Below are positions 1 through 45,690 of a stretch of DNA of 45,690 bases, in pieces. How positions within the stretch are numbered: position 1 is the first letter of the stretch; every line of letters starts with the position of its first letter. The stretch is from positions 303,971 through 349,660 of the IMG/VR virus record IMGVR_UViG_3300045996_002337. One strand, written 5' to 3'. This DNA comes from a virus. Below the pieces are notes generated by a model. That model saw only the letters and a program-made list of their open reading frames with translations. It was not told the DNA's origin and ran no database searches. The position numbers were made by a program, and so were the translations under genes.

Positions 1-413
1 GCTGCTGGTGAGGCGGTGCGCCCTCCGGGCAAGCGCACGAATGTGTTCGCATCGTAAAGATACCAAGCGCCACGTGACGACTGCGAAATGAATAGGGTGT
101 TATTGCAGTTGAATGCCTGCCGGCGACTGTACTCATGGCGATTATGGGTAGCATCTCCGTCAACATCTGCTAAGGAAGTAGCTCTGAAAATCTTTGTTCC
201 AAAGGTGGGTTCAGTGAAACTTGGAACCGTGATGGAGCTTGCCTTCGATGCTGGCTTTAGCACCTGCTGTCGCGTGAGATACGTCTGATTCTGAACAGGG
301 CGCCAAGAAGTATCATAGAGCGCGTCGAAGGTTTTAGCCACATTGCCACGAACCACGGGGGGTGCAACTCGCGGCAACGCATTTCTTACCGCGCGTTGGA
401 TCTGAGAAAACAT
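1..413 (-). CDS. Beta-propeller fibre protein, N-terminal part (runs off the window)
   Basis: The first 137 codons of an open frame that continues past position 1. The start is the ATG at 413, 11 bases after the stop of the SGNH gene. After a ~25-residue leader comes a linker with TFDALYD, matching FDSIYE and FDHLYD in the two giant fibres upstream. From about residue 70 the protein matches the first blade of their propeller: EPTFGTKIFRA, then HEYSRRQAFNCNN, then GAWYLYDANTFV. It is therefore a third virion-type member of the propeller family, but without the N-terminal Ig-like domains of the two long copies. Probably an adsorption-apparatus protein. What follows the propeller cannot be seen. 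Confidence 0.75.
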   Translation of the reverse strand, partial: MFSQIQRAVRNALPRVAPPVVRGNVAKTFDALYDTSWRPVQNQTYLTRQQVLKPASKASSITVPSFTEPTFGTKIFRATSLADVDGDATHNRHEYSRRQAFNCNNTLFISQSSRGAWYLYDANTFVRLPGGRTASPA

Positions 414-424
414 GAAGCGCTTTG

Positions 425-1867
425 TCATACGTTCTTACCTTTGATTGCGAAGGCAATGCCACCCACGGGGGTTCCGTTATTACTTTGACCCGTGAATGCT
501 GGTGTATATGTTCCGGTAGATGTTACTTGTTTGCCAACCACGATGATTTGATTCTGCATGTTAGAACCGTTGTTGCTGTTTGGCGCACCCGTACCTTCAA
601 TGAGCGGCCATGCTGCGTCATACACCATCATGTCTGCACTTTCGTACCAGCTGCCAAAGTAAAGAATCAGATCATGGGAATATGTGGTCGGCTCAAGAGC
701 AACAGAGACGGGTAGACTATCCCCGTTGTAATACGTGTCTACAAATCCTGGGGTTCCATCAAAAATGGCCGCGTCGTAGTTCTGCACGCGCATTGCCACA
801 AGCCCTTTGTAATCACCTGAAGAGCCAGTGATCGTAATAGAGCCTGCTTGCGTCGCAACACCGGTAAAGCAGTTGAATGCGAGATCTGCATCAATGCCAA
901 CATCGGTGGCAATCGCCTTGTTGAATGTGATACCTGGGGCCGTAATCGCTGTCGTTGGCATGTTGCCCGCCGCGTATGTGCTAAAGCCCGCAACGATCAA
1001 ATCGCCAACTTGAACATCAGCGAGGGTTACGGTTGCTGGCGTGCCAACTCCATTCACATAGTTAACTTGAGGCGTGCCTACGATAGAAGGGGCCGTTGGG
1101 GCTGTAGCTGGTGGTTCAGCAACTGGTGCAACGGGGATTGGACGGACGCGCTTCACTGCCTCTGCCGCCATACCACCAATAACAGCGTAACCTGCATTTC
1201 CCGGGTGGGTGTAATCATCTGCTGTACCATCCGAGCGCGCCCAAAGACCAGTCGCAATGAAAGCCTCAGGCGTCCATACGTTTGCAGCGAACATGTTTGC
1301 AAACACCGGATACGCCGCCACATCACAGAGAATGTCTGCGTACTCTGCCCAATGTGTACGCATTAGATTATTTGCTTGGATAATTGCTGCATTGCGACTA
1401 TCAGCCCACGCCTGACCTTCGCCTGCAGGAACAGCACCAGCAGGCGTGGTTGTCATCGTGATGATGGTCAGCTTTGCGCCCTTTGTTTTGGCAGCAGCTT
1501 TTCTAGCAAGGCAGTAGTTTGCCCACGCTGTATGTGATGCCGTTGCATTGAAGTTGTTTGCCTTGAGGTCATTAATGAACTCGTGAACAATCAGAATGTT
1601 GTGCTTCGTCGCGTCTACATCTGCGTCAATTGTTGCTGCTTGCGCCAGCATAGTACCAGCGCCTGCATTAGTGGCGATGCTCATGCCCGCCACCGCTCTA
1701 TTAACAAGGGTGATCCCCTTGCCGTTGAGCGGCTGCTTGGTCTGCATAACGCCTTGCCAGCGGGTTGAGGTACCGCTCGCACCAACTCCAGCACCAAGGC
1801 TGTTGCCAGCCGTGACGATCTTGAAGTCGGTGGAAGAGAGCTTAGCTCTCGGAAAAAGGCGTCTCAT
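425..1867 (-). CDS. SGNH/GDSL-type esterase with C-terminal beta-rich domain
   Basis: 480 residues. Residues 15-230 carry the SGNH hydrolase blocks in order: GNSLG with nucleophile Ser23, Gly61 in AVAGMS, Asn99 in FIND, and the Asp-His pair in DDYTHPGN (Asp218, His221). The family removes acyl groups from sugars or lipids. In a fibre cluster the likely substrate is O-acetylated capsule or O-antigen (inference). A Pro-rich hinge (about 232-250, APVAEPPATAPTAP) leads to a ~225-residue beta-rich C-terminal half with no motif I recognise, possibly a binding or trimer domain. The start ATG follows the stop of the FnIII fibre gene by one base and has no clear Shine-Dalgarno, suggesting coupled translation. 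Confidence 0.75.
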   Translation of the reverse strand: MRRLFPRAKLSSTDFKIVTAGNSLGAGVGASGTSTRWQGVMQTKQPLNGKGITLVNRAVAGMSIATNAGAGTMLAQAATIDADVDATKHNILIVHEFINDLKANNFNATASHTAWANYCLARKAAAKTKGAKLTIITMTTTPAGAVPAGEGQAWADSRNAAIIQANNLMRTHWAEYADILCDVAAYPVFANMFAANVWTPEAFIATGLWARSDGTADDYTHPGNAGYAVIGGMAAEAVKRVRPIPVAPVAEPPATAPTAPSIVGTPQVNYVNGVGTPATVTLADVQVGDLIVAGFSTYAAGNMPTTAITAPGITFNKAIATDVGIDADLAFNCFTGVATQAGSITITGSSGDYKGLVAMRVQNYDAAIFDGTPGFVDTYYNGDSLPVSVALEPTTYSHDLILYFGSWYESADMMVYDAAWPLIEGTGAPNSNNGSNMQNQIIVVGKQVTSTGTYTPAFTGQSNNGTPVGGIAFAIKGKNV

Positions 1868-1868
1868 A

Positions 1869-3869
1869 TTATGCGAATCCAGTTACACGTGGCTGGCAGA
1901 CGCGGCGTGCAGTTGTGCTGTACGTGGTGTGGAAGTTGAGCGACAAGGTTGCAGCAGTGGTGGTGCCAAACGTGTGACGCACGGTGCTTGTTGCCCAGTC
2001 GTCAGTGGTTGTCTCAATTGTGAGCGTACTGCCAACTCGACGAACACCAACTCGTGTTGTTGGGCTGGCTGTTAGAGTAGTGAGCGCAGCGCTCATGGTG
2101 ATACTGTTCTGAGCCCATGTAACGGTGCCAGTGCTTCCAAGTTGAACAAGGAAGTCAGCTTGACCATAAGGACGAGATGCCGGTGCGGTTGCATCAAGGG
2201 CAAGCATCGAGCTCGTGCTTGTTGCTTCAGGGAACTGCATTTCGGCGAAGAAGTCACCTGCCGCGGTACCAGTAACGACACCCAGCGCGGTGTTGCTTGT
2301 ACCTGCTGAAGTCGCCGCGTAAATTTCATCACCCAATGAGGTCATGTTGACCATCGATGAGAATACTACTGGAGTTCCCGTAGTGCTGCCGCCGGCCGCT
2401 GCGGCTGTTGAGACGTTCAGCAGGTCAGCATAAGGGCCAGTGCCGGCCGAATTAACTGCGGCCACGCGAACGTCATACGCCGTTGAAGCAGTAAGACCCG
2501 TGATTGTTGCCGTTGTGGCCGTGCTTGTGCCATCTGCGAACGTTGTCGGGCTGGCAAAAGAAGTGCCCGCGGTTGCGTATTGAATAACGTAGTCAGTCAT
2601 CGTTCCAGCTGGTGCTGTCCACGATAGAGAGATGGTGTTCGCGGTCGTACCGGTTGAAGCCAGGTTCGTTACTGCGTCAGGAGCTGTCGCTGGAGCGGGT
2701 GCGGGCGGTGTTGGGGCCGGGGCTGGTGGTGCAGGAGTTGGGGCGACAGCATCTTGAGCTTGCGACCAAGCAAAGTGATTTGCGTCGCCATTATGCCAGA
2801 AATCCAACTGGTTTCGAACGCCTGCAGTGTTAAGGTATCCAGCGTTGCTATCCCACGCGGTCGCGCCCACGATCGTCGGAATATTGACACCATCGGCAAT
2901 CACAAGCATTTCAGATTTTGCACCAAGCGCTCCGCCGGAAATTGTCAGCGTTGTGGGCCCTGTTACAGTGAACGGCGCGTAAACTGTTGATTGCGCAAGT
3001 GAGAGAGAAGTTCCTGCTGCCGCCGTAGCAAATGGTGTGGCAGCAATAGTGAGTGTGTTACCAGCATCATTATATGTGAGCGTGATGTTCGCACCCGCCT
3101 GCAAGAGCGCGGCGATGCGGTCGTCAATCGTCTCTGACTTGACTGTCCAGGTTGCTCCAGAGGCCGAAACAATAACATCGCCCTTGTCACCATCCGTTAC
3201 GCCAGCACCGCCCCCACCAGCTTCCACGTTTGGTTGAAGCCAGACTGCAGCACCACCGACTGGATTTGAAAGCACAAACAGCTTGCTGTTCGCAGTATTC
3301 AACCAAATAGATCCAAGAGCATAGCCTTTTGTTTCATCGTCGGTAACTGTCGGATCAGTTGTTGCGCTGAAGTTGTTAAGCGCCTGCGTCTCTCCAACTA
3401 CCCAGTAATCAGTGCCGTCAAAGATAAACGAAATTTTCAAGCGGGCATTGGGCAGCAGCTTAAATGAAGTGATGGACGCGTTCTGCGCCAATGAAATGCA
3501 TGGAGGAATTGTAATGGTGCGAATTGTAGCACCACCGTTCGTGATCGTCCAATTGAACTGTTGGCCCGGCGAGGGAGTTCCACCAAACGTGAACTCGGTA
3601 TCTGCTGCAACGTCGAGTGTTTGATTCTCACCAACTGCAACTTGAATAACGTTGCCGGCAGTGTTCACCGGAGCACTAACAGTTGCGCCTGGCATCGTCA
3701 CAACACCAGTGAACTGTGGCGAGGCCGAGTTGGCCTTTAGCGCCAACGCTGCAGTGACTGCTGTACTGACTGGTTTATTTGCGTCAGATGTGTTATCAAC
3801 GTTGGCAAGACCCACAGCGGCCTTAGTAGCAACTGTGGTCTCAATTGGAAATGATGTAATGGTAGCCAA
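1869..3869 (-). CDS. Tail fibre protein with fibronectin type III domain
   Basis: 666 residues starting at TTG (3869), preceded by a strong AGGAGAA ribosome binding site. No ATG serves this frame better. Residues 15-45 hold the phrase VGLANVDNTSDANKPVSTA, common near the N-terminus of phage tail fibres. A Pro/Ala stretch (about 380-400) leads to a fibronectin type III domain (about 400-490: NLAST..ANTISLSWTAP..YDVRVAAVNSAGTGPY). A beta-rich C-terminal domain follows. FnIII domains in fibres are thought to bind carbohydrate weakly or act as spacers. A late promoter box lies 22-29 bases upstream of the start codon. Probable receptor-binding or side-fibre component. Confidence 0.7.
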   Translation of the reverse strand: MATITSFPIETTVATKAAVGLANVDNTSDANKPVSTAVTAALALKANSASPQFTGVVTMPGATVSAPVNTAGNVIQVAVGENQTLDVAADTEFTFGGTPSPGQQFNWTITNGGATIRTITIPPCISLAQNASITSFKLLPNARLKISFIFDGTDYWVVGETQALNNFSATTDPTVTDDETKGYALGSIWLNTANSKLFVLSNPVGGAAVWLQPNVEAGGGGAGVTDGDKGDVIVSASGATWTVKSETIDDRIAALLQAGANITLTYNDAGNTLTIAATPFATAAAGTSLSLAQSTVYAPFTVTGPTTLTISGGALGAKSEMLVIADGVNIPTIVGATAWDSNAGYLNTAGVRNQLDFWHNGDANHFAWSQAQDAVAPTPAPPAPAPTPPAPAPATAPDAVTNLASTGTTANTISLSWTAPAGTMTDYVIQYATAGTSFASPTTFADGTSTATTATITGLTASTAYDVRVAAVNSAGTGPYADLLNVSTAAAAGGSTTGTPVVFSSMVNMTSLGDEIYAATSAGTSNTALGVVTGTAAGDFFAEMQFPEATSTSSMLALDATAPASRPYGQADFLVQLGSTGTVTWAQNSITMSAALTTLTASPTTRVGVRRVGSTLTIETTTDDWATSTVRHTFGTTTAATLSLNFHTTYSTTARRVCQPRVTGFA

Positions 3870-3890
3870 ATTATTCTCCTGAGAACGCTC

Positions 3891-3898
3891 TATTTAAG
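3891..3898 (-). promoter_or_regulatory. T4-type late promoter box (CTTAAATA)
   Basis: The minus strand reads CTTAAATA 22-29 bases before the TTG start of the FnIII fibre gene. It departs from the T4 late consensus TATAAATA at the first two positions. Confidence 0.5.
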
Positions 3899-3899
3899 G

Positions 3900-6800
3900 T
3901 TACTGCTGTGTGGTCAAGAAGTTTCCGTTTGAATCAGTTAGGAAGTTTCCGTTTGAATCTGTCAAGAAGACTTCATCACTCGGCGCTCCTGTGCTTGCTT
4001 CACCATTATGGCGGAAGTCTGAAATTGTTACGTTCGCTGGTACGCCGTTTGCAAAGATTCCAAAACCCGGATATCCACCAGTTAATGGTGTCGTATCAGT
4101 ATAGTCAATGCTCGGCGTGCTAGATCCATTGAGATAAACGCGAACACGGCCAGCGAAGGTAGTCATACGAACGGTGATGCCAGACGCGGGGATATCAAAG
4201 CCGTGTGATTGAGAGCCTGAGAGTGTGGTTCCACGGTAAAGCTGAATGGAACCTGGGAGCACACGAACTTGATAAAAGTTATTGCCACCTGAGTTGTTAG
4301 CATACAAATATGCTTGCTCTCCACCTTCCGCCCAAGCACCACCACCAGCTGCCAGTGTAAACTGCGCAGCTTGATTATTGCCGATAGTTTTTCCAAGCAG
4401 GACGGTTCCTTCGGTGTACCCGTTTCCAGCGGCCCGCATTGTCGAATCTGTTACCGCATAGGATGTAGAGTCGCCAAACCAATCGGCGTCAATTGCTTCA
4501 AGCGTAGTTCCATTTGCTTGGTTAAACGTTACGATGGTCGTTGGCGTTGGCTCTGAGGCTGGAAGCTCGACGGTAGAAGTGTTTGAGTACGCAACAACAT
4601 CAGGCCCTTGGTTGTTGGAACCAGTGACCCGTAAACGCCACTCACCTGCAACATCGAGTGTTGGACTAAGCACCGTAAAGCTGCTGTCGGTCCAAGTGCC
4701 AGAGACATTTCGCTGCCACATGAAGGCGAGAGTTGGCGCCGGGTTTCCAGTCCAAGTTCCTGCATCACCAACCATTGCAGTGCCGACGTTTCCAGTTGGA
4801 TTAATCGACGGGGCGACAGTGTTTGCGGTGGCTGACAACGGCGCGGTTACGATAACATTCGACGCGGTGCTGAGTGTTCCACCAACGTTTGTCGCGCTTT
4901 CAAACCAACGATAATAAACGCCGTTCGGCGTGCCGCTCGGGATAACGTATGTTGACCCAGTTGCTGCTGGTGCAATCGCTGTCCAAGTCGTTCCATCGGC
5001 TGAAGTTTCCCATGCCCCGCTAACTATTGGAGTCGGCACGCCGACATAGGATCCAAGAACTCGTGAAATGGTTCCATCAGCGGCGTAAGTGCCAGATACA
5101 CTCGGTGAAGCGGTGCGCTGTGGCGCAGAGCTTCCAGCCACAGGGAATGCGTCTGACGGCAGGATAAGGGCGTATGAAACTAGCTCGTTAGACCCATCAA
5201 AGTTGCTGGCAAAAACGATGCGTGTCAAGTCTTGGTTTGGCGTTGCATGAGGTTCGGCTTCATATGGCGAACCAGTGGAGCGGTGATGGGCAAGACGATA
5301 GAGCTTAGCTGGACGCTCCATTGTAGGTGGTTGAATTTCAGCAACAACGATTTGACCGTCATATGAACCGTTACCAACGCCGGAGTATTTGGAAAGAACA
5401 ACAAAGCCTGGGCGCGAGGTGCAGGTACCGGAAATGTGGAAGCCGTCGCCTGTTCCACCGTTAAACGGTAGGAACGGAATTTCCCAAGTGCCACCACCAT
5501 CAAGACGGCGCACAAAAATAGTGTCGCGCGTTAGACCATCTGCGGTTCCATGAAGCGAAATGGCAACAAGAACTTCAACAATCTCGTCATTTTCATCGAT
5601 ATAATAAGCAAGGTCGCTATGTTCACCTAGAACGCTCAGCGCGGTGAACGAAGAAAAATCTGCAGTATACGCTCTTGCGCCTCGGGCCTGTGTAATCGGT
5701 GCTGCTTGTTCATCTGCCATGTTGGCAGCTGCGCTCGTGTACCACGATGGCACCGCATATTCGCCAGTAAATGACGTGCTAATGTGGTCAGGTGGGTTAG
5801 TTCCGCCAACAACAACGCTGCCAATGATTTGGTCAAGACCAAGATCATACATGATCAGGCCAATGTGAATATCATTCTGGTCATTGACCATCAGCGCCCA
5901 ACGATTCCAATCATGTGAAGGGCGCCCTTCACCTTTGAAATAGGCCTTTCGCGCATTTAACCAGACGCCGCCCATTTCTTGAAATTTTGGCGTAAGATCA
6001 AAAAGCACGGACGTTGTGTGGGTGAAGACGTCACGCACATACCAGATCAATCCACCATTTCTCGCAGTGTACGCAAGCTTTGCGCGATCCGTTGGATGCC
6101 AAATTGGATCACAGCCGCCCGCCAATCCAGGAATCGCTCCGTTTCCTGGAGGTCCAATACGGCCAGAATAAATTAACTCGAGTGAAATCGCGTCAAATTG
6201 GTACCAGAAACCATTTGACGCCTTCATCAACATGCGAGACCCATCAGCATTGTATACCTGACGCCGGGAATAATCATGCCGGAAATTGGTAACGGTTGCA
6301 TCGGGGGCGTCGACGATAGAAACTAGCTTACGGACCTCGACATTAAATGCTGGATCTGTGTAACCGCCCACAAACAGGTTTTCACTTTTAGCAGGTGCCG
6401 TCACCGCGGGTTGGGTGACCGCTGCAGTGCCCTCATCAGCTACCCAGCTCACGTCATAGAGGTGGTCAAAAATTGGAGAGCCAAGGCCCCGGGCCGGGTT
6501 AGTCACCTGCAAATGAAAATATGAGGTCGACATCAACGCGCCGTCTGACAACGTGTAAGGTACCGTGAAATCACCAACGAAGTCAAGCGTTGGCATAAAT
6601 GTGAAGCTTTGGTTAGCGTTTAACGTCAACGAGCCATTGGCCAGCGTAATTGATTCGCCGACAGAAATACCAATACCATTCACCTCTACAATTGAAATAC
6701 TTGAGCCAGCATCAATATCTGAATCGTTTTCTAGTGGCCAAAATACTACCGGGGTATTGATGATCGTTGTCGCAAAGTCGCCAATTGATCGAGGCGCGTC

Positions 6801-7208
6801 ATTGACTGCGATGATTGTGATTGTCAGAGTTGATTGCTTTACGTCTGTGCCGTTTGTCGCTTGATAGGTGATCAGCGGCACCTCACCATTCCAGTCAGGA
6901 GATGGGGTGAACGTCCATGCCCCCGTTGCGGCCAACGTAAAACGGCCGGTGCTTGGAATGTCACATGGCTGCCCCACCGCAAAAATGCCAGTCACGCCGG
7001 CCACGGTAAACTGCGTGGCCGTCAGTGTGCCAGTTGTTGCAATGTCGTTTTGAAGTACATTTCCTGAAAGAGCGTTGTCTTCGAAACCAGAGGCGACGTC
7101 GGGGTTCAAAGTTAGACTTGATGGAGGCGTTAGATTATATGCATCTAAAACCGTCGTTGCACCGTAATGAATTTTACCCTCACGGTTGTTAAATCTAAAA
7201 CCTGGCAT
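3900..7208 (-). CDS. Giant fibre: Big_9-like repeats, beta-propeller, Ig-like domains, LamG-like end
   Basis: 1,102 residues. The first 22 residues (MPGFRFNNREGKI..TVLD) are nearly identical to those of the next fibre upstream, so probably a shared docking element. Two Big_9/cadherin-like repeats (about 30-235; EDNALSGNVLQND) precede a linker with IFDHLYD. The propeller domain follows (about 280-690), with landmarks HDYSRRQVYN, WHPTD, GEGRPSHDW, HSDLAYYID and HISG.CTSRPGFV. Then come two Ig-like modules (about 700-880) and a concanavalin/LamG-like domain (about 890-1075). The C-terminus ends in a tandem TDSNGNFL repeat. A late promoter box sits 28-35 bases upstream of the start codon. An extracellular adhesin or depolymerase of the tail is likely; no catalytic residues could be assigned. 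Confidence 0.7.
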   Translation of the reverse strand: MPGFRFNNREGKIHYGATTVLDAYNLTPPSSLTLNPDVASGFEDNALSGNVLQNDIATTGTLTATQFTVAGVTGIFAVGQPCDIPSTGRFTLAATGAWTFTPSPDWNGEVPLITYQATNGTDVKQSTLTITIIAVNDAPRSIGDFATTIINTPVVFWPLENDSDIDAGSSISIVEVNGIGISVGESITLANGSLTLNANQSFTFMPTLDFVGDFTVPYTLSDGALMSTSYFHLQVTNPARGLGSPIFDHLYDVSWVADEGTAAVTQPAVTAPAKSENLFVGGYTDPAFNVEVRKLVSIVDAPDATVTNFRHDYSRRQVYNADGSRMLMKASNGFWYQFDAISLELIYSGRIGPPGNGAIPGLAGGCDPIWHPTDRAKLAYTARNGGLIWYVRDVFTHTTSVLFDLTPKFQEMGGVWLNARKAYFKGEGRPSHDWNRWALMVNDQNDIHIGLIMYDLGLDQIIGSVVVGGTNPPDHISTSFTGEYAVPSWYTSAAANMADEQAAPITQARGARAYTADFSSFTALSVLGEHSDLAYYIDENDEIVEVLVAISLHGTADGLTRDTIFVRRLDGGGTWEIPFLPFNGGTGDGFHISGTCTSRPGFVVLSKYSGVGNGSYDGQIVVAEIQPPTMERPAKLYRLAHHRSTGSPYEAEPHATPNQDLTRIVFASNFDGSNELVSYALILPSDAFPVAGSSAPQRTASPSVSGTYAADGTISRVLGSYVGVPTPIVSGAWETSADGTTWTAIAPAATGSTYVIPSGTPNGVYYRWFESATNVGGTLSTASNVIVTAPLSATANTVAPSINPTGNVGTAMVGDAGTWTGNPAPTLAFMWQRNVSGTWTDSSFTVLSPTLDVAGEWRLRVTGSNNQGPDVVAYSNTSTVELPASEPTPTTIVTFNQANGTTLEAIDADWFGDSTSYAVTDSTMRAAGNGYTEGTVLLGKTIGNNQAAQFTLAAGGGAWAEGGEQAYLYANNSGGNNFYQVRVLPGSIQLYRGTTLSGSQSHGFDIPASGITVRMTTFAGRVRVYLNGSSTPSIDYTDTTPLTGGYPGFGIFANGVPANVTISDFRHNGEASTGAPSDEVFLTDSNGNFLTDSNGNFLTTQQ
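3917..3957. repeat. Two 17-bp direct repeats, 24-bp period, at the fibre gene's 3' end
   Basis: AAGTTTCCGTTTGAATC occurs at 3917-3933 and 3941-3957 on the plus strand. It encodes the tandem LTDSNGNF units at the C-terminus of the giant fibre. The near-identical DNA repeat suggests recent unit duplication and a possible site for unit gain or loss. Confidence 0.8.
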
Positions 7209-7235
7209 CAGAAGTTCCCTGTTATTTTCAGTGTG

Positions 7236-7243
7236 TATTTAGG
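7236..7243 (-). promoter_or_regulatory. T4-type late promoter box (CCTAAATA)
   Basis: The minus strand reads CCTAAATA directly after a 12-bp-stem hairpin and 28-35 bases before the giant fibre's ATG at 7208. Confidence 0.55.
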
Positions 7244-7271
7244 ATTCTGAACGGCTTTCGCCGTTCAGAAT
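7244..7271 (-). terminator. 12-bp stem, GAAA-loop hairpin between the two giant fibre genes
   Basis: Perfect inverted repeat: ATTCTGAACGGC, tetraloop, GCCGTTCAGAAT, starting two bases from the stop codon of the upstream fibre gene. On the minus strand it is followed by CCTAAATA rather than a U-tract. It is therefore an imperfect intrinsic terminator, or an RNA 3'-end stabiliser, placed immediately before the next late promoter. Confidence 0.55.
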
Positions 7272-7272
7272 T

Positions 7273-10200
7273 TTAGGATACGCCGTGCGCGATGTGACTG
7301 ATTCTGACTCTGCTTGAATCCGCACCAGGGTACGAGAACAGGCCAACATATCCGCCAGTGATTGGATCTGCATCTGTGTAATCAATGATCGGTGTTGCGG
7401 AACCATTGATGTACGCCCTGATTCTACCGTAATAACTCGTCATGCGAAGAGTCATGTCTGTGGTGAGCAGGTCTACGTTGTGAGCAAGTGGGCCAACAGC
7501 CGGCTCTCCAAAATTGTCCGCGCGGTAGAGACGCAGCTGGGTGTCACGAATTTCAATCTTGTATCCAGTTGTAGACACACCTGTCGTGTGAATCATAATC
7601 GTCAAGTGGTTGCCACCCGGTCCAATGTTTGCTGGCGCAGCAAGCGTAACTTCAAACGCTTGATTGTTTCCTCCGGACGTTGTGAGCCAGATAGGACCGG
7701 TGTTATAGCCCTCCGTTGTGCCGTTACGAAGCATGTTGTCGACGATGACATAGTTGCTTGTAATGCCGTCCCAGTTAGGATCAATCATCTCAATTGACGT
7801 GTCATTGGCGGCGGTCAAGTTCACAACGTTTGTTGGAATAGGCTCAAAAACCGGCTCAGAAATTGTTGCGTTGTTTGAGAATGCAACAATCGGCCCACCC
7901 TCGCTATTCGAAGCTGAAACGCGAAGGCGCCAAACGCCCGCCGGTGAAAGCAACGCGCTCCTCGTTGTGAACGCCGTGTCAGTCCATGATGCGGCGACGT
8001 CACGCTGCCACATGTATGTGAATGTCGGTGTTGGGTTTGCAGACCATGATCCGCGATTACCAACGCTAAGAACGTCCGTCCGTCCATTGGTGATAGACGG
8101 TGCAACTAGGTTCACTGGGGCAGAAATTGGTGCAACTGTTAGCGCGTTTGAGAGGGCGGCTGCAAAGCCGTTGGCATTCGCTGCCATTTCACGCCAACGA
8201 TACATAGTGCCGTTCGTGATGCCACCAGGAATTACATACGTTTCAGAGCTCGCGCCGGTGATGTCAGTCCATGAAGAACCGGAGTTTGTAGAAATTTGCC
8301 ATTTACCCGTGACTGTTGCCACAGGCGTCGAATCGTACGTACCCGCAGTACGCGTGAGTGTGCCACCGGGCGAAACTAGACCTCCAATTTCTGGATCTGT
8401 AAGCTTCGTCGGTGGGTATGTGCCAGCGGTTGGAACTGCCCATGAAGGTAGCCCAATCATAAGCTGCGGGTACGGCATGCCTGAATTGTGGAAATCACTA
8501 CCAAAGAGAATACGTGTCAGATCACGGTTTGCGGTCGCAAATGGTGTTGCCCAATATTCACCGCTGTCTGTTCTATGGTGAACGAGTCGGTATGCACGGG
8601 GTGATTCAGTAGTGAGCTCAATCAGCATGATCGTGCCGTTGCGCCAGGAAGCAGGTGTACCACCAGCGTTGTAGCTGATAAGCGCCCAACCCGGCTTTCC
8701 ATAATGGCATCCGCTAAAGTGCATGGCGTTGTTGCCGCCCGGAGCATACGCGCTCAGACCCTCATAGATGTAAGGAACGCCCGTTTCAATGTCGCGGAAG
8801 TATAGATCACCGTCTAGCATGTCCATAAATGGACTGTAAGATGCGCTAACCCAAACATCTCTACCATTCACATCGACTGCCAAGTCTCCGTGCTGGCCAC
8901 TTTGGTCAAGAACCGTAAAGACGCTGCCAGAGATAGCGTCAATTGGATATGCTCTGGTGCCGGCAAACTGTGTGATATCGCGGCCCGCTTCCAGCTCCAT
9001 TGTGTTGCCCGCGATGCCGCCCTTACCACCAAGTACAGCCCATGCACCGCTGTGGCTAACACCAGCCCAGTCAATTGCACGGTTAGTAACGACGTAGTCA
9101 AGGATGGTATCTGTCTCGCGGTCATAGGTAATTACGCCAATGTAAGAATCATCCGAGCCGCGGGCCTGCAGGCACCAAAAGCGACCATCCGCGGATGGTC
9201 GACCCTCACCACCCATGTTTAGACGTGTGGCATTTTGAAAACCTGGTGGCATGCGTCCTTCAAATGAGAACAGCGGTGAGATTTCACCTGTTCTAATATC
9301 AATCTCTTGGAAGAACAGATTCAAGCCACGGTTGTTGAACCAAAACTTGTGTGGATCCGTAGGGTGCCAAACAATTTCAGCATCAGCGGCGACAGTTGGC
9401 ATGCGTCCGTTCACCCCACCTGGTACGTCAATGTGCGCGAAGGTGTTGGCGTCGTAGAGGTGCCACCAGCTGTTTTGCGCAGTTGCAACAAATCTAGTTG
9501 AATCACAGTTGAAACATTGACGCTTCGAGTAGTCGTTTCGAATGTAGCCAACGGTGTCAGCGGTGTCAGTTACATCCGTGACCATGAATACCTTGGTGCC
9601 AAATGCCGGATCTGTGTACTTGAAATCCGATGTGCTCGTTGATTTAACTGTAGGTTTAACCAAGACCTCGCGCGTGATTACATCTTGCGTTGAGTTCAGC
9701 GCAAAAGTTTCTTCATAGATGCTGTCAAAGGTGGTTGCCGAACCATTCGCCGCCAGGGTCGGAAGCACTGTGATAGTGATCGTGGAGCTTGCTTGCCCAA
9801 CGCCATCAGTGATGGAATATGGAAATGAGAATGTGCCGCTATAGCCCGGTGTCGGCGTAAACGTAAGTACGTTATTTGCGCCGATAGTCACCGTTCCGTT
9901 TGGCACGTTGATAACATTACCCTCAACTGGTGCTTCACCGTTGACTTCATAAAGCGTGAGAACATCGGCGTCAGGATCAACGTCGTTTAGAATTGGTGAA
10001 AAGGTAACCGGCGAATTAAAGGATGCCGTCACCGAATCAGTGGATGCGGTAGGCGCATCCTGCACCGGAGTGATTGTGATTGATAGCGTTGTTTGGTTCA
10101 CCGCGTCGCCATTGGTCGCCTGATACGTGACCAATGGAACGTTGCCGCGGTAGTTCGGCGCCGGTGAAAACGTCCAAGCGCCCGTCGCCAAAATTCGAAG

Positions 10201-10464
10201 ACTACCGACACCGGTAATAGTTGCAAGCGCGCCAGCGGCGAAGATGCCAACAACTCCAGCAACTGTGAATTGACTAACAACGAGATTACCAACCGCGGTA
10301 AAGTCGTTTGTTAGCACGTTGCCAGTAAGGACTTGATCTTCAGGTCCAGTTACTGCATCGGCGACCAGGGTAATTTGATCACCAGGAAGGTGGTTAACGT
10401 CCAGTACGGTGATATCACCGAATTGAATTTTACCCTCCCGGTTGTTGAATCTAAATCCGCTCAT
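7273..10464 (-). CDS. Giant fibre paralogue: Big_9-like repeats, beta-propeller, Ig-like domains, LamG-like end
   Basis: 1,063 residues, collinear with the following fibre gene at protein level. It has the same docking N-terminus (MSGFRFNNREGKI..TVLD) and two Big_9-like repeats (about 30-240; EDQVLTGNVLTND). The linker holds TFDSIYE. The propeller (about 285-690) has landmarks NDYSKRQCFNCD, WHPTDPHKFWFN, GEGRPSADGRFWC, QHGDLAVDVNGRDVWV and HFSGCHYGKPGW. Two Ig-like modules (about 695-860) and a LamG-like domain (to 1063) follow. It lacks the C-terminal TDSNGNFL repeat. A good AAGGA site precedes the ATG. No late box lies in the 24-base gap to the upstream fibre gene, so the two are probably co-transcribed. 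Likely arose by duplication and then diverged in receptor or polysaccharide preference (inference). Confidence 0.7.
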   Translation of the reverse strand: MSGFRFNNREGKIQFGDITVLDVNHLPGDQITLVADAVTGPEDQVLTGNVLTNDFTAVGNLVVSQFTVAGVVGIFAAGALATITGVGSLRILATGAWTFSPAPNYRGNVPLVTYQATNGDAVNQTTLSITITPVQDAPTASTDSVTASFNSPVTFSPILNDVDPDADVLTLYEVNGEAPVEGNVINVPNGTVTIGANNVLTFTPTPGYSGTFSFPYSITDGVGQASSTITITVLPTLAANGSATTFDSIYEETFALNSTQDVITREVLVKPTVKSTSTSDFKYTDPAFGTKVFMVTDVTDTADTVGYIRNDYSKRQCFNCDSTRFVATAQNSWWHLYDANTFAHIDVPGGVNGRMPTVAADAEIVWHPTDPHKFWFNNRGLNLFFQEIDIRTGEISPLFSFEGRMPPGFQNATRLNMGGEGRPSADGRFWCLQARGSDDSYIGVITYDRETDTILDYVVTNRAIDWAGVSHSGAWAVLGGKGGIAGNTMELEAGRDITQFAGTRAYPIDAISGSVFTVLDQSGQHGDLAVDVNGRDVWVSASYSPFMDMLDGDLYFRDIETGVPYIYEGLSAYAPGGNNAMHFSGCHYGKPGWALISYNAGGTPASWRNGTIMLIELTTESPRAYRLVHHRTDSGEYWATPFATANRDLTRILFGSDFHNSGMPYPQLMIGLPSWAVPTAGTYPPTKLTDPEIGGLVSPGGTLTRTAGTYDSTPVATVTGKWQISTNSGSSWTDITGASSETYVIPGGITNGTMYRWREMAANANGFAAALSNALTVAPISAPVNLVAPSITNGRTDVLSVGNRGSWSANPTPTFTYMWQRDVAASWTDTAFTTRSALLSPAGVWRLRVSASNSEGGPIVAFSNNATISEPVFEPIPTNVVNLTAANDTSIEMIDPNWDGITSNYVIVDNMLRNGTTEGYNTGPIWLTTSGGNNQAFEVTLAAPANIGPGGNHLTIMIHTTGVSTTGYKIEIRDTQLRLYRADNFGEPAVGPLAHNVDLLTTDMTLRMTSYYGRIRAYINGSATPIIDYTDADPITGGYVGLFSYPGADSSRVRISHIAHGVS

Positions 10465-10488
10465 TTTTATCCTTCAGGTATGGTAACG

Positions 10489-13400
10489 TTACGCAACAAG
10501 AGCCACTGCAGTCCAACCAATTGTTTTGCCCAATTCGCCGGTCACCTGAAGTACAACTGAATCTACTCCTTCTAGGGGAGTTACCGTCCATGTATCAGAA
10601 GCAACTTCTTTAATTTCATCTGTTTGTGAAGTGGCAGAAATAATTGTAACCGTGCCACCGACATTTTTTGCTGCAAAGAAAATTCTGGCTGAGTATGCCG
10701 CACCGCTTGCAAGTTCAAATCCATTAACTTGCGCGGTGACACTAACGACCCTGTTCAGTGGCACGTCAAATGTGAGTGCTGTTGTGGGGGTCGCATCGCC
10801 GGTTGAGGCCGTTCCTGTCTTGACGGGATTATTAATCCATGTCGTGGCAAAATCGCTGTCCGTCTGTTTAACCAAGAGTTGACCAGTAGACCCGCCAGCA
10901 GCAATACCTGGACCCGGTGGACCCTCTTCACCATCTGCACCAGCAGGACCTTGGATACCCTGAATGCCTTGGATACCCTGAATACCTTGAGGACCTGGAT
11001 CGCCCTGTTCACCTTGGATACCTGGGATACCCTGAGGACCTTGCTCACCCTGTGGGCCAGTGATACCAGTAGATGCAATCCATGAAACACCGTTAAACAG
11101 CAGAAGCGAGTTAGTTTCGGGTGATGGGACAGAAACATCAGTGAGGGCATCAAGTGTTGTTGCGCCTCCACCCCCAGAACCACCAGTTGGTGCCGCTGCG
11201 ATCCACAGACCATTGTCGTATGTCAGAACGTGGCCATTTGCCGGAGTCGTTGTGAACACAACGTCATCAAGATCCACCAGATCAAGGGCGCCACCGCCTT
11301 GGGCCGCTTGAGCGACCCATGAAGTACCATTAAATGTGAGAACATCACCGAAGGTTGGGCCTACGATGCTAACATCAGTGAGCTCAGTGAGAGCATCTGG
11401 TACAGTTCGCGCGATCCATTGTCCGCCGGTATAACCGAGAAAGTTACCTTCCGCTGGTGCACCGACCGCGACGTCAGTAAGATCATTTAGCGTCTGAGCT
11501 ACAATTCCTGGAACCCATGTTCCATTGTTGAAAACCAGCGCGGCACCATTTGTAGGAGCTGTCGTGGTTAGGTCAACGTCCTGCAGAGTTTCGAGGTAAA
11601 AATCTGGAAGCGGGGTGGCGGCCCAGCCTGCTTCACCATAGGCCAGGAAGGATCCAGGGCCTGGATTCGGAGCAAAGACGTCTGACAGATCATCAAGCGA
11701 CGAAGGAACAGAAACTTCAATGTGACCAGGTTCAAGTTCATTTACGACGGGGCCGGTGAACGAAAGTGTGTGCGTTGTGACAGGTGTCGCATCATCCAGA
11801 AGAACTGTAAGACCGGCACCGCCCACCCATGAGGTGCCGTTAAATCTAAGCACGTCGCCTAGTGCAGGAGCTGAAGCATCTACGTCTGACAGCTCATCAA
11901 GCGCCAGCGTAAATCCAGTGTTCAGCTTACCATCTAGAGCCCCTTGAAGTCCAGTGACATCTGCAATGATGTGAGTATGGGTAGTTAGCGCACGCCCATC
12001 AAGTTCACTCTGAAGATTGATAACTTCATCGATGGCATGGGTGTGACCGACGTTCGACTTACCAGCGAGAACCTGGGTAAGTGAATCACCTGTCGCAATA
12101 TCACTGAGGGCCGTTTGATCTACAGAGACAAAGATCCGATCAAATGCCAACAGGCCAGTGTCACGATCAAATTTGTCGTTCAGCGCGTCCTGAAGTCCAG
12201 TTACCTCAGGGATGACGTGGTCATGATTGATAAGCGCGTAACGATCATCATGGTTGTGATTGACGAGCGCGTAGCGATCATCAAAGTTTGCATCTACATC
12301 CAACTTTCCATCAAGCAGGCCCTGTAAATCAGTGATGTCGGCCGCTGCGTGGGTGTGGCCGACATTGGACTTGCCTGTTTGGAGCGCCGAGATCAGGCCG
12401 TTGATCGTCGTGATCTGGCCAGGCACCGCTGCCACTGTAACGGCTTGGGCAGTGGTCATGTGGCCAGGTCCGGTGGCGGTTGCCGGTGGCATGGAAATTG
12501 TTACAACACGCTCACCAATGCCGTTCAACGAATCTGTCGTTTGGACTGGCACTGAACCGGAAATAATGACGGCTTCGGCCTCGGCGGAATAAACTTGTGG
12601 CTGTGTCTCAGCGTCGACATCAAAGACGATGGTGTTTCTGTTCTTGATGAAACCTACACGATAGGCAAGTAGACCACCAGGGCGAGATGTGGTAAGCTGG
12701 CCAGCGCTATTCGAGTACACGGCCTTACCAATGTGGCCAGACCAATCCCACTGGTCATACGTAATGTCACCACTTTGGGTTAGTACGCCAATCTCGTTGG
12801 TTGAGAGCGCCTCTTGAATAACACCAACTGGGGTGCGTTCAAACAGGAGCGCAGGGTCTGAGCTAGCAAGCGAAACCGTATCTTCGCCTGAAAAGTAGAC
12901 GAGCGACATTGCCGGAATGTTCTCGCCCGCCCGAACCGGGATAAAGGCATTTGGTGGAACAGCAAGAACGCCGGCGGTACCGACAGTTGTGCGAATTCTA
13001 ACTGGAGTATCCGTGGTTAGAAATTCACCAACAGACGTACGCAGCGGACGAAGTTGCGAATCGACCATGATAAAGCCAGGATTCGAGGGCGCATTAACCC
13101 AGACCTGAGATCCAGCTGTACGAGGGAAGATCTGGCCCGCGCTACCGTTTTCAACTCGACCAGCAAACACACGAACGCGATCAATCCACTTGTTCGAAGA
13201 TGTTCTCCAAACCCGCATCTTGTTTGTGTTAAGATCAAACCAGTGGAGATCATTCACCGGTGAGGTCGGTTCAACTGATGAGGTGACTGGCTCGACGGTC
13301 GTAATGCCATAAGAAACCGCCGCGGTTAGAAGGTCAATGTCCCAGTAGAGATAGTTGTCCTTGTTGGCAATGAGCGGACCCCAAGCATTCGGCACCGTTA

Positions 13401-13572
13401 CATCAAACACCTGCAGGTAATCAGAACCGCCATGGGCAAAGGCTACGGTGGTGGGCGTTGGTGCTACGTTTAGAGAAACATAGCCCGATGTCGAAGAGGG
13501 CAAAAGGAACTGTGGCAGTCCGTTGACGTCTTTTTGATATGATACGAGGCCCTGACGAAAAGTGATTCTCAT
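10489..13572 (-). CDS. Long tail fibre-like protein with HxH motifs, ~35-residue repeats and a collagen-like stretch
   Basis: 1,027 residues. Residues 1-320 form a non-repetitive N-terminal region, presumably the attachment part. Around 390-560 there are five HxH motifs (VGHTH, NHNH, NHDH, VGHTH, THTH) embedded in DITDLQGLLDGK-like spacers. HxH motifs coordinate iron in the T4 gp37 tip. Then come seven imperfect repeats of about 35 residues with the core L..LTDV....P..G..L.FNG..W (about 570-830). About 17 Gly-X-Y triplets (about 838-889) and a ~138-residue C-terminal beta domain follow. This is the modular architecture of a fibrous trimeric receptor-binding protein. A late promoter box lies 26-33 bases upstream of the start codon. 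Confidence 0.75.
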   Translation of the reverse strand: MRITFRQGLVSYQKDVNGLPQFLLPSSTSGYVSLNVAPTPTTVAFAHGGSDYLQVFDVTVPNAWGPLIANKDNYLYWDIDLLTAAVSYGITTVEPVTSSVEPTSPVNDLHWFDLNTNKMRVWRTSSNKWIDRVRVFAGRVENGSAGQIFPRTAGSQVWVNAPSNPGFIMVDSQLRPLRTSVGEFLTTDTPVRIRTTVGTAGVLAVPPNAFIPVRAGENIPAMSLVYFSGEDTVSLASSDPALLFERTPVGVIQEALSTNEIGVLTQSGDITYDQWDWSGHIGKAVYSNSAGQLTTSRPGGLLAYRVGFIKNRNTIVFDVDAETQPQVYSAEAEAVIISGSVPVQTTDSLNGIGERVVTISMPPATATGPGHMTTAQAVTVAAVPGQITTINGLISALQTGKSNVGHTHAAADITDLQGLLDGKLDVDANFDDRYALVNHNHDDRYALINHDHVIPEVTGLQDALNDKFDRDTGLLAFDRIFVSVDQTALSDIATGDSLTQVLAGKSNVGHTHAIDEVINLQSELDGRALTTHTHIIADVTGLQGALDGKLNTGFTLALDELSDVDASAPALGDVLRFNGTSWVGGAGLTVLLDDATPVTTHTLSFTGPVVNELEPGHIEVSVPSSLDDLSDVFAPNPGPGSFLAYGEAGWAATPLPDFYLETLQDVDLTTTAPTNGAALVFNNGTWVPGIVAQTLNDLTDVAVGAPAEGNFLGYTGGQWIARTVPDALTELTDVSIVGPTFGDVLTFNGTSWVAQAAQGGGALDLVDLDDVVFTTTPANGHVLTYDNGLWIAAAPTGGSGGGGATTLDALTDVSVPSPETNSLLLFNGVSWIASTGITGPQGEQGPQGIPGIQGEQGDPGPQGIQGIQGIQGIQGPAGADGEEGPPGPGIAAGGSTGQLLVKQTDSDFATTWINNPVKTGTASTGDATPTTALTFDVPLNRVVSVTAQVNGFELASGAAYSARIFFAAKNVGGTVTIISATSQTDEIKEVASDTWTVTPLEGVDSVVLQVTGELGKTIGWTAVALVA
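10908..11062 (-). repeat. Collagen-like Gly-X-Y coding repeat
   Basis: A run of about 17 Gly-X-Y triplets rich in Gln, Pro and Ile inside the long fibre gene, with strongly repetitive 9-base DNA units. Such stretches form a triple-helical rod in phage fibres and readily change length by slippage or recombination. Confidence 0.85.
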
Positions 13573-13597
13573 GTCTAATCCTGTGTTTGCGTACTGC

Positions 13598-13605
13598 TAT
13601 TTAGG
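13598..13605 (-). promoter_or_regulatory. T4-type late promoter box (CCTAAATA)
   Basis: The minus strand reads CCTAAATA 26-33 bases before the ATG of the long fibre gene and just after a GC-rich hairpin. Confidence 0.55.
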
Positions 13606-13614
13606 GAAAGTGGC

Positions 13615-13635
13615 GCGGCCCTGTAGAAGGGCCGC
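13615..13635 (-). terminator. GC-rich 8-bp hairpin after the holin-like gene
   Basis: GCGGCCCT and AGGGCCGC flank a five-base loop. A second hairpin (GTCATCA / TGATGAC, 13645-13665) abuts the holin-like stop codon. There is no clear U-tract on the minus strand. The pair separates the holin-like gene from the next late promoter. Confidence 0.45.
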
Positions 13636-13665
13636 GACTCCGCTGTCATCAAGTGACATGATGAC

Positions 13666-14208
13666 TTAATCTTGGCCTTTTTTGACAGTCTTCTGTTCAA
13701 AGATGGAGACGTCTGGAGTTTCCGTGGTTGTCACGGTCGTTTCATAGATCGACCCATCAGTTGCCTGGCCTGAAGCATCCTTGATAGAGGTTTCATTGTA
13801 GTTGTACTTAGCAGCGATAAACTTGCTGAAGCCTTCAATAGAACCCATGTAGATCAAATAAATGCTAAAGATTTCAGAGGTGAGCGTGCCGGCAAGCCCA
13901 GTCTTGACAATAACCCAGGTTGAAGCGATGCCAGCCACGAACTGCAGCACCTTGGTCGATGACACTTTTCGACCATCCTTGGTAAACATGTCAGCAAAAT
14001 CTAGGCGTGCAGAGGTTTGGATCCGGTAAAACATGACCAGAATGCCAATGATGATGCCGAGGATCAGGATGGTCATCAGGTTGAACTGATAACCAAAGGC
14101 GGTAATTAGGAAGGCGTTGGTGTTTACTGCGTCACTGATTGCGGCGTTTGTGACGATGGCCTCAGCCACTTTTTCTGCGGCTTGTGCTACTTGTTCTGTT
14201 GTTTCCAT
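13666..14208 (-). CDS. Three-TM membrane protein, possible holin
   Basis: 180 residues from the ATG at 14208 (METTEQVAQ). An upstream extension in frame would cross the late promoter and a terminator, so I rejected it. Hydrophobic segments lie at about 42-62 (LMTILILGIIIGILVMF), 85-105 (KVLQFVAGIASTWVIVK) and 110-130 (EIFSIYLIYMGSIEGF). The N-terminus is amphipathic and Ala-rich; the C-terminal ~45 residues are polar. Its late promoter, size and three membrane spans fit a class I-like holin acting with the endolysin at 19.6-20.2 kb. I cannot match it to a named holin family, and a structural or superinfection role is possible. Confidence 0.45.
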   Translation of the reverse strand: METTEQVAQAAEKVAEAIVTNAAISDAVNTNAFLITAFGYQFNLMTILILGIIIGILVMFYRIQTSARLDFADMFTKDGRKVSSTKVLQFVAGIASTWVIVKTGLAGTLTSEIFSIYLIYMGSIEGFSKFIAAKYNYNETSIKDASGQATDGSIYETTVTTTETPDVSIFEQKTVKKGQD

Positions 14209-14226
14209 TTGGGGGCTTTCTGATGA

Positions 14227-14252
14227 GTGGACCTGATATTTATGAGGTCCAC
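14227..14252 (-). promoter_or_regulatory. Late promoter box in the loop of an 8-bp inverted repeat
   Basis: GTGGACCT and AGGTCCAC enclose ten bases that contain the late box CATAAATA (14237-14244), 29-36 bases before the holin-like ATG. Transcripts starting at this promoter would lack the 5' arm; read-through transcripts would contain the full hairpin. Confidence 0.6.
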
Positions 14253-14264
14253 GCCCCGGGCAAC

Positions 14265-14285
14265 AAAAAGCCGCCCGAAGGCGGC
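14265..14285 (-). terminator. Rho-independent terminator with TTCG tetraloop
   Basis: On the minus strand GCCGCC-TTCG-GGCGGC is followed by TTTTTG. It ends the gene block upstream of it (nrd/acb1/DUF421 side) just before the late promoter of the holin-like gene. Confidence 0.85.
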
Positions 14286-14323
14286 GGCTATCTAGCAACT
14301 AATGCTATAATTGTTGCGCGCGT

Positions 14324-14638
14324 TTAGTCTTGAGTCCAATCATTGCTGAGGTAAGCGGTCTTGACACCAACTTTTGCGCGGTCGAGAGTTCCATCAGGAT
14401 GGACCCAAGCCACACATTCGTTTGCGTACAACGAGATTGCAACCTTACCAGCAGTGGTGTTCCACACGATCTTGTTTGCTTTCCAGCCGAACTTTGCGGC
14501 TTTGGTCAGCGTTTCGATCTGCTTGTCAGTGACATAGAGGGTGAACATCTGCAGGTACGCATGGTTGCGGCCGAAGTCCATATCGACAACACCGAGGGAC
14601 TTGAGGAGCGGCTTGGTGATGAGGGTGTTTTGTTGCAT
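14324..14638 (-). CDS. Hypothetical protein, 104 residues
   Basis: I do not recognise this family. The product (MQQNTLITKPLLKSLG...) is soluble-looking, with mixed alpha/beta composition and a Trp-rich middle (FGWKANKIVWNTTAGK, then VAWVHPDG). I chose the ATG at 14638. A GTG five codons upstream (14653) falls inside TGTATAATAC, which looks like an extended -10 element. Neither start has a clear ribosome binding site. It is the last gene before a strong terminator. Confidence 0.6.
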   Translation of the reverse strand: MQQNTLITKPLLKSLGVVDMDFGRNHAYLQMFTLYVTDKQIETLTKAAKFGWKANKIVWNTTAGKVAISLYANECVAWVHPDGTLDRAKVGVKTAYLSNDWTQD

Positions 14639-14678
14639 GAATGTATTATACACTTGATTTCAGGTCAAGTACACAATT

Positions 14679-14930
14679 TCATTCAGCAGCATCACGTTCC
14701 TCATGACGAAGCTTCTTCATGTACTTCTCGGTCGAGACCTTCCAGCTCACCATCTGCGCGAGGGTTGCCTTCTCTTCAGCCAGCCGCATTTCGTAGCTCG
14801 AAGCGATATCGTAGATGTGACCAAACGCGCGGAGATTTTTCTCCGCCTCGGTGACGTTGACACGCTGAGCCTTGATCTGCTCTTCCATCCACTTCACGAC
14901 GTCCTTGACGCCTTCAGATTTGGTGTTCAT
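14679..14930 (-). CDS. Hypothetical coiled-coil protein, 83 residues
   Basis: A short, highly charged protein that is almost wholly helical by composition (VVKWMEEQIKAQRVNVTEAEKNLRAF, then MRLAEEKATLAQM), with a heptad-like pattern at about 12-70. No catalytic motif is visible. AAGGAAAC lies 11 bases before the ATG. The preceding 62-base gap contains GTGTTAAAAT (14983-14992), a possible -10 element. Confidence 0.55.
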   Translation of the reverse strand: MNTKSEGVKDVVKWMEEQIKAQRVNVTEAEKNLRAFGHIYDIASSYEMRLAEEKATLAQMVSWKVSTEKYMKKLRHEERDAAE

Positions 14931-14992
14931 GATCAGACGTTTCCTTGGCTCATGAGTTCATCCTGAAGTTGTTAGATGTATTTTAACACAGG

Positions 14993-15463
14993 TCACTTAG
15001 GAATGACACTGTATTTTCCATCTCTTTCAACTCGCATCTCTTTAACTTCATCCACTCCGGTTAAGCCGTTCTTGCGAATCTCGCTGAGGAGGTCATCTTC
15101 CTTCAGGTGCTCTCGACGCAGGTTTCGCTGGATGAATTTACCGTTCTTAACGAGCAGCACCTCCGGTGGCTCATTTAACCAATCGAAGAACTTGAACTTC
15201 AAGGAGAGACGGTCTACGATAAAGTTCCAGAAGAATAGGGTGCCGACCACTATGATGCCTGATGTGATGCTCTCGTATTGGTCCGTCATTCCATTTGACG
15301 CCGCATCCGCCACCAGAACCAGCAGCAGTACGTCAGCCGCACCAACTTCCCCTAAGGCCCGCTTTAGAATGAAGCGCATGGTTAGCACAATGAACCAATA
15401 CATGCACGTCACTCTAATGAAAAGCTCTAGCGGGTTTTTATCAAGCTCAAAAATCTCCATCAT
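14993..15463 (-). CDS. DUF421/YetF-family membrane protein
   Basis: 156 residues. The N-terminal half has three hydrophobic segments (about 12-31, 41-58, 66-86). The second half fits the family's soluble domain: PPEVLLVKNGKFIQRNLRREHLKEDDLLSEIRKNGL, then VDEVKEMRVERDGKYSVI. That matches the family pattern of an NG turn, a DDLL.E(I/L)R..G helix and an E.(D/N)GK.SVI strand. Cellular homologues (B. subtilis YetF, YkjA) are inner-membrane proteins of unclear function; phage copies are unusual. The start overlaps the end of the 2H phosphoesterase gene by 17 bases (the second ATG is also possible), so the two are coupled. A membrane-level host-takeover role is inference only. Confidence 0.75.
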   Translation of the reverse strand: MMEIFELDKNPLELFIRVTCMYWFIVLTMRFILKRALGEVGAADVLLLVLVADAASNGMTDQYESITSGIIVVGTLFFWNFIVDRLSLKFKFFDWLNEPPEVLLVKNGKFIQRNLRREHLKEDDLLSEIRKNGLTGVDEVKEMRVERDGKYSVIPK

Positions 15464-15875
15464 CTAGCACCTCAGCGTATTCGTTGCAGAACGTAAGGGC
15501 GAAGTTGGGCAAAGACAGACCACTTAGGCTTTCCTTACCCTTCACCAACGTAACGTGTGGATTGTATTTAGGAAAGTCATGTGTCCCACCTGCTTGAATG
15601 AACTGATCGTGTCGCCTCTGAAGATCTTCACTTTCAAGAACCAGCACCAAACAATTACCATCAAACGTATCAAACTTTAATGGTGTGGCGTGATAATCTA
15701 CGTCCTTCTTTGGCGAAACTGAAATTGAGTTTCGCGAATACAGCAGCGTGACATGAAGGTCGTCGACTAGCTGGATGCCGCTATCCAAGGCCCACTCTTG
15801 GAGTAGAGCCTTGGTAGCAAGATTGGGAACTGCGGCAACGTATGTGCCAGTTCCTAAAATCTCCTTAAGCAGCAA
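15447..15875 (-). CDS. acb1: 2H phosphoesterase, Acb1-like (candidate anti-CBASS nuclease)
   Basis: 142 residues with the two HxT motifs that define the 2H phosphoesterase fold: DDLHVTLLYSR (His41, Thr43) and FPKYNPHVTLVKG (His107, Thr109). T4 gene 57B encodes Acb1 (~150 residues), which cleaves the cyclic nucleotide signals of CBASS immunity. As I recall it, its first motif reads very similarly (LH.TLLYSR). Both motifs and the length fit, with no extra domain. The start is a TTG at 15875 with GAAGG six bases upstream, overlapping the glutaredoxin gene by 11 bases; there is no ATG nearby. It could instead be another 2H enzyme (2'-5' RNA ligase-like or cyclic phosphodiesterase). Confidence 0.65.
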   Translation of the reverse strand: MLLKEILGTGTYVAAVPNLATKALLQEWALDSGIQLVDDLHVTLLYSRNSISVSPKKDVDYHATPLKFDTFDGNCLVLVLESEDLQRRHDQFIQAGGTHDFPKYNPHVTLVKGKESLSGLSLPNFALTFCNEYAEVLDDGDF

Positions 15876-16086
15876 GCTGGGCCTTCAATTCCATGAAGCC
15901 CCCAATCAACTGATCGCCCTTCATGATCTGTGGCATGGTGCGGGCGGTCGGGATCTTCGCTAGGAGTTCATCTCGGCTGATGCCTTCACCGAGCTTGACG
16001 GTTTGAAATGGGAGGCCCTTTGACTGCAGCAGGCTTTTCGCCTGCTCACAGTACGTGCAATTGTCTTTTGTGTAAACTGTGAACAT
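15865..16086 (-). CDS. grx: Glutaredoxin (NrdH/NrdC-like)
   Basis: 73 residues with the redox motif CTYC (Cys10, Cys13) near the N-terminus, the cis-Pro loop (TARTMPQI) and the C-terminal GG motif (LIGGFMEL) of glutaredoxins. It would be a thiol donor for the phage ribonucleotide reductase. The gene directly follows nrdB by 17 bases with a near-perfect TAAGGAG site, matching the nrdA-nrdB-glutaredoxin grouping common in T4-like phages. Confidence 0.9.
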   Translation of the reverse strand: MFTVYTKDNCTYCEQAKSLLQSKGLPFQTVKLGEGISRDELLAKIPTARTMPQIMKGDQLIGGFMELKAQLAA

Positions 16087-16103
16087 TTTTCTCCTTAGAA
16101 GGG

Positions 16104-17204
16104 TTAAAAGTCAACGTCGAAATCAGCGCCGTCATCATCGCGAACAATCGTTCCAACCTTGTATTGGTTGTTGTCTTGCTCTTGTGGTGCTGCTTGTGAT
16201 TTCCCGATGTTGATCCAATCTTCAAGATGGGGCATCGGGTTGGTCTTAGGGAACTTGTAATCGGATTCGATATCCATGAACTCGTAGATGTCACGAGCAC
16301 TGAAGAGAACCCATTGCTTCACGATCTTCTCATTTGTGCCAACCAGCTCGCGGCCCTCGCTGAACAGATTTTCAGTCCACGTGAACTCATTGCCAACCAC
16401 CGTGTCGAAGAGCACCTTGATACGAGGCTTAAGCCGCTTGTACGCTTCCTGCCCTCTGGCAGTACCAAGCTCTACACGAAGAACTTCCTTGTCGAGCTCA
16501 ACGTGAACTTCAAGTTCATCTTGGGCAATCTTCTGAACCGCTTTACCGATCGATTGGAAAACGTTAGACGAGCAGATTGTGAAGGTGATGGCAAACGAGG
16601 CCATGAACTGCACACGTTCGAGGGCGAGTAGCGCGCAAACGCCCATGAACAAGTAGTCATAGGCTTCGTCACTGGACATTTCACCCAAGGCGTACTTGTG
16701 CGATGCGTACTGTAGGTCCTTGAAGACCGCAGCGACTGGGCCCAGTCGCTCAAGGCTTTCCTTGACCGCGAGAACTTCGCTCAGCACCTCGCTAGGATCA
16801 TCAAATGACATCCGCACGATTTCCGAGTACGTTGCGGCGTGAACCACTTCGTTGTCAGAGATACGTTGCCACGCCGCCCAAAGACTGGAGTCAGTGATAA
16901 ACGGGGCAAGAAGCGGTGCGATGGCGCGGGAAGCAACAGAGTCTGCCTCCCACTGCCAGGCCAATGTACGGATCATCATGTCGTACATTGGCTTTGGGCA
17001 GTTCTTAAAGTCAAGATTACACTGCGTGTAATCAAACTCATCCTCAGACCAGTCCAACGATTTCATGGTCTTATACAGCGACCAAATCTTTGGGTAGTGC
17101 TTGTTGAGGGTGTCAAACAAACCAGGATCCGCACCAAAGAACAGGGGTGCCTGTTCTCGGTATTGTGCTGGTGTCTTGTCAATATTAAAAACTTGGTTGC
17201 TCAT
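16104..17204 (-). CDS. nrdB: Ribonucleotide reductase class Ia, beta subunit (NrdB)
   Basis: 366 residues. The di-iron/tyrosyl-radical site is visible: Asp88 (EADSVASR), Glu119 and His122 (DNEVVHAATY), and radical Tyr126 four residues after that His, the same spacing as E. coli R2 (E115, H118, Y122). Later ligands are in LLALERVQF and QDELEVHVELDKEVL. It supplies the radical for NrdA to reduce ribonucleoside diphosphates for phage DNA synthesis. The ATG overlaps the nrdA stop by four bases (ATGA). The acidic C-terminal tail (RDDDGADFDVDF) fits the peptide that docks on NrdA. Confidence 0.95.
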   Translation of the reverse strand: MSNQVFNIDKTPAQYREQAPLFFGADPGLFDTLNKHYPKIWSLYKTMKSLDWSEDEFDYTQCNLDFKNCPKPMYDMMIRTLAWQWEADSVASRAIAPLLAPFITDSSLWAAWQRISDNEVVHAATYSEIVRMSFDDPSEVLSEVLAVKESLERLGPVAAVFKDLQYASHKYALGEMSSDEAYDYLFMGVCALLALERVQFMASFAITFTICSSNVFQSIGKAVQKIAQDELEVHVELDKEVLRVELGTARGQEAYKRLKPRIKVLFDTVVGNEFTWTENLFSEGRELVGTNEKIVKQWVLFSARDIYEFMDIESDYKFPKTNPMPHLEDWINIGKSQAAPQEQDNNQYKVGTIVRDDDGADFDVDF

Positions 17205-19492
17205 AGGGCGCAGGATTCGCAGTAATCGTCACCCTCTTCGGTGACTGTGGGTTCTGGGGTTGGTGTTTCTTTCATGACGGCAGATTCGCTCTTCGTCAAA
17301 TCAACGCCCGCGCTTGTCAGGCTGTTGACGTAGTAACGTGTCTTCATTCCATACTTCACCATATCGAGGTAGTCCTGAATAATGGCCGAGCTAGGAACCT
17401 TTTTGTCACCTTGCAGATTAACAAATAGGTCGGCACTAATAGCTTGATCTGTCCACTTTTGCATGATCGAGTAGACCTTGATCATGTCAGTAGTGCTAAC
17501 ATCCCACGCGCTTTGATACTTGTTCTTCAGCTTGGTGCCTTCTGGGGCAGCCCAGTGGTTCACGCTCGTGTCGTTCGTCTTCATGATGTACAGCTCACGA
17601 ATCGGGTATGGACCGTTCGTCGTACCAGCGGCAATCGTAGAGGACTCACCTGGCATATGCGCAATCAGGACTGAATTACGAATACCACCATTTTCAATGA
17701 TTTTACCACGAATGGTCTCCCAATCCCGCTTGTTGTCGATTGTGACGAGTTCATCTACCTTCTTTTGATACGTATCAATTGGCAGCCAACCCGTGGGCCA
17801 CAGCGTCTTGTGCATCCACGGCGCATTTCCGAGTTCCTTACCGAGACGGAGCGATGCGTTGATAAGGTGCCAAGCATGCGTTTCGCCGAGCTCATGAATA
17901 AAGTCACGGCCATCTTGTGTGTCGTACTTCTTGCCCTCTTTTGCCATCAGGTGAGCAAGACCCAGAATACCAACACCTGCTGACAAGCGCGATTTGGCGG
18001 TATGCTCAAGATTAGGGAAAACGTAATCCGACTTGTGAATGCAAACGTCAATCATCTTCAGGGCGTAGTAGGCAACTTCTGCGTACTGCTCATCTGATTC
18101 AATGTTCGACACGATGATGCCGGCTAGTGAGCAAAGCCCGATCTCGCCATCACCTTCACGATATTCGCGGTACAAGTCTTGAACAGACGTGAACGGCTTG
18201 GTTGGCAGGCCAATTTCAGCACATAGGTTTGAGGAGTAAATCGGCTCCTTGAAGGGGGTGTGCCGGTTCATTTCATCCGTCATGTGCATGTACTGCACAC
18301 CTGTTTCATAGGCCTGGGTTACTGCACCAAGAAGCACATCGCGGGCGTTCAGCTTCTTAGATGCTGCCTTTGCATGAACATTATACAGCTTGTCAAAGTT
18401 TGCTTGATCCTTGCTGTATTGTGCCTCGTACAATGACGGGTTGTTGCCATACGAGAACGGTGCGTACTCTTCATTCTTGGCAACCATCCGTGCAAACGTC
18501 TTGTTTGATCCGAAGTTGTAGTGGCAACCGGCAACCTTCTTAGCCAGCGGTGTCAGCGGGTGGCGAAGCTTCTGAATAACCTCGACCTCGGGGTCGTATG
18601 CGGTGTAGTACACCGTGGAAGCACCACCTCGACCATTCTGCAGGTTTGCGCCGATTGCACCAACCATTGCGCGGTAGTACGGGAGCTTGCCTTGGTGCTG
18701 GATCAGCCCGCCGCGAATCGGATCACCGATCGAACGCGTCTTGATGTGCGTGCCAATGCCAGCGCTCATGACGGTCATCATGTATGCGATGTGATCGCCT
18801 GCTGCAAGCGATGGAGCGGTGTCGTCAGTCGTGTAGAGGCAGCATGAAGCATATCCGTTCAAGCGCGTACCGAGGTTGACGAAGTTTGGAGTTGGCGGGT
18901 TCAGACGGTTGTGGCTGAAGTGGCTGTACCACTTGGCGATGTGAGTCAAGCGCTCAGCCTTTGGTTCATTTTCAGCGAGGGCCATGGCCATTCGCATGTA
19001 GACGAACTGTGGCGTTTCATATTCTTTACCAGTTCCTTTGTGGCGCAGCGCGTACTTGAACCGGATTTGATTAATTTGGTAGTGTGGGTACTTCAGATCA
19101 AGCTTATGATCGATGATTTTTTCAACCTCCGCGTATTCTTCATCGCTGTAGTTGAGCTTAACCATGATCTCTGCATCAAGCAGTTCGGAGTGGAGCTGCT
19201 TGACCGTTGGGCGCCCTGTTGGGTAAATGACGCGCTCGAGGAGAGCCGAATACAGGCGGCCTGCCATGCGGTTGTATTCCCAAGTCTTCTTGCTTAAGCA
19301 GACCTTGATGAGCGTTTCCTGGAGCTCAAGGCTCGAGCAACCGTCTTGACATTGATTAACGGCTTCGAGTACGACGCTCGCCCAATCAAAGTTCGTACCA
19401 AGCGTCTTCGCTGCCCAAATGCCCCAACCGTTGATCTTTGTTGGCGAAAATTCTTGGCGTGAACCATCACGTTTAATTAGATAAGTGATCAT
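17201..19492 (-). CDS. nrdA: Ribonucleotide reductase class Ia, alpha subunit (NrdA)
   Basis: 763 residues from the ATG at 19492, which has ACAGGA just upstream. The frame stays open to 19666, but that would run into the endolysin gene's end. An ATP-cone-like N-terminus (VIKRDG-type start: YLIKRDGSRQEFSPTKI) precedes the ten-stranded barrel. Active-site elements are ASCCLY, SNLCAEI (Asn/Cys/Glu triad) and GLCSLAGI. The C-terminus ends in CESCAL, the swinging Cys pair re-reduced by glutaredoxin. GTGTTAAAAT about 40-50 bases upstream (19537-19546) could be a -10 element; no T4-type late box precedes it, consistent with early or middle expression. Confidence 0.95.
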   Translation of the reverse strand: MITYLIKRDGSRQEFSPTKINGWGIWAAKTLGTNFDWASVVLEAVNQCQDGCSSLELQETLIKVCLSKKTWEYNRMAGRLYSALLERVIYPTGRPTVKQLHSELLDAEIMVKLNYSDEEYAEVEKIIDHKLDLKYPHYQINQIRFKYALRHKGTGKEYETPQFVYMRMAMALAENEPKAERLTHIAKWYSHFSHNRLNPPTPNFVNLGTRLNGYASCCLYTTDDTAPSLAAGDHIAYMMTVMSAGIGTHIKTRSIGDPIRGGLIQHQGKLPYYRAMVGAIGANLQNGRGGASTVYYTAYDPEVEVIQKLRHPLTPLAKKVAGCHYNFGSNKTFARMVAKNEEYAPFSYGNNPSLYEAQYSKDQANFDKLYNVHAKAASKKLNARDVLLGAVTQAYETGVQYMHMTDEMNRHTPFKEPIYSSNLCAEIGLPTKPFTSVQDLYREYREGDGEIGLCSLAGIIVSNIESDEQYAEVAYYALKMIDVCIHKSDYVFPNLEHTAKSRLSAGVGILGLAHLMAKEGKKYDTQDGRDFIHELGETHAWHLINASLRLGKELGNAPWMHKTLWPTGWLPIDTYQKKVDELVTIDNKRDWETIRGKIIENGGIRNSVLIAHMPGESSTIAAGTTNGPYPIRELYIMKTNDTSVNHWAAPEGTKLKNKYQSAWDVSTTDMIKVYSIMQKWTDQAISADLFVNLQGDKKVPSSAIIQDYLDMVKYGMKTRYYVNSLTSAGVDLTKSESAVMKETPTPEPTVTEEGDDYCESCAL

Positions 19493-19574
19493 ATTCCTGT
19501 AATTTATTTTTAGTGTCAGTAGCGTATTGCTGTTACACATTTTAACACGTGAACAGCAAGTTCCGGAGGCAACA

Positions 19575-19596
19575 ACAGGCTGTAGGTACAGCCTGT
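19575..19596 (-). terminator. 10-bp hairpin after the endolysin gene
   Basis: ACAGGCTGTA / TACAGCCTGT form a perfect inverted repeat five bases past the endolysin stop, followed on the minus strand by TGTTG rather than a full U-tract. A weak intrinsic terminator or processing site separating endolysin from nrdA. Confidence 0.55.
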
Positions 19597-19601
19597 CAAG
19601 G

Positions 19602-20195
19602 TTAGAACGAGCGTTTTGGATCTGTCGAAAAGACGCGCATCTCGTTGATGCGACGAAGCCACCCATTCAGGTACTTCGCCTGCGAAGAATTGTTCTGAAC
19701 GATTTGACGATAGAACTGTTCACGCTGATTGCAGATGCTTTGGCAAAGCGTAATCGGGTTAAGTTGCTTTACCTTAGCGATGGTGACAGGACCAACGATT
19801 CCGTCAGGAGAAACCCCGGCGGCACGTTGAAGGAACATGTTCGCGCGCTTGATGCCGTGGTTAACACAGCCGTCAAAGTGTAGCACCGCGACACGTCCTG
19901 GTAGCTGTTCACACTTGCCTGCCAACCAGTAGCGGACATAGTAAACGGCTTTAGCTTGGTCCCAGGTTAAGCGGGTGATGTTCAGATCTGGGTTGGCATT
20001 TCGCGCCACGCCAAACTTTGTCTCACCGCCTCTATCATCAGGATCATTCACATAACCGACTGCTCTGCGGTTCGCCGTTGTGTTGATCAACCCCTGCTCA
20101 ACTGCAGGGTGCGCTCGATTCCAAAAACCACCGACCTCATAAAGCATGGCGTGGTTAATGGCTTCTTCAAAAGCATGGGGGTATTGGGCCATCAT
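19602..20195 (-). CDS. Endolysin: GH108 N-acetylmuramidase with C-terminal peptidoglycan-binding region
   Basis: 197 residues. The N-terminus has HAMLYEVGGF with the likely catalytic Glu20. The GH108 signature follows, VNDPDDRGGETKFGV (about 49-63), then WDQAKAVYYVRYW and the buried HFDGCVNHG segment. The second half (AAGVSPDGIVGPVTIAKV...) fits the PG_binding_3-like region usually found with GH108. It cleaves the glycan backbone of peptidoglycan for host lysis. There are two adjacent ATGs (20195 and 20192); AAGGAG is better spaced for the second. The ribosome site lies in a hairpin overlapping the late promoter (separate entry). No signal peptide, so a holin would be needed. Confidence 0.9.
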   Translation of the reverse strand: MMAQYPHAFEEAINHAMLYEVGGFWNRAHPAVEQGLINTTANRRAVGYVNDPDDRGGETKFGVARNANPDLNITRLTWDQAKAVYYVRYWLAGKCEQLPGRVAVLHFDGCVNHGIKRANMFLQRAAGVSPDGIVGPVTIAKVKQLNPITLCQSICNQREQFYRQIVQNNSSQAKYLNGWLRRINEMRVFSTDPKRSF

Positions 20196-20228
20196 AGTCT
20201 CCTTTTACGAGGACTATTTATGATGGCC
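20187..20228 (-). promoter_or_regulatory. Late promoter (CATAAATA, 20215-20222) inside a hairpin that hides the endolysin ribosome site
   Basis: Minus-strand arms GGCCATCAT (20220-20228) and ATGATGGCC (20187-20195) pair perfectly over 9 bp, extended by AGTC/GACT. The 3' arm contains both candidate start codons, and AAGGAG is in the loop region. The late box overlaps the 5' arm, so transcripts starting about six bases past the box lose that arm and are free to be translated. Read-through transcripts fold. T4 gene e (lysozyme) is regulated in the same way. Confidence 0.75.
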
Positions 20229-20394
20229 TGCCCATACGTTCAATTCCGGACTAGCACCGGCCATTGACTAAAACCGGCTTCAAAATCTGAAGAAAGATAA
20301 GCGGTATCAATCTGCCAGTGCGAATTTCATCACGATCTGCGACTAGCTGGAAACAGGTGGAATCGCACCATGCGGGCACCCCAACGCTAGGTCC
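20229..20394 (-). other. Non-coding interval with inverted repeats; possible structured RNA
   Basis: About 165 bases without a convincing open frame. On the minus strand, CTAGC at 20386-20390 pairs with GCTAG at 20343-20347, extended by TGG/CCA, and encloses a GGTG/CACC hairpin (20356-20369). A second segment ATGGCC (20259-20264) could pair with GGCCAT of the endolysin hairpin's 5' arm and so compete with the start-codon hairpin. No tRNA cloverleaf fits on either strand. Function unknown; it may be a 5' regulatory leader for the endolysin gene or a small RNA. Confidence 0.35.
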
Positions 20395-20904
20395 TTAGCC
20401 TAGAATGTCACCTACAGTTTTACCACCAACATACCTGTGCAGGTCATGGGGGCCACACACGATTCCGTAAAAAATACTACGACCATGTGAGAGCTCAGGA
20501 CCCGTTGGGTGAATCATCGCTGATCCTTTAGGGATCATTGGGTGAATACAGGATTTCTTTTCAGAAAAATCAACGACGTTTAGCTTCGCCGTTACGAGCT
20601 TGCTGTCATCTGGCGAGAACAGCAGAATGTCATGCTCAAAGGTGGCGCATGCAGTAACGGGGATCGTGTCGATAGTGTACGTTTCCTTATCGACCGCGAT
20701 GATGGACCAACTGGTTGGCATCTCGATTTCAAGGTTCTGAACCCTGATCTTAATCGTGGGCCCAATCGTCTCCTCAAGATAGTCAAGCCCCTCAAGCTTG
20801 AAGTCCATCATGTGGCCAGAGAACGTCCAGAAGTGGGTGACGCCCATTGGGGAGCTGATAGAATCAACGATGTACGGCTTTCCAGCCTCATGGAGAATTT
20901 GCAT
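20395..20904 (-). CDS. Hypothetical protein, 169 residues
   Basis: I do not recognise it. The product is beta-rich with no membrane segment (MQILHEAGKPYIVDS...). Conserved-looking parts include MGVTHFWTFSGHMMDF and a His/Pro-rich segment (CIHPMIPKGSAMIHPTGPELSHG), possibly metal-binding. The C-terminus GGKTVGDILG is compact. It follows the short helical gene by ten bases and is the last gene of the uvsW operon before the non-coding interval. Real coding is supported by the tight spacing and an uninterrupted frame. Confidence 0.6.
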   Translation of the reverse strand: MQILHEAGKPYIVDSISSPMGVTHFWTFSGHMMDFKLEGLDYLEETIGPTIKIRVQNLEIEMPTSWSIIAVDKETYTIDTIPVTACATFEHDILLFSPDDSKLVTAKLNVVDFSEKKSCIHPMIPKGSAMIHPTGPELSHGRSIFYGIVCGPHDLHRYVGGKTVGDILG

Positions 20905-20914
20905 GTAAATCCAA

Positions 20915-21208
20915 TCAAACGTTTCGTGTCACCAGCTGCTCAATCTTCGCAATGATTTCATTGTATTGCTGAGTCAGGTGATGTGTATTTTCTGAGACCT
21001 CGTCTTCCATCATGACGATTTTCGTGATGCCTTCATCCATCATTTTTCGGATAGTGAGGAAGGCGCCGGCCAGACCTTCTCGATCAGGAAATGCATAGAG
21101 CAGGGCGAAGACGGCGCAGTTGACGGCCATCATGTTTCCCACATTCTGCATGATGCGAACCTCAAGTTCACTGTCCCTCTTAGCCAGGATGCGGATAATT
21201 TCTTCCAT
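20915..21208 (-). CDS. Hypothetical helical protein, 97 residues
   Basis: The start chosen is the ATG at 21208, which has AAAGGA eight bases upstream (MEEIIRILAKRDSELE). An ATG at 21241 would add 11 residues but lacks a ribosome site; longer versions would overlap uvsW. The middle holds a hydrophobic stretch (NMMAVNCAVFALLYAF, about 25-40). The C-terminal half is a charged helix likely to form a coiled coil (MMEDEVSENTHHLTQQYNEIIAKIEQLV). Function unknown; it could be peripheral to the membrane. Confidence 0.55.
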   Translation of the reverse strand: MEEIIRILAKRDSELEVRIMQNVGNMMAVNCAVFALLYAFPDREGLAGAFLTIRKMMDEGITKIVMMEDEVSENTHHLTQQYNEIIAKIEQLVTRNV

Positions 21209-21284
21209 GGCGTCTTCCTTTGGTGGTTGTTCTAGGTTCATTGTACCATCAATTGTAACAAAGCTGGATTGAAATTCAGGAAGC

Positions 21285-22694
21285 TCAAAGCTTGTACTTA
21301 ACCAGCTTCGCTGTGTTGTACTTTGCTTCCTTGTAGTACTTGTTTCGCTCTCTAAAGTGCTTCTTTGACCACTTGAGCTTCGAGTGAACATCGACGCAGT
21401 GCACTCTTTCTTTATCGTGTCCTTTTCTCAGTCCACGACCAATCGATTGGATGCAACGAACAAACGCTTTACCTGCATCAACCATCATGAGACAAAATAC
21501 ACGGTCGATAGAAATACCGGTCGATGCAATACCAAAGGTAGCGATCACAATCAAGTCATCGCGATTTTCGAACATTGAATACCACTCGGCTCGAACGTCA
21601 GTGTCATCAGCGCCGTGAAGAAACACGGAATTTTTGATTAGCTTTTGGAGCGCCTTGCCCTGCTTAATCGAGTTGACAAGCACGAGGGTGTTGCCATACT
21701 GTTCAGACTTTGCGATAATCAGGTCCGCTAGAAAATCTAGCCGGGCTGGCGACTTAGAAAGGAACGTCTTCTCAGAAGTGTAGTCTGGGAAATCCTCAGT
21801 CACGTCTTCTTCAGTTTCTACCGGCTCAATTTCGAGCTGCGCAAGAACTCCACGCTCCATTAGCTCAGACGCAGTAATCGTGAACAGCACCTCACCAATT
21901 GATCCCTTGAGGGTCGTTCTATCGATTTCTGGTTTTGGCATCGTGCCGGTGAAACCGAAACGGTAAGCGATGTGTTTGCCGTGGGCATTGATGAGCTCAC
22001 CAACAACCTTTGCCTTGGCGCCGTGAGCCTCGTCAACAACGAGAACCTGGAACTCATTCATCAGGGACGGGTTGTTTTGAAGGGCCTGCCACGTCGCAAC
22101 GACGACCATGTGGTAGATGTCCTTCGTCGAGCCTGAATAAATGCCGACGTCAAGCTTACCGAGTCGGAACGTAGCGGCCGTCTGCTTCACCAGGTCATCA
22201 GACGGCACGATAACAATCGTGCGCATCTCATTTGCAGCGAAGACGTCTGTCAACGCTGCAACCATCCATGTCTTGCCTGAGCCGGTCGCCGCTTGAATGA
22301 AGCCAGACTGATTCTCAAGGCAGGCGTTTACCGCTTCAACCTGATAGTCGCGCAGCTTGACCTTGAGCTCCATCCCTTCCTTGTTTAGAAACCACGATTC
22401 ATCCACACGTGTTTCAACGTGCGCGACTGGAAGACGCGAATCAACTAAATTGATGTCGTATCCCCATTTTTCAATGTACGGAAGAACATCAGGAAGAAGA
22501 CGGGTGTAGATCTTCCCTGCCTTATCAAAGAACCGAACCTTACCGTCCCAGCGCCCGAGCTTGTAGAGCGGCATGAAGAAGGCGCCATCAACCATGAATG
22601 CAAACTTGTTGTCCAAGTATTCGTGGTCTTGCGGCTCAAGACCGGTGACGTTGCAATAAACTTCGTCACGAACGGTGATATTACATTTTTTCAT
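21285..22694 (-). CDS. uvsW: UvsW-like DNA/RNA helicase
   Basis: 469 residues, close to T4 UvsW (~500). The N-terminal domain has YKLGRWDGKVRFFDKAGKIYTRLLPDVL (about 44-72), like the T4 segment with GNWDGRIRL. Superfamily 2 motifs follow: Walker A ATGSGKT (136-142), DEAH (221-224), FTGTMPK (motif III) and QSIGRGLRKG (motif VI). UvsW unwinds branched DNA and R-loops and switches T4 from origin-dependent to recombination-dependent replication. The start overlaps the upstream membrane-protein gene by ATGA. The nearby uvsX and uvsY-like genes support the assignment. Confidence 0.92.
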   Translation of the reverse strand: MKKCNITVRDEVYCNVTGLEPQDHEYLDNKFAFMVDGAFFMPLYKLGRWDGKVRFFDKAGKIYTRLLPDVLPYIEKWGYDINLVDSRLPVAHVETRVDESWFLNKEGMELKVKLRDYQVEAVNACLENQSGFIQAATGSGKTWMVAALTDVFAANEMRTIVIVPSDDLVKQTAATFRLGKLDVGIYSGSTKDIYHMVVVATWQALQNNPSLMNEFQVLVVDEAHGAKAKVVGELINAHGKHIAYRFGFTGTMPKPEIDRTTLKGSIGEVLFTITASELMERGVLAQLEIEPVETEEDVTEDFPDYTSEKTFLSKSPARLDFLADLIIAKSEQYGNTLVLVNSIKQGKALQKLIKNSVFLHGADDTDVRAEWYSMFENRDDLIVIATFGIASTGISIDRVFCLMMVDAGKAFVRCIQSIGRGLRKGHDKERVHCVDVHSKLKWSKKHFRERNKYYKEAKYNTAKLVKYKL

Positions 22695-22999
22695 TGTGCT
22701 GCTTGTGTGGTACGTGTTCCATTATACGCCGCACCCTTCTCTTTCATTCGCAGATAAATGATCAGACCGATCCAAACCGAGTTCGCGGCAAGTACCGCAA
22801 GCCCGCCGTAAAAGCTCATCATTTGACCGATGTGCGGATAGTAAAAGACGTTCCAAAGTCCCCAAAGACCAAAGAAGATCGTGGAGACCAAGGAGATCCC
22901 ATAGGCCTGCTTTGATTTCCACAGCGCCCAGGCATGGTTCAAGATGAATGCCGAAGCAAACAGCTCAAACCCTCCATTGATGGTGTCAGCGATGCTCAT
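22691..22999 (-). CDS. Small multi-span membrane protein (PQ-loop-like?)
   Basis: 102 residues with about three hydrophobic segments (about 10-28, 34-54, 60-84) and a charged C-terminal tail. The order HAWALWKSKQAYGISLVSTIFFGLWGLWN..YYPHIGQ resembles PQ-loop/SemiSWEET proteins (KS..GIS after the first helix), but the match is by eye and weak. It overlaps its neighbours by ATGA on both sides, so it is firmly in the recombination operon. Role unknown. Confidence 0.55.
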   Translation of the reverse strand: MSIADTINGGFELFASAFILNHAWALWKSKQAYGISLVSTIFFGLWGLWNVFYYPHIGQMMSFYGGLAVLAANSVWIGLIIYLRMKEKGAAYNGTRTTQAAQ

Positions 23000-23451
23000 G
23001 AGTACGTGAAATGACGCTCAAGCCCTTGCTTCTTAACATGGGCAAGTGCGTTGAAGAGCGATGGTGATTGTGCTGCAGCGATGAGCAGCATGACCAGTCG
23101 AAGTGTTTCGTGTGGGCCAATACCATGCTCTGGCTTAAGAGTCATTCTCACTGGATTGCAGTGTTCATCCTCAGTGTTGATCACGATTGGCGGCAGATCG
23201 GGTGAATGCGAGCGTAGCGCCATTCCTGACGACACGAGGGACGTGTCTACACCATTCACGGGGATGTATGTTCCTTTTGGGCCTGGGCTCCAATGCTGCT
23301 GAGACGAATATACGTTGCCGTTCGACGTATATGTGCTGTTGCTATTTGGCGAGGTGCCAGGATATCCGCCGTGCGCGGGAGCACTGACGCCCTTGATTCC
23401 TGCGAGCTGGCGCATCTGTTCTTGAAACTCTGATTTGGAAATGTTGTTCAC
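22996..23451 (-). CDS. Hypothetical protein, 151 residues (GTG start)
   Basis: The start is GTG at 23451, overlapping the previous stop as GTGA with AAGAGGT seven bases upstream. The longer frame to 23508 would lie inside the uvsY-like gene. The sequence has a helical N-terminus (ISKSEFQEQMRQLAGIKG). A low-complexity Gly/Ser/Asn/Tyr linker follows (about 28-65: GGYPGTSPNSNSTYTSNG...). The C-terminal domain has IVINTEDEHCNPVRMTL and HETLRLVMLLIAAAQSPSLF. I see no family motif. Confidence 0.6.
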   Translation of the reverse strand: MNNISKSEFQEQMRQLAGIKGVSAPAHGGYPGTSPNSNSTYTSNGNVYSSQQHWSPGPKGTYIPVNGVDTSLVSSGMALRSHSPDLPPIVINTEDEHCNPVRMTLKPEHGIGPHETLRLVMLLIAAAQSPSLFNALAHVKKQGLERHFTYS

Positions 23452-23909
23452 AGTGTTACCTCTTGAAGTTCGGCTACGCGAAGCTTCGTGATGTTGCCAA
23501 TCATCCACCCCATTTGGCGAAAGCCTTCGACGATGTCGTCTAGTTGCGAATAAAGCAGCGTTGCCTCAATGATCAGTTGATTGAGCTCGACAATGTCTTG
23601 CTCACCACCGATAAACGTTGTCACCTCTCGGGCGGCCAAGGCGCGTTGTCCTTGTGCATAGTTCTTCGTAAACCGTGACTCGAGCTTGGCCTTATAGTTT
23701 TCCAACCACTTGATGACTTGCTTCATCTCGGCTGCGCGATTCGCGTAGAACGTTTGATGATGCGGAAGATTTCGAGCGAGAAGCTCTAGCCGAACCCCCT
23801 CTAGCTCGAAAAGGGGTTCAGCGTTGGTAATGTGCTTCTCGTAGTTCTCAAAGATGGCAGGTAGCTGTTCAGCCAGCTTGCCTTCTTCAAGAGTGAAGAG
23901 AAAGCTCAT
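23448..23909 (-). CDS. uvsY: Probable UvsY-like recombination mediator
   Basis: 153 residues, mostly helical, near the size of T4 UvsY (137). The last ~30 residues (YSQLDDIVEGFRQMGWMIGNITKLRVAELQE) resemble the UvsY end (CSGALDAIKSRGFAIKHIQDMRAFEAG), and the helix-rich MKQVIKWLENYKAKLESRF segment fits the family. UvsY loads UvsX onto gp32-covered single strands. The order gp32-uvsX-(three small genes)-this gene-two small genes-uvsW agrees with T4, where uvsY lies beside uvsW. Assigned by weak similarity plus context. Confidence 0.6.
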   Translation of the reverse strand: MSFLFTLEEGKLAEQLPAIFENYEKHITNAEPLFELEGVRLELLARNLPHHQTFYANRAAEMKQVIKWLENYKAKLESRFTKNYAQGQRALAAREVTTFIGGEQDIVELNQLIIEATLLYSQLDDIVEGFRQMGWMIGNITKLRVAELQEVTL

Positions 23910-24097
23910 TCATCATCTCCAAAATCCAGATCTTCATCGGCTTCCTCATCTTCGAGAAGCTCGACATCGATCAGTGTTTGGTCTGATGCCATGTTTTCTT
24001 GGACTACATATTCGCCGATGCGCTCTGCTAGCGAGTAGGCCTTCTCGTGATCCTTGGCGGTCACGGTAAATGAGATTGAGATGGCGAAGGTTGCCAT
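23906..24097 (-). CDS. Hypothetical acidic protein, 63 residues
   Basis: Begins with a beta strand (MATFAISISFTVTAKDHEKAYSLAERI), then a helix, and ends in a strongly acidic tail (LLEDEEADEDLDFGDDE). The fold could be a small ferredoxin-like unit; no family recognised. The stop overlaps the uvsY-like start (ATGA) and its own start overlaps the preceding stop (TAATG). Confidence 0.6.
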   Translation of the reverse strand: MATFAISISFTVTAKDHEKAYSLAERIGEYVVQENMASDQTLIDVELLEDEEADEDLDFGDDE

Positions 24098-24363
24098 TAT
24101 TCTTTTCCTCTGTTTGAGATTATGAACTCACCCGTGTTGTAATCAAAGTCGATGTACTGACCGGCCAATAGGGTTGCGGTTTGCAGATCGACAACAACAC
24201 GAGGAACAATTGATATTGTACTATCCATTGAGGTAACATCGACATTAGGTATCAGGTCGACGTGTGCCCCAGCTTCAGCGGATCCAGTAGCCTGAACCCG
24301 AAATGCCTTACCCGTATCCGTCAATTGTAGAATTTTGGACCGAGCGCAGAGTGTGATTTGCAT
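24097..24363 (-). CDS. Hypothetical protein, 88 residues, start beside a strong hairpin
   Basis: Begins MQITLCARSKILQLTDTGKAFRVQATGSAEAGAHVDLIP; beta-rich, ending NRGKE. I chose the ATG at 24363. No Shine-Dalgarno lies next to it. The only purine-rich candidate (GGGGGAG) is in the 5' arm of the hairpin at 24371-24390, seven bases upstream of the ATG. Translation may depend on coupling to the previous gene or on hairpin opening. Function unknown. Confidence 0.5.
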   Translation of the reverse strand: MQITLCARSKILQLTDTGKAFRVQATGSAEAGAHVDLIPNVDVTSMDSTISIVPRVVVDLQTATLLAGQYIDFDYNTGEFIISNRGKE

Positions 24364-24370
24364 AGGAGAA

Positions 24371-24390
24371 GGGGAGCCGATCGGCTCCCC
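24371..24390 (-). terminator. Perfect 20-bp GC-rich palindrome between two small genes
   Basis: GGGGAGCC-GATC-GGCTCCCC follows the 62-residue gene and ends seven bases before the next ATG. The minus strand continues TTCTCC, so it is a poor U-tract terminator. It may instead limit translation of the next gene. Confidence 0.45.
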
Positions 24391-24397
24391 CTTAGTT

Positions 24398-24586
24398 TTA
24401 GCCAGCGATCTCGCTGTCGTCCTTCGACTTAGCAACGAGCGACTGTTCTTCAACTACCGTGCGCACCGCCTTCAGCAGTTTGCCAGGCGAGGTAAAAACT
24501 TCCGTACGGCTGTCTTCGGACGAGAACGTCTGGAGGATGAAACCTCCGTGTACGAGTTGAATTTGAATAGTGCTTCCGTGTCCCAT
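24398..24586 (-). CDS. Hypothetical protein, 62 residues
   Basis: A short protein (MGHGSTIQIQLVHGGFILQTF...) with two or three strands and a helix (LLKAVRTVVEEQSLVAK). It has an excellent GAGGAG site six bases upstream and lies three bases after uvsX. Unknown function; the expression signals and tight spacing support a real gene. Confidence 0.6.
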   Translation of the reverse strand: MGHGSTIQIQLVHGGFILQTFSSEDSRTEVFTSPGKLLKAVRTVVEEQSLVAKSKDDSEIAG

Positions 24587-24589
24587 ATT

Positions 24590-25723
24590 TTACTCCTCAA
24601 GTTGCAATGTGTGTTTCCTTTTGGCGCTGTCTACATCAATCTCACGATCTGTAGAATTGTCCAGCGCCTCAAGGTCGATTTCGGGTTCATCGCGTGCGAG
24701 CATAGGCGCGCACTTTGGGTGGCCTTTGAGGATCTTGAGAGCAATCTCATCCGTCAGGTCACGTTCTTTGAAGGTTACCCGTTGATCACCTCCAGCATCA
24801 GTCCACTCTGCAACCCACAGCAGCTTTTCACCAGGACGTGTGCCCTTAGCGATAACGCCGTCAGCCTCAAGCATTTCAAGCAGACCAGAGGTCGATGACA
24901 TGCCTTTGTTGTACGGGACTTCCAATTCTACCTTCGTGCCAAGACGTGCGAAGCGGGACTTGTAGGTCTCAAAACGCATGCGAACACCGGTAACGAGACC
25001 GTCCTCCTTGAGCTTCAGCTTCGTGATGATGCCGATGATCGAGGATGAGAACTTTGTCGAGTTGGTGATTGCCCAAGCACCGTCACCCATCATGATATCT
25101 TGAGGATACACGTGGTCAGTGACGAGCATGCCAACCGGCAAACGGCTCAGCTTACCAACTGCCAGACGCAGCATGGCCTTGCGGCGCTTTGCGAGCTGAC
25201 CTTGGTCACCCTTGATAACGCCCTTGTCATAGTTCTCCATTTCAGTGGAGGATGACAGCATAGCGAGCGAGTCAAGAATGATGAGGGTCTTCGGGGCCTC
25301 TGCGTTGTCCTTGCCGTATTCCTTCTGATAGCTCGAGAAGAAGTCAGAAAGAACGCCGTTAACGTCTTCGATCGTTGCAAGGGAGATGTACGTGAGCGCA
25401 TCTTCACCAGTGTCAACGCCGATCTTGCGGAGGTAATCCACGTCGATTGCGTTTTCAGTGTCGATGACCATCACGTGATAGCCTTCTCTTTGCGCTTGAA
25501 GCGCAATGTTAGACGTGATGAACGACTTGCCTGAGCCAGAAGGACCAGCAAAGAGGCAGATACGATTCAGGGGAACGCCCTTCAAGTAGTCGCCAGAGAG
25601 GGCGCGGTTCAGGGCGTAGTTGCCCGTCGTCAGCCATTCTTCGACGCTCTTGATGCCAACCCCGACTGTGTCGAGCTTGGCTACTTCCTTCTTGAACTTG
25701 TCAAGAAATTTCAGTTTAGCCAT
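24590..25723 (-). CDS. uvsX: UvsX, RecA-like recombinase
   Basis: 377 residues (T4 UvsX 391). Walker A is GPSGSGKS (60-67), Walker B TLIILDSLAML (Asp151), and DTENAIDVDYLRKIGVD is the RecA-type segment after the first strand pair. The N-terminus (KFLDKFKKEVAKL) corresponds to the oligomerisation segment. It forms filaments on single-stranded DNA for strand exchange and recombination-dependent replication. A strong AAGGAG site precedes the ATG. A 7-bp hairpin lies in the 38-base gap from gene 32. Confidence 0.95.
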   Translation of the reverse strand: MAKLKFLDKFKKEVAKLDTVGVGIKSVEEWLTTGNYALNRALSGDYLKGVPLNRICLFAGPSGSGKSFITSNIALQAQREGYHVMVIDTENAIDVDYLRKIGVDTGEDALTYISLATIEDVNGVLSDFFSSYQKEYGKDNAEAPKTLIILDSLAMLSSSTEMENYDKGVIKGDQGQLAKRRKAMLRLAVGKLSRLPVGMLVTDHVYPQDIMMGDGAWAITNSTKFSSSIIGIITKLKLKEDGLVTGVRMRFETYKSRFARLGTKVELEVPYNKGMSSTSGLLEMLEADGVIAKGTRPGEKLLWVAEWTDAGGDQRVTFKERDLTDEIALKILKGHPKCAPMLARDEPEIDLEALDNSTDREIDVDSAKRKHTLQLEE

Positions 25724-25738
25724 TGATACTCCTTAGAG

Positions 25739-25758
25739 AAAGGGCACTTAGGCCCTTT
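25739..25758 (-). terminator. 7-bp hairpin between gene 32 and uvsX
   Basis: AAAGGGC / GCCCTTT with a six-base loop; no U-tract follows. It may attenuate transcription or stabilise the abundant gene 32 message. Confidence 0.4.
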
Positions 25759-25761
25759 CGA

Positions 25762-26664
25762 TTATTCTGCGTCAGCCTTGGCCTTCTGTGCAGCAGCGCG
25801 AGCGCGGAGCTGTTCAACCACAGAGAGCTTCTTTTCACCGGCAGGTGCCGGAGCTGGGGCAGCTTCAGGAGTTTCATCATCCTCAGCTGGAGCTGGAGCC
25901 GCCTTCGGTGCTGCGGCTGGCTTAGCCTTAGGAGCCGGAGCTTCTTCCTTGTCGCCAGCGAAAGAACCGCCGGTTTGGTCGGCCAGAAGCATTGCTTCCA
26001 GCACGTCACGCGACATCTTAGGCGTGCGGTAGTCAGCCAGGTTGTACAGCTCCATCGATTCGATGATGTCATCGGCGACGTCCGTCTGCTTCGGTGAGAA
26101 GCTTGAAGTGCCGTAGTCAGCGTATTCGCCAGACTTCGTCTTCTTGATGCGGAAGTTGTAGCCGCCCTTCAGTTCGTAAGGAGGCTCATCCATGTCACCC
26201 GATTGGAATGCCGATTGGATCTGCTTGAAGATCTTCGGGCCGAATTCGATCAGCTTGACGAGCTGCTCTTGATCGTGCTCGATCGGGGTGTCAGTCACAA
26301 GAACTTGACCGATGTACGACTTCTTGCGGTAGTACTTCTTGCCGAGTTGTTCGTTGTGCTCAGGATCCTTCTCGTCGTAGTACTTTTGCGAGAGGGCGCA
26401 GATCGGGCAATCTTGATCGTACATCTTCAAGCAAGGCACTTTTTCGCGCTTGCCATTGATCACGAGTTCGTGGGCCAGGTTTTCAACCAGGAAGCCCATT
26501 GGGTTTTCTTCGTCTGCGTCGGGGAGGAATCGAACAGTAGAAACGCTGTCGACTGGTGCTTTCCAGAAGTTGAAGAACAGCTTCCATGTTTGGTTGCTGG
26601 AGCTTTCGCCTGTGTTCTTGGAAGCAAATGCGGAAGCGAGGTCCGCGAGAGATTTCTTAGCCAT
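25762..26664 (-). CDS. 32: gp32 single-stranded DNA-binding protein
   Basis: 300 residues (T4 gp32 301). The N-terminal MAKKSLADLASAFASKN fits the basic cooperativity segment. Zinc ligands are His65, Cys78, Cys86 and Cys89 (HELVINGKREKVPCLKMYDQDCPIC), almost exactly the T4 positions 64/77/87/90. The OB-fold core follows (WKLFFNFWKAPVDSVSTVRFLPDADEENPMGFLVENL). The C-terminus is an Ala/Pro/Glu-rich acidic tail as expected. It coats single strands and organises replication and repair. The leader has a perfect late box and a hairpin. Confidence 0.95.
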   Translation of the reverse strand: MAKKSLADLASAFASKNTGESSSNQTWKLFFNFWKAPVDSVSTVRFLPDADEENPMGFLVENLAHELVINGKREKVPCLKMYDQDCPICALSQKYYDEKDPEHNEQLGKKYYRKKSYIGQVLVTDTPIEHDQEQLVKLIEFGPKIFKQIQSAFQSGDMDEPPYELKGGYNFRIKKTKSGEYADYGTSSFSPKQTDVADDIIESMELYNLADYRTPKMSRDVLEAMLLADQTGGSFAGDKEEAPAPKAKPAAAPKAAPAPAEDDETPEAAPAPAPAGEKKLSVVEQLRARAAAQKAKADAE

Positions 26665-26704
26665 GAGTCAAACCTTTCAAAGTTACAAAATAATCGTAAA
26701 AGCA

Positions 26705-26720
26705 CCGTCTCTTTCGACGG
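26705..26720 (-). promoter_or_regulatory. Gene 32 leader hairpin, possible autoregulatory pseudoknot
   Basis: CCGTC-GAAAGA-GACGG lies at about +1 of a transcript from the late box at 26726. Loop bases AAAG could pair with CTTT just downstream. An A/T-rich unstructured stretch leads to the ribosome site. T4 gene 32 mRNA has a 5' pseudoknot followed by unstructured A/U-rich RNA at which gp32 represses its own translation. Confidence 0.4.
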
Positions 26721-26725
26721 CTTGG

Positions 26726-26733
26726 TATTTATA
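26726..26733 (-). promoter_or_regulatory. Perfect T4 late promoter box (TATAAATA) before gene 32
   Basis: The only exact TATAAATA among the boxes, 62-69 bases upstream of the gene 32 ATG. An additional hairpin (CGGTTAA / TTAACCG, 26761-26778) lies further upstream. Confidence 0.65.
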
Positions 26734-26835
26734 GCAAAACACCAGCTCTTACAACCTTCGCGGTTAATTGCTTAACCGGAGATATAATTGTAACATGGAA
26801 AAGAGTGTAACCGACCTGAAGTGTGGTTGAAGAAA

Positions 26836-27495
26836 CTAGTTCAACCAATGGAGCAAAACTTGTGACTTTACAACATCGAAGAACATTTTGACACGGGCGA
26901 AGAAACCAAGAAGAATACCGTACTTCTTCTCTTTGATCGTCTGAGAGAGCCCCTTAAAAACCTTGTACTTGTAGCCACGCCCAACATGGTAGGCGTAGAA
27001 GTTCAAAGCCGCCTCGATCATGAACCTGCTCTTGTAACGATCAGGTATGGAGTTCCAGAAAGATCGCGTTACTGCTCGCTCACCGCCCAACAGTGGAATG
27101 ACACGAAGAAGAAACCGCAGCATGTAGATCGCGCGGTTGCGCATAGCGATCATCATGTCAACCTCGCCGTCAACAACAGGGCCAAGTGTCTGTGTGATGA
27201 TCGTGTGGGTTAAACCGTGAACGTCCGCATCACAGAAGAAAATGAACTCTGCTTCGGACTCGCGCACCCCTCGATCCATTGCTTGACCTTTCCCAAGGTT
27301 CAATGGTTGCTGAATGACACGAACTGGAAATTGATTGGCTACTGCGACTGTATCGTCGGTCGAGCCGTCATCTACAACGATGATCTCATCAAATGGAAAT
27401 GAACACAAAACACGAAGGACCTCAGCGATTCGAGGTCCTTCGTTGTGGGCGGCAACTACAGCCGCAACCTTACGGTGCGATGATTTTGAACCCAT
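26836..27495 (-). CDS. Family 2 (GT-A) glycosyltransferase
   Basis: 219 residues from the ATG at 27495, overlapping the HD-Pnk gene by 26 bases. Longer versions would sit fully inside that gene. The N-terminal GT2 motifs are clear: VAAVVAAHNEGPRI, EIIVVDDGSTDDT, NLGKGQAMDRGV and the metal-binding FFCDADVHGL (DxD). It resembles the polyprenyl-phosphate sugar transferase subgroup in its compact length, but lacks obvious C-terminal membrane helices beyond IYMLRFLLRVIPLLG. Possible roles are glucosylation of modified DNA bases or of host surface glycans; the sequence does not decide. Confidence 0.8.
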   Translation of the reverse strand: MGSKSSHRKVAAVVAAHNEGPRIAEVLRVLCSFPFDEIIVVDDGSTDDTVAVANQFPVRVIQQPLNLGKGQAMDRGVRESEAEFIFFCDADVHGLTHTIITQTLGPVVDGEVDMMIAMRNRAIYMLRFLLRVIPLLGGERAVTRSFWNSIPDRYKSRFMIEAALNFYAYHVGRGYKYKVFKGLSQTIKEKKYGILLGFFARVKMFFDVVKSQVLLHWLN

Positions 27496-28714
27496 CCACT
27501 TCAGGCCCCAGCCACGGGGTTTCCTGCTGCATGTAGATCTGGTGGACACGGAAAGCCGGCAGCTCCTTGTCTCCACGCGTCTTCTGACGGGACTTCGCCG
27601 TTTCTTCCGAAACGTAGAACTCGATGGAGACAACCTTGTAACCACGCTGCTTCGCGGCTTCGATCCATGGCGAGCGGCCCTTTCGACCCTGGTTCATTCG
27701 ATCCAAGATGATGTCGTCGCTCGAGTCCAACGCCTGCTGGTACCTCATCTTCGCGTACGCGTCGTATTTCGACCCCGGGTTCAAGTGGCAGAACTTCCAT
27801 GCGGCGTCGTACTTCTCCGCAGCCGTCTGAACTTCGTACGTCTTTTCCATGAGCAGCCCTGCGTATTCCATGCGGTACGCATCTTCAGAGACCACCGTGG
27901 TCCGGCTCATCTCACCTTGGTTCTTGATCCACGTGGACTTGCCCGCACCAGACACACCGCACAGCACAAACAGCGTACGCTGCCGTTCACGCAACAGACG
28001 TTCGCCGGTTTCTTTACTGTAATCGGCAACGCCATTAACGATCTCAAACGGGGGCGCCCGCTTCTTGCTAAACATACGAGCACCAGCGTCGATTTGCTTG
28101 TACGGCAAATGGCGGAACTCGGCGATCCAGTCCTCGACGTTCTTCAGCTTCGTTTCGTGGTCGTCACTGATCCGACCTGCGGCATCCGAGCGCAGCATGT
28201 CCCAGTACGATTCCTCATCATCGCCCATAGTCAAACCAACCGCCTGACGCAGGTTGTTGCGCTTCGTCGGGTTCTTCAGTCCATACGGCAGGTGATGCTC
28301 GATCATGAACTTGATGGTGCGAACGTCGTTCCAGCCGTAGCCTTGCGCAAAGAACATCTCACGCAACTCCGCTTGATCGCACATGAATGAGAGAAACTCG
28401 TTGGCAGAAACAGGCTCATGCCCGGCATAACGCCGGTACATCACGCCAGGCTCGTCCTTCTTCTCGAGCACCTCTTCAGCTTCAGGCTTGCCAAAGTCAT
28501 GAAAGAGCAGTGCCATCAGTGCCAGCATCCGCTCCCGCTCAGTGCGATGGGCGGAGAACTTGTTCATGTAGGCCTCAATCGTCATGAGGGTGTGGACAGC
28601 CACATTGGCTTCACGGTGCCAAGGAGAGTTCTCGACGACGGACTCCATCACCTTCCAGTGCGGGGTCTCCATCACCTTGATGAGGAATTCAGCAAAAAAA
28701 TCGGTGGTTTTCAT
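27470..28714 (-). CDS. HD-Pnk: HD phosphoesterase fused to 5'-OH polynucleotide kinase
   Basis: 414 residues from the ATG at 28714. The N-terminal HD domain has His41 (VHTLM), His72-Asp73 (FHDFGK), His99 (YAGHE), His140-His141 (IEHH) and Asp177 (RSDAAGR). The C-terminal kinase has P-loop GVSGAGKST (253-261) and the Pnk general-base motif VVSEDAYRMEY (Asp278), then a distal RQKTRG segment. This order matches Runella HD-Pnk, a known end-healing enzyme that removes 2',3'-phosphates and phosphorylates 5'-OH ends. In a phage it would repair RNA cut by host anticodon nucleases, as T4 Pnk does with a HAD phosphatase. No ligase lies in the window. Confidence 0.85.
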   Translation of the reverse strand: MKTTDFFAEFLIKVMETPHWKVMESVVENSPWHREANVAVHTLMTIEAYMNKFSAHRTERERMLALMALLFHDFGKPEAEEVLEKKDEPGVMYRRYAGHEPVSANEFLSFMCDQAELREMFFAQGYGWNDVRTIKFMIEHHLPYGLKNPTKRNNLRQAVGLTMGDDEESYWDMLRSDAAGRISDDHETKLKNVEDWIAEFRHLPYKQIDAGARMFSKKRAPPFEIVNGVADYSKETGERLLRERQRTLFVLCGVSGAGKSTWIKNQGEMSRTTVVSEDAYRMEYAGLLMEKTYEVQTAAEKYDAAWKFCHLNPGSKYDAYAKMRYQQALDSSDDIILDRMNQGRKGRSPWIEAAKQRGYKVVSIEFYVSEETAKSRQKTRGDKELPAFRVHQIYMQQETPWLGPEVDGFKIIAP

Positions 28715-28746
28715 AACCTGATTATAACCCCTTGGTGGCAAGCGTG

Positions 28747-28878
28747 TTAAATTTTTGCCAAGAAAATGGTAAGTGAGACACCAATGGTAACTACAAGTGC
28801 CCAAAGAGCGAGCATCAGCCTGAACGCGGGCCAAATAGTTCGCTCACTTTGATATGGTAAGGAGTACGTCTGCCTCAT
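28747..28878 (-). CDS. Small single-span membrane protein, 43 residues
   Basis: A short frame, MRQTYSLPYQSERTIWPAFR then a membrane helix (LMLALWALVVTIGVSLTIFLA) ending in KI. The ATG overlaps the stop of the preceding gene (ATGA) and GGAGAAGG lies just upstream, so it is very likely translated. The positive N-terminus suggests N-in topology. Function unknown; size and shape would suit a small lysis or superinfection-exclusion protein, but nothing decides this. Confidence 0.6.
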   Translation of the reverse strand: MRQTYSLPYQSERTIWPAFRLMLALWALVVTIGVSLTIFLAKI

Positions 28879-29129
28879 TCCTTCTCCGGCGGATAAGGCC
28901 ATTGCCAGATGGAATCACTGGTCGTTTGAGGTGGTTCAGGCAGGTTGGTGTGCGTCCCCTTCTTTTTGTCAAGCGAAATGACAGGCAACCCGAAAGGACC
29001 CGTATCGCCATCGATCGTGAAATATGTTCCGTCTTCACAGAGAATTTCCACCTCGTTGATCGCATTGGTGCGAACATCTTTGATGGTCTTGCCCTTCAAC
29101 TTCTTAAAGCCGCGCGTTTTATCAGTCAT
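28875..29129 (-). CDS. Hypothetical protein, 84 residues
   Basis: A small beta-rich basic/acidic protein (FKKLKGKTIKDVRTNAINEVEILCEDGTYFTIDGD) ending in a Pro-rich tail (TNLPEPPQTTSDSIWQWPYPPEKE). GAGGA lies seven bases before the ATG. Its start touches the preceding stop (TGATG). The N-terminal strands resemble small SH3-like or DUF phage proteins, with no specific match. Confidence 0.6.
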   Translation of the reverse strand: MTDKTRGFKKLKGKTIKDVRTNAINEVEILCEDGTYFTIDGDTGPFGLPVISLDKKKGTHTNLPEPPQTTSDSIWQWPYPPEKE

Positions 29130-29473
29130 CAGTCGATCCTCGTTTTGGCTTCCGCCTTCAGACCATATTTACGGAGTTCTGCAGCGAACGCCTCGGCACC
29201 TGCAGCCTTCACCTCCATGTTCTGCGTACTGTGAGCAGATGGGTTGTAGATGTGCCAGCCGCCGTAGTAGGAGTCGAGTCGCCCCAAACCGATTTCCTTC
29301 ATCACCGTGATCCACAGACCACGAGCCGGCTTGATGTTGACCCACGCGAAGCCACACGGGTATTGATTGTCGCCGTGTTGCTCAACATAGGCCCGTGCGT
29401 GGCGCGCAGCAACTTCTTGGGCTTCTTGAAGCGCCTTGAGAATGAAGGCGCGGTCATACTTTTGTTTTGTCAT
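29129..29473 (-). CDS. Hypothetical protein, 114 residues
   Basis: Starts at the ATG at 29473 (MTKQKYDRAFILKALQEAQEVAARHARAYVEQHG) with ACGGAG upstream, overlapping the next upstream gene as ATGA. An N-terminal helix is followed by an aromatic strand-rich part (YPCGFAWVNIKPARGLWITVMKE, then YYGGWHIYNPS). The C-terminus is helical (AAGAEAFAAELRKYGLKAEA). It looks like a conserved small phage protein of unknown function. Confidence 0.6.
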   Translation of the reverse strand: MTKQKYDRAFILKALQEAQEVAARHARAYVEQHGDNQYPCGFAWVNIKPARGLWITVMKEIGLGRLDSYYGGWHIYNPSAHSTQNMEVKAAGAEAFAAELRKYGLKAEAKTRID

Positions 29474-29733
29474 CGCGGTTCTCCGTAGTATGCACGATAG
29501 CGGGCCAAGCAATTATCACAAGTGCAGTCATCATTCTCAGCCTGCTGCACGCGCCAACCGAGATCGGTCAAAACTTCTGGCTTGACTTCAACTGGTTTCG
29601 GTGGATTGGCGCGAGCGGCGTCCCAAGCTTCCTTCGCAGCCATGAGCGCAACATGCTTGATTGAACCGTATCGCGCAGTAAAGTCGGTGCTGGCAAGCCA
29701 GTCTTCGAAGGTCTTGTGTTTGTAGAAAGCCAT
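29470..29733 (-). CDS. Hypothetical protein with Cys cluster, 87 residues
   Basis: MAFYKHKTFEDWLASTDFTARYGSIKHVALMAAKEAWDAAR is helical. The C-terminal part has DDCTCDNCLARYRAYYGE, a CxCxxC cluster that could bind zinc or iron. The motif before it (NPPKPVEVKPEVL) is a Pro-rich linker. It follows the coiled-coil gene by two bases and overlaps the next start as ATGA. Function unknown. Confidence 0.6.
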   Translation of the reverse strand: MAFYKHKTFEDWLASTDFTARYGSIKHVALMAAKEAWDAARANPPKPVEVKPEVLTDLGWRVQQAENDDCTCDNCLARYRAYYGEPR

Positions 29734-29735
29734 TT

Positions 29736-30044
29736 TTACACCAGAAGGTCAACTTCTTCAGACGAGAGCTCAATCTGAAGCTCGTAGCCAGCGAGCTCTT
29801 GAATGCGCTTGAGGTGCTTCAGCCGGCGTTTTGCGAAGTGAAGGCTCCACGAAATATGGTCATCGCATGGCTCTGAGAAGGAGAAGAGGCGCTTGAAGAA
29901 GGGAAGGGCCTTGAACGCGGCGATCTTCCGGTCCATTTCCTCTTTCTCCTTTCGCAGCTCGACAAGGCGAGCTTCACTAGCGTGGATGGCCTTGTCGAGC
30001 AGAACGCAGAGAGCCTCGTGGTCGGCGTGAGAAACGATTTTCAT
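29736..30044 (-). CDS. Hypothetical coiled-coil protein, 102 residues
   Basis: Almost fully helical: HADHEALCVLLDKAIHASEARLVELRKEKEEMDRKIAAFKALPFFKRLF, then a second helical part ending in an acidic tail (ELSSEEVDLLV). The long charged helix with heptad spacing suggests a dimer. Downstream of the 163-residue gene by nine bases, so part of the same small-gene operon. Confidence 0.55.
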   Translation of the reverse strand: MKIVSHADHEALCVLLDKAIHASEARLVELRKEKEEMDRKIAAFKALPFFKRLFSFSEPCDDHISWSLHFAKRRLKHLKRIQELAGYELQIELSSEEVDLLV

Positions 30045-30053
30045 GGCGTTCTT

Positions 30054-30545
30054 TCAGAAGTGCGGGTTGCGTTCGTCAACGATGCCCTTGATCAGAGACC
30101 AGGTTCCACCGACCATCTTCCAACCAGAGGTCTTGCCCTTGCGGTTGAAGGTGCACTTTTGACGGTGGGCGCCATCCGACTTAGAGACATCTTCTGTGTA
30201 GATGCGAAGGCCCTTGGTGATGCGAACGATCTTGCCGCAGGGGTAGTAGTCACCGTTGAAACCGTACGAAACGTCGTCGCCAACCTTCGGGAGTTCCATG
30301 ACGCCGAATTGATCCGAGGTGCCAGAACCGTTGTCGTAGGCGATCCAGGTGACGCCGTAGATTTCAGTGAGTTGAGCGGCGATGTCTTCCGCTTCAGCGA
30401 ACGTCTTGTAGTCCCAGCCGTTTTGCTTGGCTTGATCGTACGTGATGCCAGGAAACTCCTTCATCTTCGGCGTGCCCGTGTAGGGCTGCTCCGGCGCAAC
30501 TGCAACGACCTTGCCTTTGTTGAGGAGAACGTAGGTGCTGGACAT
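30054..30545 (-). CDS. Hypothetical protein, 163 residues
   Basis: A soluble alpha/beta protein: MSSTYVLLNKGKVVAVAPEQPYTGTPKMKEFPGITYDQAKQNGWDY, an acidic helix (FAEAEDIAAQLTEIYGVTW), then a beta-rich half (VGDDVSYGFNGDYYPCGKIVRITKGLRIY). The latter has the look of an SH3-like or Tudor-like barrel. AGGA lies eight bases before the ATG and a host-type promoter candidate lies upstream. No family recognised. Confidence 0.6.
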   Translation of the reverse strand: MSSTYVLLNKGKVVAVAPEQPYTGTPKMKEFPGITYDQAKQNGWDYKTFAEAEDIAAQLTEIYGVTWIAYDNGSGTSDQFGVMELPKVGDDVSYGFNGDYYPCGKIVRITKGLRIYTEDVSKSDGAHRQKCTFNRKGKTSGWKMVGGTWSLIKGIVDERNPHF

Positions 30546-30575
30546 CTGGGATTCCTGTTTGGTTGGTATGATGCT

Positions 30576-30605
30576 ATTATACTCAACCTGCGGATTCTGT
30601 GTAAA
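30576..30605 (-). promoter_or_regulatory. Host sigma70-like promoter candidate (TTTACA - 18 - TATAAT)
   Basis: On the minus strand TTTACA (30600-30605) is 18 bases from TATAAT (30576-30581), about 30 bases before the ATG at 30545. The late box is absent, so this would be an early promoter for the small-gene operon. Confidence 0.4.
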
Positions 30606-30608
30606 GAG

Positions 30609-30869
30609 TTACACCTTACGTGGACCTGCGCCACGATGTTGTTTTGACCATTCGTAGTCGTGGCCGTCGGGGGTCTTGCCATCGGTCACGGCGTCAACAC
30701 CGGGCTTGCCGATATTGTCAGCCAACTGGAGAGAGATGGAGACGTGCTGCTCGCCGAGCTTGCGAAGATCCGCAACGACTTTCATTGCGAGAGTGTACTC
30801 ATCGTCTTTAAAACGCTCGCACCGCGGCTGATGCTCATCCTTTGATAGATAGAAAACAACAATAGACAT
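30609..30869 (-). CDS. Hypothetical protein, 86 residues
   Basis: MSIVVFYLSKDEHQPRCERFKDDEYTLAMKVVADLRKLGEQHVSISLQLADNIGKPGVDAVTDG...; alternating strands and one helix suggest a small alpha/beta fold. The phrase SISLQLADNIGKPGVDAV resembles surface-exposed beta hairpins in other small phage proteins but fixes no function. GAAAGAG lies just upstream of the ATG, and GTGATAAAAT sits at 30888-30897 as a possible -10 element. Confidence 0.55.
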   Translation of the reverse strand: MSIVVFYLSKDEHQPRCERFKDDEYTLAMKVVADLRKLGEQHVSISLQLADNIGKPGVDAVTDGKTPDGHDYEWSKQHRGAGPRKV

Positions 30870-30935
30870 TAAGCTCTTTCTTAGTTAATGAATTTTATCA
30901 CAACCAAGAAAGCGGGTGTTCTATTTTTAGGTTAG

Positions 30936-31685
30936 TTAAGCGTTCAAAAATTGCCGGGTGGGTGGCGTGAAGGCCTCTGTGTAGCGTGCGAGTCCAAACG
31001 TGAAGCGAACATCATCAACGTAGCCAGCAAAGTTGCGCGAGTTTTGCCCGGCGGTGGAACCAACTCCGTTTAGAATTCTGAACTGCTGTGCTGGATAGTC
31101 AGTGGTGTCCGCGGCAGACCCTAAAAGATTTCCGTTGTAAAACGCATAAACGACGCTTGAACTTCTCACTAGAGCCAAATGTGTCCACGTGGTGTTTGGC
31201 GTTATGGCTGAAAGCCCCACTGGAATTTGCGTGGCTCCAGATGCCCCCGCGTAGAAGGCGACTCTACCAATGCCCGTAGTACCTGGGAAGCCACCACTGG
31301 CAACAGAGCTTGAGACAAAGAACCGAATGCCGGTGTCGCTTCCCATCAACTGCATGGAGATGTCATTGGCCGCCGTTTTATAGATCCACATTTCAATGGT
31401 GAAATCGCCGGTGCCAATAGCTGGTAGCTGCGGCGATGAAATGATAAAAACGTTCGAGCTGCCGGTACCCGTACCGGCAGTGATTGAGCTTTTGCCAAAC
31501 TTTTTGACTGATGCGCTAACGGTCGGGGTTCCGCTACGACTAACAGCGACCCCGTACTTAGAGGCATCACCGCCCCGCAACTCAGTTCCAGTGGGCGTGC
31601 CACTGCCTTGCATCAGTAGTCGCACTTTATCGAAGTGTGGATCACGCTCCACCGCAGGAGAAAGTGCTTGAGCGATGTTAAACAT
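30936..31685 (-). CDS. LamG/concanavalin A-like domain virion protein
   Basis: 249 residues. After a short leader (MFNIAQALSPAVERDPHFDKVRLLM) the protein is one LamG-like jelly roll: FGKSSI, GTGDFTIEMWIYK, WTHLALVRSSSVVYAFYNGNLLGS, YVDDVRFTFGLARYTEAFTPPTRQF. These are the standard landmarks of the LamG_3 family in phage structural proteins, which bind glycans or decorate capsids and fibres. The ATG overlaps the preceding fibre-like gene's stop by one base (TAATG). A head-fibre or decoration role is plausible given the terminase-side location. Confidence 0.75.
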   Translation of the reverse strand: MFNIAQALSPAVERDPHFDKVRLLMQGSGTPTGTELRGGDASKYGVAVSRSGTPTVSASVKKFGKSSITAGTGTGSSNVFIISSPQLPAIGTGDFTIEMWIYKTAANDISMQLMGSDTGIRFFVSSSVASGGFPGTTGIGRVAFYAGASGATQIPVGLSAITPNTTWTHLALVRSSSVVYAFYNGNLLGSAADTTDYPAQQFRILNGVGSTAGQNSRNFAGYVDDVRFTFGLARYTEAFTPPTRQFLNA

Positions 31686-33043
31686 TACGCGAAGCCTCTA
31701 GCAAGGGCGCAGATCAAGGCATTAAGCGTCGAGTCATAGTAACAAGAAAGCATGTTGACGCTGTTTGGTCCTGAGCCGACAGCGGGGGTATCACCACCTG
31801 CAAATCGATACATGGTTCCATACGCTAGAGTGCGGCCGCCAGTAGCATCTTGAACAAGCAGTACGTTAATGGTTTGACCATCAATAAGTCCCGTTGGATT
31901 AGCAAGAGTTGCGTTTTCAGTTAGAGATAGGCGGAAGTTATTGGACAGCGTTGCGTCAATCGCCACCGATCCAGCAGAAATTGATAGGGCGACAGGGGCA
32001 ATGACCTGCGCCTTTGTGAAGGTGTTGACGGTGTTTGTGCTTACACTTTGGCCAGAAGATGTTTGTTGCCAGGTAGGCGGCGCATTACCATTTGACGTAA
32101 GCACCCAACCAACTTGCCCGTACCCGCTTGCCGTGGCGCCGGTTCCACCAAATGCGAGGCCGCCCTGTGGTGTGATCATCAAGCGATCTTCAATGGCGCC
32201 ACCAACACCAGTTTGAATTTTCACAGTTCCACTGTTAGCAATGCCGTTGTTGGCCGACCCACCTGCAGCACCACCACGGATGATCACATCACCGCCGTTT
32301 ACTGGTGTCGCTGCAAATGCCGAGTCTGCTGAGCCGCCGCCCTGGAGAATAAGGTCACCGCCAGCACCGCCCTTGTTATCTGACGAGAAGAAGAGCGTTG
32401 CAGTTCCACCGCGAACTGTTACATCTGGAGCATCAGCATTTGCCGTGCTCTGTGAGCCTGCACCAATTAGAAAGCCGCCACCAGAAGTTGTGCCCAATGT
32501 GAGTGTAGTAGAACCGTTGAACGTGAGGCCACCGCTTCCAGCAAAGATGCCGGCGTTATTGTACTGCACCTGACCAGTTGAGCCGGCGGGGGTTGTCGCT
32601 GGTGTAGAAGTGGTGGCAAGCTCTTGCCAGTTACCTAACGTTCCTGCACCTTCTGCGCGCAGAATAAATGTCTTGCTGAGGTCGGTGCGTACCGCGACAT
32701 CACCTACTTCTGCTGTCAGCGCTAGCATCGCAGCTTGTGATCCAACCACAAACGTATCAGTGATGGCAACAGCTGGCAGCTGCGACGTAAGCAGCTTACT
32801 TGTCCCATCCAACGCTGCCGGTGTGTAGCCTAAGGCGGTAATGATGTCAGCACTGGTAATGCCGCCGCCGGCACCAACCACGCCCCAATCGGTGCCGGTA
32901 AACACGTGAAGCGCGGGGGTGGGCGTCGTTAGAAAGAAGAGCTCGCCAGTGTTGTTGCCAACTGTTGGCAGGGCCGTACCGCTAGCAACCGTGAAATTCA
33001 CGGCTGACGAGGCGCCCATAAGTTCAATACCGTCCAAAAGCAT
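31685..33043 (-). CDS. Fibre-like virion protein, 452 residues
   Basis: The N-terminal part (MLLDGIELMGASSAVNF...) includes GELFFLTTPTPALHVFTGTDW and ITSADIITALGYTPAAL, phrases typical of phage head- or short-tail-fibre proteins, and DTFVVGSQAAMLALTAEVGDVAVRTD. Residues about 170-330 are Gly-rich, beta-helix-like (GGDLILQGGGSADSAF, GGDVIIRGGAAGGS). The C-terminus (NATLANPTGLIDGQTINVLLVQDATGGRTLAYG) is a widespread phage fibre tip or chaperone-like segment. A late box lies 25-32 bases upstream and AAAGGA precedes the ATG. Adhesin or capsid fibre. Confidence 0.65.
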   Translation of the reverse strand: MLLDGIELMGASSAVNFTVASGTALPTVGNNTGELFFLTTPTPALHVFTGTDWGVVGAGGGITSADIITALGYTPAALDGTSKLLTSQLPAVAITDTFVVGSQAAMLALTAEVGDVAVRTDLSKTFILRAEGAGTLGNWQELATTSTPATTPAGSTGQVQYNNAGIFAGSGGLTFNGSTTLTLGTTSGGGFLIGAGSQSTANADAPDVTVRGGTATLFFSSDNKGGAGGDLILQGGGSADSAFAATPVNGGDVIIRGGAAGGSANNGIANSGTVKIQTGVGGAIEDRLMITPQGGLAFGGTGATASGYGQVGWVLTSNGNAPPTWQQTSSGQSVSTNTVNTFTKAQVIAPVALSISAGSVAIDATLSNNFRLSLTENATLANPTGLIDGQTINVLLVQDATGGRTLAYGTMYRFAGGDTPAVGSGPNSVNMLSCYYDSTLNALICALARGFA

Positions 33044-33067
33044 GTTTGATCCTTTAACTGTGTGAAC

Positions 33068-33075
33068 TATTTATG
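33068..33075 (-). promoter_or_regulatory. T4-type late promoter box (CATAAATA)
   Basis: 25-32 bases before the ATG of the 452-residue fibre-like gene, in the 41-base gap after the large terminase gene. Confidence 0.65.
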
Positions 33076-33084
33076 AGCAAGTCC

Positions 33085-34617
33085 TCACATCATGAACGGT
33101 ACCGGCTCGTCTCCATACTGGTCACCCTCATTGGGTGCCACGTACTCGTTCACCTGCTTAAACGCGGTGTCGTTGTACTCAGAGAGACGCTTGAGCAAAC
33201 GAATGACAATGATGGTTGCCATCACGCAGTCAGAAGTTGCTCCCGGCTTGTGATCATAAGAACCACCTCGAGCCACAAAGTTCTTCAGTTCGTCGAGTAA
33301 GACCGTTGATTTGATCTGAAGGCCACCATTGATTTTTTCAACCAGTGATTTGAGCTGCAAGCAGGCAAGCACCTTTGTTTTACCTGACGTGAAGACTCCA
33401 AGCTTATCTGAAGATGGTTGATCACAATAGAGCTCGGCGTGTTCAGGTTGCTTTTCATCATTTTGGTAGAGTGCTGACATGGCCTCACCAATACCGTTTC
33501 GCTCGAATGTCCAAAGAACTTCGGCGCGTCCTCTACCAATTGGCGCCGAAAGTTTCTCGAGTATCCACTTTAGCTTTGCGTAGAGCAGGGGGATGTTGAT
33601 ATCGTTTGATCGCCACTCAGCCACCTGCTCGAGTGATGGAAACTCAAAGACCTCAATGACTGAGAAGTCATTGCCTGAGCCTGTGGCCGGGTCAACCCCA
33701 ACCAGATATGTACGGCCTTGACCACCTAGCTCTTCTTCAGGTTTCCAAAACTTAAACCCGAGGTCCTCATAGAGATGATGCGTGGGCGCAATTTGGATCA
33801 GCTTCATTGAGTTGATCAGCAACGCATCTGATGATAAGAATTCGCACCCGACTTCTTGCCGCGTAGCAAGGGGCCCGATCTGTCCAACCATGTCATCCCA
33901 GTACTGATCATCCCGCTCGGGGTGTTCTTTCCAGTGCACTTGAAATGGCTTGTACACATTTGTGCCAGACATTGCTCCACGCCACAACGAGGCAAAGAGA
34001 TCCGTGTCTCCGTTTGGGGTTGAGGAAATGATAGCAGAACCACCAGTAGACAGGGTAGGCGACAGCGAGTTCCACATCTGCTGCTGAATGCGTGGGTTAA
34101 TAAACGCCAACTCGTCAAGATACAGCTTCGAGATGGACAGGCCTCGACCAGTCTTGTCAGTCGTTGCTTCACAAACAACTCGTGATCCGTTGTCAAGGTC
34201 AATCTTGTGCATGTTGTAGTACTTCAAACCTGGCTTGATCCAGCTTGGAAGTTCTTCATACGCGAGCTTAACGCGACCGGCAATTTCAAGGGCGTGAGAA
34301 CCGTTCTTCGAGGCGATCAGCACGGTGGCATCGTCGTTGAAGAGCGCGTACCAAAGCAGGTACATGGCAGCCGTGACCGTCTTACCGCACTGACGCGGTT
34401 GCAGCGTGATCGTAAAACGGTTGGAGTGAATGTGACGAACGAACCGTTCCTGGTAGTCAAACATGTTGAAGGGAACGATACCGCGGGTTGGGTGGTTCAC
34501 CTTCACATAGGTTCGAATGAAGTACACTGGATCCCGCTTGCAACGCGCAAGCTCTTGGATCATGAACGGCGTATACTCGTCTGTTGCGTACGCCTTCTTA
34601 AGCTGCGGGTTCTTCAT
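33085..34617 (-). CDS. 17: Terminase large subunit (gp17-like)
   Basis: 510 residues. The ATPase domain has Walker A QPRQCGKT (Lys79), Walker B LYLDE (Asp168, Glu169) and the coupling motif ISSTPNG. The nuclease domain has VGVDPATGSGNDFS (Asp309, Asp317), TFERNG (Glu372) and TSDCVMA (Asp463), matching the RNase H-like triad of T4 gp17. It packages DNA into proheads and cuts the concatemer. It is shorter than T4 gp17 (610). Its start overlaps the stop of the pseudo-terminase gene (ATGA), so the two proteins are likely made in a coupled way. Confidence 0.95.
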   Translation of the reverse strand: MKNPQLKKAYATDEYTPFMIQELARCKRDPVYFIRTYVKVNHPTRGIVPFNMFDYQERFVRHIHSNRFTITLQPRQCGKTVTAAMYLLWYALFNDDATVLIASKNGSHALEIAGRVKLAYEELPSWIKPGLKYYNMHKIDLDNGSRVVCEATTDKTGRGLSISKLYLDELAFINPRIQQQMWNSLSPTLSTGGSAIISSTPNGDTDLFASLWRGAMSGTNVYKPFQVHWKEHPERDDQYWDDMVGQIGPLATRQEVGCEFLSSDALLINSMKLIQIAPTHHLYEDLGFKFWKPEEELGGQGRTYLVGVDPATGSGNDFSVIEVFEFPSLEQVAEWRSNDINIPLLYAKLKWILEKLSAPIGRGRAEVLWTFERNGIGEAMSALYQNDEKQPEHAELYCDQPSSDKLGVFTSGKTKVLACLQLKSLVEKINGGLQIKSTVLLDELKNFVARGGSYDHKPGATSDCVMATIIVIRLLKRLSEYNDTAFKQVNEYVAPNEGDQYGDEPVPFMM

Positions 34618-35396
34618 AGAAATTCACACTGATATTGTTCGCGCCACGCGTAGTCGCTAATAGACTGCTTGATTAAATCCTTGACTGCTTGATCCCACTG
34701 CACGTCGGCAAAGTCAACTTTAAATGGCGCAAACAGATTGGCGCCTTTGTTAGCTTCTGTCCAAATCTTTGCAAACATGTTATGCTTCCCATTGGGCGTT
34801 GAGTGGATGGAAAATGCGACACCACATGACGTGAGGACTGGAAGCATCAACATTGCAATATTCTGCTGATCGCTTGGTGACAAAAAAGCAAAATTATCAA
34901 GATGCAACCGTGAAATTGCCATGCCCCTAACGGCCCTCGTGCTGGCAGCCCTAAAGAGAATTCGCGAACTATTTTCAAAGACGATTTCATCTTTAGAGGA
35001 ATAGCGAACCTTAGGCATGAGAAAAGTTGGCAACTTACTTACAGCAAAGTTTGCGATTTCAGAGGCCGAGGCGGCCATTGAATTGGTAACTGTACCAAAA
35101 ACCTCACTTTTACAATCATGGAAGATTGCTTCCCATAGCATAAATGCAATTGCTACGGTCGTCATGCCCACCTGTCTTGGCGCCATTGAAACAACCATAT
35201 CATTGCGCAGCATGTGGCGAATGTAGTCTTCTTGGTATGGGTGCAATGGGAGCGGCATGGCACCCATCTTTGGGTGCAAGTACTGAAAGTAGTTCTTTAT
35301 GAAGTAGATTGGATCTTTGGCACAGCGAAAAATTTCTTCAACTTGCTCACGCGACTGGTCAGGGGCGCGGCCCCGCTTGGAGATAATGGTCTTCAT
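34614..35396 (-). CDS. Catalytically dead terminase ATPase paralogue, no nuclease domain
   Basis: 260 residues collinear with residues ~25-260 of the large terminase beside it (DPIYFIKNYFQYLHPKMG, YQEDYIRHMLRND, PRQVGMTTVA, ISRLHLDNFAF, HSTPNG, REQYQCEFL). It stops exactly where the nuclease domain would begin. The Walker A lysine is Met78 (QVGMTT against QCGKT) and the Walker B glutamate is Asn168 (LDN against LDE), so it should not hydrolyse ATP. The frame is intact and overlaps both neighbours by ATGA, so it is a kept gene rather than debris. A regulatory or structural part in the packaging motor is inferred. Confidence 0.85.
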   Translation of the reverse strand: MKTIISKRGRAPDQSREQVEEIFRCAKDPIYFIKNYFQYLHPKMGAMPLPLHPYQEDYIRHMLRNDMVVSMAPRQVGMTTVAIAFMLWEAIFHDCKSEVFGTVTNSMAASASEIANFAVSKLPTFLMPKVRYSSKDEIVFENSSRILFRAASTRAVRGMAISRLHLDNFAFLSPSDQQNIAMLMLPVLTSCGVAFSIHSTPNGKHNMFAKIWTEANKGANLFAPFKVDFADVQWDQAVKDLIKQSISDYAWREQYQCEFL

Positions 35397-35974
35397 TGAT
35401 TGTCCTCGAAGATGAAGTTCTTAATTGCGCCCACAGTGTGTTCATGTAAGAGAACTTCGAAGTGATTGGCTTTGACTTCTACCTTCTTCCCGAATTTTAG
35501 TGCGCGTTGACTTGATACAGCAACGACGCTGTCATTCGGTTCCGGTGATGTGGGCAGGTGCCCTCCAGTAGAAATGATACTGAGAGTCGGAGTAGTCAAC
35601 ATGAGATCACAGCATCGTCTAACATGCGGGCCGCGTGGAATGATATCTCCCAGCACGGCTAAGCTGCCCGGGATCCAGCGCAAAGCTGCAGCGGCCCGTG
35701 ATCCATTTAGTGGAGATGATATCGTTACAAGCTTTGTGATTCGTTCAGGTTCATCAGCTGCCACTAAGGTCGCGATAACCCCGCCAAGTGAATGACCGAC
35801 GAGGATCAATTCGCCAGCTGGTAACTGCGCGCGAACCTGTTCTATCGAAACTGATAGGGGCTGATGCGACAAATAATCCACCATGATCGGTGAATGCTGG
35901 GGCAGCTTGTTGACGATGTATCCAAAGGAACGGTGACTGGAATTCAATCCATGCACGAAGACAATTTGTTTCAT
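35393..35974 (-). CDS. Alpha/beta hydrolase (lipase/esterase-like)
   Basis: 193 residues. The oxyanion strand motif FVHGLNSSHRSF is at the N-terminus. The nucleophile elbow is GHSLGG (Ser62); the acid is Asp148 (PNDSVV) and the base His171 (ANHFEVL), all in the expected order. It resembles the compact PGAP1/lipase-like hydrolases. No signal peptide. It heads the pseudo-terminase/terminase operon with ATGA coupling, and its ribosome site is in a hairpin overlapping a late promoter. Substrate unknown: host lipid, acylated signal, or a role in lysis are all possible. Confidence 0.8.
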   Translation of the reverse strand: MKQIVFVHGLNSSHRSFGYIVNKLPQHSPIMVDYLSHQPLSVSIEQVRAQLPAGELILVGHSLGGVIATLVAADEPERITKLVTISSPLNGSRAAAALRWIPGSLAVLGDIIPRGPHVRRCCDLMLTTPTLSIISTGGHLPTSPEPNDSVVAVSSQRALKFGKKVEVKANHFEVLLHEHTVGAIKNFIFEDNQ

Positions 35975-36000
35975 AGAACCTCTCAGGTTCTATATTTACA
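35973..36000 (-). promoter_or_regulatory. Late promoter box (TGTAAATA, 35993-36000) beside a hairpin hiding the hydrolase ribosome site
   Basis: ATAGAACCT-GAG-AGGTTCTAT (35973-35993) is a perfect 9-bp hairpin. Its 3' arm holds the Shine-Dalgarno GAGAGG region and the first two bases of the ATG. A transcript from the late box would start within the 5' arm and lack most of it, leaving the site open. Read-through RNA would be closed. Confidence 0.65.
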
Positions 36001-36001
36001 G

Positions 36002-36601
36002 TCACCCGGCGATCAAATCTTCGTAATCCACGTCCTTGCGTACAGGAACGATAATAACGGAGTCACACAGCAGCGCGATTTCGGCGCCAGAGGAAATGGC
36101 TTTTGCAAGGTTGTCGTCATGCCAGGTGATCTCGTCAAGCACCTTCGCGGCCACACCTTCAGCCTCTTCCTCTTTACTAACTCGCATCAAGTTCTCAATG
36201 GTGCGGGCCCAACGCATGGTATCATAGATGGCTTCACCGTTGTGTTCACCCCACACAAATTTGAAGTCACCGACCGGAAAGACGTAGTGAAGCTGCCCGT
36301 AAAGACGGGCAGCGTTTTTATCGCCCGTCGCGAACAGGCCTTCAGATCGAACCTTGACGCCAAACTTCTTTTGAAAGTATGTGTCAAGAAGCCCATGAAC
36401 GAACGGAGTAGAATCGCGTGGTTTGCGGTCCTTGCGAACTGTCACCTCACGGGCTCCTTTTACTAGAGAGGCAAAAGGGCCGCCGTAACCACGATAGAGT
36501 GGTCGATTACCTGCTTGCTCAAGAAAAGGGGCGCATTTCTGACGGATATCCAGCTTTGAATCACCCGTGAGAAAATCCTTAAACGTTCGTAGACTCGTCA
36601 C
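36002..36601 (-). CDS. ADP-ribosyltransferase-like protein, 199 residues (GTG start)
   Basis: Starts at GTG (36601), overlapping the small gene's stop as GTGA. The leader TFKDFL is like the capsid-targeting motif of its neighbours but lacks the following Glu. ART-like landmarks are NRPLYRGYGG (Arg37), then SEGLFATGDKNAARLYG (aromatic then Ser/Thr, about 87-102), then HYVFPVGDFKFVWGEHNG, and GAEIALL (Glu174) near the end. The order fits R-[S/T]-E ARTs such as T4 Alt/ModA. Similar motifs recur in the two longer genes at 38.6-40.0 kb. Assigned by motif pattern only. Confidence 0.5.
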   Translation of the reverse strand: MTSLRTFKDFLTGDSKLDIRQKCAPFLEQAGNRPLYRGYGGPFASLVKGAREVTVRKDRKPRDSTPFVHGLLDTYFQKKFGVKVRSEGLFATGDKNAARLYGQLHYVFPVGDFKFVWGEHNGEAIYDTMRWARTIENLMRVSKEEEAEGVAAKVLDEITWHDDNLAKAISSGAEIALLCDSVIIVPVRKDVDYEDLIAG

Positions 36602-36723
36602 TTTTTCTTTGTCCTGTAGCGGGTCTCAAGCACTCCAGCCCATTCAAGGAACTTGTTGCCTAAGTATGTTGTTGCGGCTGCCGCTGCCGCGCCCGCAATG
36701 ATCTTTCCAATGAGGCGCAGCAT
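36598..36723 (-). CDS. Small Ala-rich membrane protein, 41 residues
   Basis: MLRLIGKIIAGAAAAAATTYLGNKFLEWAG followed by a basic tail (VLETRYRTKKK). The Gly/Ala-rich segment could be a membrane helix. The stop overlaps the ART-like gene's GTG (GTGA) and the start is three bases after the 71-residue gene, so the spacing supports a real gene. It resembles its neighbour (AGAAVAGYFATKHVKR), perhaps a pair. Function unknown. Confidence 0.55.
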   Translation of the reverse strand: MLRLIGKIIAGAAAAAATTYLGNKFLEWAGVLETRYRTKKK

Positions 36724-36726
36724 GGC

Positions 36727-36942
36727 TTACTTCTTTTCGTTTTGTTCTTTGAGGAGGGCGTTAATCCTGCCAATCAGGTCATTAACACGAACCTCAGTTG
36801 TATTTTTAAGGCCTTGAGCCATTTGTTTAGCATCGTTCACACGAACATCAAGTGGCTTTTGCTCAAGAGCGCGTTTAACATGCTTGGTTGCAAAGTAACC
36901 AGCAACTGCTGCGCCAGCAGCGATCAACATTTTCTTCATCAT
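36727..36942 (-). CDS. Small membrane-anchored helical protein, 71 residues
   Basis: MMKKMLIAAGAAVAGYFATKHVKRALEQ has a short Ala/Gly-rich hydrophobic segment (about 5-20), then an amphipathic helical part with the repeated phrase VRVND (PLDVRVNDAKQMAQGLKNTTEVRVNDLIGRINALL). The N-terminus could be read as a weak signal or anchor sequence. An excellent TAAGGAG precedes the ATG. It sits in the putative internal-protein cluster; function unknown. Confidence 0.6.
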   Translation of the reverse strand: MMKKMLIAAGAAVAGYFATKHVKRALEQKPLDVRVNDAKQMAQGLKNTTEVRVNDLIGRINALLKEQNEKK

Positions 36943-37003
36943 CGTTTCTCCTTAAGAGAGGTTAACTTCCGCGTTGTGCAGAATGTGCATCTTCGTTATA
37001 TCT

Positions 37004-37789
37004 TCAAGCCTTGAACATCTTATGGTTGCCATCAGGTGCTTCAACGCGAACATATTTAACGTTCTCGTTGGTATAAAAGATGACTACCCATTGTGCATCA
37101 GCGGCTTTAATAAGTTCACGCTTTAGCTGCTTGCCCTTCTGGATTACATTTTCTGCTTCGGTAGTACCAACAAGCTTGAGTCGATCGACTGGCACCTGAA
37201 GAAGTTCAGCAGCTTGCCCCATCGCGCGCGTTTCAGTGGCACTCACCCGCTCTGAAAGCAGGTCGATGCCCACGAGCTGCTTTTGAAACTCAAGTGCAAA
37301 AGCTTCATTCCACATCTTGATGATTGGCTTTGGTGGCGACTGTGTGGTCCAAACTGGAATGCGATACGCAGTGGCACCTGGATTTGAAAGAAGAAGCTTA
37401 ACGTGCTTGGCTGCAATCTTTTGAGCCAATTTGATTCGTTTGGCACCCTCGCCCTTGATGCCTAATTCCTTCATTCGCTTTGCGATATTTGTCGTAATCG
37501 CAAGATTCTTTAGAGTGGAATAGAGCTGGCCAATCCAGTGATTGCCGTTCATACCCATGCCACCTGGCCTGAAAGGACCAGGACGGTACCACCCACTTCC
37601 AACTGGGGGTGGCGTGACAGGTGGAATTTCGGGCACGTCAGTTGGAGTTCCACCATCACCAGGCGATGACTCGCCACCATCGCCACCATCCTCTTCTGAG
37701 ATCAGTAGGAGCGGCAAAAGGGCCTCGTAAACTTCAAGGTTTTTGCCCTCGAGAAGTGGCTTAGCAGTCAGCAGTTCTTGTACCAGCAT
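37004..37789 (-). CDS. Candidate internal head protein with Pro/Gly-rich linker, 261 residues
   Basis: The N-terminus (MLVQELLTAKPLLEGKN) resembles a capsid-targeting peptide with a possible prohead-protease site LLE-G at residue 15. Residues about 32-80 are acidic then Pro/Gly-rich (EEDGGDGGESSPGDGG...PPVTPPPVGSG). The rest is a helical, basic domain (IAKRMKELGIKGEGAKRIKLAQKIAAKHVKLLL) followed by an alpha/beta end (AQWVVIFYTNENVKYVRVEA). Not recognised as an enzyme. A late box lies 24-31 bases upstream. Role as a packaged protein is inferred from position and N-terminus. Confidence 0.5.
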   Translation of the reverse strand: MLVQELLTAKPLLEGKNLEVYEALLPLLLISEEDGGDGGESSPGDGGTPTDVPEIPPVTPPPVGSGWYRPGPFRPGGMGMNGNHWIGQLYSTLKNLAITTNIAKRMKELGIKGEGAKRIKLAQKIAAKHVKLLLSNPGATAYRIPVWTTQSPPKPIIKMWNEAFALEFQKQLVGIDLLSERVSATETRAMGQAAELLQVPVDRLKLVGTTEAENVIQKGKQLKRELIKAADAQWVVIFYTNENVKYVRVEAPDGNHKMFKA

Positions 37790-37812
37790 GTTGTTATCCG
37801 TTGTTAAGGATC

Positions 37813-37820
37813 TATTTACT
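37813..37820 (-). promoter_or_regulatory. T4-type late promoter box (AGTAAATA)
   Basis: 24-31 bases before the ATG of the 261-residue candidate internal protein. Confidence 0.5.
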
Positions 37821-38554
37821 TAGGTTTTGTACCAACCCTCAACCTTTTTGTTGAGGGTTTCCATGTCAAAAATTTCTGGCACGAGATACTTTTCTTTGGT
37901 ATCTTCAAGGTGCTTTAGCATGCGTTGGCCAACAGGGTTCTGCACAGGAGAGTCATAGAAGTTTGTAACTTCCTTGAAGATCTTCAGCATTGCAGCGTCG
38001 TCAAGTTCGCCCGGGTTGTTGTTCACTTCCTTGAAGAACTCAAATTTGCCTTTAAAGTACGCCTTATTGGCCCGAGAAACTTCATGCACCTTGTCAATGA
38101 ACTCAGGGTTCACTTCACGGCCAATCTCTTCACCGCGCTTCTTTGCGCGGGCCTGGGCTACTTCAAGCTCTGTATCAACAAATACCATGCCGACGTCATA
38201 GCCAAGTGATTCAAGAATGCCTGCCCGGCCGAGGATGTTTGATGCATCGTTGGACGTACCATCGACGAACAGCGGCAGCATGCCGTTCAAATAACCAGCG
38301 AGCGCGTTCTTTGTTAGGGGGCGGGTGCGGTCGCGGAAGAACGACTTCCATGTTTCGTCATTCGATGGCATGTCGAATTTCTTTGAAAGAAACTCAGTTG
38401 CCTTATCGGTGTTGACAACCTTCGGTGAAATTGGCCCTTGCAGCTTTGAGACAGTGTATGACTTACCTGCGCCCGGAATGCCAACAACGAAAACCGCTTT
38501 CAAAATGCCGCGGTCGTTGATGCTTTCGTCTAGAAATTGTTTGAACGTAATCAT
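37820..38554 (-). CDS. P-loop kinase (zeta-toxin/AAA_33-like) with capsid-targeting-like N-terminus
   Basis: 244 residues. It starts MITFKQFLDES, like the T4 internal-protein leader, with a possible cleavage site LDE-S. Then FVVGIPGAGKSY (Walker A, about 23-34) and VVNTDKATEFL, with the Asp expected of Pnk/zeta-toxin-type kinases. LFVDGTSNDASNI follows, then a lid segment (VAQARAKKRGEEIGREV). Zeta toxins phosphorylate UDP-GlcNAc; relatives act on RNA ends, sugars or antibiotics. It overlaps the preceding gene by ATGA. As a head-packaged kinase it could act at once on the new host. The substrate cannot be told from sequence. Confidence 0.7.
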   Translation of the reverse strand: MITFKQFLDESINDRGILKAVFVVGIPGAGKSYTVSKLQGPISPKVVNTDKATEFLSKKFDMPSNDETWKSFFRDRTRPLTKNALAGYLNGMLPLFVDGTSNDASNILGRAGILESLGYDVGMVFVDTELEVAQARAKKRGEEIGREVNPEFIDKVHEVSRANKAYFKGKFEFFKEVNNNPGELDDAAMLKIFKEVTNFYDSPVQNPVGQRMLKHLEDTKEKYLVPEIFDMETLNKKVEGWYKT

Positions 38555-39333
38555 GATAGTGGTTTGATAAATTCGCTGAATTGAATTGCAGGCACTGAAA
38601 GGTATTTACCGCTAAACCAGACCTCGTGCTGCTTTCCATCAAACTTGAAAGAGGATGGTGTCTCGAGCGCGACGCCCATACGATCGGGCTGAAAGATGTC
38701 AGGATATTCAGCGTGAAAATCAAGTAACCAGGCACCGCTAATTTTGCCAATGCGCTTGAATTCGGGCTTCGTTTGGTCAATCTTTCCATCGACCTCCAGA
38801 CTGTTGAGAATCTGTTCCCACAGATTCTTCAAGTCTGCTGACAATGTTTGGGGCCCGTCTATGTGGAGAACGTCTTCAGCAATTGTTCGAATGTAATAGG
38901 AAATGGTGCCGAGATTATTTGTTCGGTGTTCCGCAGCTTTAAATGGTCTAATGAAGTTAAAATCTACCTCTTTGGTAATCGCAAGCTTCGTCCCATTCAC
39001 CGGAAAGATGGCATAAGTGTTATCTTCTGTCATTTCTGTGACTTCTGTGTCCATCGTAGTAGAGCAGAAGATTGACCTGTCGCGCTCTGGAAAATCGTTC
39101 CATGCTGGGAACGAGAAGATCCATTTGTGCATGGCGCCATTGCCAGACCGGCTGCGCGGGCGCACGCGCTCTGAAGAGTCGCGAACTCTAATTGGTTCGT
39201 TCTTGCTAGCCGCCCGCCATAATGGGCGTGTCGGGGTCTTCCAATCGGAGCAGTGCTTCTTAAAGAACTCAAGCGCCTCCTCAGCAGAAAGGGTCCGATC
39301 TTCTTCAAGTAAAAATTCCTTGAATGTGATCAC
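38551..39333 (-). CDS. ADP-ribosyltransferase-like protein with capsid-targeting-like N-terminus, 260 residues (GTG start)
   Basis: Starts at GTG (39333), overlapping the previous stop as GTGA. The leader MITFKEFLLEED has the same pattern as its neighbours (possible cleavage after LLE). ART-like landmarks are RPLWRA (Arg40), RSIFCSTT (Ser91-Thr93) and KQHEVWFSGKYLSV (Gln235-x-Glu237), in the order R - STS-like - QxE. Between them lies NTYAIFPVNGTKLAIT, shared with the next gene. The two are clearly related over their whole length, with Arg40 at the same position. Expected activity is ADP-ribosylation of host proteins; unproven. Confidence 0.55.
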   Translation of the reverse strand: MITFKEFLLEEDRTLSAEEALEFFKKHCSDWKTPTRPLWRAASKNEPIRVRDSSERVRPRSRSGNGAMHKWIFSFPAWNDFPERDRSIFCSTTMDTEVTEMTEDNTYAIFPVNGTKLAITKEVDFNFIRPFKAAEHRTNNLGTISYYIRTIAEDVLHIDGPQTLSADLKNLWEQILNSLEVDGKIDQTKPEFKRIGKISGAWLLDFHAEYPDIFQPDRMGVALETPSSFKFDGKQHEVWFSGKYLSVPAIQFSEFIKPLS

Positions 39334-40049
39334 TTCATTTCACCCATAAGTTGCTTCCACACATCCAGACGAAGCGCGACACACTTTCCTGAAACCCAGC
39401 ACTCATGCGGTCCGTTCGGTGGGCGAGCGGTTGTAGTCAAGCGTAGGCGCATGTTTGTCTCAGAGTAGGCTTCTTGCAGTGCCTTTGCGACGTCTAGCCC
39501 GCCAAATATATGAGAGAACAGCTCGCTATTAGGGTCTTCATAGTCTTGCATTGTTTCTTCAATGCCATTGACCATGTCCTCAAATGAGTAGTCTGGAATG
39601 TCAGCATCGCTAAAAATTTCATTCCATGATGAAAGTGATTGACTCGTGCTTTTGCCAATTTTAATTCGAGTGTGCCAAATATCTTCATCAGAAGTCACGC
39701 CAATCTTGACACCATCAAAAGGGATGATCGCGTAAACCTTACCATAGCTTAGTGCGTAGTCTTGATTGTCTGGGCTAGCCATGATGATGGATTTGCTTCG
39801 AGCTGGGTAACCCTGTGATGGCAAAAATTCATCCATCACAACAGTGTAATGGTTCGTTGTGTTTGCAGAGCTGCGCCCACCCAACTCGCCCTGGATAATG
39901 TACGCCTCTTCTTCGGTCTTTCGGGAGCCACGCCAGAATGGACGCCTAATGTCCATGTCCTTGCAGTTCGCCTCAATGAGCTCGCGCGCCTTTTCGACGC
40001 TGATGTCTTGACGGTGTTTGGCTTCTCTTAAGAAGTCTTTGAATCTCAT
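39330..40049 (-). CDS. ADP-ribosyltransferase-like protein with capsid-targeting-like N-terminus, 239 residues
   Basis: Start at ATG 40049, after the preceding stop as TAATATG. The leader MRFKDFLREAKHRQ gives the best prohead-protease-like site in the cluster (LRE-A; T4 IPIII has IAE-A). Landmarks are RPFWRGS (Arg40), ARSKSIIMAS (about 84-92), YGKVYAIIPFDGVKIGVT, DEDIW, and HECWVSGKCVAL (Glu216). It is a paralogue of the next gene downstream and more distantly of the 199-residue protein. The Gln of QxE is Pro here, so substrate or activity may differ. Confidence 0.55.
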   Translation of the reverse strand: MRFKDFLREAKHRQDISVEKARELIEANCKDMDIRRPFWRGSRKTEEEAYIIQGELGGRSSANTTNHYTVVMDEFLPSQGYPARSKSIIMASPDNQDYALSYGKVYAIIPFDGVKIGVTSDEDIWHTRIKIGKSTSQSLSSWNEIFSDADIPDYSFEDMVNGIEETMQDYEDPNSELFSHIFGGLDVAKALQEAYSETNMRLRLTTTARPPNGPHECWVSGKCVALRLDVWKQLMGEMK

Positions 40050-40050
40050 A

Positions 40051-40317
40051 TTAGCTCGGCATGCTATAGCCTGCAGGAAGCAGGCTAGGGTTGTTGTTGG
40101 CAGCTGCGATGGCAACCTTCTTAGCGGCTGTTAGGGTTCTAGTAATTCTTCGGCCCTTTGATTTCATCCGCAGATCAAATCCCCCGCCTTTTGACGTAAG
40201 CTTGGAGATAGACCCAACTTGTTGATCGCCCGATTTGACGAACCACTTGAACTGATCATCAGGATCGGGCACAAATGTGAGCTTGGCCTCGCTCTCAAAC
40301 AATTCTTGAACTCTCAT
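40051..40317 (-). CDS. Small basic protein with capsid-targeting-like N-terminus, 88 residues
   Basis: The leader MRVQELFESEAK resembles that of T4 Alt (ELFDED) and fits a prohead-protease site after LFE or after SE. The remaining ~75 residues are basic and compact (FKWFVKSGDQQVGSISKLTSKGGGFDLRMKSKGRRITRTLTAAKKVAIAAANN), with size and charge like the T4 internal proteins IPI-IPIII. It overlaps the probable small terminase by ATGA. Likely packaged with DNA (inference). Confidence 0.55.
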   Translation of the reverse strand: MRVQELFESEAKLTFVPDPDDQFKWFVKSGDQQVGSISKLTSKGGGFDLRMKSKGRRITRTLTAAKKVAIAAANNNPSLLPAGYSMPS

Positions 40318-40787
40318 TTAACTTCCTTGACTTCAGCGTCAATGCTGATCATTCTCATGATTTCATCGCGGCTGGCAACCACGACGTTGTTTTGCGTTTT
40401 ATTTGCAAATGGTACAAAGGCAGCGTTGCGCTTGCGTTCGCCTTTGACCTTTGCGCGAGTTGCTGCGGCGCTGAGGGCAATGTTCAGGTAGTTAGCTGCC
40501 ACTTCGGCGTTTCTAGCTGCATACCGTGGCTCAATGATCTCGGTGTAGGCGGTCTGCTGGTTGAAGGCGTCGATCGCAGCTTGATAGACGGTATCAATCT
40601 TACCGTCAATCTCCTTGTCTTCCTCATCCTTCTCAGGCGGAGCTTCTTCACCTGACGCCATTTCAGCAAGTTCACCTTCAGTGATCTGCTCGTACTCATC
40701 TTTGTCTTCGTCGAGGCGAGTAGCCGGTGTATTGAACAGCTCGTCAAGAGGATTCGAAAGCATTGGGTTGTTTGATTTGATCGTCAT
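40314..40787 (-). CDS. 16: Probable terminase small subunit (gp16-like)
   Basis: 157 residues (T4 gp16 164). N-terminal NPMLSNPLDELFNTPAT, then an acidic region (PPEKDEEDKEIDGKIDTVYQAAIDAFNQQT). A central helical part (RYAARNAEVAANYLNIALSAAATRAKVKGERKR) and a C-terminal NNVVVASRDEIMRMI end. Order and spacing match the T4-type small terminase: acidic, then R..EV..YL helix, then N.VV..S..E. Small terminases form rings that recognise DNA for packaging. The gene follows gp4 (ATGA overlap) but is ~5.7 kb from the large terminase, the gap being filled by the putative internal-protein cluster. Confidence 0.6.
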   Translation of the reverse strand: MTIKSNNPMLSNPLDELFNTPATRLDEDKDEYEQITEGELAEMASGEEAPPEKDEEDKEIDGKIDTVYQAAIDAFNQQTAYTEIIEPRYAARNAEVAANYLNIALSAAATRAKVKGERKRNAAFVPFANKTQNNVVVASRDEIMRMISIDAEVKEVK

Positions 40788-41245
40788 TTTTTCTTACTCC
40801 TCTTTGGAACTTGTCGGAACATGCTCTTCTCCGTGATTACGCGGAACACGGCTCCTTGAGATTCTGCGAAGATGCTTGCCGCCTTCCACTTCGCTTGGTT
40901 TACGGCATACGCCATTTTGTCTCGCTCTGAGGAACCTGCCGTTAAAACAGATTCCTTCATAGGTTTAACCTCTACGATTTCCTTCTTGAGGTTTCCTAGA
41001 TTGTCACGGTACATGATAATGAAGTCGGGAAAGTACCGTGAAATTTTAGGGCGACCATTTTCATCAATCTTGATTGGGTTGACGTATGGAATGGCAAGCT
41101 CTTCAGAGCCCCAGCGCAGCACCGCGTTGTTCGTATCTAGCCACTGCATGAACCGTAATTCCCAAGATGAACGGAACATTATCTTGTTGACATTGCCAAC
41201 ATACTTCTGGGGGTTCTTGGGAATGAATCTGCCGCCGTGCGCCAT
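40784..41245 (-). CDS. 4: Head completion nuclease (gp4-like)
   Basis: 153 residues (T4 gp4 150) from the ATG at 41245, which has GAGGA five bases upstream. A GTG at 41257 is less likely. Family landmarks: KNPQKYVGNVNKIMFRSSWELRFMQWLD, VLRWGSEELAIPYVNP, RYFPDFIIMYRD, EIVEVKP. The SEE...PDF...EVK pattern is a PD-(D/E)xK-type nuclease core as in TnsA-like enzymes. In T4, gp4 acts in head completion after packaging. It starts one base before the end of the upstream gp54-like gene's spacing region and is coupled to the small terminase by ATGA. Confidence 0.9.
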   Translation of the reverse strand: MAHGGRFIPKNPQKYVGNVNKIMFRSSWELRFMQWLDTNNAVLRWGSEELAIPYVNPIKIDENGRPKISRYFPDFIIMYRDNLGNLKKEIVEVKPMKESVLTAGSSERDKMAYAVNQAKWKAASIFAESQGAVFRVITEKSMFRQVPKRSKKK

Positions 41246-41246
41246 G

Positions 41247-42650
41247 TTAATCCTCACCCCAAGCCGGTTTGGAATCTGGCACCCATGTTACATGTCCCGT
41301 AGAACTTGTGACAAGTTGACCTGTTTCCTCTGCTGCTTCTGCGTGTCGGTTATTTACTACCGGCGGGGCTGATGGAAGATCAGCCGATCGAGTTACGCCA
41401 GAAACTGCGGTTGGACCACCTTCAGCGCTGTCAATGACGGTCGCGCTGTACGCGCGCACGGCCCCTTGATTGACCGCTGTCGACATACCAGAGGCCAGGT
41501 CGCGTGCGGCTGCGCCAATCACACCACCTAAAATGTTTGATGCCTGTGAGCCAATAAGCGAAGCAAAGCGGCCCTTACCTGCAACTGATTGCACGGCGCG
41601 GCTAATTGCGGTAGATGAAATTGACTGTGCCGCCCGGCCCACTTGATTTGTGATGATGTTAGCGAAGGGGCTTCCGCCACCAGCTTGCGTCTGCGCACTT
41701 TGATTTACACTCATGTCAACAGGGGCTCCGCCAACTCCAGGGACCGCGATGCTATAGGCTGGTCCATCCATTGTTGTCATTGCACCGACATCGACAATTT
41801 CCATCCAGTCGTAGTCGAACTGCATGGTCATCAAGGAAACATCAGATGTTTCATGGTTAAGGTCATCAAGATCGAAGGACACAATGCGGGCATTCAAGAA
41901 GTCATAAATGACTTCCTTTGCAGAACCGCCTAATTGTGAACCCGGGTCAACGAACATCTGTTTCACGCGAATGGCGGAGATGACATTACCAACTTGACTG
42001 TCTGTTACCCCACGAATGGCGTTGTCGCCAGCTTTTGGATCATTTGGCGCCGAGAACATCATACCGTTGCCGGTTGAGAGGGTGTTAGGGTCTGGTGGTC
42101 TGGTGGTGCCTTCACGCAGAAGCTGACGTCGGGTAATTGGTGACTGCAGCATCATCAAGGCGCGGAAGAAGTTCAGCACTCGGTTGCCAGTATCATCCAT
42201 GAACGTGATTGTCAATTCGCGGTGGCGAATACGCTTTAGCACCTTCGTGCGAAAGTTGTACATGTTGACGTCGTCTTCATACTCGAAGTCAATCTTGGGA
42301 CGGTCAACTGACTTGACCATGAATGTAAAGTCGTTGGCCTTGGCACCACCGAAGATCGTAGGGAAGGCAGCCACTGCTTCAGGCGTAAAGACAAATTCCA
42401 CCTTGAATAGAAATTTGAGCTTTGGTCTGTAACTTGTTCCGCCTGCTAAAGCGTGTGCATACGAGCTGGCGTAAAAGGAACCATCACCGCGATTAAATGG
42501 TACTTGACCACCGGGTAGGGGCTGAGGTTGACCTAGAGCAGGTCCTAGTACTCCGCGGCTGAATGTTTCAACCGCAGCACCAAATTTGTCTGATGCTTCT
42601 TTTTCAAGAGCGATCTTTGTGCTGTCGAGGAAGGGTTTTAGGTTTGCCAT
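41247..42650 (-). CDS. 54: gp19/gp54-like baseplate-tail tube protein, 467 residues
   Basis: Residues ~75-340 have the T4_gp19 tail-tube fold pattern: RPKLKFLFKVEFVFTPEA, NDFTFMVKSVDRPKIDFEYEDDVNMYNFRTKVLKRIRHRELTITFMDDTGNRVLNFF, IYDFLNARIVSFDLDDLNHETSDVSLMTMQFDYDWMEI. The N-terminal ~70 and C-terminal ~120 residues (Ala/Gly/Ser-rich) are extensions absent from the tube subunit, as expected for the tube initiator gp54 (320 in T4). The main uncertainty is which gp19-fold baseplate protein (gp54 or gp48) it corresponds to. A late box and a hairpin covering its ribosome site lie upstream. Confidence 0.75.
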   Translation of the reverse strand: MANLKPFLDSTKIALEKEASDKFGAAVETFSRGVLGPALGQPQPLPGGQVPFNRGDGSFYASSYAHALAGGTSYRPKLKFLFKVEFVFTPEAVAAFPTIFGGAKANDFTFMVKSVDRPKIDFEYEDDVNMYNFRTKVLKRIRHRELTITFMDDTGNRVLNFFRALMMLQSPITRRQLLREGTTRPPDPNTLSTGNGMMFSAPNDPKAGDNAIRGVTDSQVGNVISAIRVKQMFVDPGSQLGGSAKEVIYDFLNARIVSFDLDDLNHETSDVSLMTMQFDYDWMEIVDVGAMTTMDGPAYSIAVPGVGGAPVDMSVNQSAQTQAGGGSPFANIITNQVGRAAQSISSTAISRAVQSVAGKGRFASLIGSQASNILGGVIGAAARDLASGMSTAVNQGAVRAYSATVIDSAEGGPTAVSGVTRSADLPSAPPVVNNRHAEAAEETGQLVTSSTGHVTWVPDSKPAWGED

Positions 42651-42652
42651 GA

Positions 42653-42688
42653 AGGCCCCACAATGCTGATGCTTTATTTATGGGACCT
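42653..42688 (-). promoter_or_regulatory. Late promoter box (CATAAATA, 42675-42682) in a hairpin with the gp54-like ribosome site
   Basis: AGGTCCCAT (42680-42688) can pair with GTGGGGCCT (42653-42661), nine pairs including two G-U, just before the ATG at 42650. The 5' arm overlaps the promoter box, so late transcripts would lack it. Same design as at the endolysin and hydrolase genes. Confidence 0.55.
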
Positions 42689-42697
42689 GGAAATAAG

Positions 42698-42721
42698 AAG
42701 GGGATCCAGCTGGATCCCCTT
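42698..42721 (-). terminator. 24-bp perfect palindrome after the secreted propeller gene
   Basis: AAGGGGATCCAG mirrored by CTGGATCCCCTT, then CTTATTT on the minus strand. It closes the propeller cassette before the next late promoter. Confidence 0.7.
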
Positions 42722-42741
42722 TCTATTATGCTATGAGCTTA

Positions 42742-44199
42742 TCAGTACGCGAAGAGGCGAACTTGATATGCGTTGATGTCAGCATATGTTGTACCACCCC
42801 ATGACGAGGTGAACGCGACACGGGTGCCATCACGGCTGATTGAGCCAACTGGTGAGAAGAAGTAGTAATCTTCTTCAGGGAAGGCGGTGCGGTGCCAAGC
42901 GACGTTGAGGATTCGGCCATTCGGCTTCAGTTCAACGAGAGTCAGCTTGCGGTCCATCCAACGGGTGGTTTTTCCTGGTGTTTCGTGCTGAGCACTGACA
43001 AGGATCCAACCTGGCTTGTTGAAGGACTTTCCAGAGAAGTGGAATGCACGACCAGATCCGTCACCGAAGTAGGTTGCCGAGATCTTTGTACGAACGCCAG
43101 TTTCAATGTTCGTGAAGAACAGATCACCTTCGTTTGCTGCGTAGTCGACTGAAACGTAAACGTCTTGACCTTCTGCGTTAAGCGCGACGTCACTGTGTTG
43201 CGAACCATTCAGAAGCTTACGGCTAGACGTGAAATCACGTGTCCATGCAGCTGTGCCGTTGGTTGCGTCTTCATGGCTGGTAACGCAGTACTTGCCTGAA
43301 GGCGACATGCTCACGTGGTCAGGACGATTGCCATTGGTGTTTTTGTAACCAAGAATGGTGTTGGTCTGCATGTCCCAAGTGAATACGCCGAGTGAGTTCC
43401 AATTTGCATCGTCTACCATGAAGCACCAGTAACGGCCATCTGCAGATGGCGAACCTTCAGAACGGGTCCATGCAGCGTTTGCAGTTGGCCAACGTGCTTT
43501 AACACGAGCAGCCAAATCACCAACTACGCGTGAAACGCCAGTTGCAACGTTCAATTCATGGACGCGCATGCCGATACCAGTGATTGGTAGGTAGTAGATG
43601 AGATCTGGATCTGTTGGATGCCATTGTGGCTCAGCATCACCAGCGAGACCGGGCAGGCGCTTCTCATATGCGAGGGTGGTCGCATTGTAGGTGTGCCAGC
43701 TGCCGTCAAGGGCTGAGATTAGTTGACGCGTGTTGTTGGCGTTGAAAGCTTGACGACGTGAGTAGTCATTGCGCGCAAAGCCACTTGGTGGCTCGGAGCG
43801 GTCTGTCACACGATAAACCGGGTTACCGAATGTTGGATCTGGTGTCGCGACACCTTTTGCCGGCCGCGCTGTCGTTGGTGACGTAGCAGTCGAAGGTCCA
43901 ATTACCCAGCTTCCCGAGGGTGTTGGAGTTGGAGTTGGTGTTGGAGTTGGTGTCGGGGTTGGTGTCGGGGTTGGTGTCACTTCAGGGGCGACAACACGGA
44001 GTTTGCGGACGCAACCATATTCCGTTGTACCACCAGCTTTAGTGCCGAGACCTTTCGCGCCAGCTTCACAATATGCCAAGGTGGTGTATTCCTTGAAAAG
44101 CGTGCCATCTGGGAGGGTAAGTTCGTAAAATGGTGTTACGGTTTGGGCTTGAGCAGCCGCCGCAACCACCATCGATAGACCGATAATGATTTTCTTCAT
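42742..44199 (-). CDS. Secreted beta-propeller protein (signal peptide, Thr-Pro linker), paralogue of the fibre propeller
   Basis: 485 residues. An Sec signal peptide (MKKIIIGLSMVVAAAAQAQ; basic, hydrophobic, AxA-type cleavage) is followed by a small Cys-containing domain (YCEAGAKG.., YGCVRK). A (Thr-Pro)n linker (about 76-94) follows. From about 117 the propeller matches the virion fibres: PDPTFGNPVYRVTD, NDYSRRQAFNANN, WHPTDPDLIYYLP, EGSPSADGRYWC, HSDVALNAEGQDVYVSVDY, AFHFSGKSFNKPGWILVS. No fibre domains are attached. It has its own late box and is flanked by terminators, so it is a stand-alone unit. The protein should reach the host periplasm or medium. Some motifs recall oligogalacturonate lyase-like propellers, but activity is unproven. 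Confidence 0.8.
   Translation of the reverse strand: MKKIIIGLSMVVAAAAQAQTVTPFYELTLPDGTLFKEYTTLAYCEAGAKGLGTKAGGTTEYGCVRKLRVVAPEVTPTPTPTPTPTPTPTPTPTPSGSWVIGPSTATSPTTARPAKGVATPDPTFGNPVYRVTDRSEPPSGFARNDYSRRQAFNANNTRQLISALDGSWHTYNATTLAYEKRLPGLAGDAEPQWHPTDPDLIYYLPITGIGMRVHELNVATGVSRVVGDLAARVKARWPTANAAWTRSEGSPSADGRYWCFMVDDANWNSLGVFTWDMQTNTILGYKNTNGNRPDHVSMSPSGKYCVTSHEDATNGTAAWTRDFTSSRKLLNGSQHSDVALNAEGQDVYVSVDYAANEGDLFFTNIETGVRTKISATYFGDGSGRAFHFSGKSFNKPGWILVSAQHETPGKTTRWMDRKLTLVELKPNGRILNVAWHRTAFPEEDYYFFSPVGSISRDGTRVAFTSSWGGTTYADINAYQVRLFAY
43921..43980 (-). repeat. Thr-Pro-encoding 6/12-bp DNA repeat
   Basis: About ten tandem Thr-Pro codon pairs form a flexible linker between the N-terminal Cys domain and the propeller. 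The short-period repeat can change copy number by slippage. Confidence 0.85.
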
Positions 44200-44253
44200 A
44201 CGTTCCTTTTGTTAATCAGGAGAGGGTTTACTACAACTACGGTACTGCGATGT

Positions 44254-44261
44254 TATTTAGC
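44254..44261 (-). promoter_or_regulatory. T4-type late promoter box (GCTAAATA)
   Basis: 55-62 bases before the secreted propeller ATG, downstream of the tail tube terminator; AAAGGAA is the ribosome site. The intervening leader is otherwise unremarkable. Confidence 0.5.
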
Positions 44262-44318
44262 GAATATTGCACCAAGGAACCAAGGCCAAAATGAGGTTCG
44301 TCTATTATTGGCTAAAAG

Positions 44319-44342
44319 AAAAGGGCCCCTAGGGGCCCTTTT
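44319..44342 (-). terminator. Strong Rho-independent terminator after the tail tube gene
   Basis: A perfect inverted repeat with core AAGGGCCCCTA (top arm AAAAGGGCCCCT) followed on the minus strand by a CTTTT tract. It should end transcription from the tail tube gene. Confidence 0.85.
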
Positions 44343-44361
44343 AAAGAAGTGAAACGATGTC

Positions 44362-44940
44362 TTAGACGGTAACGTTACCGCCCAGGGCTGAACCATAACC
44401 TGCTCCGGATTCGACCTTGCGAGCATGGTCAAAACGGATGGAGGTGGTGATTGTCGCGGATTCAGACGCTGAATAATCACGATCACCAAAGTCGACGTTA
44501 GTCAACCAGCAGCCTTCAAGGATCCATGAAGAGATAACTACCTCGTCACCGTCCAGTTGGTCGATACGAATGCCGAACTTGTAATCGGAACCTGTTGCTG
44601 CGCTGTTTAGCCAACGACCATCAAGGTCAGAACCGATGATGCGCTGCTGGGTTTCCATTTGCGCTTCAATGACCTTTGTTGCGAGGCCAGTGATGTCATC
44701 CTCGAAGGTAACAGAGATCGGTTCCCACGAATGCTTACCTGCGACGTATGCAGTCGAGTTATAGCGATGCAGCACAACTTCTTCCCACGTAATGTTGGGC
44801 AGCGTGAGGTTAGTTGTTTGCATGGTCAAATTGCGCGAGTTCGCGCCAGGCACCAGTTGACCAATGTTTTGGAAGGTGATGCGGAATTTGAATTTCAGAC
44901 GAGGTGCAAGAATGCCGGCGCCTGCTCCCGCAATACCCAT
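44362..44940 (-). CDS. 19: Tail tube protein (gp19-like)
   Basis: 192 residues from the first ATG. Landmarks of the T4_gp19 family: PRLKFKFRITFQNIG, LTMQTTNLTLPNITWEEVVLHRYNSTAYVAGKHSWEPISVTFEDDITGLATKVIEAQMETQQ, GCWLTNVDFGDRDYSASESATITTSIRFDHA. It stacks as hexameric rings to form the inner tube. The start is uncertain: a perfect AAGGAG lies 22 bases upstream of the ATG but six bases upstream of an in-frame ATC (44958), which would add six residues (xATLSN). Own late promoter and terminator, consistent with high expression. Confidence 0.9.
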   Translation of the reverse strand: MGIAGAGAGILAPRLKFKFRITFQNIGQLVPGANSRNLTMQTTNLTLPNITWEEVVLHRYNSTAYVAGKHSWEPISVTFEDDITGLATKVIEAQMETQQRIIGSDLDGRWLNSAATGSDYKFGIRIDQLDGDEVVISSWILEGCWLTNVDFGDRDYSASESATITTSIRFDHARKVESGAGYGSALGGNVTV

Positions 44941-45007
44941 GTTCGATAACGTTGCGATGATAGTCTCCTTGTGCGCGCGGGCGCGTTATGTTGAGTTTGC
45001 TTGGCTC

Positions 45008-45015
45008 TATTTATG
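45008..45015 (-). promoter_or_regulatory. T4-type late promoter box (CATAAATA)
   Basis: 68-75 bases before the tail tube ATG at 44940; AAGGAG lies between them. Confidence 0.65.
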
Positions 45016-45027
45016 AGATTTGCCTAA

Positions 45028-45420
45028 TCAAGCAGTGATTTCATGCCAGGGCTGGCCAGGCTTGTACCCAGAAATTTTGATCCACTGGTATGGAAGTTCA
45101 CCCCAAGACCTTACTCGTGTTTGGCGGTTGTCAAGAATCCAGCCTTCAGCTTCGCAGACCAAGTGACCTTCGCCTGTTTCAGTCACACACATTGCAATAC
45201 GATTTGGCACACGGGCTTGGTTGAGAATGTAACGACAGGCAAGGGCGAAGTTGTCACAATCGCCCTTGATTGCACCTGCTTCAATCTGCTGTGCAATGTA
45301 CTTTGGATCTTCCCACCGTTCTGGGTGGCCGTACCAGGTTTGATCGTCAACGTACTCAAAAATTGAGTGAACGTAGGCAAACGTTTCCTTGACCTTGGTG
45401 AATTCAGTTTCAGTTAGCAT
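45028..45420 (-). CDS. Transglutaminase-like cysteine peptidase
   Basis: 130 residues with a complete Cys-His-Asp triad: Cys55 in IKGDCDNFALACRYIL, His86 in GEGHLVCEAEGW, Asp97 in ILDNRQ. It matches the bacterial transglutaminase-like cysteine proteinase family (BTLCP, PF06035). Cellular members (LapG) cleave periplasmic adhesins; phage copies are of unknown use. There is no signal peptide, so access to periplasmic targets would need a holin or lysis. GAGAGG precedes the ATG; the gene overlaps the lipoprotein gene by seven bases. Confidence 0.75.
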   Translation of the reverse strand: MLTETEFTKVKETFAYVHSIFEYVDDQTWYGHPERWEDPKYIAQQIEAGAIKGDCDNFALACRYILNQARVPNRIAMCVTETGEGHLVCEAEGWILDNRQTRVRSWGELPYQWIKISGYKPGQPWHEITA

Positions 45421-45608
45421 TGTACACCTCTCACTCTTCCTTCAACACACCCAATGGGCGGTGCAGTTTCTCTACCCGTCGGAATTGACGTCGTTTGTGG
45501 AACTACAACAGTAGGCGGCGGCGTAGAAATAGGCGGGGTTTTTGGTAGGGGCTCAAAGCCAGCGCATCCACTTAACGCCATCACCATTGCGGCTATGATC
45601 ATCTTCAT
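45414..45608 (-). CDS. Small Pro-rich lipoprotein (o-spanin candidate)
   Basis: 64 residues with a lipoprotein signal (MKMIIAAMVMALSGC, lipobox ALSGC). The mature part is Pro/Thr-rich (FEPLPKTPPISTPPPTVVVPQTTSIP). This is the size and composition of Rz1-type outer-membrane spanins. No i-spanin overlaps it in the window, though one could lie beyond the edge, and the two C-terminal Cys residues (IGCVEGRVRGVQC) are not typical. An AGGAGG site lies seven bases upstream. Alternatively a lipoprotein for superinfection exclusion. Confidence 0.55.
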   Translation of the reverse strand: MKMIIAAMVMALSGCAGFEPLPKTPPISTPPPTVVVPQTTSIPTGRETAPPIGCVEGRVRGVQC

Positions 45609-45631
45609 TCACATTCCTCCTCGGAGACCAG

Positions 45632-45660
45632 AAAAGCCAAGGAGAGAAACCCTCCTTGGC
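45632..45660 (-). terminator. Rho-independent terminator upstream of the lipoprotein gene
   Basis: GCCAAGGAG / CTCCTTGGC 9-bp stem with a seven-base loop, then TTTTC on the minus strand. It would end the gene block beyond the window's right edge. The remaining 30 bases to the end show nothing else. Confidence 0.75.
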
Positions 45661-45690
45661 GCACTCTATGCGATGGCGTATATTGTATTT

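What the first reader, a model, noticed from the sequence alone, without database searches (positions are those of the whole stretch)
36002..40317. Cluster of putative DNA-co-injected effectors with T4-type capsid-targeting N-termini
Between the small and large terminase genes, proteins begin MITFKQFLDES, MITFKEFLLEE, MRFKDFLREAK, MRVQELFESEA, MLVQELL...LLEG and (weaker) TFKDFL. T4 internal proteins and Alt start MKTYQEFIAEA or MELITELFDED; this capsid-targeting sequence is cut by the prohead protease after (L/I)xE. Unrelated domains (ART-like, P-loop kinase, small basic) sharing only this leader is what packaging into the head predicts. This would be a cargo island of proteins delivered with the genome.
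Basis: partly seen in the sequence, partly recalled or inferred. Interest (0 to 1): 0.92.

Follow-up and report, generated by a model that had tools for sequence, protein, structure and literature searches.

The report
Phage head-packaged protein arsenal with address tag
This giant T4-like virus of bacteria appears to tag two dozen or so otherwise unrelated proteins with the same short 'pack me into the head' tag that phage T4 uses, so that they would probably enter the host cell together with the viral DNA; the tag also gives a simple way to find such proteins in other viruses.

Summary
The window ends a 349,660-bp T4-like jumbo phage record. Besides the six leaders in the window, the record has a second cluster of seven M(I/K)TFKx(F/Y)L genes (2581-10870), a lone copy (19897) and about a dozen M(K/R)(I/V/L)xEL(L/F) leaders. 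These two types mirror T4 IpI-III (MKTFKEF.., MKTYQEFIAE|A) and Alt (MELITELFDED). Position +2 is Glu in 76 of 94 leaders, giving (L/I)xE, the prohead-protease site. Scanning IMG/VR for MITFKQ(F/Y)LxE gave 96 readable matches, all at ORF starts, on 29 body clusters, including Acb1 anti-CBASS; 257 Gb of cellular genomes gave none. A gp21-type protease is present here and in all 11 leader-bearing records of at least 130 kb. A cyanophage enzyme with this leader (S-SM1 GC190, MKKFSAFLNE|A) was found in purified virions by published mass spectrometry. Best reading: a T4-type capsid-targeting tag heading a modular arsenal of head-packaged, probably injected, effectors. Corrections: three of the six window genes are paralogues of one 'YRG' family whose ADP-ribosyltransferase identity is not supported by Pfam or fold searches. 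Packaging and injection in this phage are inferred, not shown.

The parts
40051..40317 (-). 88-aa basic protein, type II leader MRVQELFE|SEA (predicted cut after LFE)
   Evidence: leader family; no convincing Pfam or PHROG match
39330..40049 (-). YRG-family protein, leader MRFKDFLRE|A
   Evidence: phrog_12810 2.1e-22 covering profile 1-253; 13-member paralogue family; AF2 pLDDT 95, leader block about 72
38551..39333 (-). YRG-family protein, GTG start, leader MITFKEFLLE|E
   Evidence: phrog_12810 3.2e-16; paralogue of 39330 and 36002
37820..38554 (-). P-loop kinase of the Zeta_toxin/AAA_33 group, leader MITFKQFLDE|S
   Evidence: PF06414 2.9e-12, AAA_33 4.8e-9; leader Glu invariant in 14 aligned homologues
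37004..37789 (-). 261-aa Gly/Pro-rich protein, type II leader MLVQELLTAKPLLE|G
   Evidence: body cluster #3: 5 members, 3 with type II and 2 with type I leaders
36002..36601 (-). YRG-family protein, GTG start, degenerate leader MTSLRTFKDFLTGDS (no Glu)
   Evidence: phrog_11975 7.2e-28; AF2 pLDDT 86.9, first 20 residues 55-69
42675..42682 (-). T4-type late-promoter-like CATAAATA heading the run tail gene - gp4 - TerS - cargo - TerL
   Evidence: 6 HATAAATA in window against 1.5 expected, 0 of 100 shuffles reach 6; 32 nt upstream of 41247-42650
40784..41257 (-). gp4-like head completion/closure protein, overlaps TerS by 4 nt
   Evidence: phrog_218 4.3e-44
40314..40787 (-). putative small terminase subunit, overlaps the first cargo gene by 4 nt
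   Evidence: phrog_445 E=0.017 and position
33085..34617 (-). large terminase subunit (gp17-like)
   Evidence: tblastn to XacN1 TerL 42%, 4e-133

Best explanation
The shared N-terminus is a T4-type capsid-targeting sequence: a roughly 10-residue detachable peptide, M-(I/K/R)-(T/S)-F-K-x-(F/Y)-(L/I)-x-E (type I) or M-(K/R)-(I/L/V)-x-E-L-(L/F)-x-E (type II). By inference from T4, it docks unrelated proteins to the prohead core, after which the phage's gp21-type protease cuts after (L/I)xE, leaving the bodies free inside the head, to leave with the DNA into the next host. The genes are carried in the late structural operons (window 42650 to 33085, next to gp4/TerS/TerL, and record 2581-10870 among tail genes) as a swappable arsenal: 13 paralogous YRG-family proteins, a Zeta-type kinase and small proteins in this phage, and other enzymes (nucleotidyltransferases, GNATs, an Acb1 anti-CBASS enzyme) in related viruses. 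The likely role of the cargo is immediate host take-over or counter-defence before any phage gene is expressed. Shown here: leader, modularity, protease, gene context, virus specificity; from the literature, one homologous leader-bearing enzyme in virions. Inferred: cleavage, packaging and delivery in this phage, and the function of the cargo.
For: Leader enrichment over codon shuffles. Glu at +2 in 76/94 leaders, 0/6 internal control motifs. Leader on unrelated bodies: 32 clusters in this phage plus related loci and 29 clusters among 82 complete ORFs of the IMG/VR pattern scan, 96/96 matches at ORF starts. Same body with different leader types: at least 8 leader changes on the YRG tree, 3 forced by starred branches; cluster #3 carries both types. 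T4 internal-protein and Alt leaders have the same layout. gp21-like protease phrog_207 1e-55, portal, and gp23-like MCP with LAE|T at the expected place; protease in 14/19 leader-bearing records and 11/11 of at least 130 kb. Leader with Glu absent from 257 Gb of cellular genomes, while a looser pattern finds 58 matches, none with the Glu. S-SM1 GC190 cytidylyltransferase begins MKKFSAFLNE|A, is the only ORF of 60 aa or more matching a loose leader motif in 148 kb of S-SM1, and was detected in purified virions (PMC3037559). Low AF2 confidence concentrated in the leader. Late-promoter-like element and overlapping genes.
Against: No proteomics for this phage. 36002-36601 lacks the Glu. Type II leaders are short and degenerate (a looser form gives 60 real against 35 shuffled), so individual type II assignments are uncertain, and some of the 32 clusters are doubtful ORFs. 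In the IMG/VR contigs ATAAATA upstream of leader ORFs is only weakly enriched (17/95 against 91/842, p=0.06). The background frequency of gp21-like proteases among large viral contigs was not measured. A protein in the head could be a structural core protein rather than an injected effector.
Confidence: 0.83

Rival explanations
1. The leader packages the proteins into the prohead core, but they are structural or scaffold-type core proteins that help assembly or genome condensation and are not delivered as effectors.
For: The genes lie among head and tail genes; the scaffold and other short proteins near the portal have similar N-termini.
Against: Many bodies are enzyme families with no obvious assembly role: kinase, GNAT, nucleotidyltransferases, Acb1; cargo sets differ between relatives.
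Confidence: 0.1
2. The common N-terminus is simply inherited: one gene family duplicated many times, so the leader is part of a folded domain.
For: Three of six window genes and 13 genes in the record are one family; leader type is clustered on the family tree (8 changes against 20.5 shuffled).
Against: The same leader heads bodies in about 30 unrelated clusters; the same body carries different leader types; the best Acb1 homologues in other phages mostly match only from about residue 20 of the leader-bearing query; the AF2 leader region is the low-confidence part.
Confidence: 0.03
3. The conserved start is a DNA-level feature (recombination seam or translation-initiation cassette) that helps shuffle genes or translate them.
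For: Genes overlap by 4 nt and sit in cassettes.
Against: Codons vary synonymously while the peptide is constant; the Glu about ten residues in is kept while the residue before it is free.
Confidence: 0.02

Closest known systems
T4 internal head proteins IpI, IpII, IpIII and their capsid-targeting sequence
   Same: Leader layout M-K-T-(F/Y)-(K/Q)-E-F-(I)-x-E and gp21-type protease
   Different: T4 has three small IPs; here about two dozen leader-bearing genes (about a dozen of type II less certain), many with larger enzyme-like bodies, several in two late clusters
T4 Alt (head-packaged ADP-ribosyltransferase)
   Same: Type II leader resembles MELITELFDED
   Different: No detectable homology of the YRG family to Alt; only a 9-residue stretch with PLWRG resembles ModA
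Cyanophage virion cytidylyltransferase T4-GC190 (S-SM1)
   Same: Leader MKKFSAFLNEA on an enzyme found in virions
   Different: A single such gene in the cyanophage stretches examined, not an arsenal; the papers read do not link its presence in virions to a leader
Agrobacterium phage Atu_ph07 gp53-gp63
   Same: Tandem YRG family and a YRG+kinase fusion, inside CDS 31-76, where 29 proteins were found by virion MS
   Different: Own leader M(K/R)W(E/H/N)QL(T/N)E; which of gp53-63 were detected could not be looked up
Polyvalent proteins / MuF-fused head effectors (Iyer, Aravind and co-workers)
   Same: Head-packaged enzymes proposed to be injected (PMC9503650, PMC7824862)
   Different: There the domains are fused to large or portal-associated proteins; here separate proteins share a short, probably cleavable tag

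Membership tests
T4-type capsid-targeting-sequence cargo (internal head proteins) | Short N-terminal leader ending in (L/I)xE | tested here: met
   76/94 type I leaders have Glu at +2; layout equals T4 IPs
T4-type capsid-targeting-sequence cargo (internal head proteins) | Leader shared by unrelated bodies | tested here: met
   32 and 29 body clusters
T4-type capsid-targeting-sequence cargo (internal head proteins) | Phage encodes a gp21-type prohead protease and a gp23-type capsid protein with a cleavage site | tested here: met
   phrog_207 1e-55, phrog_138 1.2e-85; MCP ..VLAE|TAP just before the gp23-like core; capsid cleavage itself is inferred
T4-type capsid-targeting-sequence cargo (internal head proteins) | Late expression with head genes | tested here: inconclusive
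   Late-promoter-like CATAAATA and overlapping genes in one run; no transcript data
T4-type capsid-targeting-sequence cargo (internal head proteins) | Present in virions and cut at the leader | not testable with these tools
   No proteomics for this phage; a leader-bearing enzyme is in S-SM1 virions, Atu_ph07 cluster-level support
T4-type capsid-targeting-sequence cargo (internal head proteins) | Delivered into the host with the DNA | not testable with these tools
   Inference from T4
ADP-ribosyltransferase superfamily (YRG family, 36002/38551/39330) | R..S..E motif order | tested here: inconclusive
   Conserved R39, R83, P109, E215 and a frequent RSxS; ModA shares only PLWRG
ADP-ribosyltransferase superfamily (YRG family, 36002/38551/39330) | Profile or fold match to a known ART | tested here: not met
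   No ART family in Pfam or NCBIfam, no PDB sequence match, Foldseek PDB best E 0.08 and 0.34
Zeta_toxin / AAA_33 P-loop kinases (37820-38554) | Pfam profile above cut-off and Walker A motif | tested here: met
   46.9 bits against cut-off 22.3; GxPGxGK conserved
Zeta_toxin / AAA_33 P-loop kinases (37820-38554) | Toxin-antitoxin pairing (epsilon antitoxin) | not tested
   -

The most novel reading that the evidence does not exclude
One short peptide acts as a general address label across T4-like viruses of many hosts, loading heads with swappable arsenals of counter-defence and take-over enzymes (including anti-CBASS Acb1 and a large, structurally unassigned YRG family), in some phages as polyproteins with internal leader-like cut sites; injected effectors of such phages could then be found by reading the first ten residues of each protein.
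Probability: 0.45. Interest if true: 0.92.

Novelty: new variant of a known kind. Interest (0 to 1): 0.82.

Why it matters
Which phage proteins enter the cell with the DNA is hard to find out and is known for few phages. A ten-residue tag with a strongly conserved Glu, absent from the cellular genomes scanned and present at ORF starts on about 29 unrelated body clusters, would turn this into a sequence search. It would point to first-minute effectors against host defences (Acb1 with the tag is a striking example) in jumbo phages, T4-like marine phages and others, and would give a ready-made packaging signal for laboratory use.

Tried and rejected
ART identity of the YRG family: Pfam and NCBIfam scans of 45 members, PDB profile searches, two AF2 models against PDB, and hhalign to T4 Alt, ModA and ModB gave no convincing match; significant BFVD hits were mainly uncharacterised phage proteins, including the Atu_ph07 relatives. 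RaK2 and XacN1 virion papers were read, but the protein lists are in figures or supplements not available; the RaK2 N-termini examined show no common leader. Atu_ph07 Table S5 could not be opened, so only cluster-level support is claimed. A first IMG/VR pattern had a frame error and was replaced. The window Acb1 N-terminus (LLLKEILGTG) was rejected as a leader because an AAGGAG ribosome-site-like stretch lies inside it.

Full report
What the window is. The window is bases 303971-349660 of a 349,660-base virus record. Its large terminase is closest to those of Xanthomonas phage XacN1, Stenotrophomonas phages CM1/RAS14, Atu_ph07 and PA5oct, at about 37-42% identity. The rest of the record, read in 20-kb stretches, holds T4-type head and tail genes: portal 31176-32828 (phrog_213, 2e-85), protease 30523-31137 (phrog_207, 1e-55), a scaffold-like gene 28569-29450, gp23-like major capsid protein 27276-28544 (phrog_138, 1e-85), tail sheath 635-2485 and sheath stabiliser 3772-4560.

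The observation. Scanning all ORFs of the record finds more: 2581-10870 holds seven type I leader genes (MTHKTFKEFLTEG, MITFKKFLEAE, MITFKKFLSEA, MKTFKQFILES, MITFKQFLSEE, MITFKQYLREE, MITFKQFLGEG) interleaved with tail genes, and 19897-20403 starts MITFKQYLRED. Type I motifs head 12 ORFs, against 0.5 on average in codon-shuffled copies; a stringent type II motif heads 17 against 1.4. The two types correspond to the two T4 forms, which I read from the T4 record: IpI MKTFKEF..ITEA, IpII/III MKTYQEFIAEA, Alt MELITELFDED.

The protease site. In 94 type I leaders from this record and related loci, the residue after (L/I) is free and the next one is Glu in 76; the same five-residue motif inside proteins (6 cases) never has it. 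This is the (L/I)xE site of T4 gp21 (general knowledge; also in the finding). The capsid protein has LAE|T just before the region that aligns with mature gp23. The 14 aligned kinase homologues keep the leader Glu without exception, even in Pelagibacter and Methylophilales phages where much of the leader has changed.

One leader, many bodies. With leaders removed, the proteins of this record and related loci fall into 32 clusters, some of them doubtful ORFs. Within the YRG family, leader type changes at least 8 times on the tree, 3 of them forced by well-supported branches. The 96 matches that could be read all start ORFs (median 215 aa for complete ones); 82 complete bodies form 29 clusters. 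Pfam names some: Acb1 anti-CBASS (3e-17), nucleotidyltransferase, cytidylyltransferase-like, GNAT, amidoligase, DUF6267; further leader proteins are a GNAT and a second Zeta-type kinase. The same pattern has no match in 257 billion bases of bacterial and archaeal genomes; a looser one without the Glu has 58 matches, none with Glu at that place and 38 in ORFs under 50 codons. Of 19 leader-bearing records tested, 14 have a gp21-type protease, including all 11 of at least 130 kb; the background rate was not measured.

Independent virion evidence. Sullivan et al. 2010 found a cytidylyltransferase, T4-GC190, in purified S-SM1 virions, an enzyme without an obvious structural role (PMC3037559). Its gene (SSM1_190) begins MKKFSAFLNEA and is the only ORF of at least 60 codons that matches a loose leader motif in the 148 kb of S-SM1 examined. 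In Atu_ph07 the YRG paralogues are gp53-gp63 by counting genes (gp70 = primase, as in the paper), inside CDS 31-76, of which 29 were detected in virions; I could not see which ones.

Late expression. The window has six (C/T/A)ATAAATA elements against 1.5 expected. One lies 32 bases upstream of 41247-42650 and heads the minus-strand run through gp4, TerS, the cargo genes and TerL; several neighbouring genes overlap by four bases. This resembles T4 late transcription (general knowledge), but expression was not measured.

What the cargo is. 37820-38554 is a Zeta_toxin/AAA_33-type kinase. 36002, 38551 and 39330 belong to a family of 13 in this record, with conserved YRG, RSxS and a C-terminal E(V/I)(W/M). 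The motif order suggests an ADP-ribosyltransferase, but no profile or fold search supports it, despite a confident model; I treat it as an unassigned effector family. In Atu_ph07, YRG and kinase are joined in one protein of about 780 residues with internal stretches such as NLTELFDTE that look like Alt-type leaders, which suggests, but does not show, polyprotein processing.

Mechanism and status. Shown by sequence: leader, conserved cut site, modularity, protease, context, virus specificity. Supported by published data on a relative: presence of a leader-bearing enzyme in virions. Inferred from T4: core docking, cleavage, retention with DNA, delivery. Inferred from cargo types: immediate take-over and counter-defence. 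Papers on head-packaged ARTs and polyvalent proteins propose injected enzymes in jumbo phages. None that I could find in the library describes a shared cleavable leader on such arsenals, but preprints and most subscription papers are not in it.

Noticed in passing
window 33085-35396 (-): Two TerL-like genes in tandem: a 260-aa ATPase-like copy whose Walker A Lys is Met (PRQVGMTT) directly before the full 510-aa TerL (PRQCGKTV). The same pair occurs in L024 and L027.
   Followed up: partly
window 15447-15875 (-): Acb1 anti-CBASS protein (PF23474, 1.4e-25). The true start is uncertain because a ribosome-site-like AAGGAG lies inside the listed N-terminus; T4 57B starts MMEFKDFSTGLYVAA, faintly leader-like.
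   Followed up: partly
L061 534-1025 (+): An Acb1 body preceded by the full type I leader MITFKQYLEE: a candidate virion-delivered anti-CBASS enzyme.
   Followed up: partly
L019 9485-11821 (-) (Atu_ph07 gp53): A fusion of about 780 aa of YRG domain, Zeta-type kinase and two small domains with internal leader-like stretches (VTEGVND, NLTELFDTE, NLNELFDTS): possible polyprotein for the prohead protease.
   Followed up: no
L019 19505-20593 (-) (Atu_ph07 gp63): A GNAT-like domain joined to a YRG domain with ITE|T between them.
   Followed up: no
record 46824-47519 (+) (L004 8824-9519): Cytidylyl/NMN-adenylyltransferase-like protein starting MEEFIFEA with CATAAATA 32 nt upstream; looks related to the virion-detected T4-GC190.
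   Followed up: partly
window 42742-44199 (-): Signal-peptide-like protein with a long PT repeat, lying between late tail genes; role unclear.
   Followed up: no
window 3900-10464 (-): Two tandem paralogous proteins of over 1000 aa with cadherin-like repeats, probably tail or adhesion proteins.
   Followed up: no
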